Shown here one piece after another: positions 1-50,361 of a DNA stretch of 50,361 nt. Location: positions 1 to 50,361 of the IMG/VR virus record IMGVR_UViG_3300021165_002265. One strand, written 5' to 3'. Origin of the DNA: a virus. Numbering within the stretch: position 1 is the stretch's first letter; the number at the start of each line of letters is the position of its first letter. The notes under the pieces were generated by a model. It ran no database searches and was not told where the DNA came from. It saw only the letters and a program-made list of their open reading frames with translations. The translations under genes were made by a program, and so were the position numbers.

Positions 1-2
1 AA

Positions 3-422
3 GAAATATTAGGAAGGCCTATCTACAATTGGAATCACCCGGAGTACGCTAATGGTAAATTTCAGTACTGTACTTCTACGGACCCAATCGTATATCATGT
101 AGATTCTCAAAATTATGCAGCAATGGTTTATCTAACTCCGGACGCACCTTTACAGAGTGGTACAGCAACATATAAAAGCATTTACACAAAAAAGACAAAG
201 TTTGATGAAGCGCAAGGAGGGGATTACGAAAAATCATTTAAAGGAAGAAGTAGCGGATTAAATTTTTATGATAAGACATCTTTTGAATTAGTAGATAATA
301 TTGCAAATGTGTACAATAGATTAGTTTTGTTTGATGCTAAAAATATTCATGCCGCTGTAAACTACTTCGGTGACACTAAGGAAAATAGTAGATTTTTCCA
401 TTTATTCTTTTTTGATATATGA
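3..422 (+). CDS. 2OG-Fe(II) oxygenase-like protein, C-terminal part (truncated by window edge)
   Basis: The reading frame is open from the first bases, so the true start lies upstream of the window. Visible signals fit a 2-oxoglutarate/Fe(II) dioxygenase fold: an H-x-D pair in YHVDSQ followed by a strand-like AAMVYLTP, a G-T-A-T-Y segment, then a distal histidine in KNIHAAVNYFG and a C-terminal hydrophobic FHLFFFD. These could supply the two His and one Asp iron ligands. The pattern recalls the DUF6445/prolyl-hydroxylase-like proteins of phages. It overlaps the next gene by four bases (ATGA), so it is probably co-translated with the glycosyltransferases and may modify a virion protein or sugar. 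The role is inferred. Confidence 0.55.
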   Translation, partial: EILGRPIYNWNHPEYANGKFQYCTSTDPIVYHVDSQNYAAMVYLTPDAPLQSGTATYKSIYTKKTKFDEAQGGDYEKSFKGRSSGLNFYDKTSFELVDNIANVYNRLVLFDAKNIHAAVNYFGDTKENSRFFHLFFFDI

Positions 423-2272
423 AGACTAGATTCCAGGTTATAACAAGATGTACAAGACCTCAAAATCTTTTACAAATCTATGATAGTTTTAATTATACTT
501 CAACTAGTAATCATTTTCTAAATTGGCATATATTATTTGATACCTCATCTTTGATTGATATTGATTCAAAATTGCTTCAGGAATTATATAAGAGAGATGC
601 CATTTTACATTTTTTAGAAAGTGATGGTACCGATTATCTATATCCTCAAATAAGTGAACTTGTTAGTAATCTTGATGGAGGATGGGTTGTAATTATGGAT
701 GACGATAATATATGCTATCCTAATTATTTTGATGTCCTTAGTGATGAAATAAAGAATAATAGCAAGTTGGCTTATGTTTACGAACAAGAAGTAAATGGTA
801 GAGATTTCACCGGACTAGACATAAGAAAAGTTGGCCCGGAGCACATGAAGTTAAAACACATTGATTCGGCACAATATATCATACATACCTCCTTACATAA
901 AAAATTAAAATACGAACCCGGATATGATGCTGACGGTAAATTCATAGAAAAATTATACGCTGAACATTCTGATAAATTTGGTTTCATAGAAAAACCACTG
1001 TGTTATTATAATGCTCTAGCGGTAGAACCAAAAGCTAGAGTCCCTAAAGTTTTATATTTGGGACCTGATAAACCAGAATTAAAAAGTGTAAAGTATGCAG
1101 ATTACGAAGACGATTCTCTAAATGTAAAATATATTGAGAACGATCAAAACATAAGTAAGGATATAGCTGATTTTAATCCTGATTCTATAATAAGCATCTC
1201 GGATGATTATTATAAAGAATATAAGAACCTATGCAACCAGCCATCCTATGTTAGAAATAGATGGATTAACTTAAATCATCACCACGATAAACAAACAGAA
1301 ATAGCTTATAATGTAGGAGAGATAGCATATAATTGCGCAATGAATAGTATGCTTAGGGATGATTACGATTCTGTAGTATCTTTTTTTACGCCAATTTACA
1401 ACACGAAAGAAAAACTCTGGACAACTTATGACTCAGTAAAGAATCAGACATTTCCGAACTGGGAGTGGGTTATAGTAAATGATTCTTCCGACGGAGGCAA
1501 AACTTTAAAAATTGCCTTGGAAATAGCATCACAAGATTGTAGAGTTAAGGTATATGACTTTAGAGAAAAATCAGGTGGTATTATAGGCGAATCTAAATAC
1601 AGAGCAGCAGCACTCACTAAAGGTAGGTGGTTAGCAGAATTAGACCACGATGATTACTTAATGCCGGATTGCGCAAGGTACATAATAGAGGCAGCTAATA
1701 AGTTTCCAGATGCGGGATTCATATATACCGATAGCGCAGAGTTAGACGAATTTCACAACTCTATGACTTATCCGGATGGATTTTGTTTTGGTTATGGTAA
1801 GTATAGAAAAGAGAATCATTATAGGAATACTTGGGATGTTGTAGATTCTCCGAACATAAATCCAAAAACAATTAGACATATAGTAGGCGTACCAAACCAT
1901 GTTAGAGTATGGAGAAGAGATGTATATTTTTCGGTGGGAGGACATAATAGAAATTTATCCATCGCAGACGACTATGAATTAATCGTCAGAACATTCCTAA
2001 AAACTAAGTTTGTAAAAATACCAAAATTAGGATATCTTCAATACATCTACAATAATTCAAATGGAAGAAATACACATGACCTATCCAGAGCAGATATCCA
2101 GAGAAGAGTTAGATCAATCATGTATTTCTATAATGATGCAATAAATGAAAGATTCAAAGAATTAGGAGTAATTGATTATGCTTATGAAGAAAATGAAAAC
2201 AATCCTTTATATGTAGAAAGCAGATTTGGAGAAGATGAAAACTATGTAAATTATATATACAATGACTTATAG
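419..2272 (+). CDS. two-domain glycosyltransferase
   Basis: The 617-residue protein carries two glycosyltransferase-A-like halves. The N-terminal half has a nucleotide-sugar style MDDDN motif near residue 95. The C-terminal half (from about residue 320) is a typical GT2 domain with SFFTPIYN, then VIVNDSSDGG, and a metal-binding DHDD near residue 412. The middle (roughly 220-300) has no motif I know. No membrane segment is seen. It probably transfers sugars to a virion protein or phage-associated glycan. The start overlaps the upstream stop by four bases and the end overlaps the next gene by eleven, so this is one operon. Confidence 0.75.
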   Translation: MKTRFQVITRCTRPQNLLQIYDSFNYTSTSNHFLNWHILFDTSSLIDIDSKLLQELYKRDAILHFLESDGTDYLYPQISELVSNLDGGWVVIMDDDNICYPNYFDVLSDEIKNNSKLAYVYEQEVNGRDFTGLDIRKVGPEHMKLKHIDSAQYIIHTSLHKKLKYEPGYDADGKFIEKLYAEHSDKFGFIEKPLCYYNALAVEPKARVPKVLYLGPDKPELKSVKYADYEDDSLNVKYIENDQNISKDIADFNPDSIISISDDYYKEYKNLCNQPSYVRNRWINLNHHHDKQTEIAYNVGEIAYNCAMNSMLRDDYDSVVSFFTPIYNTKEKLWTTYDSVKNQTFPNWEWVIVNDSSDGGKTLKIALEIASQDCRVKVYDFREKSGGIIGESKYRAAALTKGRWLAELDHDDYLMPDCARYIIEAANKFPDAGFIYTDSAELDEFHNSMTYPDGFCFGYGKYRKENHYRNTWDVVDSPNINPKTIRHIVGVPNHVRVWRRDVYFSVGGHNRNLSIADDYELIVRTFLKTKFVKIPKLGYLQYIYNNSNGRNTHDLSRADIQRRVRSIMYFYNDAINERFKELGVIDYAYEENENNPLYVESRFGEDENYVNYIYNDL

Positions 2273-2927
2273 TGTAATCATTCCTACATTATGGAGATGC
2301 AATCTTTTAGAATTTTATAAGACCCTGCAAATTTTCAGCGGGGAACCTCAAATAAAAGAAATCATATTAATAGACAATGACATAACATTCGAACAAACAA
2401 TAAAATCTAATATTCTAAACATAAGTCCAAAAATAAAATACTATCCACAAGATGAAAATATATATGTGAACCCAGCATGGAACTTAGGTGAATCAATAGC
2501 CCGCGGGGAACACTTAATGATAGTAAATGATGATTTCCATATAACATCCAAAAAAACATTAAGTAACATTATAAAAACACATCAAAATAATAAAGACATC
2601 TTTAATAGCATATACGGAATAGCAACATCATGTTACACAGAAGAACCCACATCCAATAAAATATACTTAACAGACAATGAAGGAAGAGGGACCGGGTGGG
2701 GATGCTTCTTCATATTACATAGATATACATGGACAGACATCCCAAATGAATTAAAAATATGGTTTGGAGATGACTACATAACAAAACATGTATTAAGAAA
2801 TAGAGGAAAAGTTTATACATTCAAAAATATAAAAGCATCACCATTCTCACAGACAATATCCTCACAGACATTTAATAGCATCATGGATAATGACACTAAA
2901 ATATACATGGAGAAATACGATAACTAA
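2262..2927 (+). CDS. glycosyltransferase family 2-like protein
   Basis: The 221-residue product starts with a GT-A nucleotide-binding strand (YSVIIPTLWR), followed by IKEIILIDND and a VNDDF metal-binding motif near residue 88. The length fits a single catalytic domain. It overlaps the preceding two-domain glycosyltransferase by eleven bases, which suggests coupled translation and a shared glycan pathway. The donor and acceptor sugars cannot be read from the sequence. Confidence 0.7.
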   Translation: MTYSVIIPTLWRCNLLEFYKTLQIFSGEPQIKEIILIDNDITFEQTIKSNILNISPKIKYYPQDENIYVNPAWNLGESIARGEHLMIVNDDFHITSKKTLSNIIKTHQNNKDIFNSIYGIATSCYTEEPTSNKIYLTDNEGRGTGWGCFFILHRYTWTDIPNELKIWFGDDYITKHVLRNRGKVYTFKNIKASPFSQTISSQTFNSIMDNDTKIYMEKYDN

Positions 2928-2942
2928 ACTATTTATATAAAA
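2928..2942 (+). promoter_or_regulatory. putative phage-type (late) promoter motif
   Basis: ACTATTTATATAAAA sits ten bases before the next start codon. The same word, with small changes, precedes the genes at 5843 and 8208. It does not match the host-type promoter of the minus-strand genes. A middle/late promoter is an inference. Confidence 0.4.
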
Positions 2943-2951
2943 ACTAATAAA

Positions 2952-3485
2952 ATGCCATCAAAAACAGAAAAACAGCAGAAATTCTTTCAAATAGTAAAAG
3001 CCTATAAAGATAAGAAAATGTCCGCAGCAGAAGTAGGAAAGAACGTAGAAGATGCAGCTAAAGATATGTCGGATAAAGAATTAGACAAATATACTAAATT
3101 GACAAAAGAAGATATTGACGAACTAAGAGAATTATTAAACATGAAAAAAGAAAATGTAATGCCTGACGTAAAACCCAATGACGCAGAAAATGCAGAAGAA
3201 GGTAGCATGGCAAAAAGTCAAGCTAAAGACATCATGAAATATGCTTTAGAGATTCACAAGATGATAAATGATAGAGATGATTTACCGGAATGGGTTGAAT
3301 CTAAAATAACAAAAGCTCACGATTACATGACAACCCTATGTCAATACATGTCAAATGAATTAGAAAAGGATTCACAGGCATTTAAAAAGACAGATGAAGG
3401 ATATTATAGTAGAAAGCCTAAGAGTGGAAAAGTTGGAGGCATTGGTAGATTAGTAGGAGCTGCCACGTCGATAGGAAAGAGATAA
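2952..3485 (+). CDS. DUF3008-like phage protein
   Basis: The N-terminal 55 residues match the DUF3008 pattern as I remember it: MPSKTEKQQKFFQ, a lysine-rich helix, then MSDKELDKY. The rest is acidic and helical and ends in a basic, glycine-rich tail (KVGGIGRLVG). In other phages such proteins sit among late genes; their function is unknown to me. It has its own upstream motif and is followed by the amidase. Confidence 0.5.
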   Translation: MPSKTEKQQKFFQIVKAYKDKKMSAAEVGKNVEDAAKDMSDKELDKYTKLTKEDIDELRELLNMKKENVMPDVKPNDAENAEEGSMAKSQAKDIMKYALEIHKMINDRDDLPEWVESKITKAHDYMTTLCQYMSNELEKDSQAFKKTDEGYYSRKPKSGKVGGIGRLVGAATSIGKR

Positions 3486-3526
3486 GATGTTTTATATATT
3501 TTTTGGGATTTAAACAATGTAATAAA

Positions 3527-4411
3527 ATGCAAGACATGGATTTAATAAAAAGGATTCAAGAATATTTTGGATTTAATAAAACTGGGCAATATGATCCGTT
3601 GACAGAAGCAGCGGTAAAGAATGTTCAAAGAAATAATGAAGTTTATCCCGACGGAAAATTAGATGATTATACAGTCAATCTTATTTTTGAAGGAGAGCTT
3701 ACAACTGATTTTTTAAGTAGAGTAGAGGTGTCTGGAGATTTAGTTATTGACCGGAGACACATGCCGGATAAAGAATACATAAAAACAGAAACAAAAAAAG
3801 AGTATATATTCTTACATCATACAGCAGGTTGGGATAATCCATACAATGTTATTCATGGATGGGCGACAGATACTAGAGGCAGAATAGGAACCCAATATGT
3901 TATCGGAGGTCAGAATGTTACAAATGTTTCACATAAGTACGACGGAGTAATTGTAGAGGCTTTCCCAAAAGAATACTACGCATATCATTTAGGAATTGGA
4001 GCTACTTACATGCACTCACGGTCTGTAGGAATTGAATTATGTAATTTCGGATACTTAACGCAAGAAGGAACTAAATTCTATACGTACACTAGAAGAGAAG
4101 TTCATCCTAGCCAAGTAGTAACTCTCAAAAAAGATTTTAGAGGATTTAGACATTTTCATAGGTATTCTGACAATCAAATATCTGCATTGAAAAAATTACT
4201 TATAAAAATATCTAATGATCACTCTATTGACTTAAAAGGAGGGCTATATACTTATTTTAATTCACAAGACCCATTCGTAGCTTTAGACTATAAAGATGAT
4301 GTGAAAAAAGGTCTTGTAAAAGGTGTATTCTCTCATACAAACGTTGTCATGTCCGGTAAATGGGATATTTTTCCACAGGATGAAATGATTGATATGATAA
4401 GAAGTATTTAA
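3527..4411 (+). CDS. N-acetylmuramoyl-L-alanine amidase (endolysin)
   Basis: This enzyme should cut the amide bond between N-acetylmuramic acid and the peptide of peptidoglycan to lyse the host. Residues 1-60 form a peptidoglycan-binding-1-like helical domain (YDPLTEAAVKNVQ). From about residue 90 an Amidase_2/PGRP domain follows with LHHTAGWDNPYNVI, a second histidine in YAYHLG, and GIELCNFG. The zinc ligands are likely the first H of HHTAG and a later H. The frame is open from a TTG at 3503, but the ATG at 3527 follows an A-rich leader and is the better start. No signal peptide is seen, so a holin is needed. The 3' end overlaps the convergent minus-strand gene by four bases. Confidence 0.85.
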   Translation: MQDMDLIKRIQEYFGFNKTGQYDPLTEAAVKNVQRNNEVYPDGKLDDYTVNLIFEGELTTDFLSRVEVSGDLVIDRRHMPDKEYIKTETKKEYIFLHHTAGWDNPYNVIHGWATDTRGRIGTQYVIGGQNVTNVSHKYDGVIVEAFPKEYYAYHLGIGATYMHSRSVGIELCNFGYLTQEGTKFYTYTRREVHPSQVVTLKKDFRGFRHFHRYSDNQISALKKLLIKISNDHSIDLKGGLYTYFNSQDPFVALDYKDDVKKGLVKGVFSHTNVVMSGKWDIFPQDEMIDMIRSI

Positions 4412-4986
4412 TTAACTGGGTCATAAGTTTCTGATTTTTTTGGATTTCTTATTTTTTTACTTGGTGGTAGGTAGAAGCTATCTTCTTTATCATCTACTTC
4501 TTTTGACAGGTCATAAATATTTCCCATGACTTCAAAAGGGCATATTAAATGAGTTAAATCTTCATTAGAGAAATTATGTCCTATGATTTTTTGTATCTCC
4601 TTAAGTTTATCTTTTGTTATGTTACTAATGATATTTAATCTTTTTATTTCTTGATATCTAAATAATGGATAGTCCCCGCAGAAAAATTGTAGAGTAACCG
4701 GATTCCACCTTACCCTCTCGAGCTTCATATATAGCTTGTAATCAACTCCAAGGTATCTACTAAGTATGTTATCATTTTCATAAATTCGATTCCCCAGAGA
4801 GTCTCTAAAGCCCGTCCACGCATCACAGGACTCAAGAGAAAATCCTCGAGGAGTTCCAGCATAGACATATCCTAAATCCTTATTATCGGTATCGAATATG
4901 TTTTCAAATACTTCAATGATTTCACCTTTCTTTAATTCCGCAAAACTTTTTTCCGCTCTAAATCTCAGTCTAAAAATAGTTTCCAT
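4408..4986 (-). CDS. YopX-like domain protein
   Basis: The segment WTGFRDSLGNRIYENDNI around residues 60-80 matches the core of the YopX family, found in many phages without a settled role. The start at 4986 (METIFRLRF) is preferred to the upstream frame-open methionine because that extension is hydrophobic and atypical. It is the only minus-strand gene within the plus-strand block and converges on the amidase. The C-terminus is polar and proline/lysine-rich. Orientation opposite to its neighbours suggests separate, perhaps early, expression or recent insertion. Confidence 0.55.
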   Translation of the reverse strand: METIFRLRFRAEKSFAELKKGEIIEVFENIFDTDNKDLGYVYAGTPRGFSLESCDAWTGFRDSLGNRIYENDNILSRYLGVDYKLYMKLERVRWNPVTLQFFCGDYPLFRYQEIKRLNIISNITKDKLKEIQKIIGHNFSNEDLTHLICPFEVMGNIYDLSKEVDDKEDSFYLPPSKKIRNPKKSETYDPVN

Positions 4987-5098
4987 AGTATGTTCATGTT
5001 TTAAAATAAATAATAAGTGCGAATATAGTAAAAACAATTGACTTACGCAACTATTTTATCATTTTTACGTTAAATAATTGTTTATAGACTTGTATATC

Positions 5099-5776
5099 AT
5101 GATTATATCCCACAAATATAAATGTATTTTCGTAAGAATTCCTAAGACTGGTTCAACTAGCATAGAAACCTATTTGAAGGAAGTTGACCCGGATTGCATC
5201 TCATCAGGGGATAAACCTCCGTATGGACACGATACATGTTCACAGTTATTAGAAGAATATGGTCATACAGTATGGAACTCTTATTACAAATTTACTTTTA
5301 TACGTGAACCTTACCAATGGTATAAATCATATTACTCAGATCTCTTAAATTATTCGTGGGATGAAGATAGTGAATTAGCGAAAAAAAGTTTAGGATTAGT
5401 CTTGACAGAGTATAATACTTTACCGGAACCTGTCAATAATACATTACACGAAAAGCATATTATGATAATCCAATTACTAAATGATTTTTGGTTCTACCCT
5501 TCTATCTTCGGTAAAATAATGGATAATCATGTGACTCAAATATCATGGATAGATAGGCCGATTAATTTTATAGGACGTACAGAATTTTTAGATGAGGATT
5601 TTAGGGATATATGCAACAAATTAAATATTCCTTCCACCGAACTAAAAAGATTAAATACATCGGATTCTCATAAATTAAATCACAGTGAAGGATCTAAGAA
5701 TCTAATTAAATGTTTAGCAGAGAAGGATTTAGAATTATACTACAACATAAAACCAATAACAAATAATCGTTATTAA
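5099..5776 (+). CDS. sulfotransferase family protein
   Basis: The protein has the two PAPS-binding signatures of sulfotransferases: the 5'-phosphosulfate loop RIPKTGSTSIETYL at residues 15-28 and the 3'-phosphate-binding FIREPYQWYKS around residues 76-86. Length (225 residues) suits a Sulfotransfer_2-type enzyme. An in-frame TTG lies at 5078, but the ATG at 5099 gives the usual short N-terminus. Near glycosyltransferases and an oxygenase-like gene, it may sulfate a phage glycan or host surface sugar. That substrate is inferred. Confidence 0.75.
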   Translation: MIISHKYKCIFVRIPKTGSTSIETYLKEVDPDCISSGDKPPYGHDTCSQLLEEYGHTVWNSYYKFTFIREPYQWYKSYYSDLLNYSWDEDSELAKKSLGLVLTEYNTLPEPVNNTLHEKHIMIIQLLNDFWFYPSIFGKIMDNHVTQISWIDRPINFIGRTEFLDEDFRDICNKLNIPSTELKRLNTSDSHKLNHSEGSKNLIKCLAEKDLELYYNIKPITNNRY

Positions 5777-5816
5777 TGTGTAATTATATAAAAAAGTAAA
5801 TTTATAGCAAAATAAC

Positions 5817-5832
5817 ACTATTTATAATAAAA
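5817..5832 (+). promoter_or_regulatory. putative phage-type (late) promoter motif
   Basis: ACTATTTATAATAAAA lies ten bases before the start codon at 5843 and shares its core with the motifs at 2928 and 8186. Confidence 0.4.
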
Positions 5833-5842
5833 CGCTGTAAGT

Positions 5843-6151
5843 ATGGGCAGACCTAGGAAAACAGAAATAGATTCGAAAAAAGAAATAAAAACGGATCAAG
5901 AAGTTAAAAAGCAAAAGAAAGCACCTCCTGTAAATAAGAAAAGAGAGGATGCATCGGGTTTTAGAACTACAATCCCTCCGGAGCATGTGTATAAAATCAA
6001 GGTAACTACTTCTAAGGGTGAACGAGTCATAGTTACCGAAAATGTTTCACAGATAGTAGAGGCAATTAAAAAAGCAAAACAAGCAGAGAAATCTATATTA
6101 CATAAATTAAAGGATGCTACACTAAGTTTTTTCAGAGGATTTAAAAAATAG
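5843..6151 (+). CDS. small basic protein of unknown function
   Basis: I do not recognise this family. The first 40 residues are lysine-rich and probably disordered (GRPRKTEIDSKKE onward). The middle holds a short strand-rich segment (VYKIKVTTSKGERVIVTENV) and the end is a basic amphipathic helix (LHKLKDATLSFFRGFKK). It leads a run of closely spaced genes toward the terminase-like and ParB-like genes, so a nucleic-acid or packaging role is possible but unproven. Confidence 0.5.
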   Translation: MGRPRKTEIDSKKEIKTDQEVKKQKKAPPVNKKREDASGFRTTIPPEHVYKIKVTTSKGERVIVTENVSQIVEAIKKAKQAEKSILHKLKDATLSFFRGFKK

Positions 6152-6157
6152 TTTTAC

Positions 6158-6682
6158 ATGAGTGGTATTATCATTACCGATTATTTGAGAAGATATTTAC
6201 GAAAAGATTTAGATAACTTTCATAAATACTTGCAGATTATAGCAGAGGAAGGAGCTAATTATAGTGACCGGTTAATTCGCCGCAGGGATAAATTACATCT
6301 AAATGCTATTAAAGGATTGTTTGCATTCGTCGTAGATTCTAAAACATTCAATGACATCTCTTCCGCAGATAGAATATATTTTCTAATTGATGCCATGTAT
6401 TATTATTTTCCATTCGGAAGACATGAGAAAATGAAAAAAGATGAAGCATTCATTTATGATGTTTTTATCAAGGAATGTAGAAAAGAAGATGTATTAAGGA
6501 GACCTGAGTATGAGAAATGGCTAATCAAAAAAAAGGGCGGGGATTACTGGAAATGGATGCATCAGATACTAGGAGCAGACTGGGAAGAATCCAAAAATGA
6601 ATCAATGAAAATGAAAAAAGCATATAAAGAAAGAGTAAAGAACAGAGATTTAAGAAACCAATCCATAAACCCAGAAACATGA
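6158..6682 (+). CDS. hypothetical protein, likely helical
   Basis: This 174-residue protein is rich in charged helices, with YLRRYLRKDLDNFHKYL near the start and a basic C-terminus. It starts seven bases after the previous gene and overlaps the next by four (ATGA), which puts it in the operon leading to the terminase-like and ParB-like genes. No catalytic motif is visible and I cannot name a family. Confidence 0.55.
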   Translation: MSGIIITDYLRRYLRKDLDNFHKYLQIIAEEGANYSDRLIRRRDKLHLNAIKGLFAFVVDSKTFNDISSADRIYFLIDAMYYYFPFGRHEKMKKDEAFIYDVFIKECRKEDVLRRPEYEKWLIKKKGGDYWKWMHQILGADWEESKNESMKMKKAYKERVKNRDLRNQSINPET

Positions 6683-6996
6683 ATTATAATGATGAAGACT
6701 TTCTAAGAAGAATAGTAGGCGTAGGAACCTTAGGATACTCATTAGAAAAAATAATGAATGTATTAGATATCCCTACATCTGATATGAAATCATTTACAGA
6801 TGAATTTTACAATAAGAACAGTGAAGTATATAGAGCATACAAGAAAGGAATAGATAAAGCAGATTACGTCATAGACATGAAACTATTTGAAGAAGCTAAA
6901 AGTGGAAACATAAGAGCTTTAAAAAAATATGAAGAAAGAAAAGATAAAGAGATATATAGACAACGGAGAGCCCAAACATTAAAAGATGAAGAATAA
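6679..6996 (+). CDS. possible small terminase-like protein
   Basis: The 105-residue product begins with a helix-turn-helix-like segment (GYSLEKIMNVLDIPTSDM), continues with a helix (VYRAYKKGIDKADYVIDMKL) and ends in ALKKYEERKDKEIYRQRR. That order resembles small terminase subunits, in which an N-terminal DNA-binding region is followed by a helical oligomerisation region. It overlaps both neighbours and precedes two ParB-like genes, a common neighbourhood at phage packaging loci. No large terminase is present in the window, so this is only a suggestion. Confidence 0.35.
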   Translation: MNYNDEDFLRRIVGVGTLGYSLEKIMNVLDIPTSDMKSFTDEFYNKNSEVYRAYKKGIDKADYVIDMKLFEEAKSGNIRALKKYEERKDKEIYRQRRAQTLKDEE

Positions 6997-7600
6997 TATT
7001 ACATACATAGACATAAATAAATTATCAGAGAATCCAAGAAACAGTAAGATACATCCGGATGAACAGATAGCAAAGTTAATGAAGAGCATCACAGAGTTCG
7101 GATTTAACATTCCTATCCTCATTGATAAGAAAAACATGATTATTGCTGGACATGCTCGATTCCTAGCAGCAAAAGCATTACATATAGATTCAATTCCTGC
7201 AATCCGTATTGAAAATTTAACAGATGATCAAATAAGAGCTTATTCCATAGCAGATAATAAGCTAACAGAATTAGGAGAATGGGACTATACAAAGTTAAGC
7301 GATGAATTAGAGTACCTCAATTCCGTTGACATAGATGCAATGGCCATGGGATTTGATTATGAAGATTTTGAAATGTTAAATGAATCTTTCCAAAATGATG
7401 ATGACATCTTATCTGCAACAAAATCGGAACCATCCTCTCCATCTAAAAATAAAAAAAGCATTGTCTTCTCATATAACATAGAAGATTATACAAACATGAT
7501 GAAGAAATTCAAGACAGTAATGAATGAGAACGACATAAAAGCTAATGCAGAAGTTATAAGATTATTGATTGAACACTATAATGAAAGACATGATGGGTAA
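6986..7600 (+). CDS. ParB-like N-terminal domain protein (copy 1)
   Basis: Residues 1-100 form a ParB/Srx-like domain: IDINKLSENPRNSKIHPDEQ, then IPILIDKKNMIIAGHARFLAAK, in which the GHxR box binds nucleotide in ParB proteins, and a conserved YSIADNKLTELGEWDY. The C-terminal third is polar and unrelated to chromosomal ParB DNA-binding domains. In phages such domains often lie beside terminase or methylase genes. The next gene is a paralogue, so a tandem duplication is likely. Whether it hydrolyses CTP or cuts DNA cannot be told. Confidence 0.75.
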   Translation: MKNNITYIDINKLSENPRNSKIHPDEQIAKLMKSITEFGFNIPILIDKKNMIIAGHARFLAAKALHIDSIPAIRIENLTDDQIRAYSIADNKLTELGEWDYTKLSDELEYLNSVDIDAMAMGFDYEDFEMLNESFQNDDDILSATKSEPSSPSKNKKSIVFSYNIEDYTNMMKKFKTVMNENDIKANAEVIRLLIEHYNERHDG

Positions 7601-8168
7601 ATTAAATATAGAAATTGTTGACATTGATGATATAAAAGAATCTAATTATAACTCGAGAATACATAGCGAAGCTCAAGTAGAGAAGATTGCAAATAGCATA
7701 GCAGAGTTTGGATTCGTTAACCCCATTATAATAGACGACGAAAATGAGATTATAGCAGGCCATGGTAGATTTATGGCAGCCAAGCATTTAAATCTTAATG
7801 AGGTACCTACCATAAAACTCACCCACCTTACAGACGATAAAAAGAGAGCATTCATCATAGCAGACAATAAGATAGCTCTTTCCGGAGAATGGGATTACGA
7901 TATGCTGAAAGAAGAGTTCGATATTATACTAAAGAGTGAAATGGATATCGATTTACTAGGCTTTAACAGAAAGTTTATAGACTCCATGTTCAAAGAAAAA
8001 GATGCTGATGCCATGGTCGTACATAAGTTGAAGACGTTAAAGATAAACTTTGATGCCGATGACTATGATACTACGCTAGACTCGATGAATTATGTTATGG
8101 AAAAAGAAGGGTGCGTAGACCATGAAGAAGTGTTAGTTAGATTACTTGATTTTTATCTTAGGACTTAA
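7590..8168 (+). CDS. ParB-like N-terminal domain protein (copy 2)
   Basis: A paralogue of the preceding gene with the same order of motifs: SNYNSRIHSEAQVEKIANSI, then IIAGHGRFMAAKHL (the GHxR box) and FIIADNKIALSGEWDYDML. The C-terminal third differs from copy 1. I chose the start at 7590, which overlaps the upstream stop by eleven bases; a more upstream in-frame ATG at 7569 is less likely. The divergence suggests an old duplication with possible heteromer formation. Confidence 0.72.
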   Translation: MMGKLNIEIVDIDDIKESNYNSRIHSEAQVEKIANSIAEFGFVNPIIIDDENEIIAGHGRFMAAKHLNLNEVPTIKLTHLTDDKKRAFIIADNKIALSGEWDYDMLKEEFDIILKSEMDIDLLGFNRKFIDSMFKEKDADAMVVHKLKTLKINFDADDYDTTLDSMNYVMEKEGCVDHEEVLVRLLDFYLRT

Positions 8169-8185
8169 TTTTTAGAATGCCTAAT

Positions 8186-8200
8186 ACTATTTATATAAAA
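8186..8200 (+). promoter_or_regulatory. putative phage-type (late) promoter motif
   Basis: ACTATTTATATAAAA, identical to the word at 2928, lies eight bases before the start at 8208. Confidence 0.4.
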
Positions 8201-8207
8201 AATAATT

Positions 8208-8573
8208 ATGATAAACGAATATATTGGATTTTTGCTACACTCTAGTACCCAAACAAGAGTATACCATTTACAAACTTCTTCTTACGCCAAACATAAAGCA
8301 CTTAATAAATATTACGATAAAATATTAGATTTAGTAGATACATTAGCAGAAGCTTATCAAGGTAAATATGGTATAATCAAAGATATTAAAGTACCTGGAA
8401 GTGTTGATAATATAAAAACAGATGAGGACATTGTAAAATACTTCGGCACTTTATCCAACTACGTAGATAACAAAGTAAAAGATTTACCTGAGGATACATA
8501 TCTTAGAAACATTTGCGACGAAATTGCTACTCTAATATATCAAACGACTTACTTACTTAAGAATCTTGATTAA
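8208..8573 (+). CDS. DUF5856-like, ferritin/Dps-like helical protein
   Basis: The sequence LLHSSTQTRVYHLQTSSYAKHKALNKYY followed by a helix ending AYQGKYGII matches, from memory, small phage proteins grouped as DUF5856, which look like four-helix ferritin or Dps-type bundles. Histidines and glutamates that could bind metal are present but not proven. It is the last plus-strand gene, has its own upstream motif, and its end overlaps the convergent minus-strand gene by 17 bases. It marks the switch of coding strand. Confidence 0.55.
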   Translation: MINEYIGFLLHSSTQTRVYHLQTSSYAKHKALNKYYDKILDLVDTLAEAYQGKYGIIKDIKVPGSVDNIKTDEDIVKYFGTLSNYVDNKVKDLPEDTYLRNICDEIATLIYQTTYLLKNLD

Positions 8574-8808
8574 ACAGGGATAGATAGTAGTGGCTTCCAT
8601 TACCCTCACCTGTTTTACCATTTTCGTAAGCATTCTCAATCATTTCCTTTTCTTCTGGGAGTTGTTTGTATATAATAGATACTAATTCTAACATTACATC
8701 TAATCTACCTAAATGGAAAGAAGGATCATTCGAGACCTCTGACAAAGCACTGTACTGATTTTTCTTTGTTTCTGCCCAATATAAAATATTCTCTAAAGGT
8801 GTTTTCAT
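8557..8808 (-). CDS. hypothetical protein
   Basis: An 83-residue, largely helical protein (GRLDVMLELVSIIYKQLPEE in the middle) with a polar glycine-rich end. No family is recognised. It is the most downstream gene of the long minus-strand block and converges on the ferritin-like gene. A terminator for the gene upstream of it lies just before its start, so it probably has its own promoter or is expressed by read-through. Confidence 0.5.
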   Translation of the reverse strand: MKTPLENILYWAETKKNQYSALSEVSNDPSFHLGRLDVMLELVSIIYKQLPEEKEMIENAYENGKTGEGNGSHYYLSLFNQDS

Positions 8809-8820
8809 AAATAATAAATT

Positions 8821-8846
8821 GAAAAGGCCCGCTAAAAGCAGGCCTT
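8821..8846 (-). terminator. intrinsic terminator
   Basis: On the minus strand an AAGGCC-type stem (one bulge, loop TTTTA) is followed by TTTTC, directly after the gene ending at 8851. Confidence 0.7.
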
Positions 8847-8850
8847 AGTG

Positions 8851-9285
8851 TTATTTAAAAATATTGTTATTTGGGTCATTTATTCTTTCCGGGAAAAAAG
8901 AAAATCCACTCATATCAAAAGGAGCCGCTGTAATAAAGGCATCACAAAACCCTGCTTTTTTTAGTTTATCTAAATCGATAGCAGCTTTATTGTAAGAGTT
9001 GTACATACGAGCATAATAGTAGTAGTTCTGAATCCCTAACTTTATTTTAATTATTTCGGGACCTGATTTTACAGACCTATCGTATAATCCTACTCGAATC
9101 ATATAAATAGGGACTTCGTAAGTATCCATTTCTATACTACAAGGAGCGGGAGCTCTTTTTTTGTATTCGATGGTCACACATACAATACTGTCGATTGATT
9201 TTCTAACAGGATTATTAAAACTGAAATACTGAGAAAAACCTTTTACAGTAGAAAACAATAACATAATAACAAATAATCTCTTCAT
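8851..9285 (-). CDS. secreted hypothetical protein with signal peptide
   Basis: The N-terminus MKRLFVIMLLFSTVKGFSQ is a typical Bacteroidota signal peptide, predicted to be cut before or at Q. The mature part has two cysteines (VCVTIE and APCSIE) and no known motif. An in-frame ATG at 9294 adds three residues and overlaps the upstream gene; 9285 gives a cleaner signal peptide. A phage-encoded exported protein could act in the envelope, for example in lysis or superinfection control; that is inference. Confidence 0.6.
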   Translation of the reverse strand: MKRLFVIMLLFSTVKGFSQYFSFNNPVRKSIDSIVCVTIEYKKRAPAPCSIEMDTYEVPIYMIRVGLYDRSVKSGPEIIKIKLGIQNYYYYARMYNSYNKAAIDLDKLKKAGFCDAFITAAPFDMSGFSFFPERINDPNNNIFK

Positions 9286-9286
9286 T

Positions 9287-9580
9287 TTAATCATTTTTTA
9301 ACATATACAAATAAGCATTCTCAAAATATGGAACCTCCTTCTTTATACACACATAGGAACCGGAGGCATATAAATTGACTACATCTTCTTTTGATTCCCA
9401 ATTCTCATGCCCCCATCTTTTAGCCAAGCCTGATAGCTCTTCAATCCCTCCCCACTTTACTGTTTTAGGATTTCCGCAATTATCCTCCGCCTCAAATAAA
9501 AATGTCTCCTCCGCTAAATAGGATGTAGAAGCAATAATAAATTTAGGAAAATCCTTTTTTAAATCTTGTGATTGTAGCAT
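9287..9580 (-). CDS. hypothetical protein
   Basis: A 97-residue soluble protein with no recognised domain. Notable words are EDNCGNPKTVKWGG and KRWGHENWESKEDVV. It overlaps the upstream gene by 22 bases and ends two bases before the signal-peptide gene, so the three form one operon behind ThyX. Confidence 0.5.
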   Translation of the reverse strand: MLQSQDLKKDFPKFIIASTSYLAEETFLFEAEDNCGNPKTVKWGGIEELSGLAKRWGHENWESKEDVVNLYASGSYVCIKKEVPYFENAYLYMLKND

Positions 9581-10062
9581 AGTAAATTTAAGTTTGTAAA
9601 TTTATAACAGTCTTTTACTTTTAAAGAAGTATCCATAAATAGACGAAGGTACTTTGAATCAAAGAATAGCAAATCATCTATATCCTGTGGATCTTCTGAA
9701 TCTAAATACTTAAAATCAAAAATAACTTGTTCCATTTCTCCATTTTCATCCAAATGTACTTCGCTGTCATACCAACCCGTAGGAGGATATAAGAAATATA
9801 CATTTTCTATTTTATCTGAAACGAGTCCAATTTTTGAAATTCCTTTCTTGTCAAACTCATTTTGTTGAATTATCTTAGCATCTTTTCCTGGATAGACTAA
9901 AGATTCTATTCTTATCTCTCCATCTATTTTATGCATGATTTCATCAAAAATTATGGTTTTATCATAATTCTCTTTTCCGTACAAATTTTTTCTGAAAATA
10001 GAAGCATACTCTTCACTTCCAATAACTCCCTCAATATAAAAAACACCTTTAGATCTCTTCAT
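9559..10062 (-). CDS. hypothetical protein
   Basis: A 167-residue protein of mixed strand and helix content, acidic toward the C-terminus (DSEDPQDIDDLLFFD). No motif is recognised. The start overlaps the end of thyX by 14 bases and the end overlaps the next gene by 22, so it is translated in the same operon. Confidence 0.5.
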   Translation of the reverse strand: MKRSKGVFYIEGVIGSEEYASIFRKNLYGKENYDKTIIFDEIMHKIDGEIRIESLVYPGKDAKIIQQNEFDKKGISKIGLVSDKIENVYFLYPPTGWYDSEVHLDENGEMEQVIFDFKYLDSEDPQDIDDLLFFDSKYLRLFMDTSLKVKDCYKFTNLNLLCYNHKI

Positions 10063-10912
10063 AACTTTCGTCTAATTCCATTTTAGTAATAAATAATGTT
10101 TTCAAATTCTTCTGCAAAGATAAAGCATTTTTATCATAAATCCAACCTTTAGGAGAGAAATGTTTTTTTAATTTTCGTAAACTAGTGAATGAAGCTAAAA
10201 TATCTCCTTTAATATCTGTTACGATAAACACTTGTTCTTTTCTTTCTAGTAGCTCTAAAGATTTTTTAAAAGGATTACCTGGCATGTTTTTTACTTGCTC
10301 TAACATATCTGCAACTAAGTCTCTAGTTTCTTTCTGTACATCGTTCTTGATTCTTAATTTAACTAAATGCATAAAAGCTAAAAAACTCATAGTCCAAATA
10401 AATGTTGTCTCCAAAGACAATGGAAGTACAGATCTGGCTTGTTCTTTACTTGTCCCTAATTCAAGTAACTTTTGATAAGCTGTTTTAGCATTCTCTATTA
10501 TTTCATCTTGAGTAATATTCGCTATTACATTATTTAGTTTACTTAAATCCTCACCGCTACCTTGTTTTGAATCTTTTGACTGACTTCTAAATGTTTCAAT
10601 AGCGTAATAAGAATCTGAGAAATCCACATATCTTCCGGATATTGAATTTACAGACATATTCTCCATTGGTAAATTAACTTCAACGCCAATTTCGTGCTTT
10701 CTAAGCTGTCTTTCCACATAAATAGGACACGACAATCTAAATTGTAATTGCGCATGCCTGAATGGAGATACGTGCCCTTCTTCCCATAAAAATTCTAATA
10801 GATTTTCATTTTGGCTAGCCGGATAATTTGATGCTTCTTTATCGTAAGAAACTCTAGCGACATTTGCAATTTTAATATCGCTTCCCATAAAATCAATTAA
10901 CTCTGCTTTCAT
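10049..10912 (-). CDS. thyX: flavin-dependent thymidylate synthase ThyX
   Basis: ThyX makes dTMP from dUMP with FAD, NADPH and methylene-tetrahydrofolate, supporting phage DNA synthesis. Hallmarks are HVSPFRHAQLQFRL, VERQLRKHEIG and SGRYVDF, which correspond to the flavin- and dUMP-binding segments. The usual RHRxxS-type signature reads RKHEIG here and about nine residues (VEVNLPMEN) seem inserted before the MSVNSISGRY part. The C-terminal 60 residues (from about 228) extend past the usual core. A host-type -7 box and an inverted repeat lie just upstream. It is the first gene of an operon with three hypothetical genes. Confidence 0.85.
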   Translation of the reverse strand: MKAELIDFMGSDIKIANVARVSYDKEASNYPASQNENLLEFLWEEGHVSPFRHAQLQFRLSCPIYVERQLRKHEIGVEVNLPMENMSVNSISGRYVDFSDSYYAIETFRSQSKDSKQGSGEDLSKLNNVIANITQDEIIENAKTAYQKLLELGTSKEQARSVLPLSLETTFIWTMSFLAFMHLVKLRIKNDVQKETRDLVADMLEQVKNMPGNPFKKSLELLERKEQVFIVTDIKGDILASFTSLRKLKKHFSPKGWIYDKNALSLQKNLKTLFITKMELDESYEEI

Positions 10913-10939
10913 TGTTTAAAACTTTTTAGTAAACTTAAT

Positions 10940-10974
10940 TTTGCACACTAAACTTAATCGGTTTATTGTGCAAA
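10940..10974 (-). promoter_or_regulatory. inverted repeat in the thyX leader
   Basis: TTTGCACA and TGTGCAAA flank an inner TAAAC/GTTTA pair, giving a 13-pair interrupted palindrome. It overlaps the end of a TATATTTGC -7 box at 10970-10978 and lies 28 bases before the thyX start. It could be an operator or a 5'-leader hairpin. Confidence 0.5.
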
Positions 10975-10979
10975 TATAA

Positions 10980-11633
10980 CTATATTATTTTATATTTTAA
11001 CATTAATTTAAATAATTCTTCACTTCCATCTCCATCTGAAGGATAATGAACTCCGGACAATTCTCTGACATCTTTTATCTTCTTGTACAAATCTAAAAAA
11101 TAATCTTTTGAAGATGGTTTTAGTTTCATTAATTGGTAAATCATCATTAGGAAATCCATAGTGTGTCCCGAAGGATAGGCAGCTGAATTTGCATCCGTTC
11201 TAGTTACAGGATGTAATTTTATTTCATACTCCCCAGCTAATTCATTAGGTCTTGGTCTATTAAAGTAATCTTTAAGGTAATATACTACAGGGAAAACTTC
11301 ATCAGCCCAGGAGTTAACTTTTTTTCTATCCACACCTTTAATCCCTAATTTTTCCGCTGTTTTAACAAAGAAATCTAAATGATGATGTTCCATATAAAAG
11401 CACATGCTTTTTTCTTTATCCGTAATATTATCAGAAATTTTTTTAAGATGCTCAAGTTCTTTTTTTGCAAGATCTGAAGAGTTCTTCGGAGGAGGAAATT
11501 TTTTTATAAATTCATTTATCATACCGGAATCTTTAGCTTTTTTAAGAGTTCCGTATTTATCTTTTTTAATCTTTGTTACATATTCCTCTGGCTGATTTCC
11601 AAATTTAACCGAGTCTATTTTTTTAAAATCCAT
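10980..11633 (-). CDS. PAP2-family acid phosphatase
   Basis: The three conserved PAP2 motifs are present in order: KDYFNRPRP near residue 114, AYPSGHT near residue 143, and RELSGVHYPSD near residue 197, which carry the catalytic histidines. No membrane helices are predicted, so it resembles the soluble, non-specific acid phosphatase or haloperoxidase-like branch. It might dephosphorylate nucleotides or lipids; the substrate is unknown. It lies immediately upstream of the thyX promoter region, which overlaps its 3' end. Confidence 0.8.
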   Translation of the reverse strand: MDFKKIDSVKFGNQPEEYVTKIKKDKYGTLKKAKDSGMINEFIKKFPPPKNSSDLAKKELEHLKKISDNITDKEKSMCFYMEHHHLDFFVKTAEKLGIKGVDRKKVNSWADEVFPVVYYLKDYFNRPRPNELAGEYEIKLHPVTRTDANSAAYPSGHTMDFLMMIYQLMKLKPSSKDYFLDLYKKIKDVRELSGVHYPSDGDGSEELFKLMLKYKII

Positions 11634-11653
11634 AATGTCTTTTAAATAAATAT

Positions 11654-11675
11654 GAAGCCTTGGTAAAAAGGCTTC
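11654..11675 (-). terminator. probable terminator
   Basis: GAAGCCTT/AAGGCTTC hairpin following the gene ending at 11689. The trailing T run is weak (ATATTTATTT). Confidence 0.45.
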
Positions 11676-11688
11676 ATACTCGTTTGTT

Positions 11689-11925
11689 TTATTCTTCTTT
11701 ATCAGATTGCTCCGAGCTCTCTATTCTTATAGGATTATCTAAGATAATTCTTAACATGACATAGAATCCAAAAGATTGAAGGAAAGATATATCTTTCAAT
11801 TCAAAGTAATCGGCAATTGAAAAATTCCAACATACCATAACCATAAAAGATCCAATAGAAGTTGTTAATAAGAAAAAAAACAAAACCAATAAATTTACAA
11901 AAACTTTTCTGATACTTTGTGACAT
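11689..11925 (-). CDS. small membrane protein
   Basis: The 78-residue product has one strong N-terminal membrane segment (LLVLFFFLLTTSIGSFMVMV) and a second hydrophobic stretch (FLQSFGFYVMLRIIL), with an acidic C-terminus (ESSEQSDKEE). No family is recognised. It ends the RNA ligase operon, starting 13 bases after the ligase stop codon. Envelope location is likely. Confidence 0.55.
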   Translation of the reverse strand: MSQSIRKVFVNLLVLFFFLLTTSIGSFMVMVCWNFSIADYFELKDISFLQSFGFYVMLRIILDNPIRIESSEQSDKEE

Positions 11926-11937
11926 AATTGTGATTGA

Positions 11938-13077
11938 TTAATGTGAATCCCCAACATTATTTTTTTCGCTATATATTAAGTAATCTGGGTTTATTACTTT
12001 AGCTACTTTTGCTCTGTTTCCATCGACAGCTTTTATAACAACACCTTCATGAGGAACTTTGGTGTTGTTTATAAAATTATTAAATACAAATTTATTTTTC
12101 ACCTCCTCTGAATAAAGCCCTTTATACAAGACTTCAACGTATGGCAATTTTAAATAATCGTTAACCACAAATTCAGCTGAGGTTAGATTAAAATACTTTT
12201 TGTTTAATTCAACATCAAAAATACAAAGCTGTATATCATCTAATCCGTACTCATAATTTTTTTGAATACCTTTACCGTAGATTTCTCCATAGATTATTAA
12301 TCCACTACCTATAGAAGTATCGTTACCTTTAATACTTATATTCTTTTTAACAAGATTCCAAAGCTTGTTTTTGATATCGTATTTTTTTTCAATATCATAC
12401 CAAACGTTAGTATCATAGAAACCCTGAGTGTCGGATCCTTTTTCTACGTTATGAGAACCTACTACAAATTCATACTCGCCCCAACCTAAATTAAAACCAA
12501 AGAACTTTTTAATTTTATCCCATAGAGATAATTTACTTTTCTTGACAATTCCATACCTTGCATTTGTTCCGTGTATTTTCCTTGTTATTTCTACATAATC
12601 ATATTCATCAAAAATATTAGGAACATTTTTAAAATTAGGAAATTTGTAATAAATATAAAAATTTGGATTTTCATAGTACTTCCTTTTTTTTCCACTAGAT
12701 AAAGTAATAAGTCTAGCTGGAGGTTCATACTTATATATTTTAAGTATGTCCATTAAATCCTCACCATATTTCCTTCTATTCTCAGGAATTAAATCAATTG
12801 GCATTAATAGGCATTCGCTATAAACGCCTCTTAATTTAATTGTTCTAACCCTTTCTTTACTCCGAAGATAATTAGTTACGCCTAATTTCTCTGAAATTTC
12901 TAAAGGTATTACAGCATCTGTTGTAGCACAGACAACTAAATCCCCAATTGAGTGAGAACCTTTTTTAACAATACAAAACCATCCATTTACAACAGCTAGT
13001 TCTATATTATCAGCATCCGGAATATCTTGAATACTATTTATTGCGGACACAAAACAAACACTATTTTCATTTTTCAT
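11938..13077 (-). CDS. Rnl5-type RNA ligase with N-terminal OB fold
   Basis: This enzyme should seal RNA ends with ATP through a covalent lysyl-AMP. The N-terminal 110 residues resemble the OB-fold of Deinococcus-type Rnl5 ligases (INSIQDIPDADNIELAVVNG, then SKERVRTIKLRGVYSECLL). The nucleotidyltransferase core follows with motif I RKIHGTNARYG near residue 167, motif IV IYGEIYGKG near residue 270 and motif V HEGVVIKA near residue 345. The 379-residue length suits Rnl5. It has a perfect host-type promoter. A polynucleotide kinase-like gene at 16822 and an HD phosphohydrolase at 20327 could supply end healing, so tRNA or RNA repair is the likely role. Confidence 0.85.
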   Translation of the reverse strand: MKNENSVCFVSAINSIQDIPDADNIELAVVNGWFCIVKKGSHSIGDLVVCATTDAVIPLEISEKLGVTNYLRSKERVRTIKLRGVYSECLLMPIDLIPENRRKYGEDLMDILKIYKYEPPARLITLSSGKKRKYYENPNFYIYYKFPNFKNVPNIFDEYDYVEITRKIHGTNARYGIVKKSKLSLWDKIKKFFGFNLGWGEYEFVVGSHNVEKGSDTQGFYDTNVWYDIEKKYDIKNKLWNLVKKNISIKGNDTSIGSGLIIYGEIYGKGIQKNYEYGLDDIQLCIFDVELNKKYFNLTSAEFVVNDYLKLPYVEVLYKGLYSEEVKNKFVFNNFINNTKVPHEGVVIKAVDGNRAKVAKVINPDYLIYSEKNNVGDSH

Positions 13078-13096
13078 AAACTATTATTTAATGACA

Positions 13097-13128
13097 CAAA
13101 GATAACTTAATTTTTTGTAATTTCCAAA
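13097..13128 (-). promoter_or_regulatory. host-type promoter of the RNA ligase
   Basis: On the minus strand TTTG, exactly 20 bases, then TATCTTTG. It overlaps the end of the upstream gene and its start point would be about 10-15 bases before the ligase start codon. Confidence 0.7.
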
Positions 13129-13409
13129 TTAATTAGAGATTTTTTTAATTCTCTTTCTTTTTTTCTCTTGTTTCTAGCGTACTCCACATATATTTCTCTT
13201 TTTTCCGCGTAGTATTCTTTTTGCCTATCAATTAATTTTTCTTTATTTTCTATATAATACAACTGTCTTCTTTTTTTCTCCTTTTGTCTAGCGTATTCAG
13301 ACATCGAATGGTAATTGGCTAACCTTTTTTTTCTATGCTCTTCTTTCTTTTCTTCAGATAAGTTAGCAAATCTATTTTTAAGATATTCTTTTTTGTCTTT
13401 TGTAACCAT
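13107..13409 (-). CDS. highly basic repeat protein
   Basis: This 100-residue protein is dominated by lysine, arginine, glutamate and tyrosine in a loosely repeated pattern (YYIENKEKLIDRQKEYYAEK), which suggests a long helix or coiled coil. Similar Y-x-E-N-K-E-K proteins occur in phages and near HNH endonucleases and probably bind nucleic acid. It ends inside the promoter region of the ligase and begins one base after the stop codon of the preceding gene. Confidence 0.55.
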   Translation of the reverse strand: MVTKDKKEYLKNRFANLSEEKKEEHRKKRLANYHSMSEYARQKEKKRRQLYYIENKEKLIDRQKEYYAEKREIYVEYARNKRKKERELKKSLINLEITKN

Positions 13410-13410
13410 A

Positions 13411-13968
13411 TTAATAAGCCTCTAAGTGAGGATCAATTAAGTTTTCTAATTTTGTTAATTCGTCAGCAACTTCTTTAGTAAAGGAGCCATAAACTCTTAT
13501 TGTACCGTATTTTACTTTTATGTCTCTTATAAACAATCCACCTGTGATATGCGTAAAAGCAGATGCTAAGTGTAAATCTCTACATCTAACTATTGAGTTA
13601 TCGTTAGCAAATAAATGTAGAAGATTCAGTACAAATGTAGGGCACCACCAAGGTTTAGCTTTCTTCGCAACAAATACAATAAAATCTTCTAGGTAATCAT
13701 ATAAATCAGTATCCTCATTAAAGATATTCCAGGAAATACCGAGGTAGTGATATTTATCTTCTCGCTTATTTGAAAAACATCTTAGAACATCTTCGAAAGA
13801 TACGGGAGGAAATTTATACCGTTGGCTCTTGCTTGACATTGGACCATACTTCTTTTCTAAACTGTATAATCCTATTCTATAAGATATGTATGATTTGATA
13901 TAGTAATACAGTATTATTGCGGGGATATAACCAATTACAACAATGAATAAAATAATTAAAATGTACAT
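13411..13968 (-). CDS. membrane-anchored hypothetical protein
   Basis: The N-terminus is a strong membrane anchor (MYILIILFIVVIGYIPAII) followed by a soluble domain of about 150 residues. There are four scattered cysteines (LRCF, WWCP, VRCRD) and a distinctive KAKPWWCPTFVLNLLHLF. No family is recognised. It is upstream of the basic repeat protein with a one-base gap, so they are likely co-expressed. Confidence 0.5.
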   Translation of the reverse strand: MYILIILFIVVIGYIPAIILYYYIKSYISYRIGLYSLEKKYGPMSSKSQRYKFPPVSFEDVLRCFSNKREDKYHYLGISWNIFNEDTDLYDYLEDFIVFVAKKAKPWWCPTFVLNLLHLFANDNSIVRCRDLHLASAFTHITGGLFIRDIKVKYGTIRVYGSFTKEVADELTKLENLIDPHLEAY

Positions 13969-13983
13969 AATAATAAATTTAAG

Positions 13984-14228
13984 TTAATCAAGATCATTGC
14001 ACCAGATAGGAGTCTGTTCTCCTACATAAGCACCACTAACATTATAATAAAAATGTTCTAAAGCATCTTCATCTGACATGTCTTCCATGAGAATATCAAG
14101 ACACTTAGACATAGAGAATATATAAGTCTCAAAGAATGTTCATCAAATCCAATTATAGCATCATCAAATCCATCAGCTTTCAAAAATGTCTCATCCGGGT
14201 AATTTTCTAGTATAGATTCTAATTTCAT
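13984..14228 (-). pseudogene. frameshifted gene of a common small phage protein family
   Basis: From the ATG at 14228 the frame reads MKLESILENYPDETF and later AIIGFDEHSLRLIYS, then shifts. In another frame the continuation KCLDILMEDMSDEDALEHF and GAYVGEQTPIWCNDLD runs to a stop at 13984. From memory the two halves belong to one familiar family of about 80 residues. The break lies near 14119-14125 (TATTCTCTATG), and one missing base would repair it. It may be a real pseudogene, a sequencing error, or a frameshift signal. Confidence 0.7.
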
Positions 14229-14229
14229 G

Positions 14230-14544
14230 TTATTTATTTTGCGGGGTTAATTTATCTAATAATTCTAATAAAACATCTCCATGACATGCCTGTGGCTTAC
14301 ACCAACATCCTAAAATCTTACCACCTTTTAATTCATGTAAATCATTCAGTAAATGTTTTCCATCTCCATTTGTAATCCATTCTCTATAAGCATTAACAGC
14401 AGCTTCTCTATCTTCCACTACGTGTTTAGCAAGTGTTGTACCATCCGGCCAATGAGTAAAAGGATTCCCCCATTTACTAGGCCTTCCAATATATACATTA
14501 TACTTCTCCTTCTTACAATGGACTACTCTTGATTTCACTATCAT
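14230..14544 (-). CDS. DUF4326 domain protein
   Basis: The core YIGRPSKWGNPF near residue 16 and the C-terminal CWCKPQACHGDVLLELLD are the signature of DUF4326, a small domain found in phages and bacteria with probable metal-binding Cys/His residues and unknown activity. The frame is open further upstream, but a start at 14544 (or 14547) fits the family best. It overlaps the upstream gene by 32 bases, pointing to coupled translation. Confidence 0.75.
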   Translation of the reverse strand: MIVKSRVVHCKKEKYNVYIGRPSKWGNPFTHWPDGTTLAKHVVEDREAAVNAYREWITNGDGKHLLNDLHELKGGKILGCWCKPQACHGDVLLELLDKLTPQNK

Positions 14545-14902
14545 CATTATTATTTTCAAGTCTACAATGCTCATTTACATAATCGTACAATGTATCAATA
14601 TTAAAACATATAGGAGTCTTATCAGAATCCCATGCAGCAGGTTCTCTGTCCGGATACATAATATCTTCATCTGCCTTAGCATCATAGGTTCTAACAAATT
14701 CAAAAAGATACCATGTTATCCAATCTAATCCTTCATCTTTATAATGAGATAGTATGCTTTGACTGAATATTGAATTAATCAAATCATCTATAGGAAAACG
14801 CTTATTCTCCAAAAAATTAAATCCGATATCATGTAAATTTGACATGTGCATACAAACATCATAATAGGACTTCAAGAGCATTTTAAAACTTTCTTTTTTC
14901 AT
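14513..14902 (-). CDS. hypothetical protein
   Basis: A 129-residue acidic, helical protein with aromatic clusters (DWITWYLFEFVRTYD). I do not recognise a family. It overlaps the upstream metallophosphatase by four bases (ATGA) and the downstream DUF4326 gene by 32, so all three sit on one transcript. Confidence 0.55.
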   Translation of the reverse strand: MKKESFKMLLKSYYDVCMHMSNLHDIGFNFLENKRFPIDDLINSIFSQSILSHYKDEGLDWITWYLFEFVRTYDAKADEDIMYPDREPAAWDSDKTPICFNIDTLYDYVNEHCRLENNNDDSEIKSSPL

Positions 14903-15636
14903 ATTTCATTTGTTAATTGTCCTACACTGACTTCATCATTTTCTATAATTAGATATTCCCGGCTCATTCCTAGGGTATCAATATAGTAGTACCGGCCTCC
15001 TGTAGTTTGTCCCTTAATATCAATTTTCTTTTGCTGAGTATGACCTACAACCTGGATAAATTCTTTTCTTAATGTATCGTAGTTGGATTCCTGCAAGGAC
15101 TTAGGCCGGATCCATATAGGAGAGGATTCAACACTATCTCCATAAGGATCCCACCCGGAGAATTTAAAAGCGCGGGGAGAAGCAATAAACAAATCATTAA
15201 CAAGAACATCAATATCTTCAAATCTAATTTTAGTCTTATTTTTACCCAGCCAATATTCTAACCATTTATAACTAACTCCCGCATGACTAAATAAATACTT
15301 ATCCATCTTATAACACATGGATAACTCATTTATATGTTCCATCAATAACGACTGAATAGTATGATGATGCCCTCTCTGATGCCCTGAATATGTTTCATTA
15401 GCAAAAGGCATGTAATGAAAGTCATGATTACCAATTAACATAATAACATCTGCTTTTGAATTACTCTTAAATTCAATCAAACGTTTAAAATTATGTAATT
15501 GAACTATAATTCTTATATCTTCATGTGTATCAAAGTAATCTCCTACAAATATAAATCTATCTGCATCATTTTCCTTTTCAACAATTTGTTCCCATGATAT
15601 TCTACCATGAATGTCTCCAATAATTACACTTTTCAT
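14899..15636 (-). CDS. calcineurin-like metallophosphatase
   Basis: Motifs of the two-metal phosphoesterase fold appear in order: GDIHGR at residues 8-13, FVGDYFD near residue 30, LIGNHDFHY near residue 65, FSHAG near residue 113 and VVGHTQ near residue 194. This is the pattern of serine/threonine protein phosphatase-like phage enzymes such as that of lambda. The 245-residue length is normal. It could act on proteins or on phosphate ends of nucleic acids. It starts one base before the stop codon of the 57-residue gene upstream and overlaps the next gene by four. Confidence 0.85.
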   Translation of the reverse strand: MKSVIIGDIHGRISWEQIVEKENDADRFIFVGDYFDTHEDIRIIVQLHNFKRLIEFKSNSKADVIMLIGNHDFHYMPFANETYSGHQRGHHHTIQSLLMEHINELSMCYKMDKYLFSHAGVSYKWLEYWLGKNKTKIRFEDIDVLVNDLFIASPRAFKFSGWDPYGDSVESSPIWIRPKSLQESNYDTLRKEFIQVVGHTQQKKIDIKGQTTGGRYYYIDTLGMSREYLIIENDEVSVGQLTNEI

Positions 15637-15637
15637 A

Positions 15638-15811
15638 TTATCTTTTTAAAACAAACCAATCATCGGTAAAAAATTTAACGATAGGCTTTGCTAGGTTACT
15701 AAAACATTTTTCATACATTTCATATCTGGATCTCCTAATATCCATTTTAATCTCATACAATCTACTAGGATCATCCACATCTTTAAAACTTTCATACATC
15801 TTCTCAAACAT
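15638..15811 (-). CDS. 57-residue hypothetical protein
   Basis: A short helical, charged protein (MFEKMYESFKDVDDPSRLYE at the start, ending DDWFVLKR). It is supported by its position: the stop codon lies one base before the start codon of the metallophosphatase. No function is apparent. The 158 bases upstream may be a structured leader. Confidence 0.55.
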   Translation of the reverse strand: MFEKMYESFKDVDDPSRLYEIKMDIRRSRYEMYEKCFSNLAKPIVKFFTDDWFVLKR

Positions 15812-15969
15812 CTTTTTTCATTTATAAGTTAAAATTTGCTCTTTATTCTACTACCCCTTTATATCAGAGCATGCCTGCTTATCTTACCTGCCGTTATATT
15901 CACAGCTTGGCTAATACGAGTTTCTCAAGGGTACAGGCTATCGAAAATATATATCCTCTTTTTATTTTA
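15812..15969 (-). other. non-coding leader with candidate RNA structure
   Basis: No convincing gene lies here. On the minus strand GCCTG and TACCCTT could pair with downstream CAGGC and AAGGGGTA in a crossed (pseudoknot-like) order, and further local stems are possible. It directly precedes the gene starting at 15811, so a cis-regulatory RNA is possible. It matches no riboswitch I know. Confidence 0.3.
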
Positions 15970-16185
15970 TTAGTATATTTTTTCTCCACATACTAAAGGA
16001 GTACCATCTGAGTTTAGAATCGGGATTGTACCATGTCTCATTTGCTTATAGATAAAACCATTTTCGCAAATTATACTATAGTCCCAACGCATGCCAACAT
16101 CATAAGGTTCTTTCTTAGATTCACAATACAATCCTAAAAAGGTAAGCCCACACGCTAATAAAATAAGAAGTAACATGCTTTTCAT
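15970..16185 (-). CDS. small membrane or exported protein
   Basis: The N-terminus MKSMLLLILLACGLTFLGLYC could be a signal peptide, a lipoprotein signal (a cysteine follows LGLY) or a membrane anchor. The remaining 45 residues contain IICENGFIYKQ and LVCGEKIY, a pattern seen in small phage proteins with two conserved cysteines. It overlaps the upstream gene by four bases (ATGA). Confidence 0.5.
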   Translation of the reverse strand: MKSMLLLILLACGLTFLGLYCESKKEPYDVGMRWDYSIICENGFIYKQMRHGTIPILNSDGTPLVCGEKIY

Positions 16186-16526
16186 TTCAAATATACTTTT
16201 AAGGTTAAATCTTTCTTTAGTCTTTCCATAAATGATTCCTCACCATCATCACCTGATACTAACCAATCAACTCTTTGAGCATATACATAAGCAATACTTA
16301 AGTACTTTACTGCTTCTTTAAACTCTTCTATAACTTCATCCGAATACTTATACCAAAACTTATCTTCCGGATACTTGATAAAATAATCATCATCAAGAGT
16401 CTCCCAAGCACCCTCCCTAATTTCTTCTTCTGTTTTAGCCCTCCCATTTTTTTCAATTAACTCTTCGATAGAATCAATTATGCCTTTAATTCGAGCTTGG
16501 TCATAATTAAAAAACCCTTCACTCAT
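16182..16526 (-). CDS. hypothetical acidic protein
   Basis: A 114-residue acidic, helical protein (RIKGIIDSIEELIEKNGRAK near the start; WLVSGDDGEESFMERLKKDL near the end). No family is recognised. It precedes the small exported protein with a four-base overlap. Confidence 0.5.
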   Translation of the reverse strand: MSEGFFNYDQARIKGIIDSIEELIEKNGRAKTEEEIREGAWETLDDDYFIKYPEDKFWYKYSDEVIEEFKEAVKYLSIAYVYAQRVDWLVSGDDGEESFMERLKKDLTLKVYLK

Positions 16527-16563
16527 GGTTATTGTTTTTAAAGTTTTACATTAAATCTTTCTC

Positions 16564-16764
16564 TCATCTTTTCCAAGTCATTAGGTCGCAATACTGTAAA
16601 GCTAATTCTAGTGCAATATTAGCGTTTTCTCTTGACCAATCATAGAAATCACCATAATTAAATTCTTCATTTGGGAATACCTTTGACCAAATGTATTCAT
16701 AAACATTTTGTCTAACTGGTACTTTCATAATCTTTATTAGTTCTTTTTCTAAATCATCTGTCAT
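16564..16764 (-). CDS. hypothetical protein
   Basis: A 66-residue soluble protein with many aromatic residues (NVYEYIWSKVFPNEEFNY). Nothing in it points to a function. It lies between the kinase-like gene and an acidic hypothetical gene in the same direction. Confidence 0.45.
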   Translation of the reverse strand: MTDDLEKELIKIMKVPVRQNVYEYIWSKVFPNEEFNYGDFYDWSRENANIALELALQYCDLMTWKR

Positions 16765-16821
16765 AAGGGATATAATTTAAAGAGTTTTAAAATTATTTTT
16801 AATACTATGTCTCATATTTTT

Positions 16822-17223
16822 TCACAATGAAATTTCAAATCTTTCTCTCATCTTTGTTATAGTCTCTTCCGGGCAATCATGAACATTTTTACCTCCATGT
16901 CTATTTTCCACAATTAATGAAAAGACCGTATAACCATGCTCTTTTGCCAAATCAAAGTAGGGTTTCATTTCCCATTCTTGTGTAAAGGTATTGGAAACAA
17001 CAATCCCGGGAACATCAAATCCTCTATCATTGGTTTCCATCCACTCTTTAACCTGATTCCTGCACCAAGAATGAGCCTCTTTCAATTTAGAAGCATCAAA
17101 CTTATATTCACCATCTTGCATAAAATACTGATCCGCTTCAATGTGAACACCACCCAATAATTTCGCTAGAGTGGATTTACCGGACCCTGGAAGGCCTCTT
17201 AATAATAAAAGTGTTTTACTCAT
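16822..17223 (-). CDS. polynucleotide kinase-like P-loop protein
   Basis: The 133-residue protein matches the NEDD4BP2/T4-Pnk-like kinase family: Walker A GLPGSGKSTLAK at residues 9-20, HIEADQYF with the likely catalytic aspartate, FDASKLKEAHSWCR, then SNTFTQEWEMKPYFDLAKEH and an arginine-rich lid near MRERF. Such enzymes phosphorylate 5'-OH ends of RNA or DNA. There is no phosphatase domain, unlike T4 Pnkp. With the RNA ligase at 11938 and the HD protein at 20327 it could form a split repair pathway. Confidence 0.75.
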   Translation of the reverse strand: MSKTLLLLRGLPGSGKSTLAKLLGGVHIEADQYFMQDGEYKFDASKLKEAHSWCRNQVKEWMETNDRGFDVPGIVVSNTFTQEWEMKPYFDLAKEHGYTVFSLIVENRHGGKNVHDCPEETITKMRERFEISL

Positions 17224-17224
17224 G

Positions 17225-17431
17225 TTAATTGTATTTAAAAGGGTTTTTCAAATTAACTTCTCTCCAAAACCCTACTACACCAAAACAAACAATCCCACTA
17301 ATAAAAACAATAACGAGAAGCAAATAAGATAAAGGATTATAGGGGTTTAACCTATGTCTTTCGAATCCATGCTTACCTACTATCTTCTCCGTTATCCATA
17401 AAGCTAATAGTAATTTTCTAAAGCTTATCAT
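17225..17431 (-). CDS. small membrane protein
   Basis: A 68-residue protein with a membrane segment near its C-terminus (YLLLVIVFISGIVCFGVVGF) after an N-terminal half with basic residues. It ends one base before the start of the kinase-like gene, so it is probably part of the same transcript. No family is recognised. Confidence 0.5.
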   Translation of the reverse strand: MISFRKLLLALWITEKIVGKHGFERHRLNPYNPLSYLLLVIVFISGIVCFGVVGFWREVNLKNPFKYN

Positions 17432-17433
17432 GT

Positions 17434-17853
17434 TTATTCGTTATTAAGTAATTTCAATAAAGACAATTCTTCAACAAAGGAGAAGGCTATTAATTCTCCT
17501 TCAATATCTGTGTATTGGAAATGCGGATGTCTTGCATCATCTGGCTGCCTAAACTCCCATATTTTCTTGTCCGTTTTTTCATCATAATAACCCATACTAA
17601 ATACCGTAGATTCGGTTCCATCTTCATAAGTTTTTTTTATCAATAACATTAACTCCGCACAATCCCAATTTAATCCCGGGTATTCACGTCCTGCATCTTC
17701 AACAGTCGTAGTTTTAGCATCATGCCAAATAATATCATGTTTATGCCCCTTATGTATGTTAGTAATAACTATTTTACCATTTTCATCATACTGTCCATCA
17801 CTAGAGTTGAAATTCCAAAGTTTTGTTTCTTGCTTAATTTTACTTTTTTTCAT
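17434..17853 (-). CDS. hypothetical protein
   Basis: A 139-residue, strand-rich soluble protein with histidine-rich patches (NIHKGHKHDIIWHDAK) and aromatic turns. I do not recognise it. It starts downstream of the tRNA-like region and ends two bases before the small membrane protein gene. Confidence 0.5.
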   Translation of the reverse strand: MKKSKIKQETKLWNFNSSDGQYDENGKIVITNIHKGHKHDIIWHDAKTTTVEDAGREYPGLNWDCAELMLLIKKTYEDGTESTVFSMGYYDEKTDKKIWEFRQPDDARHPHFQYTDIEGELIAFSFVEELSLLKLLNNE

Positions 17854-17913
17854 GTGTAAATGTTTTTGTTTTTAGTAAATAACATCTTCCTGACATCAAG
17901 AAGCTCATAAAAG

Positions 17914-18056
17914 TAATCAGGACAGGATTCGAACCTGCAAAGTTGAACTGTATTACATAAATGGACTCTTTAGAATGTGGAGGATAAACTCTCCGACTAT
18001 TTACACCACGTCAACCTTATCATGTTTTAAGCGTCTTCCAATTCCGCCACCTGACT
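17914..18056 (-). tRNA. aberrant tRNA-Leu-like locus (143 nt)
   Basis: Acceptor strands AGTCAGG and CCTGATT pair over seven positions (one G-U). The D arm GCGGAATTGGAAGACGC and the T arm GCAGG-TTCGAAT-CCTGT are intact, the latter with one G-U pair. Between D and T arms there are about 90 bases where a leucine tRNA needs about 35. The excess includes GGAG/CTCC and AAG-TTGA/TCAA-CTT pairings. No clean anticodon arm is visible, so decoding is doubtful. It may be a tRNA with an insert or a tRNA-like processing site. Confidence 0.55.
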
Positions 18057-18119
18057 GTACTTAGATTTTTAAAACCCACCTTTTACAAGGCAAGGAAACT
18101 CCATCTTATGTTTTTTGCG

Positions 18120-18215
18120 TGGCTAGGAAAGGATTCGAACCAATACGAATGAAGCGTAACCTATTTATCATTCTACCTTTGTAACGATAGCGTCTACCAA
18201 TTTCGCCACCTAGCT
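18120..18215 (-). tRNA. tRNA-Leu-like locus with enlarged anticodon loop (96 nt)
   Basis: The D arm GCGAAATTGGTAGACGC and the acceptor strands (AGCTAGG with CCTAGCC, A-C at the first pair) are kept, and GGTTCGAATCC is present, though the T stem has mismatches. The anticodon stem pairs TATCGTT with AATGATA, leaving a ten-base loop; with a standard five-pair stem the loop has 14 bases rather than seven. Removing seven bases can give TTTAGAA, a Leu(UAG) loop. Confidence 0.5.
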
Positions 18216-18226
18216 ATTTTATTTCT

Positions 18227-18550
18227 TTAAACCAAACGTAAAGCACGAAACCAATTTAGTATTAGATTCTTTTCTCCGTTAGGATATGTCCATTTACCTG
18301 TAATCATAAATAATAGAGGTAAAGAAATAAACATTAATATAAATAGAATTAACGCAAAAGGTAAAGTAAATCTTACCCATCCTTTAATTTCTGTTCTTTC
18401 CTCTGAGTAAAAATTAATTCCAAGGGATCTCCACCTCTCGCACATTTCCTCGTATGACACTTTTTTTAACTCAGGAAAAGTTTCACTGAATTTTGGTATG
18501 TAGGTCCAATTATTATGAGACCACACTCTTTTTAGTTTTTGAAATACCAT
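18227..18550 (-). CDS. membrane protein embedded in the tRNA-like cluster
   Basis: The 107-residue product has a soluble N-terminal half (KLKRVWSHNNWTYIPKF) and a hydrophobic segment of about 25 residues (FALILFILMFISLPLLFMI) followed by a short basic tail. It lies between two tRNA-like loci, so its messenger may be released by tRNA processing enzymes. No family is recognised. Confidence 0.5.
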   Translation of the reverse strand: MVFQKLKRVWSHNNWTYIPKFSETFPELKKVSYEEMCERWRSLGINFYSEERTEIKGWVRFTLPFALILFILMFISLPLLFMITGKWTYPNGEKNLILNWFRALRLV

Positions 18551-18570
18551 TTTTTATACAATTTTGTTAG

Positions 18571-18784
18571 TAGCAAGGACAGGATTCGAACCTGTACTTA
18601 CAATAAAGCCAATTAGCCATTCCATGACAATAAAGGAATTGAACCTTTACATTGTAACCCATTATGAGTAAATCGGATTTACACCGAAGCGTCTACCAAG
18701 TTTAAACATTGACCCCGTAGTGGATTCTAACCACATTATTTTCACTACTGGAACGGGGTTGTTTAAACATTCCGCCACCTTGCC
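18571..18784 (-). tRNA. composite tRNA-like locus (214 nt) with a D-loop insertion
   Basis: Outer acceptor strands GGCAAGG and CCTTGCT pair fully (one G-U). The 3' T arm ACAGG-TTCGAAT-CCTGT is perfect. The D arm is split after GCGGAA by a 61-base repeat unit and resumes as TTGGTAGACGC. An anticodon-like arm CGG-TGTAAAT-CCG follows (UAA, but G at the usual U33). A second perfect T arm AAAGG-TTCAATT-CCTTT lies inside. It looks like two fused tRNA modules plus an insert; function is uncertain. Confidence 0.5.
18700..18771 (-). repeat. hairpin insert flanked by 11-bp direct repeats in a tRNA D loop
   Basis: GTTTAAACATT occurs at 18700-18710 and 18761-18771. Between them ACCCCGT/ACGGGGT and GTAGTG/CACTAC pair into a long hairpin. 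Direct repeats flanking a hairpin look like the trace of a small insertion, inside what would otherwise be a normal D loop. Confidence 0.55.
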
Positions 18785-18860
18785 AAAATGAGTGTTTTTG
18801 TAATATCCCTAGAACACACAAACTATGCTGACCTACGATTCAGAGAGCGTCCACGCCAAT

Positions 18861-18879
18861 ATTCGACTTGTAATCGAAT
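18861..18879 (+). other. isolated anticodon-arm-like hairpin
   Basis: ATTCGA-CTTGTAA-TCGAAT has the exact form of a tRNA-Thr(UGU) anticodon arm on the plus strand. The surrounding 100 bases do not form a convincing acceptor or T arm, so this is at most a tRNA remnant. Confidence 0.25.
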
Positions 18880-18930
18880 CTGTAATCTCTATCTTCGATC
18901 CATACCCAGGCCTAGGTAGAGGGCTTTTTG

Positions 18931-19085
18931 TAGTCAGGACAGGATTCGAACCTGCAATACTGCCGCACTTCTGCGCTGATACCTTTTTTGTTTAACGTAA
19001 GGTTCGGCAAACCTCATTACAGTTTTTTAGTGTCTCCCATCAGGAATCGGCTTGATCAGTGCCGCCCTTGTTCCACCACCTGACT
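18931..19085 (-). tRNA. tRNA-like locus with D-loop insertion (155 nt)
   Basis: Acceptor strands AGTCAGG and CCTGACT are perfectly complementary with A at the discriminator position; the T arm GCAGG-TTCGAAT-CCTGT has one G-U pair. The D arm starts GTGGAA and resumes GGGAGACAC about 30 bases later, with a GGAA/TTCC plus GGC/GCC hairpin inserted. A CGCA/TGCG stem could be a long variable arm. The anticodon region is expanded and unclear. A host-type promoter starts it. Confidence 0.5.
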
Positions 19086-19095
19086 AATTATAATG

Positions 19096-19127
19096 CAAAT
19101 ATAAGTATCTTTCTTTAAAAAACCAAC
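19096..19127 (-). promoter_or_regulatory. host-type promoter of the tRNA-like cluster
   Basis: On the minus strand GTTG, 20 bases, TATATTTGC. The tRNA-like locus begins 11 bases beyond the -7 box, so it should start the transcript. Confidence 0.65.
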
Positions 19128-19143
19128 ACTTATTTTGTTAATA

Positions 19144-19767
19144 TTATGTTAATTTATTTCTTAGCACTTGAATAACATCCCACGCATCCAATAAAGCATT
19201 ATGAGAAACATTTCCATCAATATTAGCTCTCTTCTTACATACATCCAAAGAAGGCAGAACATCATCATTATTCACATCAAAATATAAAATTGCGGGGTCT
19301 AATATCCTTTTACGAACATCAATAAACCCAACCCATCCAGGAATATTATTTAAGAATAACATGTCAAATGCAGCAAAATTCTTTCCAGCTACATTTATCT
19401 TATATCTCTGAAATCTAGGATCAGCTTTAATTCCATTAGCATGTAGAAAAGATGTAAAAGATTCAGTTAATGTAAAAGTTTCAACAAAGATAGGATTATA
19501 ATTACCTACCTCATTATTTAACACATCATACGCATCATTTCTTTCATTTTCTACATAATCTGAAATATCCTTAATAACATCCATATTCATCAATAATGCT
19601 TTAGGAGATCCTTTAATGCTTCTATGAATGACAGTAGCATAGAACTTAGGACAATCTTCAAATGATAAAGATTTACTTGTATCTTCAATGATTGCTCCAA
19701 ATGATAGGATTTGATTTTTATTAGGATTCAAACCACTTGTTTCAATATCAATACTAACATACAACAT
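19144..19767 (-). CDS. DnaQ-like 3'-5' exonuclease
   Basis: The protein begins with the ExoI motif DIETSGLNP (catalytic D and E at about residues 7 and 9) and ends with HNALLDAWDVIQVL, the ExoIII-type H-x4-D of DEDDh nucleases. A middle aspartate (FAAFDMLFLNN near residue 135) fits ExoII. Length (207) is that of a stand-alone RNase T/oligoribonuclease-like or DnaQ exonuclease, so RNA or DNA ends may be trimmed. It lies directly upstream of the tRNA-like promoter, which makes a link with tRNA maturation possible but unproven. Confidence 0.8.
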   Translation of the reverse strand: MLYVSIDIETSGLNPNKNQILSFGAIIEDTSKSLSFEDCPKFYATVIHRSIKGSPKALLMNMDVIKDISDYVENERNDAYDVLNNEVGNYNPIFVETFTLTESFTSFLHANGIKADPRFQRYKINVAGKNFAAFDMLFLNNIPGWVGFIDVRKRILDPAILYFDVNNDDVLPSLDVCKKRANIDGNVSHNALLDAWDVIQVLRNKLT

Positions 19768-19777
19768 GATATAAGAT

Positions 19778-20056
19778 TTAATTAGTTACATATTCTGGAA
19801 GTGTACAAATATGAGGAGCAACACTTGTAGGGGCCAACAATACATTATAATACTTACATGCTTGCCCAAATCCATTACCTCGAAAGTCAATAAAAATATA
19901 CTTATCATTAAATGAAGTGATAGTACCATATTCATAAGGAACATTAATATTATCCCATACTTCTTTATACATGACTTTTCTTCCAACGAGACTACCATCC
20001 ATAGACTCCGGAAATACTCTTTTAGGCGTTAGCCCCTGGTAATCAAAACTGCTCAT
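19778..20056 (-). CDS. hypothetical protein
   Basis: A 92-residue strand-rich protein (LVGRKVMYKEVWDNINVPYE; GTITSFNDKYIFIDFRG), which suggests a small beta-barrel. The start at 20056 overlaps the membrane protein gene by four bases (ATGA) and is preferred over the longer open frame. Function unknown. Confidence 0.5.
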   Translation of the reverse strand: MSSFDYQGLTPKRVFPESMDGSLVGRKVMYKEVWDNINVPYEYGTITSFNDKYIFIDFRGNGFGQACKYYNVLLAPTSVAPHICTLPEYVTN

Positions 20057-20247
20057 AATCTTTCTTTTGCTTTTCTTATAAGTACTAGTAAAAAAACTGC
20101 GAATACTAGAATTAATGGACCAAGCCAAATGGGAGATAGTACCCACCACCAAGACCAATCTATAAAATTAGTAAGTTTTAGGGCAATGAAAAGGATAGTT
20201 AGTAGCCCCACAAAACTAACACCTGAACTCGAAGACTCTTTTGACAT
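20053..20247 (-). CDS. small membrane protein
   Basis: 64 residues with two hydrophobic segments (GVSFVGLLTILFIALKL and WWVLSPIWLGPLILVFAVFL) and a basic C-terminus. A host-type promoter lies just upstream (20280-20310), so it heads the operon that includes the exonuclease gene. Confidence 0.5.
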   Translation of the reverse strand: MSKESSSSGVSFVGLLTILFIALKLTNFIDWSWWWVLSPIWLGPLILVFAVFLLVLIRKAKERL

Positions 20248-20279
20248 GATTGATAATTTAAGAGTGAAATAATTATGCG

Positions 20280-20310
20280 CAAATATACGAATAAAAATGA
20301 TAAAAACAAA
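20280..20310 (-). promoter_or_regulatory. host-type promoter
   Basis: On the minus strand TTTG, 19 bases, TATATTTGC, upstream of the small membrane protein at 20053. Confidence 0.65.
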
Positions 20311-20326
20311 TTATTCTACAACTTTT

Positions 20327-20830
20327 TTAAACAATTCCACCTTTATCAATCGTAGAGAAGAATATTAAATCATTGAATGACCTGTGGTTTTCAATAGCTA
20401 CTCGCTTAGATAATCTCATAGATTCTAACACTGGATTAGGGTACTTTACCAACATGTGATTCTTTACTATGAAATGTATAGCTTCAATATCGGTTCCCTC
20501 GAAAGACAGGATCCAATCTTTGTACTCCAAAACATACTCTGCTGACTTATGTTCATGTCCATACGCAGTTGGCTGACCTGTTTTTTCGTTTATACCATAA
20601 GTATCCATTTTACCCAAGTCATGAAATAGAGCTGCCATTATTATATTAGGATTATTTGGATACTTTTTATAAGCTCTTCGCAATACTACTATAATGTGCT
20701 TTAACGTATTTCCCTCCGGATGCCATACTATGTTTTGTTTAGCTTCCCATTGCCTGAATAACAATTCTTTCAATGTTCTAGGCGCTATAGAAATTAAATG
20801 CTTATAAGATGTTAGCAATACTTTAGACAT
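20327..20830 (-). CDS. HD-domain phosphohydrolase
   Basis: The metal-binding HD signature is clear: WHPEGNTLKHI near residue 36, AALFHDLGKMDT near residue 66, GHEHKSAEYV near residue 92, and a later HFIVKNH. This arrangement is shared with tRNA nucleotidyltransferases and with the HD half of bacterial HD-Pnk RNA repair enzymes, which remove 3'-phosphate or 2',3'-cyclic phosphate. With a separate kinase and an RNA ligase nearby, an end-healing role is attractive but not proven; a nucleotide phosphohydrolase is the main alternative. Confidence 0.75.
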   Translation of the reverse strand: MSKVLLTSYKHLISIAPRTLKELLFRQWEAKQNIVWHPEGNTLKHIIVVLRRAYKKYPNNPNIIMAALFHDLGKMDTYGINEKTGQPTAYGHEHKSAEYVLEYKDWILSFEGTDIEAIHFIVKNHMLVKYPNPVLESMRLSKRVAIENHRSFNDLIFFSTIDKGGIV

Positions 20831-20840
20831 AATTTTAATA

Positions 20841-21521
20841 TTAATCTTTTACTTTTTCCCAATATTTTGTAACAATAACTTTTTCTTTAAGAACTACTCT
20901 ATGTAATGTATCAATATCTTGTTTATCAAAACCATAATCATCACTATAAACATATTCATTAGTTTCCCAAAAACCGTATAGTTCTTTATCAACATCTGGA
21001 TAATATTCTTCATTGATTTCCACAATAGATTGTTTAAAGAAAGTAGAACCTCTTCTATGATTACTATTAGAATCATCATAAAAATCATCTAATAATTCAT
21101 CAAAATCTAATCCATATTCTTTAGCAGTTTTTTCATCAAGTTTGTTTATCATTTTGTTTGTTTTTTCTTGTTCAAAATAAAATACTATTTCGCGGGGAGT
21201 CTCTTTTAATAAATTATACTTTTTAGCCATTCTGAAATTAGATGAATATGCATTTAAAGTCCTAAGTTGATAGCTAATTTCATCACGAAAATGTTCAAGA
21301 GTATGTGCTGATTTCCATTTATTACATACTTTACAACTAGGCATAAGATTATTCATGTCATTTAAATCATTGTCAGTATATATTTTATTTGATCCTATAC
21401 TGAAATGAAATCTGCTAACTAAATGATCAACTTGCATATCATTAAATTCTAAATCACATCCACAATAAGCACAATGTCCATCATATTTTTCATGTACAAG
21501 TTGTCTATTTATTTTTTTCAT
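20841..21521 (-). CDS. HNH endonuclease
   Basis: A classic HNH zinc module: CAYCGCDLEF at residues 15-24, DHLVSRFHF, then NLMPSCKVCNKWKSAHTLEHF with the second CxxC pair and catalytic His and Asn residues. The C-terminal 130 residues are acidic and unknown. It may be a free-standing homing endonuclease or a DNA-processing nuclease. The start at 21521 overlaps the coiled-coil gene by 17 bases; the longer open frame is unlikely. Confidence 0.8.
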   Translation of the reverse strand: MKKINRQLVHEKYDGHCAYCGCDLEFNDMQVDHLVSRFHFSIGSNKIYTDNDLNDMNNLMPSCKVCNKWKSAHTLEHFRDEISYQLRTLNAYSSNFRMAKKYNLLKETPREIVFYFEQEKTNKMINKLDEKTAKEYGLDFDELLDDFYDDSNSNHRRGSTFFKQSIVEINEEYYPDVDKELYGFWETNEYVYSDDYGFDKQDIDTLHRVVLKEKVIVTKYWEKVKD

Positions 21522-21711
21522 ATAGTTCACTTTCAAGTTCATGAATTCTACCTTTAAGTCCTTCAATGATTTCTGCATAAACTTCAATAGTATCTTCTAA
21601 CTTTTCATGAGCTTCTTCTAGTTCATGAATTTCTACAATTAAATTTTCGATTACATAGTTAATGTCATCTTTAGCATCAATAGCTTGTCTTTCTAAAAGT
21701 GTGTTATACAT
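21505..21711 (-). CDS. small coiled-coil protein
   Basis: 68 acidic residues with heptad-like spacing (VIENLIVEIHELEEAHEKLE), a strong coiled-coil candidate. It overlaps the HNH gene and may be an accessory or oligomerisation factor, but no family is recognised. Confidence 0.5.
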   Translation of the reverse strand: MYNTLLERQAIDAKDDINYVIENLIVEIHELEEAHEKLEDTIEVYAEIIEGLKGRIHELESELYEKNK

Positions 21712-21782
21712 TGTTATTGTTTACTTTTTAATAGTTTAACGTATTACGGCGATAATTGCAGTTATCCGGAGATAGCATACAT

Positions 21783-21929
21783 TTACCATCTAATATAGAT
21801 TGTTACAAGACCTAGAGCAATCGCAAATACCATTTTTTTATTTTGATGGTATTCTGTTTGCTGACAACTAATTCCCAAATCAAACCACCAACTCCCTCCT
21901 ATATTATTCCAAACAATTTCTACTTTCAT
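21783..21929 (-). CDS. 48-residue hypothetical protein
   Basis: MKVEIVWNNIGGSWWFDLGI, then a basic segment and a hydrophobic C-terminus (MVFAIALGLVTIYIRW). The aromatic GGSWWFD box looks conserved-type. It starts one base before the stop codon of the upstream gene, supporting a real gene. Confidence 0.5.
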   Translation of the reverse strand: MKVEIVWNNIGGSWWFDLGISCQQTEYHQNKKMVFAIALGLVTIYIRW

Positions 21930-21930
21930 T

Positions 21931-22203
21931 TTATTTAATATTTTTAAATGAATAAGCACTTAAAATAGTTTCCGTATCAATACCACCATTAGTACCTTCT
22001 TGTAACGATTCATAATATTCTTTATCCATGTCTACATTTTCAGAGGCTTCTTTCAAAGCTGCTTCAACATGCATTGCAGCAAATTCCTTAGCAAATTCAC
22101 ATATAACTCCTTTATAGAAAAAAAATATATCATCATCATCGATAAAATCTCTCAATCCATCAATATTATTAGGTAATAAGTCTTCTGCTGTTGGTATATT
22201 CAT
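21931..22203 (-). CDS. hypothetical protein
   Basis: A 90-residue acidic helical protein (FAKEFAAMHVEAALKEASEN). The start at 22203 is used because the longer open frame runs back into the tRNA-like locus. Function unknown. Confidence 0.5.
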   Translation of the reverse strand: MNIPTAEDLLPNNIDGLRDFIDDDDIFFFYKGVICEFAKEFAAMHVEAALKEASENVDMDKEYYESLQEGTNGGIDTETILSAYSFKNIK

Positions 22204-22228
22204 TTTATTTATTTTAGTGGTAAAAAAA

Positions 22229-22306
22229 CAGTCAGGGCCGGACTCGAACCGGATAAGCGACCATTTTACTTGACTTGGAACCATTCCTCATTACGCCCAC
22301 CTGACT
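22229..22306 (-). tRNA. atypical tRNA-like locus (78 nt)
   Basis: Acceptor strands AGTCAGG and CCTGACT are perfect and the T arm CCGG-TTCGAGT-CCGG is intact. The rest is of near-normal length but does not form a standard anticodon arm: GGAA-TGG-TTCC sits where the D/anticodon region should be and CCA/TGG flanks a 12-base loop. It is related to the tRNA-like loci at 17.9-19.1 kb by its ends. It lies between two genes of one strand. Confidence 0.45.
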
Positions 22307-22321
22307 ATTTTTTACTGAGTT

Positions 22322-22711
22322 TTAGTCAGCTACATTCTTTTTTGCATTCGCTAAGGGATCAAATCTTGTCTGGATGCCTACAAAGTATTTGCCCGCAGGA
22401 ACTACGGTATGCCTGTGATCTTTCTTTGCCGTTATCATAGCTTTATCCAATGTAACCCCCAAACCTTTTAGTTCTGACTGTAAAGAATGATTTAGTATGC
22501 ACTCTTCATGAGCATCGATAACAAATCCTCCATCTTCAAATTCGTAAATGTCGTAGTTACCAAATAAAGCATGAAAACTACCAGACCTTTCAGATGCAGC
22601 TATAAATCTTTTCTCTATCTTTTTAATACCCTTAGGTAAATCCGACAGTGTGAAGAATTGAACATCGCCTTGATGAAAGCCTTCGTTCTTAAATTTTAAT
22701 TTGCTTTTCAT
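22322..22711 (-). CDS. hypothetical protein
   Basis: 129 residues, mainly strands. GDVQFFTLSDLPKGIKKIEK is followed by HALFGNYDIYEFEDG and HRHTVVPAGKYFVGIQTRFD. I have no family for it. It is adjacent to the tRNA-like locus, which lies 15 bases past its end. Confidence 0.5.
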   Translation of the reverse strand: MKSKLKFKNEGFHQGDVQFFTLSDLPKGIKKIEKRFIAASERSGSFHALFGNYDIYEFEDGGFVIDAHEECILNHSLQSELKGLGVTLDKAMITAKKDHRHTVVPAGKYFVGIQTRFDPLANAKKNVAD

Positions 22712-22730
22712 AATAATAATAGTTTTAAAT

Positions 22731-23687
22731 TTAGTTTGCAGATTGCCAAGTATAATCTATGTCACCTGGTACATTATCAGGTCTATGCCATTTAGCACAT
22801 TTTACAGCATCTTTAAATGTAGGACAAGTGTCAATTAAATATACTGATTTTGTGCTAGGACAAGTAAACTCAATCCATGCGTAAGGTTGATCCAACTCAC
22901 CTTTGCTATTTTGTAAGAATGAGTATGTTTTATTTGTTTTATACAATCTGATTATTTCCTCATACCCGTTCTTATGTACCACGGTTTGCTCATCTACAAT
23001 AGATGCATCTAACATTTCCAGGACACCCTCATTTCCGTAATTTTCTTTAATTATGGTAATGATAGCAGCTTTAATATCTTCGTTATCTTGATTATGAAAA
23101 GCAATCTTAGCATTAATTAACGAGCTACATTCTTCAAATAACTCTTTTTCCAAGAATCTACCATTAACATAGTGCTGCCCATACCCATCAGCAAATTCAA
23201 TGGCAAATCCTGTAGTACAATGTAAGTCGTTATTTTCGTTTCTAGCTATTTTTTTAGGATACTTAGATACGAGGCAAACTTTGTCCATTTGTATTTGAAG
23301 ATATGAGTTTTCCACACACTCTAGGACTAAGTTAAAGTCATCTTTGTATTCATCAAGAATATCAAAATTATCCATAAAAAAACTGTAGAAAGATAGCCAT
23401 GATATGTCATCAACATTAATATAAGATGAAAACGGTTCATATACTAGGTTATCTTTATTCCCCATCAATTCATTTACTTTCACTTGACATTGCATAGGAC
23501 TGTCTAGCAAAAGTACTTCCGGCTCGGCCAATCCGCAAAACTTGTATAGTTTTTTCATTGAGACCTCGGTTCTGTCTTTATCATGGTTATTGTAAAACTC
23601 ATAATTAAAAACTTTACTCAACCACTTTTCTCTGTGGGAATCCAACTTTGCCTCTTGCTCCGGGGTCAAACTTTCTATTTTCTTCAT
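22731..23687 (-). CDS. hypothetical protein (318 aa)
   Basis: One of the larger unknown proteins here. It starts with a charged helix (LTPEQEAKLDSHREKWLSKV), has two regions rich in aromatic residues, and ends with a compact segment (AWIEFTCPSTKSVYLIDTCP; CAKWHRPDNVPGDIDY). No nucleotide-binding or catalytic motif is evident. It has its own leader with a TATATTTGC -7 box at about 23725-23733, so it probably leads an operon with the gene at 22322. Confidence 0.6.
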   Translation of the reverse strand: MKKIESLTPEQEAKLDSHREKWLSKVFNYEFYNNHDKDRTEVSMKKLYKFCGLAEPEVLLLDSPMQCQVKVNELMGNKDNLVYEPFSSYINVDDISWLSFYSFFMDNFDILDEYKDDFNLVLECVENSYLQIQMDKVCLVSKYPKKIARNENNDLHCTTGFAIEFADGYGQHYVNGRFLEKELFEECSSLINAKIAFHNQDNEDIKAAIITIIKENYGNEGVLEMLDASIVDEQTVVHKNGYEEIIRLYKTNKTYSFLQNSKGELDQPYAWIEFTCPSTKSVYLIDTCPTFKDAVKCAKWHRPDNVPGDIDYTWQSAN

Positions 23688-23725
23688 TATACAACATTTT
23701 AAAAGGTAATAAACTAATTATGATG

Positions 23726-23733
23726 CAAATATA
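23726..23733 (-). promoter_or_regulatory. host-type -7 box
   Basis: TATATTTG (then C) upstream of the 318-residue gene; the -33 position reads TTAG, a weak match. Nothing else is seen in 23688-23820 except the GC-rich word at 23805. Confidence 0.45.
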
Positions 23734-23820
23734 ATAACATTCTTGGACTTTTCCTAATTCTATATGTCAAATACATGTTAATATTTTGTTAATGTTTAGT
23801 ATTTCGCGGGGAATACATAT

Positions 23821-24030
23821 TTAATAATCTAAAATTGATTTTTTTACTTCCTCACATACTTGATGCCATACTTTAAATCTTATTTGATCCATTATTTGCA
23901 TACTCACTAGATTGTTAACTTTTTTTATTACTTGACTTGATATTTCATCTTTTTCATGATTCCTCATTTCATATCCAGTATGATTCCAGATTTTGTCCTG
24001 TACTAAATTATTTACATTATCCATAATCAC
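23821..24030 (-). CDS. QV-repeat array protein 20
   Basis: Last member of the array in the direction of transcription. Four-residue spacing of V/I is visible (NLVQDKIWNHTGYEMR; QIMDQIRFKVWHQVCEEV). The start is a GTG overlapping the previous stop (GTGA); an ATG lies six bases later. It ends KKSILDY, not the usual KL. No terminator was found behind it. Confidence 0.6.
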   Translation of the reverse strand: MIMDNVNNLVQDKIWNHTGYEMRNHEKDEISSQVIKKVNNLVSMQIMDQIRFKVWHQVCEEVKKSILDY

Positions 24031-24233
24031 ATATTTAAATTTACTTCATTAACTAATTTAATCCATGCTTGAACTCTTACTCCATTAAATATTTGTCCTC
24101 CTAATAAATCTTCAACATTATTACCTACTTTATCAGTTATTTCCTGATCCACTTGATTAGATAGATGATTCCATAACATAACTCTTACTTTATAATTTAC
24201 ATGATTTACTACTTTACTTCTTATATTCTTCAT
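24027..24233 (-). CDS. QV-repeat array protein 19
   Basis: 68 residues with spaced V, I, W and Q/N (MKNIRSKVVNHVNYKVRVML; DQEITDKVGNNVEDLL). Start codon overlaps the preceding stop in ATGA. A longer open frame upstream overlaps the preceding gene by 34 bases. Confidence 0.65.
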   Translation of the reverse strand: MKNIRSKVVNHVNYKVRVMLWNHLSNQVDQEITDKVGNNVEDLLGGQIFNGVRVQAWIKLVNEVNLNM

Positions 24234-24439
24234 ATTTCTAAAATTTGTCTTACACGTTCCCATTCTTGATCTAATACTTTAGCTTCTAATTCATCCCCTA
24301 CTCCATTTCCAATTCGATCCCATATTTGCTTATCCCCCTTGTTCCATATTTTTTTTCTTAATTTAGTTACTACTTGTTCACTTAGTTTATTAATCAAAAG
24401 CGTCCTTACTTGATACATCTTTTCGTTGATTCGATTCAT
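24230..24439 (-). CDS. QV-repeat array protein 18
   Basis: 69 residues; the repeat is degenerate but still spaced by four (KIWNKGDKQIWDRIGNGVGD). ATGA overlaps at both ends. It ends QILEI, so the usual C-terminal KL is lost. Confidence 0.65.
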   Translation of the reverse strand: MNRINEKMYQVRTLLINKLSEQVVTKLRKKIWNKGDKQIWDRIGNGVGDELEAKVLDQEWERVRQILEI

Positions 24440-24711
24440 AACTTGATATTTTGTTTTACCGGCTGCCATACTATATAACGTGCTCTATTTTTTACTTGAT
24501 TCCGGACTTCATTATGAACTTGCCTAGATGTTAATAGCCATAATTCATTAAGCAGTTGAGTACCTCCCTGCTGCCATATTTTAGCTTTAATTTTATCCTT
24601 TACATTTTTCATTTTTTGTCTTTTCTCGATTATAAAAGAAGTTAAGGTTTCCGGAGATTCTTTACTTAGAGCATCATCCAATTTTCTTTCTAAATCCTTT
24701 AAGTTAATCAT
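24436..24711 (-). CDS. QV-repeat array protein 17 with an added N-terminal domain
   Basis: 91 residues. The first 33 (MINLKDLERKLDDALSKESP onward) do not belong to the array and look like a small charged helical phage domain; array sequence begins at MKNVKDKIKAKIW and runs to PVKQNIKL. The stop overlaps the next start (ATGA) and its own start overlaps the stop of the gene at 24708. It may tether repeats to another partner. Confidence 0.65.
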   Translation of the reverse strand: MINLKDLERKLDDALSKESPETLTSFIIEKRQKMKNVKDKIKAKIWQQGGTQLLNELWLLTSRQVHNEVRNQVKNRARYIVWQPVKQNIKL

Positions 24712-24941
24712 TTCTTATACTCTTCGGGGAATCTACCATCACCCCATAAAATAGGCTTGTCCAAACATTCTAACATCCGAATCAGCATAAATCTAAAATC
24801 TGTAGCATCCTCAATTTCCATTTTACAAGATTCTACAGTAGATGCATCAGGAGTTCCATCCTCATTATAATATACCTCATGAATCTTGAATACGACATTC
24901 TTTCCAACTTCATAAGCTAACACTCTATAATTCCAACCCAT
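24708..24941 (-). CDS. hypothetical WNYRV-type protein heading the second array segment
   Basis: 77 residues starting MGWNYRVLAYEVGKNVVFKI, then HEVYYNEDGTPDAST. From memory this opening is shared by a widespread family of small phage and bacterial proteins (WNYRV followed by HEVYYDEDG) of unknown role. It has no repeats and is unrelated to the array, yet is co-transcribed with array genes 17-20. The start at 24941 is chosen because the longer frame runs into the promoter leader. Confidence 0.6.
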   Translation of the reverse strand: MGWNYRVLAYEVGKNVVFKIHEVYYNEDGTPDASTVESCKMEIEDATDFRFMLIRMLECLDKPILWGDGRFPEEYKK

Positions 24942-25017
24942 AAAACAGTTTTGCGCGGGGAACCCAAATAAATAAACATCCCAGCAATTAAATAAATAAA
25001 CATCCTTAACATGAATA

Positions 25018-25049
25018 CAAAGATACAACATAAAATAATAACATCCAAA
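25018..25049 (-). promoter_or_regulatory. host-type promoter of the second array segment
   Basis: TTTG, exactly 20 bases, TATCTTTG on the minus strand. Spacer and the following leader (including ATTGCTGGGAT and CCCCGCG) resemble those of the first array promoter at 28306, so it is a duplicated control region. Confidence 0.7.
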
Positions 25050-25077
25050 TAAAACATCAATAAAGACATTAATATAA

Positions 25078-25254
25078 TCATAACTTTATATTTCGTATTA
25101 CTTGACTAACTAATCCCTCCCTAATTTCAATACACATAAAATCCCTTACTTGATTCCACACTTTAAATCTTACTGGGCTACTAACTTTATTACTCATTGG
25201 AGACATTAATTGATCTCTTATTTGTTCACTTACTTCATTTTCAACATTCTTCAT
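25078..25254 (-). CDS. QV-repeat array protein 16
   Basis: 58 residues: MKNVENEVSEQIRDQLMS at the start and QVIRNIKL at the end, with VWNQV in the middle. Start overlaps the previous stop (ATGA). It is the last gene of the first segment; the promoter of the second segment lies 29 bases beyond its stop. Confidence 0.65.
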   Translation of the reverse strand: MKNVENEVSEQIRDQLMSPMSNKVSSPVRFKVWNQVRDFMCIEIREGLVSQVIRNIKL

Positions 25255-25463
25255 AACTTCATATTTTGTTTTACATGTGTTCGTATTTCATTACTCACAT
25301 TACTATAGACTTGATTATTTATTTGATCCCATATTGGCCTCTGTATTTGCTCTATTACTAGAACCCAAACTTCAGTACTTACTTCATTACTTACTTTATT
25401 TATTAATCCGCAATTTAATTTACTCCATATTTGTCTCCGTCCTTTCTCGCTCGTATTATTCAT
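25251..25463 (-). CDS. QV-repeat array protein 15
   Basis: 70 residues with clear spacing in the second half (EQIQRPIWDQINNQVYSNVS) and the typical end HVKQNMKL. ATGA overlaps link it to neighbours on both sides. Confidence 0.65.
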   Translation of the reverse strand: MNNTSEKGRRQIWSKLNCGLINKVSNEVSTEVWVLVIEQIQRPIWDQINNQVYSNVSNEIRTHVKQNMKL

Positions 25464-25659
25464 AACTTCATATTTTGTCTTACCTGGTTGATTACTTGAA
25501 TATATAATTGTTCTTTTGTCTCGGTATATATTTCATTGTTTATCTGACTATATACTTTGTAATTTGTTTTATCCGATATTTCACCTCGCAATTTATTCTG
25601 AATTTTATCCCATATTTTTCCCATACTATACTGTTTACTTGACTGTTTAAATTCCTCAT
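25460..25659 (-). pseudogene. QV-repeat array gene 14, interrupted at an A tract
   Basis: From the ATG at 25659 the frame reads MRNLNSQVNSIVWEK and leaves the array pattern after GAAAAAT. One base back, array sequence resumes (KIWDKIQNKLRGEIS) and ends IQVINQVRQNMKL at the ATGA of gene 15. Adding one A to the A5 tract restores the whole gene. It could be off by slipped-strand mutation or read by a -1 frameshift. Confidence 0.65.
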
Positions 25660-25865
25660 AACTTTATTTTTTGTGCTACATGATACCATACTTGTCTCCT
25701 TACTTGATCTGCCAATTTATTAGTAGTTAATTCAACCATTTGATTAGTTACTTTACTAGATACTTTCATTTCTATTTTATCTTCTACCATATTTCGGGTG
25801 TGAACTCTTAAATTCATCCATAATTTATCACATGAAGATGCTACTTTTTTCTGTACCTTTTTCAT
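25656..25865 (-). CDS. QV-repeat array protein 13
   Basis: 69 residues from MKKVQKKVASSCDKLWMN, with spaced V/M/L residues and the tail QVRRQVWYHVAQKIKL. A frame extends upstream over the end of gene 12 but the ATGA overlap start is favoured. Confidence 0.65.
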   Translation of the reverse strand: MKKVQKKVASSCDKLWMNLRVHTRNMVEDKIEMKVSSKVTNQMVELTTNKLADQVRRQVWYHVAQKIKL

Positions 25866-26050
25866 AACTCTATATTTTCTTTTATTTGAGTCCATACTTG
25901 AAAACATACCTGCCCCCTTATTTGAGTCCATACTTGACTAGCTATTCTAGCTTCTACCTGGTCATTTACTTGACTCTTAACTAAAACCCGTAGTAGACTT
26001 CTTACTCCAATATTCATTTTATTATCTATAGTTTCATTTACAGTCTTCAT
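25862..26050 (-). CDS. QV-repeat array protein 12
   Basis: 62 residues. It is nearly the same as protein 10 through its first 40 residues (MKTVNETIDNKMNIG; KSQVNDQVEARIASQVW) and ends TQIKENIEL. Recent duplication with gene 11 between the copies is likely. ATGA overlaps at both ends. Confidence 0.7.
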   Translation of the reverse strand: MKTVNETIDNKMNIGVRSLLRVLVKSQVNDQVEARIASQVWTQIRGQVCFQVWTQIKENIEL

Positions 26051-26241
26051 AACTTCATGTTTTGTTTTACTTGAAAAGCTATTTGATTTGTTATTTCATT
26101 TGTTGCTTGATATCTTAATTGAATTAGATCCTTGATTAAATACCATACCTGAATATTAATTTTATTACCTAGTTTTATTCTTAATTCACTTCTCAATTCA
26201 CCACTTATTTTTTGGTATACTTGTTTCTTTACATTTATCAT
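26047..26241 (-). CDS. QV-repeat array protein 11
   Basis: 64 residues, more isoleucine-rich than its neighbours (GNKINIQVWYLIKDLIQL), ending AFQVKQNMKL. It sits between the near-identical genes 10 and 12, joined by ATGA overlaps. Confidence 0.65.
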   Translation of the reverse strand: MINVKKQVYQKISGELRSELRIKLGNKINIQVWYLIKDLIQLRYQATNEITNQIAFQVKQNMKL

Positions 26242-26426
26242 AATTTCTTATTTTGTTTTAATTGAGCCCATACTTGCAAACATACCTGATCTCTAGGTTT
26301 CACCCACACTTGACTGTCTATTCTAGCTTCTACCTGGTCATTTACTTGACTCTTTGTTAAAATCCGTAGTAGATTTCTTAATCCAATATTCATTTTATAA
26401 GTTATAGTATCATTTACAGTCTTCAT
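26238..26426 (-). CDS. QV-repeat array protein 10
   Basis: 62 residues, MKTVNDTITYKMNIGLRN through KSQVNDQVEARIDSQVW, closely matching protein 12. Ends QLKQNKKL. ATGA overlaps at both ends. Confidence 0.7.
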   Translation of the reverse strand: MKTVNDTITYKMNIGLRNLLRILTKSQVNDQVEARIDSQVWVKPRDQVCLQVWAQLKQNKKL

Positions 26427-26620
26427 ACTTTTCTCTCTGACAATGATGCGTGTATGTTTTCTCGTACATTCACATATAATGAATCAAATACTTGGTCTCT
26501 TATTTTACTCCTTACTTTGTCCTCTACGATATCCTTTACTTTACTACCTAGAGTGCTCCATCCTGGACTTTTTGCTTTAGTTCTTATTGCATTACTTACT
26601 GTATCTCTCACATTCTTCAT
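26423..26620 (-). CDS. QV-repeat array protein 9
   Basis: 65 residues from MKNVRDTVSNAIRTK. The repeat is clear in KVKDIVEDKVRSKIRDQV; the end (SLSERKV) has lost the usual KL and is the most divergent of the segment, but the ATGA overlap is kept. Confidence 0.65.
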   Translation of the reverse strand: MKNVRDTVSNAIRTKAKSPGWSTLGSKVKDIVEDKVRSKIRDQVFDSLYVNVRENIHASLSERKV

Positions 26621-26781
26621 AACTTTATGTTTTCTTTTACTTGATCCCACAATTGATTACTTACTTTATTACGTACTTGAGTACGTCCTTGATGACTTAC
26701 TCTATACCGTACTTGATCCTCTACTTCATACCATACTTTATCACATACTTTATCACTTATTTTTTCACTTACATCCTTCAT
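26617..26781 (-). CDS. QV-repeat array protein 8
   Basis: 54 residues: MKDVSEKISDKVCDKVWYEV, continuing with VEDQVRYRV and ending NQLWDQVKENIKL. Its first and last thirds match protein 7, so the pair arose by duplication. ATGA overlaps at both ends; an upstream in-frame ATG at 26811 would overlap gene 7. Confidence 0.7.
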   Translation of the reverse strand: MKDVSEKISDKVCDKVWYEVEDQVRYRVSHQGRTQVRNKVSNQLWDQVKENIKL

Positions 26782-26942
26782 AACTTTATGTTTTCTTTTA
26801 CTTGCTCCCACAATTGATTACGAACTTTATTATTTACTTGACTCTGTACTTCCTTCGATACTTGGTTCCATACATCTTTCCATACTTTACTACTTATTTT
26901 ACCACCTATTTTATCACTTATTTTTTCACTTACATCCTTCAT
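26778..26942 (-). CDS. QV-repeat array protein 7
   Basis: 54 residues with one of the most regular patterns: MKDVSEKISDKIGGKISSKV, then VWKDVWNQV, ending NQLWEQVKENIKL. Hydrophobic residues fall every fourth position. ATGA overlaps at both ends. Confidence 0.7.
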   Translation of the reverse strand: MKDVSEKISDKIGGKISSKVWKDVWNQVSKEVQSQVNNKVRNQLWEQVKENIKL

Positions 26943-27151
26943 AACTTCTTATTTTCTGTTACTTGACTTCTCACTTGATTCCATACTCTATGACTCACTC
27001 GAATCGTAACTACATCAATTACCATATTACTTACTTTATTACGTATTTTAGTACTTACTTGATTACCTATATGATACTCTAGTTGATTACCTATTTGATA
27101 CTCTAGTTGATTACTCATCTGATTACATACTCTATAAATCACATTCTTCAT
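26939..27151 (-). CDS. QV-repeat array protein 6
   Basis: 70 residues with a local tandem duplication (NQLEYQIGNQLEYHIGNQV) and VWNQVRSQVTENKKL at the end. Its opening MKNVIYRVCNQM resembles that of protein 5. ATGA overlaps at both ends. Confidence 0.7.
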   Translation of the reverse strand: MKNVIYRVCNQMSNQLEYQIGNQLEYHIGNQVSTKIRNKVSNMVIDVVTIRVSHRVWNQVRSQVTENKKL

Positions 27152-27360
27152 AACTTCGTACTTTCTGTTACTTGACTTCTCACTTGACTCCTTACGTTAT
27201 CACTTACTTGATTACTTACTTGATTACTTACTTGATTACGTACTTGACGATTTACTTCATCCCGTACTATATCTTCTACTTGATTCCATGCCTCATTACA
27301 TACTTGATATCCAAATTGACCATTCATCTGGTTACTTACTCTATGAATTACATTCTTCAT
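27148..27360 (-). CDS. QV-repeat array protein 5
   Basis: 70 residues containing the cleanest repeat run (RQVRNQVSNQVSNQVSDNV), encoded by near-exact 12-base units. Starts MKNVIHRVSNQM and ends QVTESTKL. A frame extends 30 codons upstream across the end of gene 4, but the ATGA overlap start matches the other members. Confidence 0.7.
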   Translation of the reverse strand: MKNVIHRVSNQMNGQFGYQVCNEAWNQVEDIVRDEVNRQVRNQVSNQVSNQVSDNVRSQVRSQVTESTKL

Positions 27361-27608
27361 AACTTCGTATTTTGTTTTACTTGATTCCATACTTGGTCTA
27401 GTACTTGATATCCTAATGGACTCCATACTTTCCCCTTCACTTGTTTCCATACTTTTTCACTTACTTTATTACTTGTTAACCGATAGCTTAGTTTACTAAT
27501 TACTTGACTCCTTACTTGATTACTTGCTTCATTTCTTACGTTACCCCATACTTGACTAACTACTTCATCACATACTGCATCATTTACTTTGCTATCTACA
27601 TTCTTCAT
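27357..27608 (-). CDS. QV-repeat array protein 4
   Basis: 83 residues, the longest array member without an added domain. MKNVDSKVNDAVCDEVVSQV at the start; LDQVWNQVKQNTKL at the end. ATGA overlaps at both ends. Confidence 0.7.
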   Translation of the reverse strand: MKNVDSKVNDAVCDEVVSQVWGNVRNEASNQVRSQVISKLSYRLTSNKVSEKVWKQVKGKVWSPLGYQVLDQVWNQVKQNTKL

Positions 27609-27769
27609 AACTTTACATTTTGTTTTACTTGAGCCGATTGTTGATTACATACTTGAATCCATACTTGATCGCTTATTTTCTTCCATACTTGATTCCACAC
27701 TACACCATCTACTTGATGCAATACTTTACTTCCTATCTGCTGTCTTACTTTATTTCTCATATCCCTCAC
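27605..27769 (-). CDS. QV-repeat array protein 3 (GTG start)
   Basis: 54 residues. The start overlaps the previous stop as GTGA; an ATG lies three codons later. Pattern: RNKVRQQIGSKVLHQVDGVV, then VWNQVWKKISDQVWIQV and VKQNVKL. Too short to be noticed easily, but fixed by the junctions on both sides. Confidence 0.65.
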   Translation of the reverse strand: MRDMRNKVRQQIGSKVLHQVDGVVWNQVWKKISDQVWIQVCNQQSAQVKQNVKL

Positions 27770-27954
27770 AACTTTACATTTCGTTTTACTTGTTCCATTA
27801 TTTGAGTACCTAATTGATCTTTTGTTCGAGTTAGTACTTGATTCACTACTTGGTTCAATACATCATTCCATACTTTACTACTTATTTTATCACCTAATTT
27901 ATTACATGATCTATTACGTACTAAAGAAGTTACTTCACTTTTTACATTTCTCAT
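27766..27954 (-). CDS. QV-repeat array protein 2
   Basis: 62 residues: MRNVKSEVTSLVRNR, then VWNDVLNQVVNQVLTRTKD and the end QVKRNVKL. The preceding gene stops 16 bases before its start rather than overlapping. Confidence 0.65.
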   Translation of the reverse strand: MRNVKSEVTSLVRNRSCNKLGDKISSKVWNDVLNQVVNQVLTRTKDQLGTQIMEQVKRNVKL

Positions 27955-27970
27955 AACTTAACATTTTGTT

Positions 27971-28213
27971 TTACCTGTTCCTAAATTCGATTTGATAATT
28001 GTTCATGTTTATCCTCTCCAATTTGAATACATGCCTTACCTCATTACTTACTCGACCCTTTACTCTATTACTTACTTGATCTCGTATTTGATTACTCACT
28101 TGATCTCGCACTTGTTTACTTACCCGAGACCATAATTTACTATTTGCTTTATTCCATGTTTGATTCATAATATCTCTCACATGCTCCCTGACTTTGTTAT
28201 CCACATTATTCAT
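27971..28213 (-). CDS. QV-repeat array protein 1
   Basis: First gene of the array, 80 residues. MNNVDNKVREHVRD leads into KQVRDQVSNQIRDQVSNRV. The C-terminal 20 residues (FKLERINMNNYQIEFRNR) leave the pattern, as if a frameshift replaced the usual tail. The bases before its start match the junction module seen between later genes although no gene precedes it. Confidence 0.65.
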   Translation of the reverse strand: MNNVDNKVREHVRDIMNQTWNKANSKLWSRVSKQVRDQVSNQIRDQVSNRVKGRVSNEVRHVFKLERINMNNYQIEFRNR

Positions 28214-28305
28214 AACTTTACATTTTGTTTTACTGGGTTTTCTGAATATTTCGCGGGGACACTACATAATACATAATCCCAGCAATACATCATTTAATCA
28301 TAATA

Positions 28306-28337
28306 CAAACATACAACATTAAAATAACATATCCAAA
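28306..28337 (-). promoter_or_regulatory. host-type promoter of the first array segment
   Basis: TTTG, exactly 20 bases, TATGTTTG on the minus strand, about 95 bases before array gene 1. The leader resembles that of the promoter at 25018. Confidence 0.7.
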
Positions 28338-28379
28338 CATAATAACAATAAAAAATAAAATAAAAACATTCTAATATAA

Positions 28380-28856
28380 CATTAATACATTTATACTATC
28401 ATGTACGGTATCATGTACGGTATCATGTCTTCCATACATCATCCAATATAACATCTAACATACATTTAATAAATCATATCAGTAACATAAAGAATATAAA
28501 ATGTAATCCTAATCAACATGACAGTAACATGAATAGATAAATGATAAATGAAAGAAAATGAGATAAATAAGATGGTCAAATCAATCACGTGTAGGAGTAT
28601 GATTGGAAATGATGTGCAGGTATCGGGGAATGCGCAGCAAAAAATACGTTCTATGTTGTGTGTTAAATTGTAGTGCATCCGGTTTAATATGTGGATAAGT
28701 GGGGGGCTGTCAGGCGAATTTTTTCATCGAATGCCTTTATTTCGCACACACGAGGCTTCTAATAAACTTTGGGCGGAACCCTTCGTCTAGTTCCACCCAC
28801 CATGAGAAGATGTAGCAGAATGAACGCTACATGCCTAAAAATGGATTCTATGATGT
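28380..28856. other. gene-poor stretch with short repeats and hairpins
   Basis: Contains two and a half tandem copies of TATCATGTACGG (28397-28428), a hairpin with GGGCGGAAC and GTTCCACCC arms (one mismatch, about 28769-28797), and TAGC-AGAATGAAC-GCTA nearby. A hydrophobic open frame at 28466-28678 is not convincing. A small RNA or replication element is possible. Confidence 0.35.
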
Positions 28857-28991
28857 CTAATGTATGTTGATGTTAAACACATATTTAATTACGTAATATA
28901 AGAGGGTTGGAGTGACTATGAGGATGAAAGATATGATGTATACCTGTTTGTCCGTTAGTTTAGATACCCAATGTTCATTATTTTCTTCCAT
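28857..28991 (-). CDS. 44-residue membrane protein
   Basis: MEENNEHWVSKLTDKQVYII followed by a single membrane segment (SFILIVTPTLLYYVIKYVF). The form (polar head, one helix, short tail) suits a small inner-membrane protein such as a holin-like or accessory peptide. The evidence is only composition and an open frame. Confidence 0.4.
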   Translation of the reverse strand: MEENNEHWVSKLTDKQVYIISFILIVTPTLLYYVIKYVFNINIH

Positions 28992-29070
28992 TTTGTTTGA
29001 TTTTTGCATCATTTGTGCATTTTTTATACATTTTATTGTGCATTTTTGAGGATTGTTGATAAAAAATAGC

Positions 29071-29231
29071 ATTGATTGTCAACATTTTATGATTTTTTTG
29101 ATCTTTTTGTGGCCGGGGAGATAGAATAAAATGCATCTTTCTCATCTAATTGACATGTATGAAATTGAAATACCATTGACAATCAATCATTTACATTTTT
29201 TGTTGATCTTTTTGTGGCCGGGGAGATAGAA
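29071..29231. repeat. 12-bp inverted repeat and 29-bp direct repeat
   Basis: ATTGATTGTCAA (29071-29082) is the reverse complement of 29176-29187. A 29-base direct repeat occurs at 29098-29126 and 29203-29231, with the GC-rich core GTGGCCGGGGAGATAGAA. This may be a regulatory or replication site upstream of the 44-residue gene. Confidence 0.55.
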
Positions 29232-29241
29232 ACATAAAGAA

Positions 29242-29267
29242 AGGGGACCGGCTTTCACCAGTCCCCT
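29242..29267 (-). terminator. intrinsic terminator
   Basis: AGGGGAC/GTCCCCT hairpin followed on the minus strand by TTCTTT, 16 bases past the gene ending at 29283. Confidence 0.65.
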
Positions 29268-29282
29268 TCTTACATGCAACCA

Positions 29283-29468
29283 TTAACCAATTATGTCTAT
29301 GATACATGCGAGGGATAGAGCCGCTCCGGAGAAGATTAACAATGCTCCTGGTACTTTCTTTTCCCAAATAGATGTTACTGTTCCTTTGTCTGCTAAGACT
29401 ACTAAACCCATGATCATAAAGATGGCGGCTACAATTGATAACGCAACTAAAACGGTTGTTGATAACAT
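29283..29468 (-). CDS. small two-helix membrane protein
   Basis: 61 residues with two hydrophobic segments (VLVALSIVAAIFMIMGLVVL and ALLIFSGAALSLACIIDII) separated by a short charged loop (WEKKVPG). Holin-like topology is possible, but no lysis gene is beside it. It ends before a clear terminator. Confidence 0.5.
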   Translation of the reverse strand: MLSTTVLVALSIVAAIFMIMGLVVLADKGTVTSIWEKKVPGALLIFSGAALSLACIIDIIG

Positions 29469-29511
29469 TTTAAAAAGATTTATGGTTATGTTAAAATTAA
29501 TTCATGTGATA

Positions 29512-29943
29512 TTAGAATGGTAAGTCGTCGTCGGATAGTACTGAGCTTGGCGCCGAAGTAGTAGCCGTTCCTGTATTAGTAGCCGTTCCTGTTGGGAATG
29601 AGTCCTGGAATACATCGTCGAACTTATTCTCTTTAGGTGCAGGCTTTGGCTTCGCTGCGTATGTTGACTGTCCTTTAGCGTCATCCTTCTTATAGGTGTC
29701 TATGCTAATGGCGTGCGTCCGGAACTTGTCTTCTTCTTTTACTTCTTTTAGCGGCCATGCGATAAGCGGTAGATATTTCTTCCCAGTCTTCTCGGACACA
29801 TAAATGAATTGAGATACTTCCGGATCCTTCATACATAATTCGAATAGGTCTGTGATACATATACTCATACCAAAGCCGGTAGAATCTTTTGTTGTGATTA
29901 GTCTGCCGTTCCCTACAAACTTTTTACTCTTCTGTTGTTCCAT
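29512..29943 (-). CDS. protein with an SSB-like acidic C-terminal tail
   Basis: 143 residues. The first 95 form a strand-rich domain; then a disordered linker rich in K, P, T and S (with the near-repeat TGTATNTGTATT), then the end DDDLPF. DDDLPF closely matches the acidic C-terminal tip by which bacterial SSB recruits partner proteins. It may be a phage single-strand DNA-binding protein with an unusual core. The genes on both sides are unknown small proteins. Confidence 0.55.
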   Translation of the reverse strand: MEQQKSKKFVGNGRLITTKDSTGFGMSICITDLFELCMKDPEVSQFIYVSEKTGKKYLPLIAWPLKEVKEEDKFRTHAISIDTYKKDDAKGQSTYAAKPKPAPKENKFDDVFQDSFPTGTATNTGTATTSAPSSVLSDDDLPF

Positions 29944-29952
29944 GTTAATTTA

Positions 29953-30261
29953 TTAATGGGTTGCACCCTGTTTGTTAATGTTTATAAATTCCGTTATCTG
30001 TTTGGCCATGTTCAATGTAATCCATGGAAATAACTTACCGTTCTCTTCCATGCTTACTATGTTTATGTTACCGGTCGCAGCGTGGATCATTGCCATGTAC
30101 TCCATGTATTGTTTATGAACCGGATTAAAGTCACCGGTTAAAACGTACAATTCAACTCCGTCGGTTTGCAGTCGTTTACCGCAGTACCTAACTCCGTTCA
30201 ATCTAATGGAGAGTGCGTCGTTGAATCGTTCTTTAAATGTCTCCAAAGTCATCGTAAGCAT
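29953..30261 (-). CDS. hypothetical protein
   Basis: 102 residues; TLETFKERFNDALSIRLNGV at the start and FPWITLNMAKQITEFININK near the end. It overlaps the upstream gene by 29 bases (an ATG three codons later reduces this to 20) and precedes the SSB-like gene by nine bases, so these are co-translated. Confidence 0.5.
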   Translation of the reverse strand: MLTMTLETFKERFNDALSIRLNGVRYCGKRLQTDGVELYVLTGDFNPVHKQYMEYMAMIHAATGNINIVSMEENGKLFPWITLNMAKQITEFININKQGATH

Positions 30262-30577
30262 CTTTTATGAATTGTTTACTTAGTACGTACATGTAGTGAG
30301 ACTTAAACGTTTCTTTTGCTACGCCGTATATTTCCTCCTGGCTTTTCCTTGCCTTTATATCTTTCTCTAGCTTCTGTACTTCCGGAGAGTAGGTATAGGT
30401 CTTCTTCGTTACTTTCGTTACCGTTATATGAGAAGTAGATAGCGTTTCTAAATCCTCATCAACCAAGGCCTCCTGTACTTCCTTCTTAAGTGCGTTCTCT
30501 TTTTCCTCTAACTCTTTCCGCTGTTGTATGAGTACTGCCGTTCTATTTAACAGCCGTTCTATTTTTGCATTTTCCAT
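30233..30577 (-). CDS. coiled-coil hypothetical protein
   Basis: 114 residues with an N-terminal coiled coil (LLNRTAVLIQQRKELEEKEN) and a central beta segment (TVTKVTKKTYTYSPEVQKLE). The start at 30577 (MENAKIERL) is preferred. It resembles in layout the gene at 47513, which also has a coiled coil followed by a K-T-Y/W-T-Y-S box (KTYTYS versus KTWTYS), so the two are probably related. Confidence 0.5.
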   Translation of the reverse strand: MENAKIERLLNRTAVLIQQRKELEEKENALKKEVQEALVDEDLETLSTSHITVTKVTKKTYTYSPEVQKLEKDIKARKSQEEIYGVAKETFKSHYMYVLSKQFIKDAYDDFGDI

Positions 30578-30598
30578 GTTGATCATTTTAATATGCTG

Positions 30599-30630
30599 CA
30601 AAGATAATACATTCTTTTGATATATGCAAG
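30599..30630 (-). promoter_or_regulatory. host-type promoter
   Basis: CTTG, 20 bases, TATCTTTGC on the minus strand, heading the coiled-coil/SSB-like operon. Confidence 0.65.
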
Positions 30631-30728
30631 CCCCGGCGAATATTTTTTTGCATATTTTTTTTTGGGCTCTAATCTAAATGCGTTCCTTAATTTTCCGCGG
30701 GGCCATTTTTCCAGGCCCGGCGAACAAT

Positions 30729-31139
30729 TTATGCCGGTATGGTTAATATACCTTTACATGATTTATAATATTTTCCTCTTTCAGAATCTATTTCTATCTC
30801 ATGATTTATTTCATTTAGGAATTCTTTAAGCTTTGGAACTTTTACATTTTCAGATACTTTCTCCATGTAATCTAAAAATACTTTTGTATCTTCTTCCGTT
30901 TTCAATAAGAATGCTTGCATGTTCTTTTCATCATCTTCAAACAATGGAAAGAAGAATACATTTGTATCATCTTCCGGATCTTCTATGAGTAGATAAGCAG
31001 TACATAAATAATTGGAATCTGGAAATGTTTTAATAGATGTAATGACGTTATTGAATATTTCCATCTTATTAACTATGGACTCTCCTAATGATAATGAATC
31101 TAATGATATGAGATCCGTTGCATTTAATTTTTTAGACAT
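30729..31139 (-). CDS. hypothetical protein
   Basis: 136 acidic residues, well ordered by composition (SNYLCTAYLLIEDPEDDTNV; TKVFLDYMEKVSENV). No family is recognised. It begins 14 bases after the preceding signal-peptide gene ends in transcription order... in fact that gene lies upstream on the other side (31154-31501), and both are transcribed toward 30.7 kb. Confidence 0.45.
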   Translation of the reverse strand: MSKKLNATDLISLDSLSLGESIVNKMEIFNNVITSIKTFPDSNYLCTAYLLIEDPEDDTNVFFFPLFEDDEKNMQAFLLKTEEDTKVFLDYMEKVSENVKVPKLKEFLNEINHEIEIDSERGKYYKSCKGILTIPA

Positions 31140-31153
31140 GTGTTGAAATGTTT

Positions 31154-31501
31154 TTAATTGGTTAATAAAAAGAACTTCACCGCCGAAAGTAGATCCGGGT
31201 AGGTCTTGTAGGTCCCTCCGTCAAATGTGTACCGTCTCTTCTTCGAGTTGTAGATGACTTCTCGTTCTTCTCCCCGGAACGACACGACCCTGTTGTTCCT
31301 TTGCGGTGCCACGAACATTAGGATGGTGTTGATACCGTCTATCAGGTCCGTATTCCGGTCAACTATAACGTACTCGAACTCATCTTGATCAGGCAATAGG
31401 GTTTCAAACAGAACAGTATTGTTTATCACGCAACTAATTTGTCTTTGACCATAAGATGAAAACACTCCTAAGAGTAAAAAGGTTGAAAGAATTAATCTCA
31501 T
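31154..31501 (-). CDS. secreted hypothetical protein
   Basis: 115 residues with a signal peptide (MRLILSTFLLLGVFSSYGQ) ending in the typical Bacteroidota Y-G-Q. The mature part is basic and strand-rich (FEYVIVDRNTDLIDGINTIL; KRRYTFDGGTYKTY). Function is unknown; envelope targeting is the only inference. Confidence 0.55.
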   Translation of the reverse strand: MRLILSTFLLLGVFSSYGQRQISCVINNTVLFETLLPDQDEFEYVIVDRNTDLIDGINTILMFVAPQRNNRVVSFRGEEREVIYNSKKRRYTFDGGTYKTYPDLLSAVKFFLLTN

Positions 31502-31522
31502 ATAATTGATTTGTTTGTTTTT

Positions 31523-31565
31523 AAAAAGGAAGGTAGGTTAACCGGGGAGGTTAGGGCCCACCTTC
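31523..31565 (-). terminator. intrinsic terminator
   Basis: GAAGGTGGG pairs with CCTACCTTC and is followed by CTTTTT on the minus strand, behind the epimerase gene. Confidence 0.6.
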
Positions 31566-31592
31566 TAAAATGCACCACTTAAACTTTGCTCT

Positions 31593-32588
31593 TTATACAC
31601 CGGTCTGTTCCATTATTTTCCGGTGCGTTATATTGTCTATAGAATCATACCATTGTAAAAACCGTTTAATCCCTTCTCTATATTTCACTTTAGGTTCGTA
31701 GCCTAGACTTTTCAGCGGGGCTACATCAGATGCAGTAAAGTATACATCTCCATCCTGCATCCGTTCTAAATTCCGCAGGGCTTTAATTCCAATCTCCTCC
31801 TCCAGGACATCAATGAAATCTAATATCTTAATGCTCTCATTGCTACCAACATTATATAACATGTACTTGACATCCGTTTCATTTTTAATCACAATATTAA
31901 TCCCATCAATAATATCATCAATGTAAGTAAATTCTCTAAACATCTCTCCATGATTATAAATGTCAATGGGAATGTTATTATGAATGTTATATGTAAATTT
32001 ATAAACCATCATATCCGGTCTACCCCATGGACCATACACTGTAAAGAATCTAAGCCCTGTAGTACGCATGTTGAACAAATGACTATATACATGTGCCGTC
32101 AATTCATTCATCTTCTTAGTCGCTGCATAAAAGGATACCGGCCTATCTGTTCTATCATCTGTACTAAATGCCATATCCATGTTATCTCCCATTCCATATA
32201 CACTTGAACTAGATGCATACACTAAATGCTTTACATCATATTTCTTACATGCTTCTATAATGTTTAAGAATCCCTGAACGTTTGATCGGGCAAATAGATT
32301 CGGATCTTTGACACTGGCTCTTACTCCTGCCTGGCCCGCGAGATTTACAACTAGGTCAAACTTATGCAGAGAGAAAATAAGTTCTACCTGCTTCTTGTCT
32401 GCTATGTCTAAGTTGTAGTAGCCAATGCCTTTAGATATCGGCAGGGTATTCAATCTCATGCTATTTAATAACTGAGTGTCGCTTCCATCAAAGAAGTCCA
32501 CACCTATCACTTTTGTGGCATGGGTTAACATAGAGTGTGCTAGCTGACTGCCTATGAATCCTGCGACCCCTGTTATTAGTACTTTCAT
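31593..32588 (-). CDS. NAD-dependent sugar epimerase/dehydratase
   Basis: A full-length (331 residues) short-chain dehydrogenase of the extended type. The Rossmann motif GVAGFIGSQLA is at residues 7-17, and the catalytic pair is in SFYAATKKMNE (Y-x3-K). RFFTVYGPWGRPDM is the pattern seen in UDP-glucuronate 4-epimerase and related enzymes. It interconverts nucleotide sugars, probably feeding the glycosyltransferases at the left of the window. It starts one base after a 59-residue gene. Confidence 0.85.
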   Translation of the reverse strand: MKVLITGVAGFIGSQLAHSMLTHATKVIGVDFFDGSDTQLLNSMRLNTLPISKGIGYYNLDIADKKQVELIFSLHKFDLVVNLAGQAGVRASVKDPNLFARSNVQGFLNIIEACKKYDVKHLVYASSSSVYGMGDNMDMAFSTDDRTDRPVSFYAATKKMNELTAHVYSHLFNMRTTGLRFFTVYGPWGRPDMMVYKFTYNIHNNIPIDIYNHGEMFREFTYIDDIIDGINIVIKNETDVKYMLYNVGSNESIKILDFIDVLEEEIGIKALRNLERMQDGDVYFTASDVAPLKSLGYEPKVKYREGIKRFLQWYDSIDNITHRKIMEQTGV

Positions 32589-32589
32589 G

Positions 32590-32769
32590 TTAGTTATCTT
32601 TTAAGAACTTATACAACTCTAGAAACAGCAGTGAAGCCTCCTCCCGGGTTAGTACCATCTTTCCTTTCTGGTTAATGTAAGAGTGCACTACAAGAACCTT
32701 CTCATCAATGCCGGATCCTTCATGCACAGATACAACGGCCTGTTCGGTAAATTTTGTTTCGTAACTCAT
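32590..32769 (-). CDS. 59-residue hypothetical protein
   Basis: MSYETKFTEQAVVSVHEGSG at the start and LTREEASLLFLELYKFLKDN at the end, a compact helix. The stop codon is one base before the epimerase start, which supports it as a real gene. Function unknown. Confidence 0.55.
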   Translation of the reverse strand: MSYETKFTEQAVVSVHEGSGIDEKVLVVHSYINQKGKMVLTREEASLLFLELYKFLKDN

Positions 32770-32784
32770 GTTATTTTTATTTTG

Positions 32785-32858
32785 TGGACCAGGCAGGACT
32801 CGAACCTACCACCTTCTCGTTATGAGCGAGCTGCTCTAACCAACTGAGCTACTGGTCC
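32785..32858 (-). tRNA. tRNA-Met (CAT)
   Basis: A canonical 74-base tRNA: acceptor GGACCAG/CTGGTCC, D arm GCTC...GAGC, anticodon arm CTCG-CTCATAA-CGAG with CAT, T arm GTAGG-TTCGAGT-CCTGC (one U-G pair), discriminator A. CCA is not encoded. In contrast to the aberrant loci elsewhere it is fully standard; by anticodon alone it could also be an Ile2 tRNA after modification. Confidence 0.9.
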
Positions 32859-32865
32859 ATTTTAT

Positions 32866-33150
32866 TTACAACAGGTGCAAAGGCAAGAACGGTCTATACA
32901 CTATGTCTCCCTTGTCTTCTATGGAGAGCATTATATACACATCAGCCTCACACCATTCCGACCAACCATCGTACCAATCGTCCTTTGTGTAGTTAGTCCA
33001 CTTAGCGGATCTATCTCTATTTATTTCATTTAAGACATCTTCTATACCCCATGTCAATTCTTCATTACTGTAACCATCCAAGACAACGAATACAAAATCA
33101 TTGACATTTCTGCCTGGTAAGAAGTCATCTACATACTTGAATATTGCCAT
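32866..33150 (-). CDS. hypothetical protein
   Basis: 94 residues, acidic and tryptophan-rich (TKDDWYDGWSEWCEADVYIM). It ends eight bases before the tRNA-Met, so transcript and tRNA may be processed together. No family is recognised. Confidence 0.5.
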   Translation of the reverse strand: MAIFKYVDDFLPGRNVNDFVFVVLDGYSNEELTWGIEDVLNEINRDRSAKWTNYTKDDWYDGWSEWCEADVYIMLSIEDKGDIVYRPFLPLHLL

Positions 33151-33184
33151 TTCTTTTTTAGTTTTTTGCGGTGTTTAACAATTA

Positions 33185-33808
33185 TTATTTTTTACAAGAA
33201 GTTAGAATTTCATGACACAACTCTTCTGGAATTCTACTTCTTTCATAAGAACCTTTCCTTCCTTGAGTTCCCGTCTTTGAACCTCTAGGAGCAGGAGTAT
33301 GGTGACAGTTCTTATTACCATTTTTACATATTGGTCTAGGAACCCAATCTTCGGAGTTAGTCCATATATCTGTAGGCTTCGCTCTGTCGTCTCCGTACTG
33401 GCAATACCATACTGTATGTCTTTTAAATTCTTGCATCCATGGCATCTTTCTTAACATGCCTCTTGGATTCTCTATGAAGAAAACCATGTTAGGATTAATC
33501 TCTAACCATTCCTTTATCAATGATATGAAATGTTGGTTAGTGATGTCACACTCACCTGCATACTTACTCTTCGGATCTACGCCATTTCTGTGAGTAGATA
33601 TAGCAGCGATAGTGTAGGTTGTACAATCCGGGGATGCCCAAATAATATCCGGAACAAACGGAACATCTTCTTTCTTTAGTTTTGAAATGTCTATCTGCAA
33701 ATCAATGCCATCAAAGTTTTCCCAATCAACAGAGAATACGTTCATGTCTAACTGATTAGCAGCTTTGCCAATAGACTTACTGCCTGCGAATAATTCTAAT
33801 ACGTTCAT
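33185..33808 (-). CDS. DNA cytosine methyltransferase-like protein
   Basis: Short (207 residues) but with the early methyltransferase motifs: LELFAGSKSIGKAA (SAM-binding motif I), VFSVDWE (motif II), IWASPDCTTYTIAA in place of the usual PPC loop (motif IV has S-P-D-C), and FFIENPRGMLR (ENV-type motif VI). It lacks the long target-recognition region of full enzymes, as in several phage genes of this kind. It might modify phage DNA; an inactive or different substrate-specific enzyme is possible. Its promoter cassette is at 33842. Confidence 0.65.
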   Translation of the reverse strand: MNVLELFAGSKSIGKAANQLDMNVFSVDWENFDGIDLQIDISKLKKEDVPFVPDIIWASPDCTTYTIAAISTHRNGVDPKSKYAGECDITNQHFISLIKEWLEINPNMVFFIENPRGMLRKMPWMQEFKRHTVWYCQYGDDRAKPTDIWTNSEDWVPRPICKNGNKNCHHTPAPRGSKTGTQGRKGSYERSRIPEELCHEILTSCKK

Positions 33809-33841
33809 TTTTTTTTTAGTTTAGTGGTAAAGAATATAGTG

Positions 33842-33882
33842 CAAAGATAGGGGTACCGGATCTAATATGCAATACCCCTATC
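33842..33882 (-). promoter_or_regulatory. type I hairpin-promoter cassette (1 of 19)
   Basis: -33 ATTG, 20-base spacer, -7 TATCTTTG. Inverted repeat GATAGGGGTA/TACCCCTATC flanks the -33 box. Drives the methyltransferase-like gene. Confidence 0.7.
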
Positions 33883-33894
33883 GTTAATGTTTTG

Positions 33895-34095
33895 TTAATT
33901 GTGATAAACGTTTGTCCCCCTCCTGGCTTCCTTGCTAATACTGTAAGAGCCGAAGTAATGCATCTTAGCCTTAGAGAGCAATCGTATGGCCTCTTTCTTG
34001 TTGTAAGCAGTAACACAAGCGGCACCACAATAAAAGCCATTAGAATCAATCCTTGTGCCATTTAGGGTAGCTATCCATTCCTTACTATTTCTCAT
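33895..34095 (-). CDS. hypothetical protein
   Basis: 66 residues (SKEWIATLNGTRIDSNGFYC; NKKEAIRLLSKAK). The small fold with one CGAAC segment is not recognised. Stop codon is followed by the shared TTAACAAAAC word of the promoter cassette. Confidence 0.5.
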   Translation of the reverse strand: MRNSKEWIATLNGTRIDSNGFYCGAACVTAYNKKEAIRLLSKAKMHYFGSYSISKEARRGTNVYHN

Positions 34096-34102
34096 ATTAC
34101 TT

Positions 34103-34369
34103 TTAGTTGTTTAAATGATTATTCCAAATTAGCATGTCCTCTCTCAAGACATTATCTTCACTCGTATCGAACTCCTGGAATCCAAAATCATAATTCAACT
34201 TATGATTATCACATATCTCTAAAGTGGAATTAATTTTATCTAACTCCCACATTTCAAAATACGTATCACATTTGATTTCGTCAGGAGCAGATGTATCGTC
34301 ACACCTTAAAAAGTATCCTAACTTTAAGTTTAACTCGGACTCTTTTTTTATTATGAATTCTTTTAACAT
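34103..34369 (-). CDS. hypothetical protein
   Basis: 88 acidic residues (ELNLKLGYFLRCDDTSAPDE; GFQEFDTSEDNVLREDMLIW). It follows the gene at 34371 by one base and probably shares its transcript. No function is apparent. Confidence 0.5.
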   Translation of the reverse strand: MLKEFIIKKESELNLKLGYFLRCDDTSAPDEIKCDTYFEMWELDKINSTLEICDNHKLNYDFGFQEFDTSEDNVLREDMLIWNNHLNN

Positions 34370-34370
34370 G

Positions 34371-34664
34371 TTACTTTTTATAGTAGGTTAAAAATTCGGT
34401 GTACACATGGTCATACAATACTTCATCGCAATCATCTAAAATATCCATGTCAACATTCTCTACAATCTTTAAAGTCAAAGCATCTAAGTCATCTATGATA
34501 GACTCAAATGAACCCATCATGTGAGTAAATTCTAGAACAGATCTAGCATCACGTGTTCCAAGTTTTTCCGATGTCTCATCATCCTGGTTCATGATTTCAT
34601 TACAGATGTTTGATACATGGTAGAAAACAATCTTGAATAAATAAGAACTTCTGTCAATGTTCAT
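34371..34664 (-). CDS. hypothetical helical protein
   Basis: 97 residues from MNIDRSSYLFKIVFYHVSN, acidic and helical. The start at 34664 is right after the cassette leader; the longer open frame runs into the promoter. Function unknown. Confidence 0.5.
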   Translation of the reverse strand: MNIDRSSYLFKIVFYHVSNICNEIMNQDDETSEKLGTRDARSVLEFTHMMGSFESIIDDLDALTLKIVENVDMDILDDCDEVLYDHVYTEFLTYYKK

Positions 34665-34698
34665 TTTTTTGTTTATTATAGTGGTGAAGAATATGATG

Positions 34699-34737
34699 CA
34701 AAGATAGGGGGGATAATCAAGAAAACAACATCCCCCC
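34699..34737 (-). promoter_or_regulatory. type I hairpin-promoter cassette (2 of 19)
   Basis: -33 GTTG, 19-base spacer, -7 TATCTTTG. Arms ATCCCCCC/GGGGGGAT, different in sequence from cassette 1 but still complementary. Confidence 0.7.
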
Positions 34738-34751
34738 ATGTTAATGTTTTG

Positions 34752-35030
34752 TTAATCTTTTATGCAGATGACCGAAGCACCTATTGATTTATGATTTACA
34801 TCTCCTTGTTCAAATTCGGTTACATGACCAACCTCTATCCCGATTTCAAGACCTCTCTCTAATGCATCTATAAGGTCGTGATAAGATTCACAGACATCGG
34901 TCTCGCTATCGTCATCATATAGCGCATAGATAGAACCATCGAATAGACCCGACTGGTAAACTTCTTTAGCTTTGTCAGTAATCAATAGCCATACAAAGCC
35001 TTCAACAACTTTAATTTTTTGGTCGTACAT
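34752..35030 (-). CDS. hypothetical protein
   Basis: 92 residues: a strand-rich start (KVVEGFVWLLITDKAKEVY) and an acidic middle (LYDDDSETDVCESYHDLIDA). This resembles small phage proteins of unknown role. Single-gene cassette with its own promoter and downstream hairpin. Confidence 0.5.
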   Translation of the reverse strand: MYDQKIKVVEGFVWLLITDKAKEVYQSGLFDGSIYALYDDDSETDVCESYHDLIDALERGLEIGIEVGHVTEFEQGDVNHKSIGASVICIKD

Positions 35031-35061
35031 TTTTTTTAGTTTAATGGTGAAGAATATAGTG

Positions 35062-35102
35062 CAAAGATAAGGGTATCGGATATACTATGCAATACCCTTA
35101 TC
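35062..35102 (-). promoter_or_regulatory. type I hairpin-promoter cassette (3 of 19)
   Basis: -33 ATTG, 20 bases, TATCTTTG. Eleven-base arms GATAAGGGTAT/ATACCCTTATC. Confidence 0.7.
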
Positions 35103-35114
35103 GTTAATGTTTTG

Positions 35115-35354
35115 TTAATCTTCGACTTCATAGAAGATTGTCTCATCTGGAAAGTACCACTCAATTGCATCAGTAATTGCTAACGAGATTTGTTCCATGG
35201 TAGCTTCGTTGGTAAGAGCCGTGTTTAAAATCTTTTGAGCATCTTCATCGCTAGCCTTCATGTAGTTAACTTGAACATCCTGGATATGCCATAGGTTGTC
35301 AACAAAGTAACCATGGTCTCTTAATACCTTTTTTGCATTTTCTACTTCGTTCAT
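35115..35354 (-). CDS. hypothetical protein
   Basis: 79 residues: AKKVLRDHGYFVDNLWHIQD and a C-terminal helix ending TIFYEVED. The pattern (aromatic-rich start, then DEDAQKILNTAL) is one I associate with small proteins common to Bacteroidota phages and plasmids, with no known role. Confidence 0.5.
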   Translation of the reverse strand: MNEVENAKKVLRDHGYFVDNLWHIQDVQVNYMKASDEDAQKILNTALTNEATMEQISLAITDAIEWYFPDETIFYEVED

Positions 35355-35386
35355 TTTTTTTTAGTTTAGTGGTAAAGAATATAGTG

Positions 35387-35427
35387 CAAAGATAAGGGTA
35401 CCGGATCTAATATGCAATACCCTTATC
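35387..35427 (-). promoter_or_regulatory. type I hairpin-promoter cassette (4 of 19)
   Basis: -33 ATTG, 20 bases, TATCTTTG. Arms GATAAGGGTA/TACCCTTATC. Confidence 0.7.
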
Positions 35428-35447
35428 GTTAATTTTTTGTTAATTTT

Positions 35448-35636
35448 TTACTCTTCGTGGATTGCCCTATAGATAGCTCTGCCGTCAAGAATCCGAGTCT
35501 TTGGTTTGAGGCCATCATAGATTTCCCAGGCTTTAGCGAGAGAATTTGCGGTGCCAACTATTTGCTCACCCTTAAAGATGATATACTTCTCATCCTTCAT
35601 TGGAGCAGGTCTTTTTACTTCAGTTGCTTTGTTCAT
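35448..35636 (-). CDS. hypothetical protein
   Basis: 62 residues, basic (MKDEKYIIFKGEQIVGTANS). A small strand-helix fold (FKGEQIVGTANSLAKAWEIY) is suggested. Single-gene cassette. Confidence 0.5.
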   Translation of the reverse strand: MNKATEVKRPAPMKDEKYIIFKGEQIVGTANSLAKAWEIYDGLKPKTRILDGRAIYRAIHEE

Positions 35637-35669
35637 TTTTTAGTTTTAAAGCGGTGATTAATTATAGTG

Positions 35670-35710
35670 CAAAGATAAGGGTATCGGATATACTATGCAA
35701 TACCCTTATC
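35670..35710 (-). promoter_or_regulatory. type I hairpin-promoter cassette (5 of 19)
   Basis: -33 ATTG, 20 bases, TATCTTTG. Arms GATAAGGGTAT/ATACCCTTATC. Confidence 0.7.
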
Positions 35711-35722
35711 GTTAATGTTATG

Positions 35723-36211
35723 TTAAAATGGTAAGTTGGTATTTAGAATGTTAAGACCCTCTTCTCTCTTCTGCTTGCATAAGTTTCTTAAGTATTTAGA
35801 ACCCTGCTCAGTCTTTAACAAATCTTCTATTTTGGTACGCTTGCCGTTTACAATTACTTCAAACACCTTGTAGAAATTCTCTGTGCCAACACATACTCCT
35901 TTACTAAAATCCTTTTCTATCTTTTTCCAATTTTGTTTTTTTAACCAAGACTCAAATAGTTCGTCCACTACATTTTCTAAACTAGGACTACCTATATAAT
36001 TTTCATTGTCAGGCAGAGTTTTACAATAATCCTCCATTTTGTCGTACAACTTTCCATGACCCGAACAATAACAGTCGGTATTTCCTCCATGTCCATCATT
36101 CCTACAGTACCCTACTTTCTTTCCATCAAAGAAAATATCCGCTTCAAAGCAATTAGTCTCTTGTGAATTCCACTCAGAGAATTTAATACTCTTTAATTGA
36201 ATCCTATCCAT
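35723..36211 (-). CDS. hypothetical protein
   Basis: 162 residues with a strand-rich N-terminus (EADIFFDGKKVGYCRNDGHG), a Cys/His cluster (TDCYCSGHGK) that might bind metal, and a basic C-terminus (RNLCKQKREEGLNIL). The FFDGKKVG box is common in phage hypotheticals. Role unknown. Confidence 0.5.
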   Translation of the reverse strand: MDRIQLKSIKFSEWNSQETNCFEADIFFDGKKVGYCRNDGHGGNTDCYCSGHGKLYDKMEDYCKTLPDNENYIGSPSLENVVDELFESWLKKQNWKKIEKDFSKGVCVGTENFYKVFEVIVNGKRTKIEDLLKTEQGSKYLRNLCKQKREEGLNILNTNLPF

Positions 36212-36243
36212 TTTTTTTTAGTTTATTGGTGAATAATATAGTG

Positions 36244-36284
36244 CAAAGATAAGGGTATCGGATATACTATGCAATACCCTTATC
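36244..36284 (-). promoter_or_regulatory. type I hairpin-promoter cassette (6 of 19)
   Basis: -33 ATTG, 20 bases, TATCTTTG. Arms GATAAGGGTAT/ATACCCTTATC. Confidence 0.7.
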
Positions 36285-36302
36285 GTTAATGTTATGTTAA
36301 AA

Positions 36303-37013
36303 TTACAAAGACCATTGACTTGCCATAGCTTTAGCCATGCCTATGAATGTCTTACTTCTCATAGTTCTTCTTTCTTCCGATGACTTAGCATTTGAAAGAG
36401 CATCAGCATACCACTTAGGATGACTTTTACCGCTTTTGAAATGCACTCTCTCACCCTCGCTTACTATATCTGTAGGCTCTAATTTAGGTAGATTTTTTAG
36501 CCACAAACAAGTTGTCTTTCTAGCCTCGTCGCCAAACATAAACGGTTGCACAATTTGATCAGGTTTTCTGTAAGCAGATGATATAACACCAACAGGGTTT
36601 TCAATTGCAATCTTATCAATAGGCGCATTAGCTATCCTTATGAAAAACTCAATAGCCTTTTCTCTTTCTGCTGCTCTATCCGGATGTTTAGGATGTGGTC
36701 TTCTAGATTCAACCGGTAAGTCCTTATCTTCCGGATGGTAGTACCATTGCGCACCACTCACGGCCAAATAAGTACAAGGCGGATGTGCAATCATCATATC
36801 CCAATCTGCATTTATATTAACCGTTTCTCCATTTTGAAGAACACCGCCTTGATTCTTGATAATCTCAAAAACGTCATTGTTAAAATGCCATTCGGGATGT
36901 CCCCCACTACAAGGAAGAAGGTCGCAGCTAAATGCATTGTGTCCTAATAATCTCAATTCGTTAGTTAAAGCTTGGCTCTCTTCGCAAGCTACTAAAACAT
37001 TTAATTTTTTCAT
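36303..37013 (-). CDS. cytosine-C5 methyltransferase-like phage protein
   Basis: 236 residues. VLVACEESQALTNEL and AFSCDLLPCSGG correspond to SAM-binding segments, AHPPCTYLAVSGAQW carries the P-P-C catalytic-loop motif, and KIAIENPVGVIS resembles the ENV motif. The N-terminal glycine-rich loop of classic enzymes is not obvious. Such proteins are common in phages and annotated as DNA methyltransferases; activity on DNA is not certain. It is distinct from the gene at 33185. Single-gene cassette. Confidence 0.65.
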   Translation of the reverse strand: MKKLNVLVACEESQALTNELRLLGHNAFSCDLLPCSGGHPEWHFNNDVFEIIKNQGGVLQNGETVNINADWDMMIAHPPCTYLAVSGAQWYYHPEDKDLPVESRRPHPKHPDRAAEREKAIEFFIRIANAPIDKIAIENPVGVISSAYRKPDQIVQPFMFGDEARKTTCLWLKNLPKLEPTDIVSEGERVHFKSGKSHPKWYADALSNAKSSEERRTMRSKTFIGMAKAMASQWSL

Positions 37014-37044
37014 TTTTTTAGTTTATGTGGTAAATAATATAGTG

Positions 37045-37085
37045 CAAAGATAAGGGGGGATATTTGAGAAAGTCAATACCCCCCT
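37045..37085 (-). promoter_or_regulatory. type I hairpin-promoter cassette (7 of 19)
   Basis: -33 ATTG, 21 bases, TATCTTTG. Arms AGGGGGG/CCCCCCT. Confidence 0.7.
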
Positions 37086-37099
37086 ATGTTAATGATTCC

Positions 37100-37672
37100 T
37101 TAATTTTCCGCGGGGTTATTCTCTCTATATATCCTAATCATTTCTTCCATATCCTCAGCATCAACATAAGGATAATACTCTCTTACCTTTTCCTCACTTT
37201 CAATACATCCATCTTCAACATCATTAACAAAATCCTCAAAGAAACCATCAGTACCTAAATGCTTATATTGATATTCATGATAAGACATTTCTTCGCTACT
37301 CAATTCATCACCATCTTCATCAATCTCTATAATACCTGCAAAGTCACACCCTGGTTCCGAGTATTCAATCCGTCCGATTACTCCGTACTTCTTACATACT
37401 TTCTTAACAAACTCCGTACATGGACCCCAAGCCGTATCACAGTTAAAGTAATCATGTTGCTCCATTGTATCCTTAATGTCGTCATCCATCACTACACTCC
37501 ACTTAGTACCGAACTCTGCATTCCATACACCGTAATCCCATTCACTCTTAATGTCAGTCAATGCAGTGAACATGCAATGACCATCTTCAATCATGCTAAC
37601 ATCTTTTTTAAATGTCTGCATAGCTTTTTCCGTACCTTCAAATGAGATACAATTAGAACACCAATTTGGCAT
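37100..37672 (-). CDS. YubB/ferredoxin-like domain protein
   Basis: The start MPNWCSNCISFEGTEKAM and the continuing acidic alpha/beta domain match the small proteins that begin MPNWC and carry a ferredoxin-like (DUF1281/YubB) fold in plasmids and phages. The start at 37672 follows the cassette leader; the longer frame is unlikely. The end NNPAEN contains the polar CCCCGCG DNA word. Function is unknown. Confidence 0.6.
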   Translation of the reverse strand: MPNWCSNCISFEGTEKAMQTFKKDVSMIEDGHCMFTALTDIKSEWDYGVWNAEFGTKWSVVMDDDIKDTMEQHDYFNCDTAWGPCTEFVKKVCKKYGVIGRIEYSEPGCDFAGIIEIDEDGDELSSEEMSYHEYQYKHLGTDGFFEDFVNDVEDGCIESEEKVREYYPYVDAEDMEEMIRIYRENNPAEN

Positions 37673-37706
37673 AGTCTTAAAATTTAATGTGGTTAATAAT
37701 ATGTCG

Positions 37707-37751
37707 CAAAGATAATAACATTCCATCTAATATCCTAATCCTAAAATGTTA
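37707..37751 (-). promoter_or_regulatory. type I cassette, weak copy (8 of 19)
   Basis: -7 TATCTTTGC is perfect; the -33 box is not (AGGA). Arms reduced to TAACAT/ATGTTA. Confidence 0.45.
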
Positions 37752-37953
37752 AAGTCATGTTAAAATGAAATGCAGTAAAATGTAACTCATACCATATCTC
37801 ATCTATTCCCCATCATCTAATTGACATTGCAAAGATACATCCCATTTCTCTATTATCCTAATTTCAAATGTTAAAAGGATCTTAAAAAAATGTTAAAGTC
37901 ATGTTAACGGATCCCCCTCACATTACTGGCCATGCTGGAAAAGGGAAGCGGGA

Positions 37954-37994
37954 AAATTTACTCAGGCAAGGCTTTGCCTTGCCTGAGTAAATTT
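37954..37994. repeat. perfect 19-bp inverted repeat (type II repeat remnant)
   Basis: The arms are AAATTTACTCAGGCAAGGC and its complement around TTT. The same hairpin occurs in the type II blocks at 40.6, 42.9, 44.9, 46.2 and 47.1 kb. The rest of 37752-38004 holds only AT-rich sequence with ATGTTAAAGTCATGTTAA words. Confidence 0.65.
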
Positions 37995-38004
37995 CACTGG
38001 CAAC

Positions 38005-38036
38005 AAAAAAACTCCCGACATCTACTGCCGGGAGCC
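38005..38036 (-). terminator. intrinsic terminator
   Basis: CTCCCG/CGGGAG stem followed by seven T on the minus strand, behind the tRNA-like locus at 38063. Confidence 0.75.
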
Positions 38037-38062
38037 AAACCACTTAAACATCTATTAACCTT

Positions 38063-38172
38063 TGGAAGTCAGGGCAGGAATCGAACCTACATGATAAGTA
38101 GTATAGTTGATTAAGTGAAAACGTACTTACTTATCTATTCACTTCTAGCGTCTACCATTTCGCCACCTGACT
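38063..38172 (-). tRNA. tRNA-Leu-like locus with an 18-base loop in place of the anticodon loop
   Basis: Acceptor AGTCAGG/CCTGACT and T arm GTAGG-TTCGATT-CCTGC are intact, the D arm reads GCGAAATGGTAGACGC, and CCA appears to be encoded. The central arm is a perfect seven-pair stem AAGTGAA/TTCACTT closing 18 bases, too large for a decoding loop. It lies just past a short gene and is followed by a strong terminator. Confidence 0.55.
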
Positions 38173-38182
38173 TATCATTTAC

Positions 38183-38398
38183 TTATTGATTATCTCCTTT
38201 TTTGTACGAGTGAAATATATTACTAGATGGGTCATAATTAGCCTCGTTCTTATAAAAGAAAGCTGAGTTAATTATAGCGCTAATAAGTTCCTCTTCGGTC
38301 AAGTACACAAGTTCTGATGAATCAAACTCGTCTGAAAGTAATTCTTCTAAAGCCATTACTAAATCTTTTCTAGAAAGATTTTTTAGTTCTACTAACAT
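38183..38398 (-). CDS. hypothetical acidic protein
   Basis: 71 residues: MLVELKNLSRKDLVMALEEL and a helix EEELISAIINSAFFY. The gene ends ten bases before the tRNA-like locus. No family is recognised. Confidence 0.5.
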   Translation of the reverse strand: MLVELKNLSRKDLVMALEELLSDEFDSSELVYLTEEELISAIINSAFFYKNEANYDPSSNIFHSYKKGDNQ

Positions 38399-38429
38399 TT
38401 TTTATTTTAAAGTGGTGATTAATATGTTA

Positions 38430-38470
38430 CAAAGATAAGGGTATCGGATATAATATGCAATACCCTTATC
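38430..38470 (-). promoter_or_regulatory. type I hairpin-promoter cassette (9 of 19)
   Basis: -33 ATTG, 20 bases, TATCTTTG. Arms GATAAGGGTAT/ATACCCTTATC. Confidence 0.7.
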
Positions 38471-38482
38471 GTTAATGTTTTG

Positions 38483-39043
38483 TTAAGAATAATAGAGTAG
38501 TGTTCTCTCTTGAATTCTTCGTTCTGTGATGTCCTTTATATCCCTTTCTAAAATATGAAGCTTGATGACATCTTGCCCTAATTCAATGACTTGAGAAACA
38601 GATTCTAAAGGATATGTAATAAAAGACCCATGTTCCAACCAACCTTTACCTATCTGAATAGACCCTGTAAAATTGCAAGATAACCTTCTTCCACAACTTT
38701 CAAAAGGAGCGGCAAAAGATATTTTTATATACCCTCTACCATGACCAAATTTTATAAATTCACTAATCCCGTTAGAATATAAAGTGATTTCATACTCTCC
38801 TCCACGAGCTAACCAAGAATACAGATTGTTGTAACCGTTAACTTCAAAATAGGGTAAATCTAATGCATCCAAAACATTGCATAGTTCACCATAATAACTA
38901 AGCACAAGTTGTTTGAATCTTTTAATAACTTCTTTATTGTGAGAATCTATATCTCTTACATTCTGATTTGACTCTTGAATCAGAGTTGACAAATTAAATC
39001 CAGACAAATCAATATTGCCTTTGGTAGCTTTTAGTTCAAACAT
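38483..39043 (-). CDS. hypothetical protein
   Basis: 186 residues with a helical N-terminus (SQ-free, SHNKEVIKRFKQLVLSYYGE) and a strand-rich centre (YEITLYSNGISEFIKFGHG; AAPFESCGRRLSCNFTGSIQ). The last 30 residues are a charged helix (KLHILERDIKDITERRIQER). Not recognised. Single-gene cassette. Confidence 0.5.
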   Translation of the reverse strand: MFELKATKGNIDLSGFNLSTLIQESNQNVRDIDSHNKEVIKRFKQLVLSYYGELCNVLDALDLPYFEVNGYNNLYSWLARGGEYEITLYSNGISEFIKFGHGRGYIKISFAAPFESCGRRLSCNFTGSIQIGKGWLEHGSFITYPLESVSQVIELGQDVIKLHILERDIKDITERRIQERTLLYYS

Positions 39044-39075
39044 GATAAATTAATTTAGTGGTTTAAAATATGTTG

Positions 39076-39116
39076 CAAAGATAAGAGTATCGGATATAAT
39101 ATGCAACACCCTTATC
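39076..39116 (-). promoter_or_regulatory. type I hairpin-promoter cassette (10 of 19)
   Basis: -33 GTTG, 20 bases, TATCTTTG. Arms GATAAGAGT/ACCCTTATC with one mismatch. Confidence 0.65.
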
Positions 39117-39154
39117 GTTAATGTTTTGTTAATTTTTCGCGGGGATTCTAAACT

Positions 39155-39583
39155 TTAAAGATAGTACATTCTTTTAATATAATATTCCCCCATTCTTGCA
39201 GCATCCAAAATCAAATCAATACACAATTTATAATCAACCGAAACAATGTAAGAAACATCTCTATCATCTATATCTTCTCCCAGGAAAGTCCAATTAGGAG
39301 CAACCTTAGGATTGTATTTAATTTTAAAATTAGACTCCTTAACAAAATCAGAATGTCTAATCTCTAATGAATCACATAAAATCCATGCACATACAACCTT
39401 AGTGCTTTCTCCATTAAAAATCTTAGTAGCCATTTTCTTATTATTCCTTAACGTGCAACCCTTCATGATTAATTGAACGTCACATGGATTGTAATATGTA
39501 ACAATCCCATCACTACCAATCACTCTCCATTTCATATAATTTTCTCCACGTTGTAAAGAGAATCTAACTTTAATCCTTTTCAT
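39155..39583 (-). CDS. hypothetical protein
   Basis: 142 residues from MKRIKVRFSLQRGENYMKWR, basic, strand-rich. The middle reads LIMKGCTLRNNKKMATKIFN. The frame also opens from an upstream TTG, but the ATG at 39583 fits the cassette leader. Function unknown. Confidence 0.5.
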   Translation of the reverse strand: MKRIKVRFSLQRGENYMKWRVIGSDGIVTYYNPCDVQLIMKGCTLRNNKKMATKIFNGESTKVVCAWILCDSLEIRHSDFVKESNFKIKYNPKVAPNWTFLGEDIDDRDVSYIVSVDYKLCIDLILDAARMGEYYIKRMYYL

Positions 39584-39615
39584 GTTTTTCAATTTAAGTG
39601 GTTATTAATATGATG

Positions 39616-39653
39616 CAAATATAGGGGGGATTGTTGAGAAAGTCAATCCCCCC
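39616..39653 (-). promoter_or_regulatory. type I hairpin-promoter cassette (11 of 19)
   Basis: -33 ATTG, 20 bases, TATATTTG. Nine-base arms AATCCCCCC/GGGGGGATT. Confidence 0.7.
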
Positions 39654-39668
39654 GAAGTTAATGTTATG

Positions 39669-40376
39669 TTAATGGATTACATTGTAGATATTCTTAGCTT
39701 TCTTTCCACCTTCGCACAATCCACATTTAGCACAACTTACTTGCTTCTCCTTTGCTATGGTTGGCGCTGATGGACAAAGGATAGCACCTTCAACCTGACT
39801 GGCATTGTAAGACCTAAATCCTAAACCTTCGGCCAATTTTACGTCAAAGATATTATGCGTACTTGCCATTAGGTATTTTGCATATTGCTTATTCTCTGGT
39901 TTGTGCCATTGGTGAGTATAGCCCGAAACCTTACCAACCAAAGGCCTTATTTGTTCGAGCAACTCAAAAGGTAATAAGGTAGGCTCCCCATACGTTCCCA
40001 TGCGAGCAAAGGATATCTTAACCTTTTTTGTGACGTTCGTAATTTGTTCCATTACGCCTTCCGTTCCTTCCGGAATTAATCCGTTATCCAAACGCTTTTT
40101 TAAGGCTTTTAATTTTGCTATTAATCCCCAAGCTAAAGATCCGTTCGCATGGGTATAGCAACCGCCTGACTTTCCACCGTTTGCATTATAAGAGAACTTA
40201 CAATCAAAGCATACCTTAGAGTCATTTTTTAGGGTAGCCTCATTAACCTGGTCAATAGAAAAATGATAGGTTTGTAGGATAATTTCTCCTTTTTGAGCGA
40301 GCTTAGGAGTAGCACTAGGCTTAATATCAATACAGTGAATGACGTCGCCTAATCTGAAATTAATTTGCTTAAGCAT
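39669..40376 (-). CDS. Cys-rich conserved phage protein (copy 1)
   Basis: 235 residues with conserved-looking cysteine clusters: CFDCKFSYNANGGKSGGCYTH near residue 60 and, at the end, LCPSAPTIAKEKQVSC followed by CAKCGLCEG. Between them KYLMASTHNIFDVKLAEGLG. The cysteines suggest a metal centre (iron-sulfur or zinc). The same family occurs in many phages with no function I can name. A second copy lies at 45345. The start at 40376 follows the cassette leader. Confidence 0.55.
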   Translation of the reverse strand: MLKQINFRLGDVIHCIDIKPSATPKLAQKGEIILQTYHFSIDQVNEATLKNDSKVCFDCKFSYNANGGKSGGCYTHANGSLAWGLIAKLKALKKRLDNGLIPEGTEGVMEQITNVTKKVKISFARMGTYGEPTLLPFELLEQIRPLVGKVSGYTHQWHKPENKQYAKYLMASTHNIFDVKLAEGLGFRSYNASQVEGAILCPSAPTIAKEKQVSCAKCGLCEGGKKAKNIYNVIH

Positions 40377-40409
40377 AAGTTGTTTATTTAAGTGGTAAAG
40401 AATATGTCG

Positions 40410-40458
40410 CAAAGATAAAGAGTCTTTTTCTATTTTCCAAATTTAAGGCAAACTTTTT
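40410..40458 (-). promoter_or_regulatory. type I hairpin-promoter cassette (12 of 19)
   Basis: -33 TTTG, 20 bases, TATCTTTG. Arms AAAAAGT/ACTCTTT (with one G-T). Confidence 0.6.
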
Positions 40459-40500
40459 TTAAATTACTTTTTGCCTTTCTATTTACCCTCTCTCTTTATA

Positions 40501-40686
40501 ACACTACAAAGATAAGCATAAAAGCAATACCTAGTAGTTAAGGGAGTGTTAATGTTTTCCCTATTATAGTTAAGGAAATGTTAAGATTTACCCTGCCAAA
40601 AATTACTCAGGCAGGGCTTTGCCCTGCCCTGAGCGAAATTCACTGACATGAAAGATCCCTCCCGGAGTTAACCAGGAGGGGGAGGC
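40501..40686. repeat. type II intergenic repeat block (copy 1)
   Basis: About 190 bases: TATCTTTG box on the minus strand, ATGTTTTCCCTATTATAG word, the TACTCAGGC hairpin, and a CCCTCC/GGAGGG terminator-like hairpin just behind the gene ending at 40693. Confidence 0.65.
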
Positions 40687-40692
40687 TTTTAT

Positions 40693-41169
40693 TTACGAGT
40701 GCATATCCACTAAGACAACAAAGGTAAGTTCGCCATCACAACCTAAGTCAGTAATGCCAGGCTCATCAATATACCCATCATAAAATGTATCTGACCATAT
40801 ATCAATTTTAGTAGGGTCTGAAAGAGATGATATTTCAGCTTGCTCTTTGCAATATTTGGAAGCAAGCGTCCAATCAAAAGACTTAACTAATACAGTACTT
40901 CCTAAATTAGACACCTTAAGGAATGCTTGCTTATAGTAATCATTTACCTCTGTTAAGAAATCAAATCTATTTGGGTCATTGAGTAATTCATCCTTAGTTA
41001 TCCATTTCTCATCAAAAGATTCAGAGAATGATTTGTCTTCTTTGCAATGAGAACCCATAATAGTAAACCAGTTATTCTCTGTACCCCAATCAAATAGATA
41101 GTCTTCAACAATGCCAATAGCGTCGGAATGAGAATCAGCTTTTGTTCTAATTAAATGCAGATTGTGCAT
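40693..41169 (-). CDS. hypothetical protein
   Basis: 158 residues, acidic. MHNLHLIRTKADSHSDAIGI and LFDWGTENNWFTIMGSHCKE near the start, GCDGELTFVVLVDMHS at the end. I associate this pattern with Bacteroidota phage hypotheticals. Function unknown. Confidence 0.5.
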   Translation of the reverse strand: MHNLHLIRTKADSHSDAIGIVEDYLFDWGTENNWFTIMGSHCKEDKSFSESFDEKWITKDELLNDPNRFDFLTEVNDYYKQAFLKVSNLGSTVLVKSFDWTLASKYCKEQAEISSLSDPTKIDIWSDTFYDGYIDEPGITDLGCDGELTFVVLVDMHS

Positions 41170-41202
41170 GATTTAAAATTTAAAGTGGTTAATAATATTT
41201 TA

Positions 41203-41243
41203 CAAAGATAAGGGTATTGAGTATAATATGCAATACCCCTATC
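41203..41243 (-). promoter_or_regulatory. type I hairpin-promoter cassette (13 of 19)
   Basis: -33 ATTG, 20 bases, TATCTTTG. Thirteen-position arms GATAAGGGTATTG/CAATACCCCTATC with one mismatch. Confidence 0.7.
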
Positions 41244-41251
41244 ATTATTAT

Positions 41252-41572
41252 TTACATTTCTTTGCCGTTCTCCCAAATCATTTTTGGTAGAAATTCATCT
41301 ATGTAAAGTTCTTCGGTGGTGCAACCCTCATTTTCTTTCAATGACATACATTCTGTACACTCTAATATCTCTTCCCAAACCTCTCTCTCGCATAATTTTG
41401 TATAATCTCTCTTAGCTATTTCTATTGCCTCTTCTCTTGTGTGCGCCTCTACACAAAATCGGGTACGCATCCATGTAGTAACTTTTTGGTCAAGGAAAAA
41501 ATCAAACTCATCCTTAATTTGCTCAATGCTTTCCATGTTTTCATTGTGCTTTTCATCTCCGTAAATTGCCAT
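41252..41572 (-). CDS. hypothetical protein
   Basis: 106 residues, acidic; VEAHTREEAIEIAKRDYTKL recalls small phage proteins with a T-R-E-E-A helix. A cluster of three cysteines (CTECMSLKENEGC) might bind metal. Transcribed after the gene at 41602 in the same direction. Confidence 0.5.
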   Translation of the reverse strand: MAIYGDEKHNENMESIEQIKDEFDFFLDQKVTTWMRTRFCVEAHTREEAIEIAKRDYTKLCEREVWEEILECTECMSLKENEGCTTEELYIDEFLPKMIWENGKEM

Positions 41573-41601
41573 AATTTTAAAATTTAAAGTGGTGATTAAT
41601 A

Positions 41602-41811
41602 TTATTTGCTTTTAGGCAAGCGGTTTACCTTTGCTAAATTAGCGTTAATCTTTTCAATGATATCTTCATAGCTTTCTTTTACGTCAAAACCTCCATTGTT
41701 ATTCCATCCAACAACGTATGACCCTTTTTCTGTCGCTATAACTCGTTGCAAAAGATTTACATTACCAATAAATTTTTTACCCTCTAAAGTCGTTAACTCA
41801 ATAAAACACAT
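41602..41811 (-). CDS. hypothetical protein
   Basis: 69 residues from MCFIELTTLEGKKFIGNVNL, then a central GSYVVGWNNNGGFDVKESYE; a small beta fold is likely. It follows the cassette at 41846; the longer frame runs into the promoter. Confidence 0.5.
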   Translation of the reverse strand: MCFIELTTLEGKKFIGNVNLLQRVIATEKGSYVVGWNNNGGFDVKESYEDIIEKINANLAKVNRLPKSK

Positions 41812-41845
41812 AATTTTAATATTTAAAGTGGTGATTAATATAAGG

Positions 41846-41886
41846 CAAAAATAGGGGGAACATTTTACATTTCCAAACATTCCCCC
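41846..41886 (-). promoter_or_regulatory. type I hairpin-promoter cassette (14 of 19)
   Basis: -33 TTTG, 20 bases, TATTTTTG. Arms GGGGGAA/TTCCCCC. Confidence 0.65.
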
Positions 41887-41899
41887 CACATTTTTTAAA

Positions 41900-42625
41900 T
41901 TAATTTGCGAACTCCATAGAAAGATTAGCTAACCTCTCATTGATAATTGCAGTCTTGTTAGGGTCTTTCAATGCAGAATATTTTCTCCTACCTGCAAACC
42001 CATTAATCAATTTTTCTTGAAGACGATTCTGAATAGCCCAAAGCGTATTATCATCATCTGCGAACCTTTCCGAAGCAAGTAATACCTTAGCCTCATTTTC
42101 TGTAAAGGCTCTCTTAAAACGTAAAGCAGCAGCCTTCATGGCAAATTCAATAGCCTTTTCTTCGGTCAAGTTTACAGACATTTGCTGCAATACGTATTCC
42201 TCAAGTTTAGGTAACAAATCAAAAAAGTTGGCTACAATTTCACCCGATATAACTTTCTCTGAAATATCCATAGCTTTCTTTCCGAAATGCCTTACTTTGA
42301 AAATCTTAGATTCAAATCTTGAGTCAGAGACCGTTAGTCCGTTTGAGCATACTAATCTGAATATTCCCATTGAACATTCAAACCCAACCGTTCCGTCAAA
42401 CGAATTGCGGATAACAACTTCCGGATATAAGGTTTCACCCTTTAAGATTAATTCCTTATTGTACCTCATTCTAATAAGGTGCGCGGAACTTTTAGCGCCT
42501 TTCTTTTTAGTCTGAAAGCCTGAAAGATAAAAGCCATTAGACTGAAGGTCATTAATCAATTTTTGTGAGCTGATAGCTACATACTTCGCGCTTAGATTTG
42601 CGCTTTTTACTTCTGAAAGAATCAT
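41900..42625 (-). CDS. DUF932-like phage/plasmid protein
   Basis: 241 residues. The central part (ELILKGETLYPEVVIRNSFD, then CSMGIFRLVCSNGLTV) matches the DUF932 core, including the CSNGL-type turn. A C-terminal helical region follows (EKAIEFAMKAAALRFKRAF). The family is widespread in phages and plasmids; its role is unsettled. Single-gene cassette. Confidence 0.7.
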   Translation of the reverse strand: MILSEVKSANLSAKYVAISSQKLINDLQSNGFYLSGFQTKKKGAKSSAHLIRMRYNKELILKGETLYPEVVIRNSFDGTVGFECSMGIFRLVCSNGLTVSDSRFESKIFKVRHFGKKAMDISEKVISGEIVANFFDLLPKLEEYVLQQMSVNLTEEKAIEFAMKAAALRFKRAFTENEAKVLLASERFADDDNTLWAIQNRLQEKLINGFAGRRKYSALKDPNKTAIINERLANLSMEFAN

Positions 42626-42658
42626 AGTTTAAAATTTAAAGTGGTTAAGAATCTGATG

Positions 42659-42707
42659 CAAAGATAAAGAGTATTTTTCTATTTTCCAAATTTAAGGCAA
42701 ACTTTTT
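42659..42707 (-). promoter_or_regulatory. type I hairpin-promoter cassette (15 of 19)
   Basis: -33 TTTG, 20 bases, TATCTTTG. Arms AAAAAGT/ACTCTTT; near-copy of cassette 12. Confidence 0.6.
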
Positions 42708-42747
42708 TTAAATTACTTTTCTGCCTTTCTATTTACCCTCTCTCTTT

Positions 42748-42941
42748 ATAACACTGCAAAGATAAGCATAAAAACAATACATAGTAGTTAAAGGAGTGTT
42801 AATGTTTTCCCTATTATAGTTAAGGAAATGTTAAGATCCGGATCCACGAAATTTACTCAGGCAAGGCTTTAGCCTTGCCTGAGCGAAATTCACTGGCATG
42901 ACAAATCCCCGACGGACACTAAATCCGACGGGGCAAAAAAC
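42748..42941. repeat. type II intergenic repeat block (copy 2)
   Basis: TATCTTTG box, CTCAGGCAAGGC hairpin and a CCCCGTCGG/CCGACGGGG hairpin. Between the block and the gene ending at 43004 nothing is seen. Confidence 0.65.
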
Positions 42942-43003
42942 AAGTCATGTATTCTTATCCGAGCTTTGCTTTGAAGTACTTAAAAACTTCGGGGATATGT
43001 TTC

Positions 43004-43189
43004 TTATAGTATTATAGAATATTTTTTTGCAATATCTTTAGTAACTTCAGTGACATAGAAATCATCCAAGTATGAATCATCTCCAGGAAAAGTAACATAT
43101 AAGAAATCCCAACCATCCTCAAAAGAATCAAAAATAATATTATTGAACTTATGATTTCCCATCCAATCTAGAATTATAAATTTGCTCAT
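43004..43189 (-). CDS. hypothetical protein
   Basis: 61 residues from MSKFIILDWMGNHKFNNIIF. DSFEDGWDFLYVTFPGDDSY follows. Small acidic alpha/beta protein, not recognised. Confidence 0.5.
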   Translation of the reverse strand: MSKFIILDWMGNHKFNNIIFDSFEDGWDFLYVTFPGDDSYLDDFYVTEVTKDIAKKYSIIL

Positions 43190-43219
43190 AACTTTATTTA
43201 AGTGGTTAATAATATGTTT

Positions 43220-43260
43220 CAAAGATAGGGAGAACATTTAACATATCCAAACATTCTCCC
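43220..43260 (-). promoter_or_regulatory. type I hairpin-promoter cassette (16 of 19)
   Basis: -33 TTTG, 20 bases, TATCTTTG. Arms GGGAGAA/TTCTCCC. Confidence 0.7.
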
Positions 43261-43275
43261 ATCTTTTTTTAAATT

Positions 43276-43698
43276 CTATCCATATACAATTTCATTAAGA
43301 AATACAGTCTGCAAAACAACATCCCCAGTAACTGCATCATCATTTTCATTTATCATATCTAACAGATGGTCTAAAGGAACATTCTTAACTCTCTCGTGAA
43401 CATCAGCCAGGGTTATGGAAAATATTTCAATATCTTCTAACTCGCTGCAATCTTCTTCAATTGTCAGGAAATTCCCATCCCTTAGAATCTGCATCAATAT
43501 GTCTTCATAGCATATAGCTTGGAACTCTGAGGAATCGCTACTTAGTTTAGCTTTGGCACTTTTGTAATGATTGTTATGATATCCTATGGATAGGCCATAT
43601 CCACTACACATATAGTCCAATGAATTACATAAAGCATTGAAAAAAATCTCTTCGCTCAATTCATTTGTAAGCGAAATTTTTAAACCTTCTTTGTTCAT
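43276..43698 (-). CDS. hypothetical acidic protein
   Basis: 140 residues, strongly acidic in the middle (NFLTIEEDCSELEDIEIFSI). Starts MNKEGLKISLTNELSEEIFF. No family is recognised. It is transcribed after the zinc-ribbon gene with a three-base gap. Confidence 0.5.
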   Translation of the reverse strand: MNKEGLKISLTNELSEEIFFNALCNSLDYMCSGYGLSIGYHNNHYKSAKAKLSSDSSEFQAICYEDILMQILRDGNFLTIEEDCSELEDIEIFSITLADVHERVKNVPLDHLLDMINENDDAVTGDVVLQTVFLNEIVYG

Positions 43699-43701
43699 TT
43701 T

Positions 43702-43890
43702 TTAATTTTCCGCGGGGTTATCAATAATAATATCCATCAAATAATCCAATGAATTACATTCAGGACATACATTAATATATTGTATATCATGTGAAACATT
43801 ATTATCAGATAAATCAACAATGAGTTTTAAATCATCTTCATATCCTTCCCAGTCACACCAATTACATTTTACTTCATGTTCAACATTCAT
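43702..43890 (-). CDS. zinc-ribbon protein
   Basis: 62 residues with two C-x2-C pairs, VKCNWCDWEGYEDDL and INVCPECNSLDYL, spaced as in small zinc ribbons. It could bind nucleic acid or protein. The end (DNPAEN) is the same as the end of the gene at 37100, and both carry the CCCCGCG DNA word. Confidence 0.6.
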   Translation of the reverse strand: MNVEHEVKCNWCDWEGYEDDLKLIVDLSDNNVSHDIQYINVCPECNSLDYLMDIIIDNPAEN

Positions 43891-43929
43891 ATCTTATTGT
43901 TTTAAAGTAATTAAAAAATGTTTCTTATA

Positions 43930-44220
43930 TTACGGTTGATTAGCCTTAAGCCATTCTTTTAGTTCGTGGTGACTAAAATATTTAAATTCTACTAATCTGT
44001 TTTCCATGATTTGACTAATCATAATATTCATTGCCTCTTTATGTGTGAGAATGTTTCCAAACTCTAACATACTTTCTTCATCATAATATACTCCATTTCT
44101 ATCATTCCATTTCAACCAACTAATTAAGCTTTCCCTTGTCCATTTGCTTAACTCTTCTTTTAATTGCAACTCATTCATAGAATCATCTAAAATTCCATAA
44201 AAATTATGTCTTGTTTCCAT
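43930..44220 (-). CDS. hypothetical protein
   Basis: 96 residues from METRHNFYGILDDSMNELQL, helical and acidic, ending FSHHELKEWLKANQP. Not recognised. Cassette promoter at 44254. Confidence 0.5.
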   Translation of the reverse strand: METRHNFYGILDDSMNELQLKEELSKWTRESLISWLKWNDRNGVYYDEESMLEFGNILTHKEAMNIMISQIMENRLVEFKYFSHHELKEWLKANQP

Positions 44221-44253
44221 AGATACTTTATTTAAGTGGTGATTAATATAAGG

Positions 44254-44294
44254 CAAAGATAAGGGGAATATTTAACATATCCAAACATTCCCCT
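44254..44294 (-). promoter_or_regulatory. type I hairpin-promoter cassette (17 of 19)
   Basis: -33 TTTG, 20 bases, TATCTTTG. Arms AGGGGAAT/ATTCCCCT. Confidence 0.75.
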
Positions 44295-44302
44295 CACATT
44301 TT

Positions 44303-44797
44303 TTACGCTAATTGAAAAATTTCTTTTGCTTTTAAAGACTGAATACAATCAAGCTCAATCATTCTCAATTCAAAGGTATTAGATTCCGTTTCCGGTTCTA
44401 TTTCCTGCATTCTCTTAACTAAGGCTAATCGGTTCCTTTCTGTCGTTGCGTCCGGAAATCCCCATTTAACCTGCTTTCCTGGAATTAAGAACACGCGTAG
44501 AAATCTCTTAAGGTTCTTTGGATTGTCGAATAAATGCCCTTTGCTATCCAACGCTCTAGCCCAACCCGGATTAATAGCCACGCCTTCGCCTTCTCTATTC
44601 TCTAATCTTGTTTTGTAGGTGCTACCCAACTGACAAGTGCGGAACGTAATACAACGCACTTCTTCGCGTGTAATACCATTGGCAGCCAACCAACCATAAG
44701 TTAGTTTTTTTGCTACCTTATCTGCTGATGACTCATACTGGATAGCGGCAAACGTGTTTTTAGGCGATAAGCCCTCGATGAAATTTAGAATACTCAT
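44303..44797 (-). CDS. hypothetical basic protein
   Basis: 164 residues, more basic and GC-richer in codons than its neighbours. TREEVRCITFRTCQLGSTYK and KNLKRFLRVFLIPGKQVKWG are notable. It may bind nucleic acid. A type II repeat block lies upstream as its promoter region. Confidence 0.5.
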   Translation of the reverse strand: MSILNFIEGLSPKNTFAAIQYESSADKVAKKLTYGWLAANGITREEVRCITFRTCQLGSTYKTRLENREGEGVAINPGWARALDSKGHLFDNPKNLKRFLRVFLIPGKQVKWGFPDATTERNRLALVKRMQEIEPETESNTFELRMIELDCIQSLKAKEIFQLA

Positions 44798-44828
44798 AAG
44801 ACTTGTTGATTAAGTAGTTTAAAATTAT

Positions 44829-45018
44829 GATACAAAGATAAGCATAAAAACAACACATATTAGTTAAGGTAGTGTTAATGTTTTCCCTATTTTAGTTAAA
44901 GAAATGTTAAGATCCGGATCCACTAAATTTACTCAGGCAAGGCTTTAGCCTTGCCTGAGCGAAATTCACTGGCATGAAAGATCCCCGACGGACACTAAAT
45001 CCGACGGGGCTAAAAAAC
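44829..45018. repeat. type II intergenic repeat block (copy 3)
   Basis: As at 42748: TATCTTTG box, GATCCGGATC word, CTCAGGCAAGGC hairpin, CCCCGTCGG/CCGACGGGG hairpin. Confidence 0.65.
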
Positions 45019-45032
45019 AAGTTATTATATTT

Positions 45033-45263
45033 TTAGTAGTTTATGCCTCCTTCGCATCTACCGTTATTAAAAATTTGGTCGTCGCTTGGGTCTTCGTCGT
45101 AAATTGTTAGTATGTAATTTACAAAGTTTTCTAAGTCCTTTTTTGATATACCGTTGAACCCGTCGAAGTCTTTAAGTTCTGATACCGTTTCTTTTGCAAG
45201 TTGAATAAGCTCTTCGTTTATGTCATTTTGAGAGCTTGCAGATATTCTACTGTTGATTGCCAT
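45033..45263 (-). CDS. hypothetical protein
   Basis: 76 residues, acidic and helical (INEELIQLAKETVSELKDFD), ending in a short GRCEGGINY. Single-gene cassette with the promoter at 45295. Confidence 0.45.
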   Translation of the reverse strand: MAINSRISASSQNDINEELIQLAKETVSELKDFDGFNGISKKDLENFVNYILTIYDEDPSDDQIFNNGRCEGGINY

Positions 45264-45294
45264 AACTTTATAATTTTAAGTGATTAATATGTTG

Positions 45295-45335
45295 CAAATA
45301 TAAGGGGAATATTTGACATATCCAAACATTCCCCT
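45295..45335 (-). promoter_or_regulatory. type I hairpin-promoter cassette (18 of 19)
   Basis: -33 TTTG, 20 bases, TATATTTG. Arms AGGGGAAT/ATTCCCCT. Confidence 0.75.
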
Positions 45336-45344
45336 ATATTATTT

Positions 45345-46064
45345 TTAGTGTTTAGGAATATAAATATTTTTTGCGCTTATTGAATTGCCCGCACAAAGCC
45401 CACAATTGGCACAGGATACCCTTTTATCCTTTTCTATAGTTGGTGATGATGGACACATAATACTGTTTTCTATGGTGCCTACATTGAACGTCCTGAAGCC
45501 TAAATCATTTGCTATTTTTGCCTCAAAAATATTATGCGTCGAAGCCATTAATAATTTAGCGTATTCCTTAAATTCCGGTTTATTCCATTGGTGCGTATAA
45601 CCCGTTTTGCGCTTCGCTAATTTAGATAAACCGTCTAACAGGTCTAAAGGTAATGTAACCGCTTCGCCGTATGAACCGAACCGCACTAATGAAATATCCA
45701 TATTTTTAGTGCTTAATTTATCGGCGTATTTGTTTAATAAAGGTAATACGTCGTTATAATTTTTACCTAACAAGCCTAATTTGTACCGCTTATTAAGAGA
45801 GCGTAATTTAGACTTTAAGCCGTATAACATTAAACCTTTATGCGTATAACAGCCGCCGCTTTTACCGTCGTTCTGATTAAAGCTAAAAGGACAGTCTAAA
45901 CAATTTTCTTTATCCATAGTAAAGTCATTGTTTATAACTTGTTGCAAATCAAAATGGTATGTTTGCACAACAAAACGACCGCCTAACTTTTTTGTGGCTG
46001 ATAACTTGAGGTCAATTGAATGTACTGTTTGACCTAAAATAAAATTAAAACCTAAAATCTTCAT
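45345..46064 (-). CDS. Cys-rich conserved phage protein (copy 2)
   Basis: 239 residues, paralogue of the protein at 39669 with the same clusters: CLDCPFSFNQNDGKSGGCYTH, KLLMASTHNIFEAKIANDLG, then MCPSSPTIEKDKRVSC and CANCGLCAG. Divergence is spread over the whole length, so the duplication is not recent. Cysteine spacing is identical, which argues for a bound metal. Confidence 0.55.
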   Translation of the reverse strand: MKILGFNFILGQTVHSIDLKLSATKKLGGRFVVQTYHFDLQQVINNDFTMDKENCLDCPFSFNQNDGKSGGCYTHKGLMLYGLKSKLRSLNKRYKLGLLGKNYNDVLPLLNKYADKLSTKNMDISLVRFGSYGEAVTLPLDLLDGLSKLAKRKTGYTHQWNKPEFKEYAKLLMASTHNIFEAKIANDLGFRTFNVGTIENSIMCPSSPTIEKDKRVSCANCGLCAGNSISAKNIYIPKH

Positions 46065-46093
46065 AACTTGTTTATTTAAGTAGTTAAAAATTA

Positions 46094-46284
46094 TGATACA
46101 AAGATAAACAAAAAAGTAATAAGTAGTAGTTAATAAGTGTTAATATTTTCGCTATTTTAGTTAAAGAAATGTTAAGATCCGGATCCGCAAAATTTACTCA
46201 GGCAAGGCTTTGCCTTGCCGGAGCGAAATTCACTGGCATGACAAATCCCCGACGGACACTAAATCCGACGGGGCAAAAAACAAG
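46094..46284. repeat. type II intergenic repeat block (copy 4)
   Basis: TATCTTTG box, GATCCGGATC word, hairpin with CAAGGC/GCCTTG, and CCCCGTCGG/CCGACGGGG hairpin behind the gene ending at 46288. Confidence 0.65.
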
Positions 46285-46287
46285 TTA

Positions 46288-46482
46288 TTATATTTTTATA
46301 TTTAGTTCGTCCAAAAAGACTTCCGCCTCTGAACGTCCTTCATTGTATTGTATTAGTATTGGTAAATCAGTTACCCAATTATCACTATCATCTATATAGT
46401 CTATGTAAGATACAATAAAACCACACCAAACAACAGGAATATTATTATTAATTGCCATTCTTAATTCTGCAAAACTTTTCAT
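46288..46482 (-). CDS. hypothetical protein
   Basis: 64 residues, MKSFAELRMAINNNIPVVWC then an acidic hydrophobic stretch ending FLDELNIKI. Not recognised. It is transcribed after the gene at 46548, past a terminator. Confidence 0.45.
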   Translation of the reverse strand: MKSFAELRMAINNNIPVVWCGFIVSYIDYIDDSDNWVTDLPILIQYNEGRSEAEVFLDELNIKI

Positions 46483-46501
46483 AAATTAATTTTAAGGTGA
46501 T

Positions 46502-46531
46502 AAAGAAAGGAAGAGCCTCAAGGCCCTTCCT
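46502..46531 (-). terminator. intrinsic terminator
   Basis: GGAAGGGCC/GGCTCTTCC-type hairpin followed by TTTCTTT on the minus strand. Confidence 0.6.
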
Positions 46532-46547
46532 GTTTATAAATTCCGTT

Positions 46548-46736
46548 CTACAGTCGGTTGTATTGGGCCTTCGCTACTTTAAATTGAGTATCGGATAAAA
46601 TGCCCTTTGCCCACTTTCTGAATGTTGAAAAGTTGTTTACCGATTCAACCTCTTTGTCGTTCTGATTTACGCGGACTTTGCCGCCAAATGAGAAAACGAT
46701 TCTAATTCCATTTGATTCTAACATTGTGCTTTTCAT
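46548..46736 (-). CDS. hypothetical basic protein
   Basis: 62 residues (MLESNGIRIVFSFGGKVRVN; FRKWAKGILSDTQFKVAKAQ). Small basic protein that could bind nucleic acid. Not recognised. Confidence 0.5.
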   Translation of the reverse strand: MKSTMLESNGIRIVFSFGGKVRVNQNDKEVESVNNFSTFRKWAKGILSDTQFKVAKAQYNRL

Positions 46737-46776
46737 GGTGCTTGTTTTTACGTTTAAGTGATTAAAAATTATAAAG

Positions 46777-46813
46777 CAAAGATAAGGGTATTGAATGTAT
46801 CATGCAATACCCT
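46777..46813 (-). promoter_or_regulatory. type I hairpin-promoter cassette (19 of 19)
   Basis: -33 ATTG, 20 bases, TATCTTTG. Perfect nine-base arms AGGGTATTG/CAATACCCT. Confidence 0.75.
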
Positions 46814-46829
46814 CGGTGTTAATGTTTTG

Positions 46830-47006
46830 TTAAATTAGTAATGTTGTAAAAACTACAATTAATACTAACCATACCGAAACACCCATGTAAAGTTTTAATA
46901 AGGTTTCTTTTACCGTATCACCATCGGATTCACTATTTAAAATCATAGCGTATAAACCGATAGGAAACATACAGCCCAAAAATAAAACTAAAATTAATAG
47001 GTACAT
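46830..47006 (-). CDS. 58-residue two-helix membrane protein
   Basis: MYLLILVLFLGCMFPIGLYA and YMGVSVWLVLIVVFTTLLI are two membrane segments joined by an acidic loop (SESDGDTVKE). It is followed by the type I cassette, like other genes of the region. Function unknown. Confidence 0.5.
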   Translation of the reverse strand: MYLLILVLFLGCMFPIGLYAMILNSESDGDTVKETLLKLYMGVSVWLVLIVVFTTLLI

Positions 47007-47045
47007 AACTTGATTTTTTAACGCCTTCGCTTCCTTGCGACTGCA

Positions 47046-47190
47046 TTACAAAGATAAGCATAAAACCAATACATAGTAGTTAACGAAGTGTTAATGTTTT
47101 CGCTATTTTAGTTAAAGAAATGTTAAAATCCAGATCCACGAAATTTACTCAGGCAAGGCTAAAGCCTTGCCGGAGCGAAATTCGCTCCGG
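47046..47190. repeat. type II intergenic repeat block (copy 5, shortened)
   Basis: TATCTTTG box, CCAGATCC in place of the palindromic word, hairpin CAAGGC/GCCTTG, then GGAGCGAAATTCGCTCC, a new inverted repeat. Confidence 0.6.
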
Positions 47191-47210
47191 CCTGGCCCCT
47201 TTGCTTTACC

Positions 47211-47447
47211 TTAGTTGCACTCACATTTTACGCGTAGTGCATTTACGTCAACTTTGATACTGTTGTACTCTAAGTCAATTCCGTAGAACTTAACCGTTTC
47301 GTTGATTAGTGAGTCCGTTTTAGTGAACGTTCCGGGCAATTCCCACGACCTTGTACCCGCTTTCTCTAAGTATTCCGTTTTGCCACCGTTCGCTTGTGGA
47401 ACACAAACGTAAACGTAAATAGTGATTATTATTAATTTGCCTAACAT
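47211..47447 (-). CDS. secreted hypothetical protein
   Basis: 78 residues with a hydrophobic start (MLGKLIIITIYVYVCVPQAN) that is a likely signal peptide, then a soluble part ending ALRVKCECN with two cysteines. Role unknown. Confidence 0.45.
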   Translation of the reverse strand: MLGKLIIITIYVYVCVPQANGGKTEYLEKAGTRSWELPGTFTKTDSLINETVKFYGIDLEYNSIKVDVNALRVKCECN

Positions 47448-47483
47448 TATATAAAAATTTAAAGGTTAAAAATTTTTTAAAGT

Positions 47484-47505
47484 GGGGTGAACTTTCGTTC
47501 ACCCC
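47484..47505 (-). terminator. hairpin, probable terminator
   Basis: GGGGTGAAC/GTTCACCCC perfect stem with GAAA loop behind the gene ending at 47513; weak T run (ACTTT). Confidence 0.55.
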
Positions 47506-47512
47506 TTTTGTT

Positions 47513-47803
47513 TTACTTAGCCGTGTTTACAAAAGCCCACGATTCTTTTTGCTCAAAAGTAGCAATACCTTCTTTTTGTTCGGTATCTTTTCTAGTTTTT
47601 AGCATTCTTTCAAGTCTATGAACCGCTTTTGAATAAGTCCAAGTTTTTAGCATATTCTTTTTTACAAAGAACCTACCTACTGTTTGACTTGCTGTTAATT
47701 GCTCAATAATTTCAGCTTTAAGTTCCTTACTTCTAGCTTCTAAAATTGCTTTTGCTGATTCAACTTCTGCTAATTCAGCCTCAATAACTACTAAATTTCT
47801 CAT
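47513..47803 (-). CDS. coiled-coil protein related to the gene at 30233
   Basis: 96 residues. A coiled coil (VEIE-like AELAEVESAKAILEARSKEL) precedes FVKKNMLKTWTYSKAVHRLE and RMLKTRKDTEQKEGIATFE. The order and the K-T-W-T-Y-S box match the gene at 30233 (K-T-Y-T-Y-S, then K-x-R-K-x-x-E-E). Probable paralogues of unknown role. Confidence 0.5.
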   Translation of the reverse strand: MRNLVVIEAELAEVESAKAILEARSKELKAEIIEQLTASQTVGRFFVKKNMLKTWTYSKAVHRLERMLKTRKDTEQKEGIATFEQKESWAFVNTAK

Positions 47804-47823
47804 AACCTGTTTTGTTTTAAAGT

Positions 47824-47990
47824 GATTAATTAATTGCTTTTGATTGCATCACAAATATACAACAGAAAACTATATAATCATAACTTTTACCTAATTATTT
47901 TGCTAAAAACACCATATTTGATCCGCAAAAAATTTACTCGGGCTTTCTGTTAGTCAGCCCTAGCAAAATTCGTCGGCATCCGTTCCGTTT
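47824..47990. repeat. type III intergenic repeat (copy 1)
   Basis: Carries TATATTTGTG on the minus strand, TTTTGCTAAAAACACC, ATCCGCAAAAAATTTACTCG and a hairpin-like CGGGC...GCCC. Copies at 48494, 49510 and 50208. Confidence 0.6.
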
Positions 47991-48011
47991 CGGTATGTTC
48001 CGTTTGGGCAT

Positions 48012-48043
48012 AAAAAAACCCCGAACCGTTTCCGGTCCGGGGC
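48012..48043 (-). terminator. strong intrinsic terminator
   Basis: CCCCGGACCGG/CCGGTTCGGGG (one G-T) followed by seven T on the minus strand, behind the gene ending at 48053. Confidence 0.8.
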
Positions 48044-48052
48044 TGTTTGATT

Positions 48053-48484
48053 TTAGAACTCTTGCCACATTTCCTGTGTGATGTCTTGCGCTTCCTGTAA
48101 CCAGCTATCGAAGAAGGGATGTTGAGACTCGTCGTACTGCTCCCATTGTTCTTTCTGATACATTCCTTCCCAGAACTCAAGGTCTTCAGGTAGTGCCTTT
48201 ATTTGCTGTGGGTAGAAACCTTCGGAATTGTAAGGTAGTAAAGACATAAATATGGACTCCTCTGTTTTCTTTGCCCAATCCTTTAATTGTTTGATATAGT
48301 ATTCAGGTTCAAAGTCATAGCTTGATCCTTCTTCTAATCTACTTTGACATTCTTGAAATGCCTCAAAAAATGCTTTTGCTGTGGTCTCTTTTGGCATGTA
48401 AATACCTGATACATACACTTGAGATACATTTAAAATTGGAAACATGGCATTGAACATAGTTCCCATTGACTTTAGATTGTTCAT
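48053..48484 (-). CDS. hypothetical protein
   Basis: 143 residues, acidic and aromatic, with a helical core (AFFEAFQECQSRLEEGSSYD) and a W/E/Q-rich end (EGMYQKEQWEQYDESQHPFF). It has no recognised domain. Cassette bounded by a type III repeat and a strong terminator. Confidence 0.5.
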   Translation of the reverse strand: MNNLKSMGTMFNAMFPILNVSQVYVSGIYMPKETTAKAFFEAFQECQSRLEEGSSYDFEPEYYIKQLKDWAKKTEESIFMSLLPYNSEGFYPQQIKALPEDLEFWEGMYQKEQWEQYDESQHPFFDSWLQEAQDITQEMWQEF

Positions 48485-48493
48485 AACTTGAAA

Positions 48494-48656
48494 ATATTTA
48501 AGTGATTAATTAATTGCTTTTGATTGCCCTACAAATATACAACAGAAAACTGTATATTCCTATTATTTTATCAATTATTTTGCTAAAAACACCATATTTG
48601 ATCCGCAAAAAATTTACTCGGGCTTTCTGTTAGTCATCCCTAGCAAAATTCGGCGG
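48494..48656. repeat. type III intergenic repeat (copy 2)
   Basis: Nearly the same as copy 1, ending TAGCAAAATTCGGCGGGG. Confidence 0.6.
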
Positions 48657-48700
48657 GGATCAGTCATTAAACCAATCCCAGCCTATTGTATATTCCATGT

Positions 48701-48970
48701 CTATAAAAACCAATACTTAAGACATACCAATGCAATGTATATCCATACTACATCATTAAAAATAAATCTCATATTAATTTTATCATCTTTACTTACAATG
48801 TTTAATAATTCTTTACATATATCCCAAATGTTATTAATGACAATGATAACTAATAATAACTTAATCCAGAATGCCCAATCATGAGGAACTGCATCAATGG
48901 ATAAAAATTTCATTACATGTGTTCCAAAATTGATTGCATTATTATTTAAAAGAGATGATAGAGTGTTCAT
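48701..48970 (-). CDS. membrane protein
   Basis: 89 residues with two hydrophobic segments (AFWIKLLLVIIVINNIW and FIFNDVVWIYIALVCLKYWF). Holin-like size and shape, but not adjacent to the endolysin. Not recognised. Confidence 0.5.
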   Translation of the reverse strand: MNTLSSLLNNNAINFGTHVMKFLSIDAVPHDWAFWIKLLLVIIVINNIWDICKELLNIVSKDDKINMRFIFNDVVWIYIALVCLKYWFL

Positions 48971-49025
48971 GTTAATATGTTTGAAATGTGATATGATAAA
49001 ATGTAATCCGTTCTAATGATAAGAT

Positions 49026-49053
49026 GAACCCCGACCGTTCTAAGCCGGGGTTC
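49026..49053 (-). terminator. hairpin, possible terminator
   Basis: AACCCCG/CGGGGTT arms behind the gene ending at 49061; no T run follows. Confidence 0.4.
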
Positions 49054-49060
49054 GTCCGTT

Positions 49061-49192
49061 CTAAATGTTTTTGATTATGATGTCGAATACAATGGCAACA
49101 ATCATTAAACACAATCCTAGGTAGCCGGACATGCATACAATCTCAATATGATTGTTTTTGATGTCGTTTAAAAGTCTTTGAGTTCTTGACAT
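49061..49192 (-). CDS. 43-residue membrane protein
   Basis: MSRTQRLLNDIKNNHIEIVC followed by one membrane segment (YLGLCLMIVAIVFDIIIKNI). It sits in its own cassette between a hairpin and the terminator at 49214. Confidence 0.5.
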   Translation of the reverse strand: MSRTQRLLNDIKNNHIEIVCMSGYLGLCLMIVAIVFDIIIKNI

Positions 49193-49213
49193 GATTTTTA
49201 TTTAAGTGGTGGT

Positions 49214-49243
49214 AAAAAGTGCCCCGCGATATAACCGCGGGGC
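49214..49243 (-). terminator. strong intrinsic terminator
   Basis: GCCCCGCG/CGCGGGGC stem followed by CACTTTTT... on the minus strand reads GCACTTTTT behind the gene ending at 49259. Confidence 0.75.
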
Positions 49244-49258
49244 TTGTTGGTTTTAAGA

Positions 49259-49498
49259 TTATTTTAAACAATCCTGAATAAATTCTACGGCATTATTCAA
49301 TAACCTTTCTGTTGAATGTACATGAATGTTTTCCACTTCATTTGGAAATTTACCTTTTAATCTGTAAAATTCCTCTCTTGTTTTTAAAATAGATTCTAAG
49401 TACTTTTCCTGTGATTCCTTTGAACCATAATACTTTTGTTCAACCATTGTTGAAATAATCAAATCCGTGAATGCTTGGCTTACAATGAATGCTGACAT
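49259..49498 (-). CDS. hypothetical protein
   Basis: 79 helical residues (MSAFIVSQAFTDLIISTMVE; KYLESILKTREEFYRLKGKF). No family is recognised. Separate cassette with terminator. Confidence 0.5.
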   Translation of the reverse strand: MSAFIVSQAFTDLIISTMVEQKYYGSKESQEKYLESILKTREEFYRLKGKFPNEVENIHVHSTERLLNNAVEFIQDCLK

Positions 49499-49509
49499 AA
49501 TAGTAAAAA

Positions 49510-49690
49510 TTTAAGTGATTTATAATTGCTCTCAATTCCCTTTGAGTGCCTCACAAATATACAACCAGTTATGCTATATTCCTAATATTGGTACATATAT
49601 TTTACTAAAAACACCCTATTTTGATCCCAAAAAATTTACTCGGGCTTCTTTCCTCTTCACCCGAGTGAAATCCGTCGGCATCCGTTCCGT
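49510..49690. repeat. type III intergenic repeat (copy 3)
   Basis: Variant with ACTCGGGCTTC and CACCCGAGT arms that form a clear hairpin, plus the TATATTTGTG box of the gene at 49259. Confidence 0.6.
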
Positions 49691-49714
49691 TTTGAATCCG
49701 TTCCGTTTGGGCAT

Positions 49715-49746
49715 AAAAAAACCCCGGACCGTTTCCGGTCCGGGGC
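49715..49746 (-). terminator. strong intrinsic terminator
   Basis: CCCCGGACCGG/CCGGTCCGGGG perfect stem followed by seven T on the minus strand, behind the gene ending at 49754. Confidence 0.8.
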
Positions 49747-49753
49747 TTCCGTT

Positions 49754-49891
49754 CTACTCTTCGTCCTCTTCTTCTATCTCGTTTTCAATCTCTGATAGGA
49801 GTTCGTTTAACTCTAAGTCTTCCGACCACTGTTCTAAGATGCCGGAGTCTAGTCGTATGCCTAAAAATTCCTCAAAATTTGTGAATACCAT
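49754..49891 (-). CDS. 45-residue acidic protein
   Basis: MVFTNFEEFLGIRLDSGILE, then a glutamate-rich tail (IENEIEEEDEE). The terminator lies eight bases past its stop codon, and the leader is like that of its neighbours. It could mimic DNA by charge; that is speculation. Confidence 0.5.
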   Translation of the reverse strand: MVFTNFEEFLGIRLDSGILEQWSEDLELNELLSEIENEIEEEDEE

Positions 49892-49913
49892 AATTTTTTA
49901 TTTAAGTGATTTT

Positions 49914-49941
49914 AAAAAGTAGGGCAGCTAGGGGCTGCCCT
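49914..49941 (-). terminator. intrinsic terminator
   Basis: AGGGCAGC/GCTGCCCT stem followed by ACTTTTT on the minus strand, behind the gene ending at 49951. Confidence 0.75.
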
Positions 49942-49950
49942 GTGAGGTGA

Positions 49951-50196
49951 CTAATCTAACTCTTCGGCAATAAAATATCCACCATCATAATAAACAACAT
50001 CATCACCTTTTGAGTAAAGCAGGTTATTACACTGGTCAAAAATACTTCCATCTTCTTGAGGAAAATAATCGTGGTTAAGCCAACGCTTAAAAACCGATAA
50101 AACTGAATCCGCCTTTGTTTCGGCGTATTCAATAGATCCACACCCCTTAAACTGTAGATCATTACCCGTGTAGCTAACTTGAAATCTCTTAATCAT
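49951..50196 (-). CDS. hypothetical protein
   Basis: 81 residues: MIKRFQVSYTGNDLQFKGCG, then SVFKRWLNHDYFPQEDGSIF; a small alpha/beta fold is likely. A second open frame on the same strand is a shadow. Cassette gene with type III repeat upstream. Confidence 0.5.
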   Translation of the reverse strand: MIKRFQVSYTGNDLQFKGCGSIEYAETKADSVLSVFKRWLNHDYFPQEDGSIFDQCNNLLYSKGDDVVYYDGGYFIAEELD

Positions 50197-50207
50197 TTTG
50201 TTTGTTT

Positions 50208-50361
50208 TATAAGTGATACATAATTGCTCTCAATTCCCTTTGAGTGCCTCACAAATATACAACCAGTTATGCTATATTCCTAATATTTTGGCAATTATTT
50301 TGCTAAAAACACCCTATTTTGATCCCAAAAAATTTACTCGGGCTTCTTTCCTCTTCACCCG
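50208..50361. repeat. type III intergenic repeat (copy 4, cut by the window edge)
   Basis: Same words as copy 3 (TATATTTGTG box, ACTCGGGCTTC) up to the last base. Confidence 0.6.

Follow-up and report, generated by a model that had tools for sequence, protein, structure and literature searches.

In the viral DNA stretch of 50,361 nucleotides analysed here (hereafter, the window), we consider it rather probable that two things lie side by side: a phage RNA-repair set, and an array of tRNA-scaffold RNAs whose modules would occupy host defence ribonucleases or toxins. The proteins, their linkage, the scaffold, module replacement and some compensatory pairing are read in the sequences, whereas all activities, expression and the function of the tRNA-like loci (TLs) are inferred. 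The TL family matters more than the repair pair: its scaffold pattern occurs commonly among viral contigs and seldom among prokaryote genomes, a steady scaffold is joined in it to a module wholly replaceable between close relatives, and its six window members escape ARAGORN. If the modules bind host ribonucleases, TLs would amount to an RNA-based platform of general use in counter-defence, and to a naturally occurring case of the tRNA scaffolds with which RNAs are stabilised. The repair pair is a variation on a known theme, in which the ligase is Rnl5-like and the kinase a bare Pnk-like domain.

A conserved tRNA scaffold with exchangeable modules

The initial annotation had placed five of six tRNA-like loci between positions 11938 and 20830; six do occur in the window, four of them inside that interval and two outside it. 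TL1, TL2, TL4, TL5 and TL6 were found by a scan, and TL3 by reading, together with a sub-cut-off match to the Rfam tRNA model (26.7 bits; cut-off, 29).

18931-19085, minus strand: TL1, tRNA-like RNA with a D-loop insert and a variable module (acceptor stem 7/7, T stem 5/5)
18571-18784, minus strand: TL2, tRNA-like RNA with a D-loop insert between GTTTAAAC copies (acceptor 7/7, T stem 5/5)
18119-18215, minus strand: TL3, tRNA-like RNA with a compact module and a weak T stem (acceptor 6/7, T stem 3/5)
17914-18056, minus strand: TL4, tRNA-like RNA with the module replaced relative to L003 (acceptor 7/7, T stem 5/5)
22229-22306, minus strand: TL5, compact tRNA-like RNA of 78 nt, outside 11938-20830, not hypervariable (acceptor 7/7, T stem 4/5)
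38066-38172, minus strand: TL6, tRNA-like RNA, outside 11938-20830 (acceptor 7/7, T stem 5/5)
32784-32858, minus strand: tRNA-Met (CAT), the sole ordinary tRNA called in the window (ARAGORN; Rfam, 65.6 bits)

Short genes of the same strand flank the window TLs. None of the six was called by ARAGORN or by Rfam at gathering score, the Rfam tRNA model matching about ten TL copies elsewhere, and no tmRNA was reported by ARAGORN in the window. An anticodon stem of 5 bp with a 7-nt loop, closely following the D arm, was found in 0/6 window TLs, by a strict test that the true tRNA-Met of the window also fails, as do 212 of 252 members of a wider set, some ordinary tRNAs among them. Hairpins of 5 bp and 7 nt are present within the modules of TL1 and TL2, at unusual places.

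The exact 26-position scaffold pattern was identified in at least 120 stretches of viral contigs, and in three stretches in a set of 84,980 prokaryote genomes. These RNAs retain the acceptor, D and T arms of a tRNA, and a module of 22-138 nt replaces the anticodon arm. Among 176 TLs, the 3' half is 73-100% conserved per column, a figure partly imposed by the scan, which demands the T loop and pairing; conservation of the 5' scaffold is likewise biased by the search pattern. The 176 modules fell into 139 clusters, 114 of them single-member, and some modules are common to distant phages. Against the close relative L003, the two scaffold parts of TL2 are 98% and 100% identical and its module 37%, the corresponding values for TL4 being 96%, 92% and 36%. 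Moreover, the TL3 module type recurs in L004 and L207, where it sits on different scaffolds, that of TL6 is also present in L140 and L262, and close copies of TL5 occur in several relatives.

Pairing of the TL1 D-loop stem is preserved through changes on both sides (CGGC/GCCG, CAGC/GCTG, CAAC/GTTG, TAGC/GCTA), and in the TL3 module the second stem also changes on both sides; neither pairing was imposed by the search. Modules fold better than shuffled sequences (mean z -0.85, p 1e-12, 121 modules), with a modest structure (z below -2 in 11% of modules), and crossing stems were not more enriched in them than nested stems.

TLs thus carry an exchangeable module on a tRNA scaffold where the anticodon arm should be, at times with a further insert in the D loop, and modules are swapped among close relatives while the scaffold stays. 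Host tRNA enzymes may trim TLs through their tRNA-like acceptor, D and T arms, and in our view the likeliest role of each module would be to bind a ribonuclease or toxin of the host defence and keep it occupied; to call TLs counter-defence decoys or antitoxin mimics is a guess. A fast-changing module on a fixed carrier is the pattern to be expected from an arms race, which we infer from TL variability, although drift and recombination could give the same. Only tentatively do we suggest an undescribed class of phage RNA, in which a fixed, host-processed tRNA scaffold would deliver a varied stock of RNAs that act as decoys or antitoxins against defence ribonucleases, the kinase and ligase mending those RNAs that are still cut. 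TLs might also be regulatory or structural RNAs with no part in defence, such as phage small RNAs with tRNA-like ends for stability and target-binding modules. The weakly structured, diverse modules and the position between short same-strand genes suit this alternative, which we regard as possible and somewhat doubtful, since whole-module replacement between close relatives would, in our judgement, be unusual for a house regulator.

A ligase-kinase pair and its possible 3' healers

Four genes bear on the proposed RNA repair.

11938-13077, minus strand: Rnl5-like (DRB0094-type) ATP-dependent RNA ligase, 379 aa (Pfam, PHROG, NCBIfam and PDB matches plus invariant motifs)
14899-15636, minus strand: calcineurin-type metallophosphoesterase, candidate 3'-end healer (Pfam Metallophos; phrog_246, phrog_8238)
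16822-17223, minus strand: T4-Pnk-like P-loop kinase, 133 aa, candidate 5'-OH RNA kinase (AAA_33, phrog_2071, predicted fold)
20327-20830, minus strand: stand-alone HD-domain protein, whose membership of a repair set is unsupported beyond close relatives (Pfam HD; phrog_6931, phrog_2244)

The three ORFs named in the initial annotation were found at the positions given there, all on the minus strand, and the Rnl5-type ligase and the polynucleotide kinase-like protein among them were both confirmed. The ligase ORF matched Pfam PHA02142 OB (5.8e-14) and RNA_ligase (5e-13), presented an N-terminal OB-fold domain (PF21189, 52.7 bits; cut-off, 27), and aligned with residues 12-133 of the Naegleria RNA ligase 6vt3 in the PDB (3.4e-15). 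NCBIfam RNA_lig_DRB0094 (TIGR02306) also matched (2.4e-31), at 108.9 bits, below the curated cut-off of 151.15; therefore, we name the protein Rnl5-like. In an alignment of 22 sequences K167-I-H-G, G264-E265, E344-G345, K349 and K360-V-I-N-P were invariant, residues that we take to be nucleotidyltransferase motifs I, III, IV and V.

The kinase ORF matched Pfam AAA_33 (1.6e-12) and phrog_2071. By E-value and Z, the nearest fold to its model is T4 Pnk (Z 12.4, rmsd 3.6, 129 residues aligned), followed by the Clostridium Pnkp kinase, in a ranking where other kinases stand 1-2 Z from T4 Pnk; phosphoseryl-tRNA kinase (Z 11.5) and phosphofructo-2-kinase (Z 11.2) are nearly as good. T4 Pnk uses Asp35 as general base and Arg38, three residues later, for the substrate; in the window kinase D31 is invariant and position 34 is nearly always Phe, with no Arg three residues past the conserved Asp. 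In support of a repair role, 6 of the 30 matches listed (out of 620 phage records) place the kinase on genes named ATPase and RNA ligase/tail attachment protein. Against it, the kinase was not found in three close-relative contigs that retain the ligase and HD genes (G104, G105, G106).

A ligase and a separate 5' kinase are supported as a repair pair by sequence comparison, because their linkage is conserved across distant clusters. Indeed, 12 of 14 distant ligase clusters have the kinase on the ligase strand no more than 8 kb away, with a gap of 5-242 bases in six of the 12, and among the 81 window genes the kinase is the commonest neighbour of distant ligases (17/19 loci), followed by the phosphoesterase (6/19). 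Across 83 contigs, six carry both genes, three the kinase alone, six the ligase alone and 68 neither (p 0.00017 with kinase E ≤2e-30; 0.00006 with 1e-30). Seen from the kinase, the ligase occurs at 15/74 distant loci, versus 13/74 for a relative of the window epimerase gene (31593-32588); epimerases are a common kind of protein, and the ligase count is barely higher.

The phosphoesterase, unmentioned in the initial annotation, sits between the ligase and kinase ORFs, and lies on the ligase strand within 5.5 kb of the ligase in 4/14 distant ligase clusters. Both it (3.4e-8) and the kinase (0.0071) touch the 737-position profile phrog_8238, and it had no PDB sequence match at 0.01. As a candidate 3' healer it appears better linked to the ligase than the HD protein is. 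In the repair set, the phosphoesterase would probably clear the 3' end, the T4-Pnk-like kinase would supply the 5'-phosphate, and the Rnl5-like ligase would seal 3'-OH to 5'-phosphate ends; by analogy with phage T4, the likeliest target would be RNA that host ribonucleases have cleaved, above all tRNAs.

The alternative proposed at the outset was a three-gene, split HD-Pnk/ligase pathway mending host or phage tRNAs, in which the HD protein does the 3' step. Its ligase-kinase part is supported and its third member is not, and as a whole we find it unlikely. The protein does carry a true HD domain (25 bits; Pfam cut-off, 22); its model ties between PhnZ, an oxygenase, and the HD portion of a tRNA-processing enzyme. 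HD and kinase are separate ORFs about 3.1 kb apart, and match phrog_6931 at different parts, which suggests fused relatives and gives some support to the HD-Pnk comparison; in addition, the ligase, kinase and HD genes are syntenic in close relatives, and one report lists HD-like domains among the 3' phosphatases of jumbo phages, as rare ones (PMC7824862). Against this, the HD protein was present in 0/14 distant ligase clusters (fetched 10-kb flanks, some shorter), and at 21 distant HD loci the kinase was within reach in one and the ligase in none. When 19 distant HD contigs were taken as whole records, six contained the ligase and seven the kinase; in the two compared, the kinase lay 17 and 39 kb from the HD gene. 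The HD protein is a neighbour retained within the close clade.

Relation of the tRNA-like loci to repair

TLs show no anticodon arm at the usual place, and are therefore poor stand-ins for cut tRNAs. Furthermore, the phrog_968 ligase was not found in 33 of 40 scaffold-pattern contigs of at least 30 kb, fragments that include five ligase-free ones of 165-207 kb; therefore, the ligase seems not to be required for TLs. A loose link to repair remains, since TLs are commoner near distant ligase (4/19) and kinase (6/74) loci than near phage tRNA-Leu loci (1/120).

That proximity, and the presence of a ligase, a kinase and possible 3' healers, could also be explained if TL inserts were introns that are excised, after which the phage kinase and ligase would join the tRNA halves into protein-spliced phage tRNAs. 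A 5-bp stem suiting an interrupted anticodon arm was detected in 46/144 modules, above the 32.3 ± 4.4 of shuffles, but the other 98 have none, whole modules are replaced between close relatives, and in most of the long TL contigs the ligase was not found, making this account highly improbable. TLs do not look like damaged tRNAs, and decay of tRNA-Leu pseudogenes through random insertions, which the missing ARAGORN calls and the weak TL3 T stem might suggest, is hardly credible for a scaffold that numerous phages preserve, in 176 copies with differing modules, compensatory changes in the D-loop stem and some modules shared by distant phages.

Comparison with known systems

T4-type phage tRNA repair relies on Pnkp and an RNA ligase, and bacterial Pnkp joins kinase, calcineurin-type phosphatase and ligase-like parts in one chain. 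The window contains the same domain kinds as bacterial Pnkp, with phosphoesterase and kinase both touching phrog_8238, but as three separate genes and with a full Rnl5-like enzyme as ligase. Unlike the T4 type, its ligase is Rnl5-like rather than Rnl1, its kinase is a bare kinase domain and its 3' healer is likely a separate phosphoesterase. HD-Pnk, of which phrog_6931 presumably is a phage version, resembles the window in having HD and Pnk-like kinase domains; in the window these are separate genes, hardly linked beyond the close clade. Phage repair sets of the ligase and kinase kind are already known, and jumbo phages have sets in which a phosphoesterase accompanies the ligase and kinase (PMC7824862). 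The window shares with these and with the T4 type that kinase and ATP-dependent ligase are separate phage genes, which are often adjacent.

TLs resemble non-coding tRNA mimics such as YrlA and other Y RNAs. These have a tRNA-like part; TLs differ from Y RNAs in their open acceptor ends and variable module. No Rfam YrlA match was found in the window, a Ro/TROVE protein was over cut-off in only 2/40 TL contigs, and weak, sub-cut-off YrlA matches in L253 overlap ordinary tRNAs. Type III antitoxin RNAs (ToxI), pseudoknot repeats with no tRNA scaffold, hold a ribonuclease in check; if our proposal is right, TLs would similarly be small structured RNAs restraining a ribonuclease, built in this case on a tRNA scaffold.

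Probable repair proteins and the genes that travel with them

The record of 50,361 bases is possibly a fragment, and its region of interest is read on the minus strand. The initial annotation had combined an Rnl5-type ligase, a polynucleotide kinase-like protein and an HD protein into a possible split RNA repair pathway. All three are real open reading frames, which family searches assigned as follows; a phosphoesterase between ligase and kinase had been left out of that annotation.

11938-13077, minus strand: RNA ligase with PHA02142 OB domain
14899-15636, minus strand: calcineurin-type phosphoesterase
16822-17223, minus strand: AAA_33 P-loop protein (kinase)
20327-20830, minus strand: HD domain protein

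Since the NCBIfam DRB0094 ligase model matched the window ligase below its curated cut-off (2.4e-31), we name this protein 'Rnl5-like'; Padloc and NCBIfam searches gave little further information. For the kinase, a structure model (26 sequences, mean pLDDT 83) had T4 polynucleotide kinase as its top predicted PDB match (E 8.6e-6; Z 12.4, rmsd 3.6, 129 aligned), tied by the rule of the tool with the Clostridium Pnkp kinase (Z 11.8) and phosphoseryl-tRNA kinase (Z 11.5). Invariant in the kinase alignment were G10, G15, K16, E29, D31, N78-T-F-T-Q, R108, and H109; the Arg that comes after the general base in T4 Pnk was not present in the window kinase. Among the matches listed in annotated phages, 6 of 30 placed the kinase at a gene annotated as RNA ligase/tail attachment protein, or next to one.

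When 81 window genes were sought in 19 distant ligase loci (58-68% identity to the window ligase), the neighbours were the kinase (17 loci), the phosphoesterase (6), and every other window gene in at most 4, with the HD protein in none of the 19. Clustering at 90% ligase identity left 14 clusters, 12 of which carried the kinase on the ligase strand, with a gap of 5-242 bases in six, 0.6-1.6 kb in five, and 7.9 kb in one; the phosphoesterase was found in 4/14 and the HD protein in 0/14. Linkage was weaker when seen from the kinase side: only 15 of the 74 distant kinase loci had a ligase and 13 had a relative of the window epimerase gene (phosphoesterase in 2), so the kinase also travels without ligase. 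Of 83 contigs, which are not fully independent (G018 and G038 seem to be the same phage) and come from IMG/VR records that may be fragments, 6 had both ligase and strong kinase, 3 only the kinase, 6 only the ligase, and 68 neither (p 0.00017). In the close clade, genes are largely syntenic, and the kinase was not seen in three contigs of this clade that have ligase and HD (G104, G105, and G106).

From these counts, the ligase-kinase pair of the proposed pathway stands and the phosphoesterase is a probable member of the repair set, whereas membership of the HD protein is unproven. Kinase and ligase would probably mend nuclease-cut RNA, as homology and linkage suggest; this part belongs to a known theme, such repair sets being described for jumbo phages (PMC7824862), and is a mild variation at most; the family of tRNA-like RNAs is a separate matter.

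For the HD protein, a good structure model (pLDDT 94) placed PhnZ first (Z 13.0, rmsd 2.9, 137 aligned), in a tie with a tRNA processing enzyme matched at its HD part (Z 12.4, rmsd 3.6, 144 aligned), and the sequence profile of the HD protein recovered the same pair (3.2e-4 and 3.3e-5, respectively). Furthermore, the HD sequence matched phrog_6931, a phage profile of 343 positions, at 3.4e-8, another part of which was touched by the kinase (3.5e-4); this profile looks like a fused HD-Pnk. Among 21 distant HD loci, the kinase was found in 1 and the ligase in 0; of 19 distant HD contigs taken as whole records, 6 had the ligase and 7 the kinase, with HD-kinase distances of 17 kb (G037) and about 39 kb (G095) in the two contigs measured. 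An RNA role for the HD protein is possible, and other roles are no less favoured.

tRNA-like RNAs: steady scaffold, changing module

Six tRNA-like RNAs (TLs) were found, four of them inside 11938-20830 and two outside, which corrects the earlier count of five of six within that stretch.

18931-19085, minus strand: TL1
18571-18784, minus strand: TL2
18119-18215, minus strand: TL3
17914-18056, minus strand: TL4
22229-22306, minus strand: TL5
38066-38172, minus strand: TL6

In all six, an insert (module) replaces the anticodon arm of a scaffold of acceptor, D, and T arms, with 6-7 of 7 pairs in the acceptor stems, 3-5 of 5 in the T stems, and a D arm that by eye is tRNA-Leu-like. A 5-bp stem with a 7-nt loop at the usual anticodon place was present in 0/6, by a strict test that true tRNA-Met also fails; ARAGORN separates the window TLs from true tRNA-Met, and TL1 and TL2 have such hairpins at other places within the module. 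Rfam searches on the window and four TL loci matched those TLs to tRNA and returned no other family beyond weak sub-threshold matches. Viral contigs contained the exact scaffold pattern in at least 120 stretches, and the genome collection in 3, which lie on contigs 5.8-8.0 kb long; a short TL query reached 80% coverage in 0/700 matched phage-collection records and covered 0/61 plasmids. Among the matches listed from the open-access literature (preprints excluded), no paper described phage tRNA-like RNAs of this kind.

The scan gave 322 hits (252 unique), of which 176 had a parsable module and 144 were kept once similar ones were removed. In the 176 parsed TLs, the 3' half was conserved at 73-100% per column, a value partly imposed by the scan, and module length ranged from 22 to 138 nt (median 60); the modules fell into 139 clusters, 114 with one member. 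The close relative L003 shares the HD protein, ligase, and kinase at 99, 96, and 78% identity, and retains TL1 and TL3 at 95-100% in every segment. In TL2 and TL4, the scaffolds are 92-100% identical to L003 and the modules 37 and 36%, respectively, with lengths of 93 vs 39 (TL2) and 92 vs 42 (TL4). The TL3 module type was found on other scaffolds in the loci L004 and L207, the latter with its second stem altered on both sides (GAATGA/TCATTC to TGTGG/CCACA). Likewise, a 4-bp stem in the D-loop insert of TL1 occurs in four variants (CGGC/GCCG, CAGC/GCTG, CAAC/GTTG, and TAGC/GCTA), and a fifth has lost one pair.

Two further features were noted. By eye, a self-complementary GTTTAAAC copy stands on either side of the TL2 D-loop insert, which terminates in a hairpin resembling a T arm, and L004 has the same type of insert with a G-U-compatible change. 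TL5 belongs to a compact, conserved subtype of 77-80 nt that is non-variable and also present in L002, L003, L004, L034, L035, L057, and L132.

That the modules are spliced out to leave a normal tRNA is a reading neither convincing nor dead, a compatible 5-bp stem being present in 46/144 modules vs 32.3 ± 4.4 in shuffles. The 121 modules of 85 nt or shorter showed a modest gain in stability over shuffles (mean z -0.85), and crossing helix pairs exceeded shuffles (p 7e-8), crossing beating nested in 37% of modules vs 24% for shuffle means; nested pairs were likewise enriched (p 4e-9), for which reason the pseudoknot is rejected as a general rule and kept for single families read by eye only. 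A Ro/Y-RNA identity was discarded, Ro being over cut-off in just 2/40 TL contigs.

Relation of tRNA-like RNAs to the probable repair enzymes

Contig tests compared 40 TL with 43 tRNA-Leu control records of at least 30 kb, taken from 80 listed of at least 120 stretches each; one record bearing both patterns was excluded from the controls, which were unmatched for habitat or clade. At E 0.001, the ligase was found in 7/40 TL contigs vs 5/43 controls (p 0.54) and the kinase in 16/40 vs 14/43 (p 0.50), the kinase profile also matching all 14 control genomes. With cut-offs chosen after seeing the tables, the ligase gave 7/40 vs 1/43 (E < 1e-49, p 0.026) and the kinase 7/40 vs 2/43 (2e-30, p 0.08) or 7/40 vs 1/43 (1e-30, p 0.026). 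The HD profile matched 1/40 TL contigs, and the scaffold pattern (at most 3 mismatches) 2/19 distant HD contigs.

TLs lay near 4/19 distant ligase, 6/74 kinase, and 0/21 HD loci, vs 1/120 tRNA-Leu loci (ligase p 0.0012, kinase p 0.013), in a comparison where loci are not all independent and each control locus covers less sequence (120 control loci, 1083 kb; 19 ligase loci, 335 kb; 74 kinase loci, 1134 kb). Indeed, a single locus, L140, accounts for 5 of the 8 TLs near ligase loci, and the six kinase loci with TLs include two (L098 and L099) with identical TL sequences. TLs seem not to require the ligase, which was not found in 33/40 long TL contigs and whose frequency at E 0.001 resembled that of controls; the kinase was not found in 24/40, even at the loose limit. 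TLs and repair enzymes likely both come from a pool of genes common to large phages and would not form an obligate enzyme-substrate pair.

As for the TLs, our guess from their pattern is that each is an RNA in its own right, matured by way of the tRNA pathway, whose module is displayed under pressure to diversify and would most likely serve to bind defence proteins. We favour this two-part explanation of a repair set and separate TLs with moderate confidence, tempered by the limits of the kinase-side linkage and of the anticodon test.

One short match led to a candidate in an isolate phage, a possible experimental handle.

KY744240.1, about 23074-23216 (L386:399-541), complement: unannotated TL-like element of Weissella phage PWc

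The element has 143 nt, an AATCACG/CGTGATT acceptor, and a near-identical D arm. Its T loop (TGCAAAT) differs from that of TLs, the TL scan rejected it, and its minimum-energy fold did not show the T arm; owing to this deviant loop and the fold, it is a candidate only. By eye, GCGGGT/ACCCGC and GTTGTTA/TAACAAC are complementary segments that cross within it.

Elements beside the tRNA-like RNAs

A DEDDh/RNase T-type exonuclease gene (19144-19767, minus strand), which most close relatives have, lies directly upstream of TL1. By eye, the TL1-TL2 spacer (18786-18930, minus strand) appears conserved across L003, L004, and L008 and includes a hairpin of varying sequence; it is perhaps a further structured RNA. 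Between TL3 and TL4 (18057-18118, minus strand) is an element of about 60 nt (GCAAAAAACATAAGATGGAG...), also in L002, L003, L004, L005, and L035. More than 10 short, apparently paralogous ORFs with recurring QVW/QVR-type repeats stand in a row at 23821-28213 (minus strand). In other TL-carrying viral contigs, L247:9870-9944 matched the Twister-sister ribozyme (35.9 vs gathering score 34 bits), and L253:479-6223 holds about 25 ordinary tRNA matches with several TLs interspersed.

Follow-up and report, generated by a model that had tools for sequence, protein, structure and literature searches.

The small stable RNAs of phage T4, RNA C and RNA D (species 1 and 2 RNA; NC_000866 70908-71171), are classed as late RNAs with unknown function (PMC9697503). 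Their genes adjoin tRNA genes, RNA D ends in CCA, and the 3' end of RNA C is a T-arm hairpin followed by an acceptor-like strand (CCGGGTTCGAATCCCGG CGTTTCG TAC), attached to a large non-tRNA core. As judged by inspection, they appear to be the nearest known relatives in kind of the phage RNAs described here, which are likewise predicted to be small stable RNAs built on a tRNA frame, i.e., an acceptor that is usually AGTCAGG/CCTGACT, a T arm, an A15-U48 pair and mostly a Leu-type D arm. Both are encoded by phage genes and combine a tRNA-like 3' end with the lack of an anticodon arm. However, T4 RNA C and RNA D are two individual RNAs that have neither the AGTCAGG frame nor the Leu-type D arm, their ends differ by eye from those of the class, and the acceptor of RNA C is paired at only about 5/7 positions. 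To our knowledge, no cassette exchange has been described for either of them.

Other known systems share parts of this layout. The class resembles the class II tRNA tRNA-Leu in its D arm (TGGCGGAATTGGTAGACGC), A15-U48 pair, T arm, A73, leader and trailer, but its anticodon arm is replaced by a core, about 20-200 nt long, that has folds of its own. Structured RNA has been put in the anticodon place of an artificial tRNA scaffold, which uses tRNA folding and maturation for stability (PMC3753655). The layout is the same, but the scaffold carries engineered single inserts, whereas the class is natural, comprises hundreds of families and is exchanged among phages. Like the class, tmRNA combines a tRNA-like domain with pseudoknots; the class differs in having no tag ORF, in having U3-A70 (acceptor AGTCAGG) instead of G3-U70, and in being far shorter. 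Rfam gave no tmRNA match at the class loci, and tmRNA genes were seen elsewhere in some of the same phage contigs (L015 15263-15662; L025 1088-1533; L357 2914-3306). Theta ribozymes, which are associated with tRNA maturation in phages of Bacteroidota, lie beside ordinary tRNAs (PMC10879173), whereas the elements of the class lie inside the tRNA fold and match no ribozyme family.

The window, i.e., the whole stretch of DNA that was analyzed, is an uncultured virus record of 50,361 bases. All six tRNA-like loci claimed in the earlier note are present, all on the minus strand and with paired acceptor and T arm. The features are:

17915-18056, minus strand: tRNA-framed RNA 1, acceptor AGTCAGG/CCTGATT, Leu-type D arm, core of roughly 90 nt, T arm
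18121-18215, minus strand: tRNA-framed RNA 2, acceptor AGCTAGG/CCTAGCC, normal D arm
18572-18784, minus strand: tRNA-framed RNA 3, acceptor GGCAAGG/CCTTGCT, D-loop insert B, long core
18700-18768, minus strand: D-loop insert B (69 nt), within RNA 3
18932-19085, minus strand: tRNA-framed RNA 4, acceptor AGTCAGG/CCTGACT, D-loop insert A
19040-19070, minus strand: D-loop insert A (31 nt), within RNA 4
22230-22306, minus strand: tRNA-framed RNA 5, acceptor AGTCAGG/CCTGACT, without a Leu-type D arm
38067-38172, minus strand: tRNA-framed RNA 6, acceptor of the GTCAGG type, D arm intact, predicted pseudoknot core
32784-32858, minus strand: ordinary tRNA-Met(CAT), for contrast, called by ARAGORN and Rfam

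The tRNA-Leu type D arm, said to be usual, is found at five of the six loci and is missing from the 22230 locus. The acceptor GTCAGG had been credited to five loci and occurs at four, with GCAAGG at the 18571 locus and GCTAGG at the 18120 locus. Loops extended by 7-60 bases were a wrong description of these RNAs, as the canonical place holds an anticodon arm no more often than expected by chance, and D-loop inserts are restricted to the 18571 (69 nt) and 18931 (31 nt) loci. The ordinary tRNA-Met expected near 32785 was recovered and is the sole ARAGORN and Rfam call in the window. None of the six loci was reported by these programs, the Rfam tRNA score of the 18120 locus being 26.7 bits, below the 29-bit gathering score.

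The surroundings of the array contain several further elements. An RNA ligase gene (11938-13077), a calcineurin-like phosphoesterase gene (14899-15636) and a PNK-like ATPase gene (16822-17223), all on the minus strand, lie near the array and likely form an RNA-repair set. Directly upstream of the array is a DnaQ/RNase T-like exonuclease gene (19144-19767, minus strand), which is also present in the related contigs L003 and L005 and could act on 3' ends. When neighboring genes were compared across phages, no recurring gene or partner protein was found beside the class members. The intergenic segment 18800-18925 (minus strand), located between two of the loci, is conserved in L003 (about 10830-10970) and L005 (about 10980-11130). 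It contains a hairpin with a 7-nt loop, ATTCGA-TTACAAG-TCGAAT in one form and ATATGCGA-CTTATAC-TCGTATAT in the other, with apparently compensatory changes, and may be a further structured RNA. Farther away, 25000-28400 is an array of short related ORFs with many self-similar segments, a recurring leader of roughly 40 nt and internal repeats with periods of 12 nt and 24 nt (ACTTACTTGATTACG-like), which is reshuffled between the window and L003/L004.

Loci of this kind are also present in the relatives L003, L004 and L005, which were found through the neighboring exonuclease gene. Exact-pattern scans of IMG/VR with T-arm/acceptor or D-arm/acceptor patterns, whose counts are lower bounds, gave at least 642 distinct copies of the AGTCAGG frame with inner lengths of 37-291 nt among the matches listed. 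These fall into at least 370 core clusters, 262 of them singletons, and as the clusters were made by BLAST, families may be split. The Chao1 estimate is approximately 915 core families among the matches listed. Up to 16 copies occur per phage record with the T-arm/acceptor pattern applied to whole records, compared to 0 in the reversed control. Different core families stand side by side in one array, and all copies lie on the same strand in 150 of the 150 loci with at least two copies. Copies from the same genome are not more diverse than random draws (4 same-family pairs compared to 5.1), hence selection for a non-redundant set is not indicated.

The class is specific to phages. Approximately 85,000 bacterial and archaeal genomes yielded four matches, each limited to one contig of its genome, and proteins clearly of phage type are encoded on at least two of these four contigs (L136 and L138). 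No match was obtained in a sample of 394 other Bacteroidota genomes. Neither the AGTCAGG frame nor the core families were found in cultured phages, the lone match being an unannotated member of cluster 8 at 510-640 of the metagenomic phage MW202828 (L409), with the acceptor AGTGCAG/CTGCACT. Directly upstream of the class, the promoter-like motif TAnnTTTG is enriched (51 compared to 17), with a notable instance at 19085. This enrichment suggests that at least some of the phages carrying the class infect Bacteroidota. A promoter-like motif, TTG-N20-TATATTTG, was also seen directly upstream of RNA 4. Rfam in both gathering and E-value modes returned only tRNA, tmRNA and sub-threshold chance matches, with no other family and no ribozyme. 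A description of the class was found neither in databases nor in open-access papers.

The ends of these genes are those of a tRNA. Candidates anchored on the D-arm and T-loop motifs, a set in which pairing was not required and ordinary tRNAs are included, have a paired acceptor (at least 6 of 7 pairs) in 492 of 609 cases, with 114 different acceptor sequences among the 492. The tRNA elbow features (A14, the 15-48 pair and the D-loop GG) are present in the class and absent from some core families, and some copies have no Leu-type D arm. Where there is a D arm, the 15-48 pair is A15-U48 in 413 of 466 copies and G15-C48 in 8 of 466. Bacterial RNase P favors U-1 and A-4. The leader of the class has U-1 in 80%, A-2 in 70% and A-4 in 70%, and the corresponding values for 764 ordinary tRNAs of the same contigs are 69%, 60% and 66%, with a background of about 32%. 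The 3' context A73-C74-A/T-A is also that of ordinary phage tRNAs, with A73 at 90% in the class and C74 at 99% in both; C74 is partly imposed by the search pattern, but is also found in 64 of 69 copies chosen independently of it. This agreement of leader and trailer with ordinary tRNAs bears out the earlier proposal of RNase P and 3' processing, and supports the class as probable tRNA-type substrates of these enzymes. As evidence to the contrary, the earlier note had named acceptor and T arms that decay at random among relatives. The opposite is seen: the ends are kept paired, and acceptor and T arm are identical in relatives across core swaps. Decay of former tRNAs was rejected.

The cores have structures of their own. 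The 22230 family is a separate core family and the largest of all, with 31 members, some of which have an extra domain of roughly 40 nt. Six pairs are changed on both sides in this family, acceptor and T-stem pairs included, compared to three in the 18932 family, whose core is common to L095, L270, L292, L320 and L378, and stems covary in many further core families. The segment whose end lies exactly 2 nt upstream of the T stem has a perfect 6-nt Watson-Crick complement in 43 of 322 cluster representatives, compared to 6.3 expected. The signal is restricted to offsets 2-3 and falls to background level two positions off, and because the helix is fixed 2 nt before the T stem, unrelated cores appear to be mounted in the same register. 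Some cores look pseudoknotted according to the predicted helices. The RNA 6 core has two crossing helices, AAGTGA/TCACTT and GATAAGTA/TACTTATC, which together give a predicted pseudoknot. It is also conserved in 11 further contigs and is almost invariant, with one compensatory pair. Crossing helices are moderately enriched across the class (56 compared to 34 expected). Nested folding energies of the cores lie barely under those of shuffles (mean z -0.57 compared to -0.37 for flanks); therefore, the case for core structure rests on covariation and the T-arm helix.

Cores are exchanged between relatives while the frame stays. Flanking DNA of the window and L003 is mostly about 83-98% identical, and RNA 1 and RNA 3 keep both ends in L003 with different interiors. 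At the site of RNA 1 flanks and ends are alike and the core is unrelated, and at the site of RNA 3 frame and insert B are shared but the core differs. The core of RNA 2 also occurs in L003, and in L005 it sits on another acceptor, together with D-loop insert A. As L005 thus joins the insert of the 18932 locus to the core of the 18121 locus, and L003 keeps the ends around other interiors, the parts are modular. Across matched sites, defined as those at which the flanks on either side can be aligned as far as the gene, cores are unrelated in 35 of 70 pairs (10 of 35 sites), compared to 12 of 148 pairs (9 of 109 sites) for ordinary tRNAs of the same contigs; the number of swapped-site pairs is small, some of them are not independent of each other, and a count by sites instead of pairs lowers the excess over ordinary tRNAs. 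One site has nearly all cores unrelated among eight relatives with identical acceptor and T arm, and in the pairs L023/L045 and L361/L403 the cores differ between flanks that are 99.5-100% identical.

The D-loop inserts are also shared. Insert A occurs on three different cores, and its helix CGGC/GCCG changes in a compensatory manner to CAGC/GCTG in L005 and CAAC/GTTG in L396. Insert B has a palindromic GTTTAAAC stem around a mini acceptor and a T-loop-like hairpin, and recurs in other phages, where it sits on several other core types and its stem has the forms GTTTAAAC, GTTAAC and GTTA. It thus resembles a mini tRNA-like element (an acceptor-like stem and the T-loop hairpin GTGGTTAGAATCCAC) in the D loop of a tRNA-like RNA, and is flanked by an 11-nt direct repeat, AATGTTTAAAC.

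That this is a real structural class is very probable from the sequence comparisons. As a whole it is best explained, with a probability of roughly 0.55, as a class of non-decoding small RNAs on a tRNA frame whose cores are exchangeable and most likely act in trans. Host RNase P and 3'-processing enzymes would cut the RNAs from phage transcripts by recognizing the acceptor, the T arm and the usual Leu-type D arm, and the frame would give them tRNA-like folding and survival. In each RNA, the place of the anticodon arm would be taken by a single structured core out of a pool of hundreds, and the constant ends may double as homology arms for exchange of the core at a fixed site by homologous recombination. 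Each core would most likely be a separate trans-acting RNA, for instance a decoy or inhibitor that binds a protein, and the phage would keep changing its set against variable host or rival-phage factors. Such a set under changing selection fits the rapid replacement, the multiplicity and the absence from hosts. An anti-host role of the cores is a tentative proposal, and none of the cores has a link to a defence system. It is similarly speculative that the frame is a chassis on which phages carry and trade libraries of trans-acting RNA effectors, with hundreds of unrelated structured cores in one frame. Such libraries would do with RNA what anti-defence islands do with proteins.

Several other explanations have to be weighed against these non-decoding RNAs. 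The loci might be tRNA-Leu genes interrupted by introns or small inserts, with splicing restoring decoding. The Leu-type D arm, A73, the RNA ligase and PNK-like ATPase genes in the window, and the fact that ARAGORN or Rfam calls some copies tRNAs all fit this. However, a 5-bp stem with a 7-nt loop and U33 at the canonical anticodon place was found in 2 of 287 copies compared to 1.6 in shuffles, and the ARAGORN calls (133 of the 642 copies listed) have anticodons scattered over nearly all amino acids. In addition, the helix by the T stem is at offset 2 where a class I anticodon stem would give 5, and core families without a D arm exist. The earlier suggestion of tRNAs with small inserts is thus not supported, as no anticodon arm was found and relatives differ by complete replacement of the core, and interrupted tRNA-Leu genes are highly improbable. 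A true intron-containing tRNA was rejected, since the exons rebuild no anticodon arm and the helix by the T stem has the wrong offset, and a minority of the shortest copies may be ordinary tRNAs sharing the acceptor. Decoys for anticodon nucleases, as originally suggested, are not supported because the part read by such enzymes is missing. The copies could still titrate tRNA-binding host factors (RNase P, LeuRS, EF-Tu or tRNA nucleases) with the core as a spacer, and the intact acceptor, T arm and A73 and the Leu-type D arm of most copies are compatible with this. Titration is nevertheless improbable, since it leaves hundreds of conserved core families and the core swapping unexplained, and a fraction of the copies is without the Leu D arm and the anticodon arm is missing.

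Processing punctuation, in which the tRNA shape directs RNase P/Z cuts between genes and the core is filler, accounts for the correct leader and trailer context and for intergenic, co-directional copies. A bare tRNA would suffice for this, however, and filler does not account for covarying stems and conserved loops kept in core families across phages, nor for several copies close together within one array. We consider punctuation unlikely as the main role. The processing signals proposed earlier are possible as a side effect, but the conservation and covariation of core families point to the RNA itself as the product. Antisense or guide RNAs against phage or rival-phage genes have precedents in P4 CI RNA and P1 C4 RNA, phage regulatory RNAs processed by RNase P. 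There is also a weak surplus of 17-mers found elsewhere (46 compared to 15 cores), although part of these are visibly other tRNA-like loci. As exact core matches to the own contig are not above reversed controls and the cores are structured with covarying stems, this role is also rather unlikely, and self-antisense of the P4 CI type was rejected with complementarity to the own contig at control level. Neutral shuffling, in which recombination between the homologous ends of tRNA relics captures random DNA and the resulting set has no function, would agree with the singletons (262 of the 370 clusters among the matches listed) and the weak folding energies. It has little probability given that the ends stay paired with compensatory acceptors, that the tRNA-like leader and trailer are retained, that core families recur with covariation, and that the strand is uniform. 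A type III toxin-antitoxin RNA was also considered and rejected, as there is no shared neighbor gene and the copies within an array differ and are not tandem repeats.

If non-decoding RNAs with exchangeable cores are the correct explanation, phages would harbor a large unannotated RNA class, possibly of about a thousand core families given the Chao1 estimate among the matches listed. The class would also allow T4 RNA C and RNA D to be studied by comparison. The tRNA fold would be the phage's interchangeable mounting for other RNAs, a solution that engineers invented only later, and each swapped core would be a candidate for a host or rival-phage target.

Follow-up and report, generated by a model that had tools for sequence, protein, structure and literature searches.

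Several described RNAs come close to the genes reported here. In the engineered tRNA scaffold for RNA production, a foreign RNA replaces the anticodon arm, and in tmRNA, G3-U70 is the alanine identity pair. Type III antitoxins are described as pseudoknots, and a ToxI-like RNA that phage TE made or acquired allowed it to escape ToxIN (PMC5086642). An AbiF toxin is neutralized by an RNA with conserved motifs (RCd22; PMC12373285).

We analyzed a viral contig fragment from IMG/VR (50,361 bases, 33% GC), called the window here and taken over its whole length. ARAGORN at default settings finds a single tRNA in it, a tRNA-Met at 32784-32858, and in an Rfam 15 scan of the window tRNA-Met alone is over the cut-off. 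The window also holds TLS-2, a tRNA-like gene that belongs with many others in a large family of phage RNAs and is not one broken tRNA gene.

Anatomy of TLS-2 and its D-loop insert

An earlier note on this DNA had reported a tRNA-like gene with an interrupted D loop at 18571-18784, and acceptor, D arm, and T arm are indeed present there on the minus strand. The 7-bp acceptor (GGCAAGG/CCTTGCT) has one G-U, and the D arm, of the tRNA-Leu type (TGGCGGAA ... TTGGTAGACGC), is split by a 70-nt insert. A 216-nt stretch containing the gene has a folding energy of -59.6 kcal/mol, versus -49.6 ± 4.1 for shuffles (z = -2.4). Its parts are as follows.

18571..18784, minus strand: TLS-2, a 214-nt tRNA-like gene with an insert-bearing D arm and a replaced middle
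18579..18595, minus strand: T arm of TLS-2, ACAGGTTCGAATCCTGT, with a 5-bp T stem
18596..18688, minus strand: central core of TLS-2, 93 nt; an unrelated core stands at this place in L004/L005
18650-18657 with 18598-18605, minus strand: possible helix in the core; 27/200 shuffles are as good
18631-18649, minus strand: inner T-arm-like hairpin in the core, TAAAGG-TTCAATT-CCTTTA
18673-18687, minus strand: anticodon-arm-like hairpin in the core
18700..18769, minus strand: D-loop insert module, 70 nt; in the D loop in 9/9 other contigs; inner helix 7/7 in seven inserts
18761-18768 and 18700-18707, minus strand: arms of the outer helix of the insert
18753-18759 with 18712-18718, minus strand: inner helix of the insert
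18720-18734, minus strand: T-loop-like hairpin of the insert, GTGG-TTAGAAT-CCAC

The second T arm that the note had placed further on exists (18631-18649). The note's reading of the locus as a fusion of two tRNA modules is not supported, the middle of TLS-2 being an exchanged core that, as in most of the family, lacks a proper anticodon arm: the hairpin at 18673-18687 has 4 bp, the loop TGTAAAT, and G at position 33, and so differs from the 5-bp/7-nt anticodon arm with U33 of a functional tRNA.

The note had also described a repeat duplicated around a hairpin inside the D loop. Exactly two copies of AATGTTTAAAC occur in the window, at 18761-18771 and 18700-18710, both within the D loop of TLS-2, and they flank a hairpin that is closed by CCCCGT/ACGGGG and bears the T-arm-like GTGG-TTAGAAT-CCAC. 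Because matches with one mismatch are at the shuffle level (4 in the window versus 3.9), the motif by itself is unremarkable and its position is what stands out.

A scan with the insert core, AATAATGTGGTTAGAATCCAC, matched nine further contigs, so the other copies of the hairpin that the note had suggested looking for do exist. All nine have the insert in a D loop, with TGGCGRAA on one side and TTGGTAGACGC on the other. Different gene cores follow it in the window, L004 (=L005), L006, L085, L187, L191, L192, and L193; L194, a duplicate, was omitted from this comparison. For seven distinct insert sequences, we compared pairing of the flanks with their agreement as direct repeats:

GTTTAAAC/GTTTAAAC: helix 8/8, direct repeat 8/8
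GTTTAAAC/GTTTGAAC: helix 8/8, direct repeat 7/8
GTTAAC/GTTAAC: helix 6/6, direct repeat 6/6
ATTAAC/GTTAAT: helix 6/6, direct repeat 4/6
GTTAC/GTAAC: helix 5/5, direct repeat 4/5
GTTATC/GTTAAC: helix 5/6, direct repeat 5/6
GATAAC/GTTAAC: helix 5/6, direct repeat 5/6

Three of the seven (L006, L187, and L191) discriminate, all in favor of a helix; two are palindromes, two are ties, and none favors direct repeats. The inner helix is paired 7/7 in all seven, with two-sided changes from A-T to T-A (L187) and from C-G to T-A (L191). These paired arms and the inner-helix comparison favor reading the insert as a stalked structural module, the "repeats" presumably being the stalk itself. The small insertion element proposed in the note therefore survives only in part. 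The insert is separable and recurs in the D loops of nine contigs; its supposed target-site repeats are helix arms in the three discriminating inserts, and copies at varied sites, which a mobile element might show, were not seen, the D loop being the site in 9/9 other contigs.

Most D loops are free of inserts: among 191 rows with the D-arm motif, the 19-nt form accounts for 134 and the 18-nt form for 29. An empty site, which the note had suggested looking for in relatives, is found in L006: its equivalent slot at ∼7130, beneath an intergenic RNA conserved between L006 and the window, contains a plain D loop, and the insert of L006 belongs to a different gene, at 8110. Among 50,697 phage records, the insert has no match at an E value of 0.1 and window region 13000-25000 has no near match.

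A phage RNA family and its cores

Four more genes of the TLS-2 build, unnoticed in the earlier note, lie in the window, together with other features of interest.

18931..19085, minus strand: TLS-1, tRNA-like gene; its D-loop insert is of a different kind
18959-19028, minus strand: core of TLS-1, a recurring RNA motif (model R1) with 23 aligned members
18119..18215, minus strand: TLS-3, tRNA-like, with a 45-nt core; Rfam tRNA score 26.7 bits, below the cut-off of 29
17914..18056, minus strand: TLS-4, tRNA-like, with a 92-nt core; related to one in L085
38066..38172, minus strand: TLS-5, with a core able to form an H-type pseudoknot; 0/200 shuffles are as stable
18786..18928, minus strand: conserved, apparently structured noncoding stretch between TLS-1 and TLS-2 (three-sequence alignment of the window, L004, and L006)
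11938-13077, minus strand: RNA ligase gene (PF09414)
16822-17223, minus strand: AAA_33 kinase-like gene

Comparison of L006 with the window shows a hairpin within 18786-18928 to have changed on either side of its stem, in a way that looks compensatory. The RNA ligase and AAA_33 genes, a possible RNA repair pair, are a few kilobases from the tRNA-like genes.

At least 120 IMG/VR stretches carry the family pattern AGTCAGGTGGCGRAATNGGTAGACGC; with its N fixed as T, the pattern occurs in just 3 stretches in the contigs of 84,980 bacterial and archaeal species. Among the loci collected, 310 loose matches, 266 of them distinct, were reduced by filters on acceptor, D arm, and length to 153 rows; four of these are over-long readings that share their start with a shorter row, and TLS-3 lies outside the set. 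The AGTCAGG acceptor of 144/153 rows reflects the search pattern. The base after the 3' strand of the acceptor is A in 130/153 rows, as in tRNA-Leu, and CCA comes next in 7. A full anticodon stem with U33 in place is found in 3 of the 153 rows (1.2 expected from shuffles) and a near-anticodon arm in 8 (10.1 expected). Two of those three rows, L112 and L147, are homologues with a convincing arm, and these few rows may be real tRNAs. The family keeps acceptor, D, and T arms, and its anticodon arm is at chance level.

The middles are roughly 20 to 120 nt long and fall into 121 clusters, 100 of them single; three two-member clusters are merely an over-long reading plus its shorter form. ARAGORN labels 25/153 rows, 7 of them as undetermined, and the family may explain some phage tRNA genes so called. 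A leader hairpin with the loop GGAAAGA is present in seven of the 153 rows, two of which are one gene (1.0 expected), and is therefore not a general feature.

Genes of this kind are also found in named phages. Twenty-two named records were chosen from BLAST hits with these genes and put to a test in which the D arm had to be of the Leu type, the T stem 6 bp long, and the acceptor paired at 6/7 or better; 20 pass, all with a 7/7 acceptor and the loop TGCAAAT. The Bacillus phages among them are SPP1, Grass, BSP10, SBSphiJ, J1, J3, J4, J5, 010DV004, 278BB001, Goe3, Goe17, BSP14, and BvP; the others are Leuconostoc Ln-9, Weissella PWc, a Latilactobacillus phage, Enterococcus EG-TP1 and VEsP-1, and Lactiplantibacillus Gut-P1. 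phi3T and Pd_22F fail the test, and phi3T has such a gene by eye; a match in S-TIP37, judged by eye, falls outside this family. Among the named records, the acceptor 5' strand takes seven different forms. In SPP1, the gene sits between genes 9 and 11.

The feature tables examined for the named records list no RNA at these positions. The SBSphiJ record is entirely unannotated, and the Goe3 and BSP14 records place a small hypothetical protein gene over the tRNA-like gene. The word "tRNA" is absent from the main text of the 2018 SPP1 re-annotation (PMC6316719). Searches confined to the open-access literature revealed no description of such genes. SPP1 is a textbook phage, and even its record lacks an annotation for this conspicuous RNA family.

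Several further observations concern these named records. SPP1, Grass, and SBSphiJ3 have in common the leader GGGTTCGGGGWTAGCCCGGACGA directly before the tRNA-like gene (at loci L253, L255, and L256, of which L256 is that of SBSphiJ3). The acceptor/T branch of the named Bacillota phages has 13 bp (7+6) and the loop TGCAAAT, and that of the window type 12 bp (7+5) and TTCGANT. In SBSphiJ3, larger apparent RNAs that end in a T-arm-like hairpin flank the tRNA-like gene (L256, 221-447 and 746-982), the first of them containing a sub-threshold abiF-like match at 325-360; similar flanking RNAs are apparent in Grass and BSP10. Tenacibaculum phage pT24 has an annotated tRNA-Sup, two tRNA-Undet, and a tRNA-Pro, with T-arm-like stretches between them (L251, 660-1770), and this cluster may consist of relatives of the family.

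Comparison of related contigs reveals how the cores change. At the neighboring exonuclease, L004/L005 are 92% identical to the window in protein sequence. At TLS-2, they match it in the 5' flank (96%), in acceptor, D arm, and insert (95/95), and in T arm and acceptor (32/32), with the middle at 32% identity to L004 (shuffled mean 30%, maximum 36%); over the 60 bases beyond the gene, identity to L004 is just 45%. The TLS-4 middle is likewise replaced (34% versus 32% shuffled) between flanks of 75-76% and arms of 94-96% identity. Middles are kept in TLS-1 (96%) and TLS-3 (98%), the latter behind a 5' flank of 44%.

Cores also recur elsewhere, in scaffolds with different acceptors. The TLS-1 core is found in L019 between flanks that in the window hold TLS-5, the TLS-3 core occurs in L004, L006, L195, and L196, and a gene of L006 combines the D-loop part of TLS-1 with the core of TLS-3. 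Copies of the TLS-1 core in L202, L205, L213, L215, and L218 have a scaffold T loop one base longer (GGTATCGAATCC or GGTATCAAGTCC). L200 holds the TLS-1 core outside the tRNA scaffold, in a long plain hairpin with a T-run and without tRNA arms, which makes the core a unit of its own; the neighboring open reading frames, read by eye, look like phage replication genes, and no toxin was recognized among them. No bacterial source of the TLS-1 core was found in 395 Bacteroidota genomes, a weak negative given strict filters and a guessed host phylum.

The same slot of two sister Herelleviridae, Grass and SBSphiJ3, holds cores that are 44% identical (shuffled control, 45%) between a 5' flank of 94%, T arm and acceptor of 100%, and a 3' flank of 85% identity. 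The Grass core is 79% identical to that of SPP1, and the SBSphiJ3 core is 74% identical to that of phi3T, with flanks there at 43-51%, for which the SPP1 versus phi3T flank level, 47-48%, is the reference. Core sharing spans three phage types of one host (Bacillus), and different phages of the same host evidently share and, by these alignments, swap cores. In a plasmid search, the SPP1-type core had no match; the phi3T-type core had two, in Bacillus velezensis and B. pumilus, both apparently phage plasmids judging by their neighbors.

For the phi3T-type core, aligned in seven sequences of which two come from these phage-like plasmids, helices P1, P2, and P4 are paired in 99.1% of 112 cells, compared with 38-43% when slid. 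Four pairs, all in P2 and P4, have double changes, a number reached by 14/500 shuffles, and the covariation score is reached by 0/500; the crossing helix P1 is invariant and therefore draws no support from covariation. The TLS-1 core was aligned in 23 sequences; its two hairpins are paired in 207/207 cells, and three of nine pairs have double changes (reached by 1/500 shuffles; slid versions give up to 2). Covariation thus supports helices in two core types.

We also looked for helices in the order P1-P2-P1'-P2' whose P2' lies close to the T arm, against 20 dinucleotide shuffles per core, in a set of 142 cores from which those with an inner T-arm motif, TLS-2 included, were omitted. The order beats all 20 shuffles in 30 cores (6.8 expected) and, when each cluster contributes a single core, in 23 of 117 (5.6 expected); taken singly, roughly four clusters in five are unremarkable. 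There are 52 cases in which no more than one shuffle does as well, and in 30 of them P2' stops two bases short of the T arm. Against 200 shuffles, the number as good is 0 for TLS-5, 31 for TLS-1, 23 for TLS-3, and 21 for TLS-4; in TLS-2, run separately, it is 76, which is not significant, and no pseudoknot is claimed for this core. The pseudoknot order exceeds chance family-wide, and in the window it is clear for TLS-5 alone.

Possible function and competing readings

The anatomy, the missing anticodon arm, the core exchange, and the covariation in two core types are supported directly. The explanation that we think best, and to which we give an even chance, is that these are tRNA-shaped, mostly nondecoding phage RNAs that would be trimmed out and whose swappable core would bind a host protein. 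The transcription, processing, protein binding, and counter-defense that we infer would proceed as follows. Acceptor stem, D arm, and T arm would form a tRNA elbow and acceptor branch, and an exchangeable folded core would stand where a tRNA has its anticodon arm and variable region. For some of the family, this core would be pseudoknotted, its last helix ending about two nucleotides before the T arm. Some members, such as TLS-2, carry a second module in the D loop. The gene would sit in a longer phage transcript, from which host RNase P and tRNA 3'-end enzymes would trim out a stable RNA, since its ends are tRNA-like. The family suggests that the tRNA body is retained for processing and stability while the decoding part is replaced. 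Conservation of the folds points to a core that would then bind a host protein, perhaps an abortive-infection toxin normally held by a pseudoknotted RNA antitoxin. The hypervariability of the cores, and their sharing between different phages of one host, make a component of host defense the probable target. If cores bind host proteins, the slot difference between SBSphiJ3 and SBSphiJ5 is a natural experiment on RNA in phage-host conflict.

No toxin or defense family was found in a Pfam comparison of seven window proteins, nor was a toxin recognized among the neighbors read at a few loci. Antisense action on the phage's own genes was considered and rejected: the best complementary stretches that the five cores have elsewhere in the window span 11-13 nt, versus shuffled means of 11-12. 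A bolder proposal is that phages of several genera share a modular RNA counter-defense platform, a tRNA chassis that host tRNA enzymes would excise, with plug-in folded cores that would each block a particular immune protein, in the manner of RNA antitoxins, and be exchanged like cassettes. We regard this as less likely than not.

The RNAs might instead be decoys. Their elbow and acceptor branch would attract host factors directed at tRNAs, whether to attack or to modify them, such as enzymes working on the acceptor end; the lack of an anticodon arm would give immunity to anticodon nucleases, and the core would serve only as a stabilizer. The conserved parts are exactly the acceptor, D, and T arms, with A after the acceptor in 130/153 rows, and the window phage has genes for an RNA ligase and for a kinase-like AAA_33 protein. 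Decoys would leave unexplained the helix-preserving changes in the cores, their recurrence across different acceptors, and the L200 copy outside the scaffold, and we consider this account rather unlikely.

Conserved arms that flank exchanged cores, and one D-loop module that accompanies several cores, could also be the mark of selfish cassettes, cores or genes spread by recombination between the D and T arms with no benefit to the phage. Neither coding sequence nor a hallmark of transposition was seen, the repeats are helix arms, and structure is kept inside the cores, all of which makes purely selfish spread doubtful.

Unusual decoding tRNAs, or tRNAs with a removable intron in the anticodon region, would account for the Leu-like D arm, the discriminator A, the ARAGORN label on 25/153 rows, and the convincing anticodon arm of the homologous pair L112/L147. 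Leucyl-tRNA synthetase, moreover, does not need the anticodon. Against decoding stands an anticodon arm at chance level. An intron finds no conserved exon halves in the slot comparisons, the stretch from D arm to T arm being at shuffled identity in TLS-2, in TLS-4, and between Grass and SBSphiJ3, and we judge both versions very improbable. Decaying tRNA pseudogenes collecting junk, for which one could cite the great sequence diversity and the lack of RNA annotation at these genes in the named feature tables examined, can hardly be the answer, given acceptors of 7/7 in 20/22 named records (the test asked for 6/7), the same core in different phages, and the covariation and two-sided helix changes that contradict decay.

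Comparison with known RNA families

In an Rfam 15 scan of 13 named-phage loci, solely ordinary tRNAs were over the cut-off. With tRNA-Leu and other type II tRNAs, the family shares the acceptor, the D arm (GGCGGAATTGGTAGACGC), the T arm, and mostly A73 (130/153 rows). It differs from tRNA-Leu in an anticodon arm at chance level, in an exchanged middle that seems pseudoknotted in part of the family, and, in some members, in extra D-loop modules.

These genes resemble tmRNA (RF00023) in enclosing a long insert, apparently pseudoknotted in part, between ends of the tRNA type. No RF00023 match is over the cut-off in the window or the 13 named-phage loci; the best, beside the SPP1 gene, scores 13.8 bits versus 47. 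Unlike the G3-U70 of tmRNA, the third pair is T-A in AGTCAGG/CCTGACT and C-G in GGCAAGG/CCTTGCT.

Type III antitoxin RNAs (ToxI and CptI) and phage pseudo-ToxI are small pseudoknots, diverse in sequence; the cores are similarly diverse, and part of them may be small pseudoknots too. Whereas type III antitoxins are tandem repeats, the family consists of single copies in a tRNA scaffold, with no toxin seen beside the few loci inspected. ToxI itself (RF02519) was rejected, with 0/50 records over the cut-off and weak, chance-like matches in 34/50. The abiF antitoxin RNA (RF03085) gave sub-threshold matches in 5/50 records, the best at 27.8, 25.2, and 21.6 bits (cut-off, 37), the latter two from sister phages. 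The best match, with 15 identical consecutive letters and no tRNA scaffold around it, is a lead only; it lies on the minus strand at L264 1019-1054 (G036 37718-37753), on a contig that also has a family gene (L102). Such weak abiF-like RNAs fit a counter-defense reading and do not prove it.

With the engineered tRNA scaffold, the family shares the replaced anticodon arm, and it can be regarded as the natural counterpart of that design, differing from it in being natural, phage-borne, and evolving by exchange.

What the first reader, a model, noticed from the sequence alone, without database searches (positions are those of the whole stretch)
23821..28213. Tandem array of about 20 translationally coupled paralogues built on a four-residue QV repeat
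Twenty small genes (54-91 residues) follow each other on the minus strand. All share a Q/K/E-V/I-x-N/D pattern with a hydrophobic residue every fourth position, most start MKNV or MKDV and end near KQN-x-KL, and nearly all are joined by four-base ATGA or GTGA overlaps. Protein lengths, composition and order vary, but the pattern and junctions are kept, so selection acts on the set. I know no characterised phage system like this; such QV-repeat proteins are known to me only as uncharacterised reading frames. Possible roles (inference): a heteromeric fibre or sheath, a family of inhibitors matched to variable host targets, or decoys.
Basis: partly seen in the sequence, partly recalled or inferred. 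Interest (0 to 1): 0.92.

Follow-up and report, generated by a model that had tools for sequence, protein, structure and literature searches.

The report
Phage array of tetrapeptide-repeat helix genes
A phage carries a row of twenty small overlapping genes for rod-like proteins built from a four-amino-acid repeat, next to two conserved partner genes; the same kit turns up in many different phages, with the repeats either fused into one partner or spread out as up to about 67 separate fast-changing genes, which looks like an undescribed, swappable phage toolkit, possibly for beating bacterial defences.

Summary
Minus strand 28213-23821 carries 20 tandem QV-repeat genes (19 intact, one frameshifted); 17 of 18 direct junctions are four-base overlaps; the period-4 hydrophobic signal is z=15.

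The array is not isolated. Just downstream lie a DUF6745 gene (22731-23687) and a small protein with three invariant histidines (22322-22711). Across viral contigs DUF6745 and this companion travel together (40 of 41 records). The tetrapeptide repeat is either inserted inside DUF6745 or, when DUF6745 lacks it, usually supplied as an adjacent array of separate small genes (1 to about 67). I read this as evidence that array proteins are trans-acting repeat subunits of one module.

The core is under strong purifying selection (dN/dS 0.04-0.07); array genes are looser (0.44-0.54), keep the hydrophobic position, and are gained, lost and fused in frame between near-identical phages. AlphaFold gives one helix for the array protein tested.

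Function is inferred: a recombining repertoire of specificity subunits, most likely counter-defence or host takeover. The precedent, by analogy only, is Tweety gp54, a non-homologous tetrapeptide-repeat counter-defence protein tuned by repeat number. No paper found mentions DUF6745 or the repeat.

The parts
27971..28213 (-). QV array gene 1 (80 aa, tail frameshifted relative to the family; shifted form also present in relatives)
27766..27954 (-). QV array gene 2 (62 aa)
27605..27769 (-). QV array gene 3 (54 aa, GTG start)
27357..27608 (-). QV array gene 4 (83 aa)
27148..27360 (-). QV array gene 5 (70 aa); AlphaFold2 model is one helix of 68 residues, pLDDT 90
26939..27151 (-). QV array gene 6 (70 aa)
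26778..26942 (-). QV array gene 7 (54 aa)
26617..26781 (-). QV array gene 8 (54 aa)
26423..26620 (-). QV array gene 9 (65 aa)
26238..26426 (-). QV array gene 10 (62 aa)
26047..26241 (-). QV array gene 11 (64 aa)
25862..26050 (-). QV array gene 12 (62 aa)
25656..25865 (-). QV array gene 13 (69 aa)
25460..25659 (-). QV array gene 14, split by a frameshift; second half open from 25624
25251..25463 (-). QV array gene 15 (70 aa)
25078..25254 (-). QV array gene 16 (58 aa)
24708..25031 (-). Non-QV ORF interrupting the array (phrog_21321, unknown function; the listed start is probably too early)
24436..24711 (-). QV array gene 17 (91 aa): N-terminal MINLKDLERKL segment fused in frame to a QV gene (MKNVKDKI), explained by loss of one cassette
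   Evidence: relative L089 6641-7128
24230..24439 (-). QV array gene 18 (69 aa)
24027..24233 (-). QV array gene 19 (68 aa)
23821..24030 (-). QV array gene 20 (69 aa, GTG start)
22731..23687 (-). DUF6745 protein (318 aa) without QV insert; conserved core of the module
   Evidence: PF20530 27.5 bits against cutoff 27, E=2.3e-6; 74-99% identical in 8 related viral loci; dN/dS 0.04-0.05
22322..22711 (-). Companion protein (129 aa) of a family with invariant G, D, three His and a C-terminal D
   Evidence: alignment A5; found in 40 of 41 DUF6745 records; dN/dS 0.05-0.07

Best explanation
The array encodes stand-alone helical tetrapeptide-repeat subunits of a three-part phage module: DUF6745 core, His-rich companion, and the repeat. 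In many phages the repeat is inserted inside DUF6745; in this phage and others it sits outside, as a polycistronic array of small coupled genes that act in trans with a repeat-less DUF6745. Shown: the array, its linkage, the fused/split alternation, weaker purifying selection on the array than on the core, and in-frame turnover of array members between near-identical phages. Inferred: that QV proteins bind DUF6745, that each repeat length and sequence gives a different specificity, and that the purpose is to neutralise variable host factors, most likely antiviral defences, during early infection. The array would let one phage carry many specificities at once and make new ones by recombination.
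For: Repeat inside DUF6745 in many viral and some bacterial proteins. Split form: repeat-less DUF6745 beside small QV genes; G012 shows an intermediate, DUF6745 then a separate QV ORF then the companion. Exclusivity over non-redundant DUF6745 loci: 39 fused without neighbouring QV genes and 3 with; 25 unfused with QV genes and 14 without. All six loci fetched by DUF6745 similarity and inspected (L108, L110, L349-L352) have arrays, one of about 67 QV-type ORFs in about 15.6 kb. Companion in 40 of 41 DUF6745 records and 0 of 6 QV records lacking DUF6745. Background DUF6745 frequency is low: 12 of 294 and 2 of 297 genomes. pN/pS 0.44-0.54 for array orthologues against dN/dS 0.04-0.07 for core genes; the hydrophobic position changes about 3 times less than the others. 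In near-clonal contigs (DUF6745 100% identical) array genes are fused, lengthened or duplicated, all in frame. The array protein tested is predicted as one helix and the fused repeat as a helical hairpin. Precedent by analogy: Tweety gp54, 40-48 tetrapeptide repeats between unique N and C regions, is a counter-defence protein whose target changes with repeat number (PMC9262239, PMC8549241, read; sequence).
Against: No functional data exist for DUF6745, the companion or QV proteins. Tweety gp54 is not homologous, so that precedent is only analogy. Two long array records (G027, 102 kb; G038, 80 kb) show no DUF6745; they may be fragments. The fused/split table is partly biased because most loci were found by searching for the repeat. 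The AlphaFold repeat region of the fused protein has low confidence (pLDDT 45-67), and helices from repetitive sequence are easily over-predicted. DUF6745 has no solved structural relative, so no mechanism is suggested by fold. PADLOC gave no convincing match.
Confidence: 0.4

Rival explanations
1. Near-neutral repeat expansion. 12-bp units inside or beside DUF6745 expand by recombination; the small genes persist because they stay in frame and are cheap, with only weak selection against toxic or frame-breaking forms.
For: Array pN/pS is about ten times that of neighbouring genes; strong gain and loss between close relatives; recombination in register automatically keeps the frame; one member is frameshifted.
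Against: pN/pS is significantly below 1 (binomial p=6e-5 and 4e-3); start overlaps and end sequences are kept within each array; arrays reach about 10 and 15.6 kb in two contigs, a large cost for junk in a phage; the same layout recurs in contigs of different G+C with partly different codons.
Confidence: 0.25
2. Stand-alone inhibitors or decoys. QV proteins act on host targets themselves; DUF6745 and the companion are neighbours with a separate job.
For: Size and number resemble collections of early-gene inhibitors (general knowledge of phage early regions); some array records lack a detectable DUF6745.
Against: Presence of the repeat inside DUF6745 in many phages and the near-exclusive fused/split pattern point to a joint function.
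Confidence: 0.17
3. Structural role: QV helices assemble into a heteromeric filament, sheath or scaffold.
For: Long regular helix, periodic hydrophobic stripe, many variants that could co-assemble.
Against: No structural gene was identified next to the array or the DUF6745 gene; copy number and sequence vary between near-identical phages, unusual for virion parts; the repeat is elsewhere an insert in a globular-looking protein; a hydrophobic residue every fourth position drifts around a helix and does not make a canonical coiled coil (geometry, inference).
Confidence: 0.1
4. A DNA or RNA element (origin, partition site, structured RNA) whose open frames are incidental.
For: 12-bp near-tandem repeats, strong strand skew.
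Against: Coding-frame selection; no excess RNA structure (z=-1.2) and no Rfam match in the array; the protein repeat occurs with partly different codons and inside a Pfam domain protein.
Confidence: 0.03

Closest known systems
DUF6745 (Pfam PF20530) proteins
   Same: The gene beside the array passes the family cutoff; the QV repeat of the array is found inside other members of the family, between the N-terminal and DUF6745 parts.
   Different: The domain's function is unknown; here the repeat is outside, in 20 separate genes. The array proteins themselves do not match PF20530.
Mycobacteriophage Tweety gp54 (tunable counter-defence protein; PMC2884959, PMC9262239, PMC8549241)
   Same: 12-bp/tetrapeptide repeat with restricted variable residues (W/G/Q, S/Y), repeat number differing between related phages, unique N and C parts around the repeat.
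   Different: No Pfam match and no similarity outside low-complexity repeats; repeat is AAxx, not xNQV; single gene, no DUF6745, no array in the stretch inspected.
PHROG families of unknown function with QV-like repeats (phrog_19738, phrog_23568, phrog_5189 and others)
   Same: Weak to moderate matches of QV proteins (E down to 1.7e-6), so single QV proteins have been catalogued.
   Different: Catalogued as proteins of unknown function; the library records no array and no link to DUF6745.
Microcystis phage Ma-LMM01 gp174/gp175
   Same: DUF6745 protein (best BFVD fold match) next to a His-rich companion.
   Different: The repeat region is replaced by a non-repetitive insert and the 12.7-kb locus holds no QV genes.

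Membership tests
DUF6745 (PF20530) protein, for window 22731-23687 | Pfam gathering score | tested here: met
   27.5 bits against 27; marginal, but orthologues in G002 and G007-G009 also pass
DUF6745 (PF20530) protein, for the array proteins | Pfam gathering score | tested here: not met
   No PF20530 match for six array proteins
DUF6745-QV-companion module | DUF6745 gene linked to the tri-His companion | tested here: met
   window 22731-23687 and 22322-22711 adjacent; 40 of 41 records
DUF6745-QV-companion module | Tetrapeptide repeat present, fused or as separate genes | tested here: met
   20 separate genes upstream; fused/split table
Tweety gp54 counter-defence protein | Homology of N- and C-terminal parts | tested here: not met
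Tweety gp54 counter-defence protein | 12-bp/tetrapeptide repeat in variable copy number | tested here: met
   (analogous, different residues)
Tweety gp54 counter-defence protein | Neutralises prophage-encoded defence, tuned by repeat number | not testable with these tools
   needs plaque assays
Known anti-phage defence systems (PADLOC) | Match to a defence protein model | tested here: not met
   only weak, composition-type matches
Structured RNA / Rfam family | Rfam gathering score in the array | tested here: not met
   only the tRNA at 32785-32858

The most novel reading that the evidence does not exclude
A previously undescribed phage system: a conserved DUF6745/His-protein core that uses a gene-encoded, recombination-diversified library of up to about 67 trans-acting helical tetrapeptide-repeat subunits as interchangeable specificity modules against host defences.
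Probability: 0.28. Interest if true: 0.95.

Novelty: categorically new. Interest (0 to 1): 0.85.

Why it matters
In two contigs about 10 and 15.6 kb is devoted to this one locus, it recurs in dozens of viral contigs of different G+C, and nothing in the searched literature describes it. If the QV proteins are swappable specificity subunits, phages own a fast, recombination-driven repertoire system, and DUF6745, a domain of unknown function, gets a testable role. Tweety gp54 shows that tetrapeptide-repeat number can retune a phage counter-defence protein, so the idea can be tested directly.

Tried and rejected
BLAST-type searches of named phages with QV proteins fail or find one hit, probably because the repeat is low complexity; degenerate DNA patterns worked instead. 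An alignment of five DUF6745 domains was too divergent for the contig search. Conserved C-terminal ends as hidden Shine-Dalgarno sites: only 14 of 74 junctions carry one, rejected as a general explanation. RNA structure and Rfam: nothing. PDB fold search of the fused DUF6745 model: no match with E below 0.001; sequence matches in the PDB to an ARID-domain protein fall in the repeat and look like composition only. PADLOC, NCBIfam: nothing convincing. Homology of Tweety gp54 to DUF6745: rejected. QV-like runs in bacterial proteins that look like ATP-binding or Fic-type regulators seem to be a separate use of the repeat and were not pursued.
Full report
OBSERVATION. The minus strand from 28213 to 23821 holds 20 genes of one kind, 19 intact (54-91 aa) and one frameshifted. 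Seventeen of the 18 direct QV-to-QV junctions are four-base ATGA or GTGA overlaps. Hydrophobic residues pair at spacing 4 twice as often as in shuffled proteins (238 against 116, z=15.3), with peaks at 8 and 12 and depletion at every other spacing. In a unit x-N-Q-V the last position is V, I, L or M by definition of the unit; the third is mostly Q, K or E, the second N, D or S, and x is mostly R, S, W, K, N, G or E. The array is interrupted once by about 370 bases with an unrelated ORF.

SURROUNDINGS. The next gene downstream, 22731-23687, is a DUF6745 protein (PF20530, 27.5 bits, cutoff 27), and the one after it, 22322-22711, belongs to a family with invariant G, D, three histidines and a terminal D (alignment A5). 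DUF6745 was found in all seven records that carry members of this array family away from a contig end (G000-G003, G007-G009).

THE REPEAT LIVES INSIDE DUF6745 ELSEWHERE. In contigs G011, G013 and G015 the same QV repeat is an insert between the N-terminal domain and the DUF6745 domain of one protein. In G012 a DUF6745 without repeat is followed by a separate QV-only ORF and then by the companion. Many viral ones are tandem arrays of small QV genes, each array with its own start and end sequences and mostly its own overlap length (4, 8, 14 or 17 bases), lying beside DUF6745 proteins of about 285 aa that lack the repeat; others are long fused proteins.

HOW EXCLUSIVE. Counting non-redundant DUF6745 loci: 39 fused without neighbouring QV genes, 3 fused with one or more, 25 unfused with, 14 unfused without, most of the last being bacterial or cut short by the fetched stretch (Fisher p=7e-8). 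The table is biased because many loci were fetched by the repeat. A less biased sample is the loci fetched by DUF6745 similarity: all six inspected (L108, L110, L349-L352; L349 and L350 are near-identical) have QV arrays, and the array of G631 has about 67 QV-type ORFs in about 15.6 kb (the same filter passes 14 ORFs on the opposite strand of one of the two stretches, which gives the noise level). Two long array records, G027 and G038, show no DUF6745. The companion is in 40 of 41 DUF6745 records and in none of 6 QV records without DUF6745. DUF6745 is rare in genomes at large, 12 of 294 and 2 of 297 in two phylum samples. Other DUF6745 proteins carry other tetrapeptide repeats in the same place: DQLx in Mycobacterium prophage prophiGD102-1, SSLx in MW202476, DSVx in L373.

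SELECTION AND CHANGE. Against two sister contigs, 12 and 13 of 19 array genes have clear orthologues; pooled pN/pS is 0.44 and 0.54, while DUF6745 is 0.04-0.05 and the companion 0.05-0.07. The array value is below 1 (binomial p=6e-5 and 4e-3) and above the core (Fisher p=5e-8 and 4e-11; the two comparisons are not independent). The hydrophobic position differs at 2.5% of sites, the other three at 6-9%. The rest of the array genes have no orthologue in the sisters, and the sisters have others. The gene at 24711 is best explained by a clean in-frame deletion of one cassette between two MxNV starts. In five contigs with 100% identical DUF6745, array genes have been fused, lengthened or duplicated in frame. 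Codon use inside the repeat shifts with contig G+C (CAG share 0.24-0.36 below 45% G+C, 0.70 above 55%; Spearman 0.29), so the protein pattern rather than one DNA word is kept. RNA folding is unremarkable and Rfam finds nothing in the array.

STRUCTURE. The array protein 27360-27148 is predicted as one 68-residue helix (pLDDT 90). In the fused protein L301 the repeat is a low-confidence helical hairpin between a well-predicted N-terminal helical domain and a well-predicted C-terminal domain. No PDB fold matches; the best viral model is the DUF6745 protein of Microcystis phage LMM01.

HOW IT MOST LIKELY WORKS. I read the fused and split forms as two layouts of one machine: a conserved DUF6745 plus His-rich companion, with a variable helical repeat either built in or supplied in trans. 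That the small proteins bind DUF6745 is an inference from this alternation. That they set specificity is an inference from their number, length range and turnover. That the targets are host defences is the weakest step and rests on analogy: Tweety gp54, another tetrapeptide-repeat phage protein, is a counter-defence protein whose escape mutants gain or lose repeats and change which prophage defence they beat (PMC9262239, PMC8549241; repeats first described in PMC2884959). Gp54 is not homologous, so this is 'works like', not 'is a'.

NOVELTY. No paper in the held library mentions DUF6745 or prints the two QV repeat strings searched for, and no paper on such arrays was found. The library lacks most subscription journals. 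Individual QV proteins exist as unknown PHROG families. I rate the anatomy, a polycistronic array of up to about 67 paralogous tetrapeptide-repeat genes tied to a two-gene core, as a kind of system not described before; its function is open.

Noticed in passing
window 2502, 15171, 21191, 23805, 24954, 28252, 30696, 37109, 39138, 43711 and the 49222/49236 pair: The word CCCCGCG occurs 12 times (0.3 expected), mostly on the gene strand, often followed by A-rich sequence with TTAAC; it flanks the array on both sides and marks the interruption. Possibly a promoter or other intergenic signal.
   Followed up: partly
window 49222-49242: CCCCGCG and its complement form a perfect inverted repeat with a short A+T loop, a likely terminator hairpin.
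   Followed up: no
window 24708-25031: A phrog_21321-type ORF sits inside the array, and the N-terminal part of the following gene (MINLKDLERKLDDALSK) looks like a separate small phage protein now fused to a QV gene.
   Followed up: partly
L375: A bacterial protein in which the C-terminal part of DUF6745 follows what look like leucine-rich repeats instead of tetrapeptide repeats; repeat type read by eye only.
   Followed up: no
L208 5922-7723: A genome (not viral) contig with the split layout: two or more QV genes beside a repeat-less DUF6745; perhaps a prophage.
   Followed up: no
L112, L122, L124, L190 and similar genome loci: Short DQVx runs in what look like ATP-binding or Fic-type regulators, a possible separate use of the same repeat as a linker (families not checked).
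   Followed up: no
L234, L241: QV genes occur at several distances from DUF6745, and in L241 on both strands, suggesting that members move within the locus.
   Followed up: partly
window 36303-37013 and 33185-33808: Two DNA methyltransferase-like genes (phrog_757); elsewhere Thy1, RNA ligase, a ParB N-terminal domain, two glycosyltransferases and a sulfotransferase.
   Followed up: no
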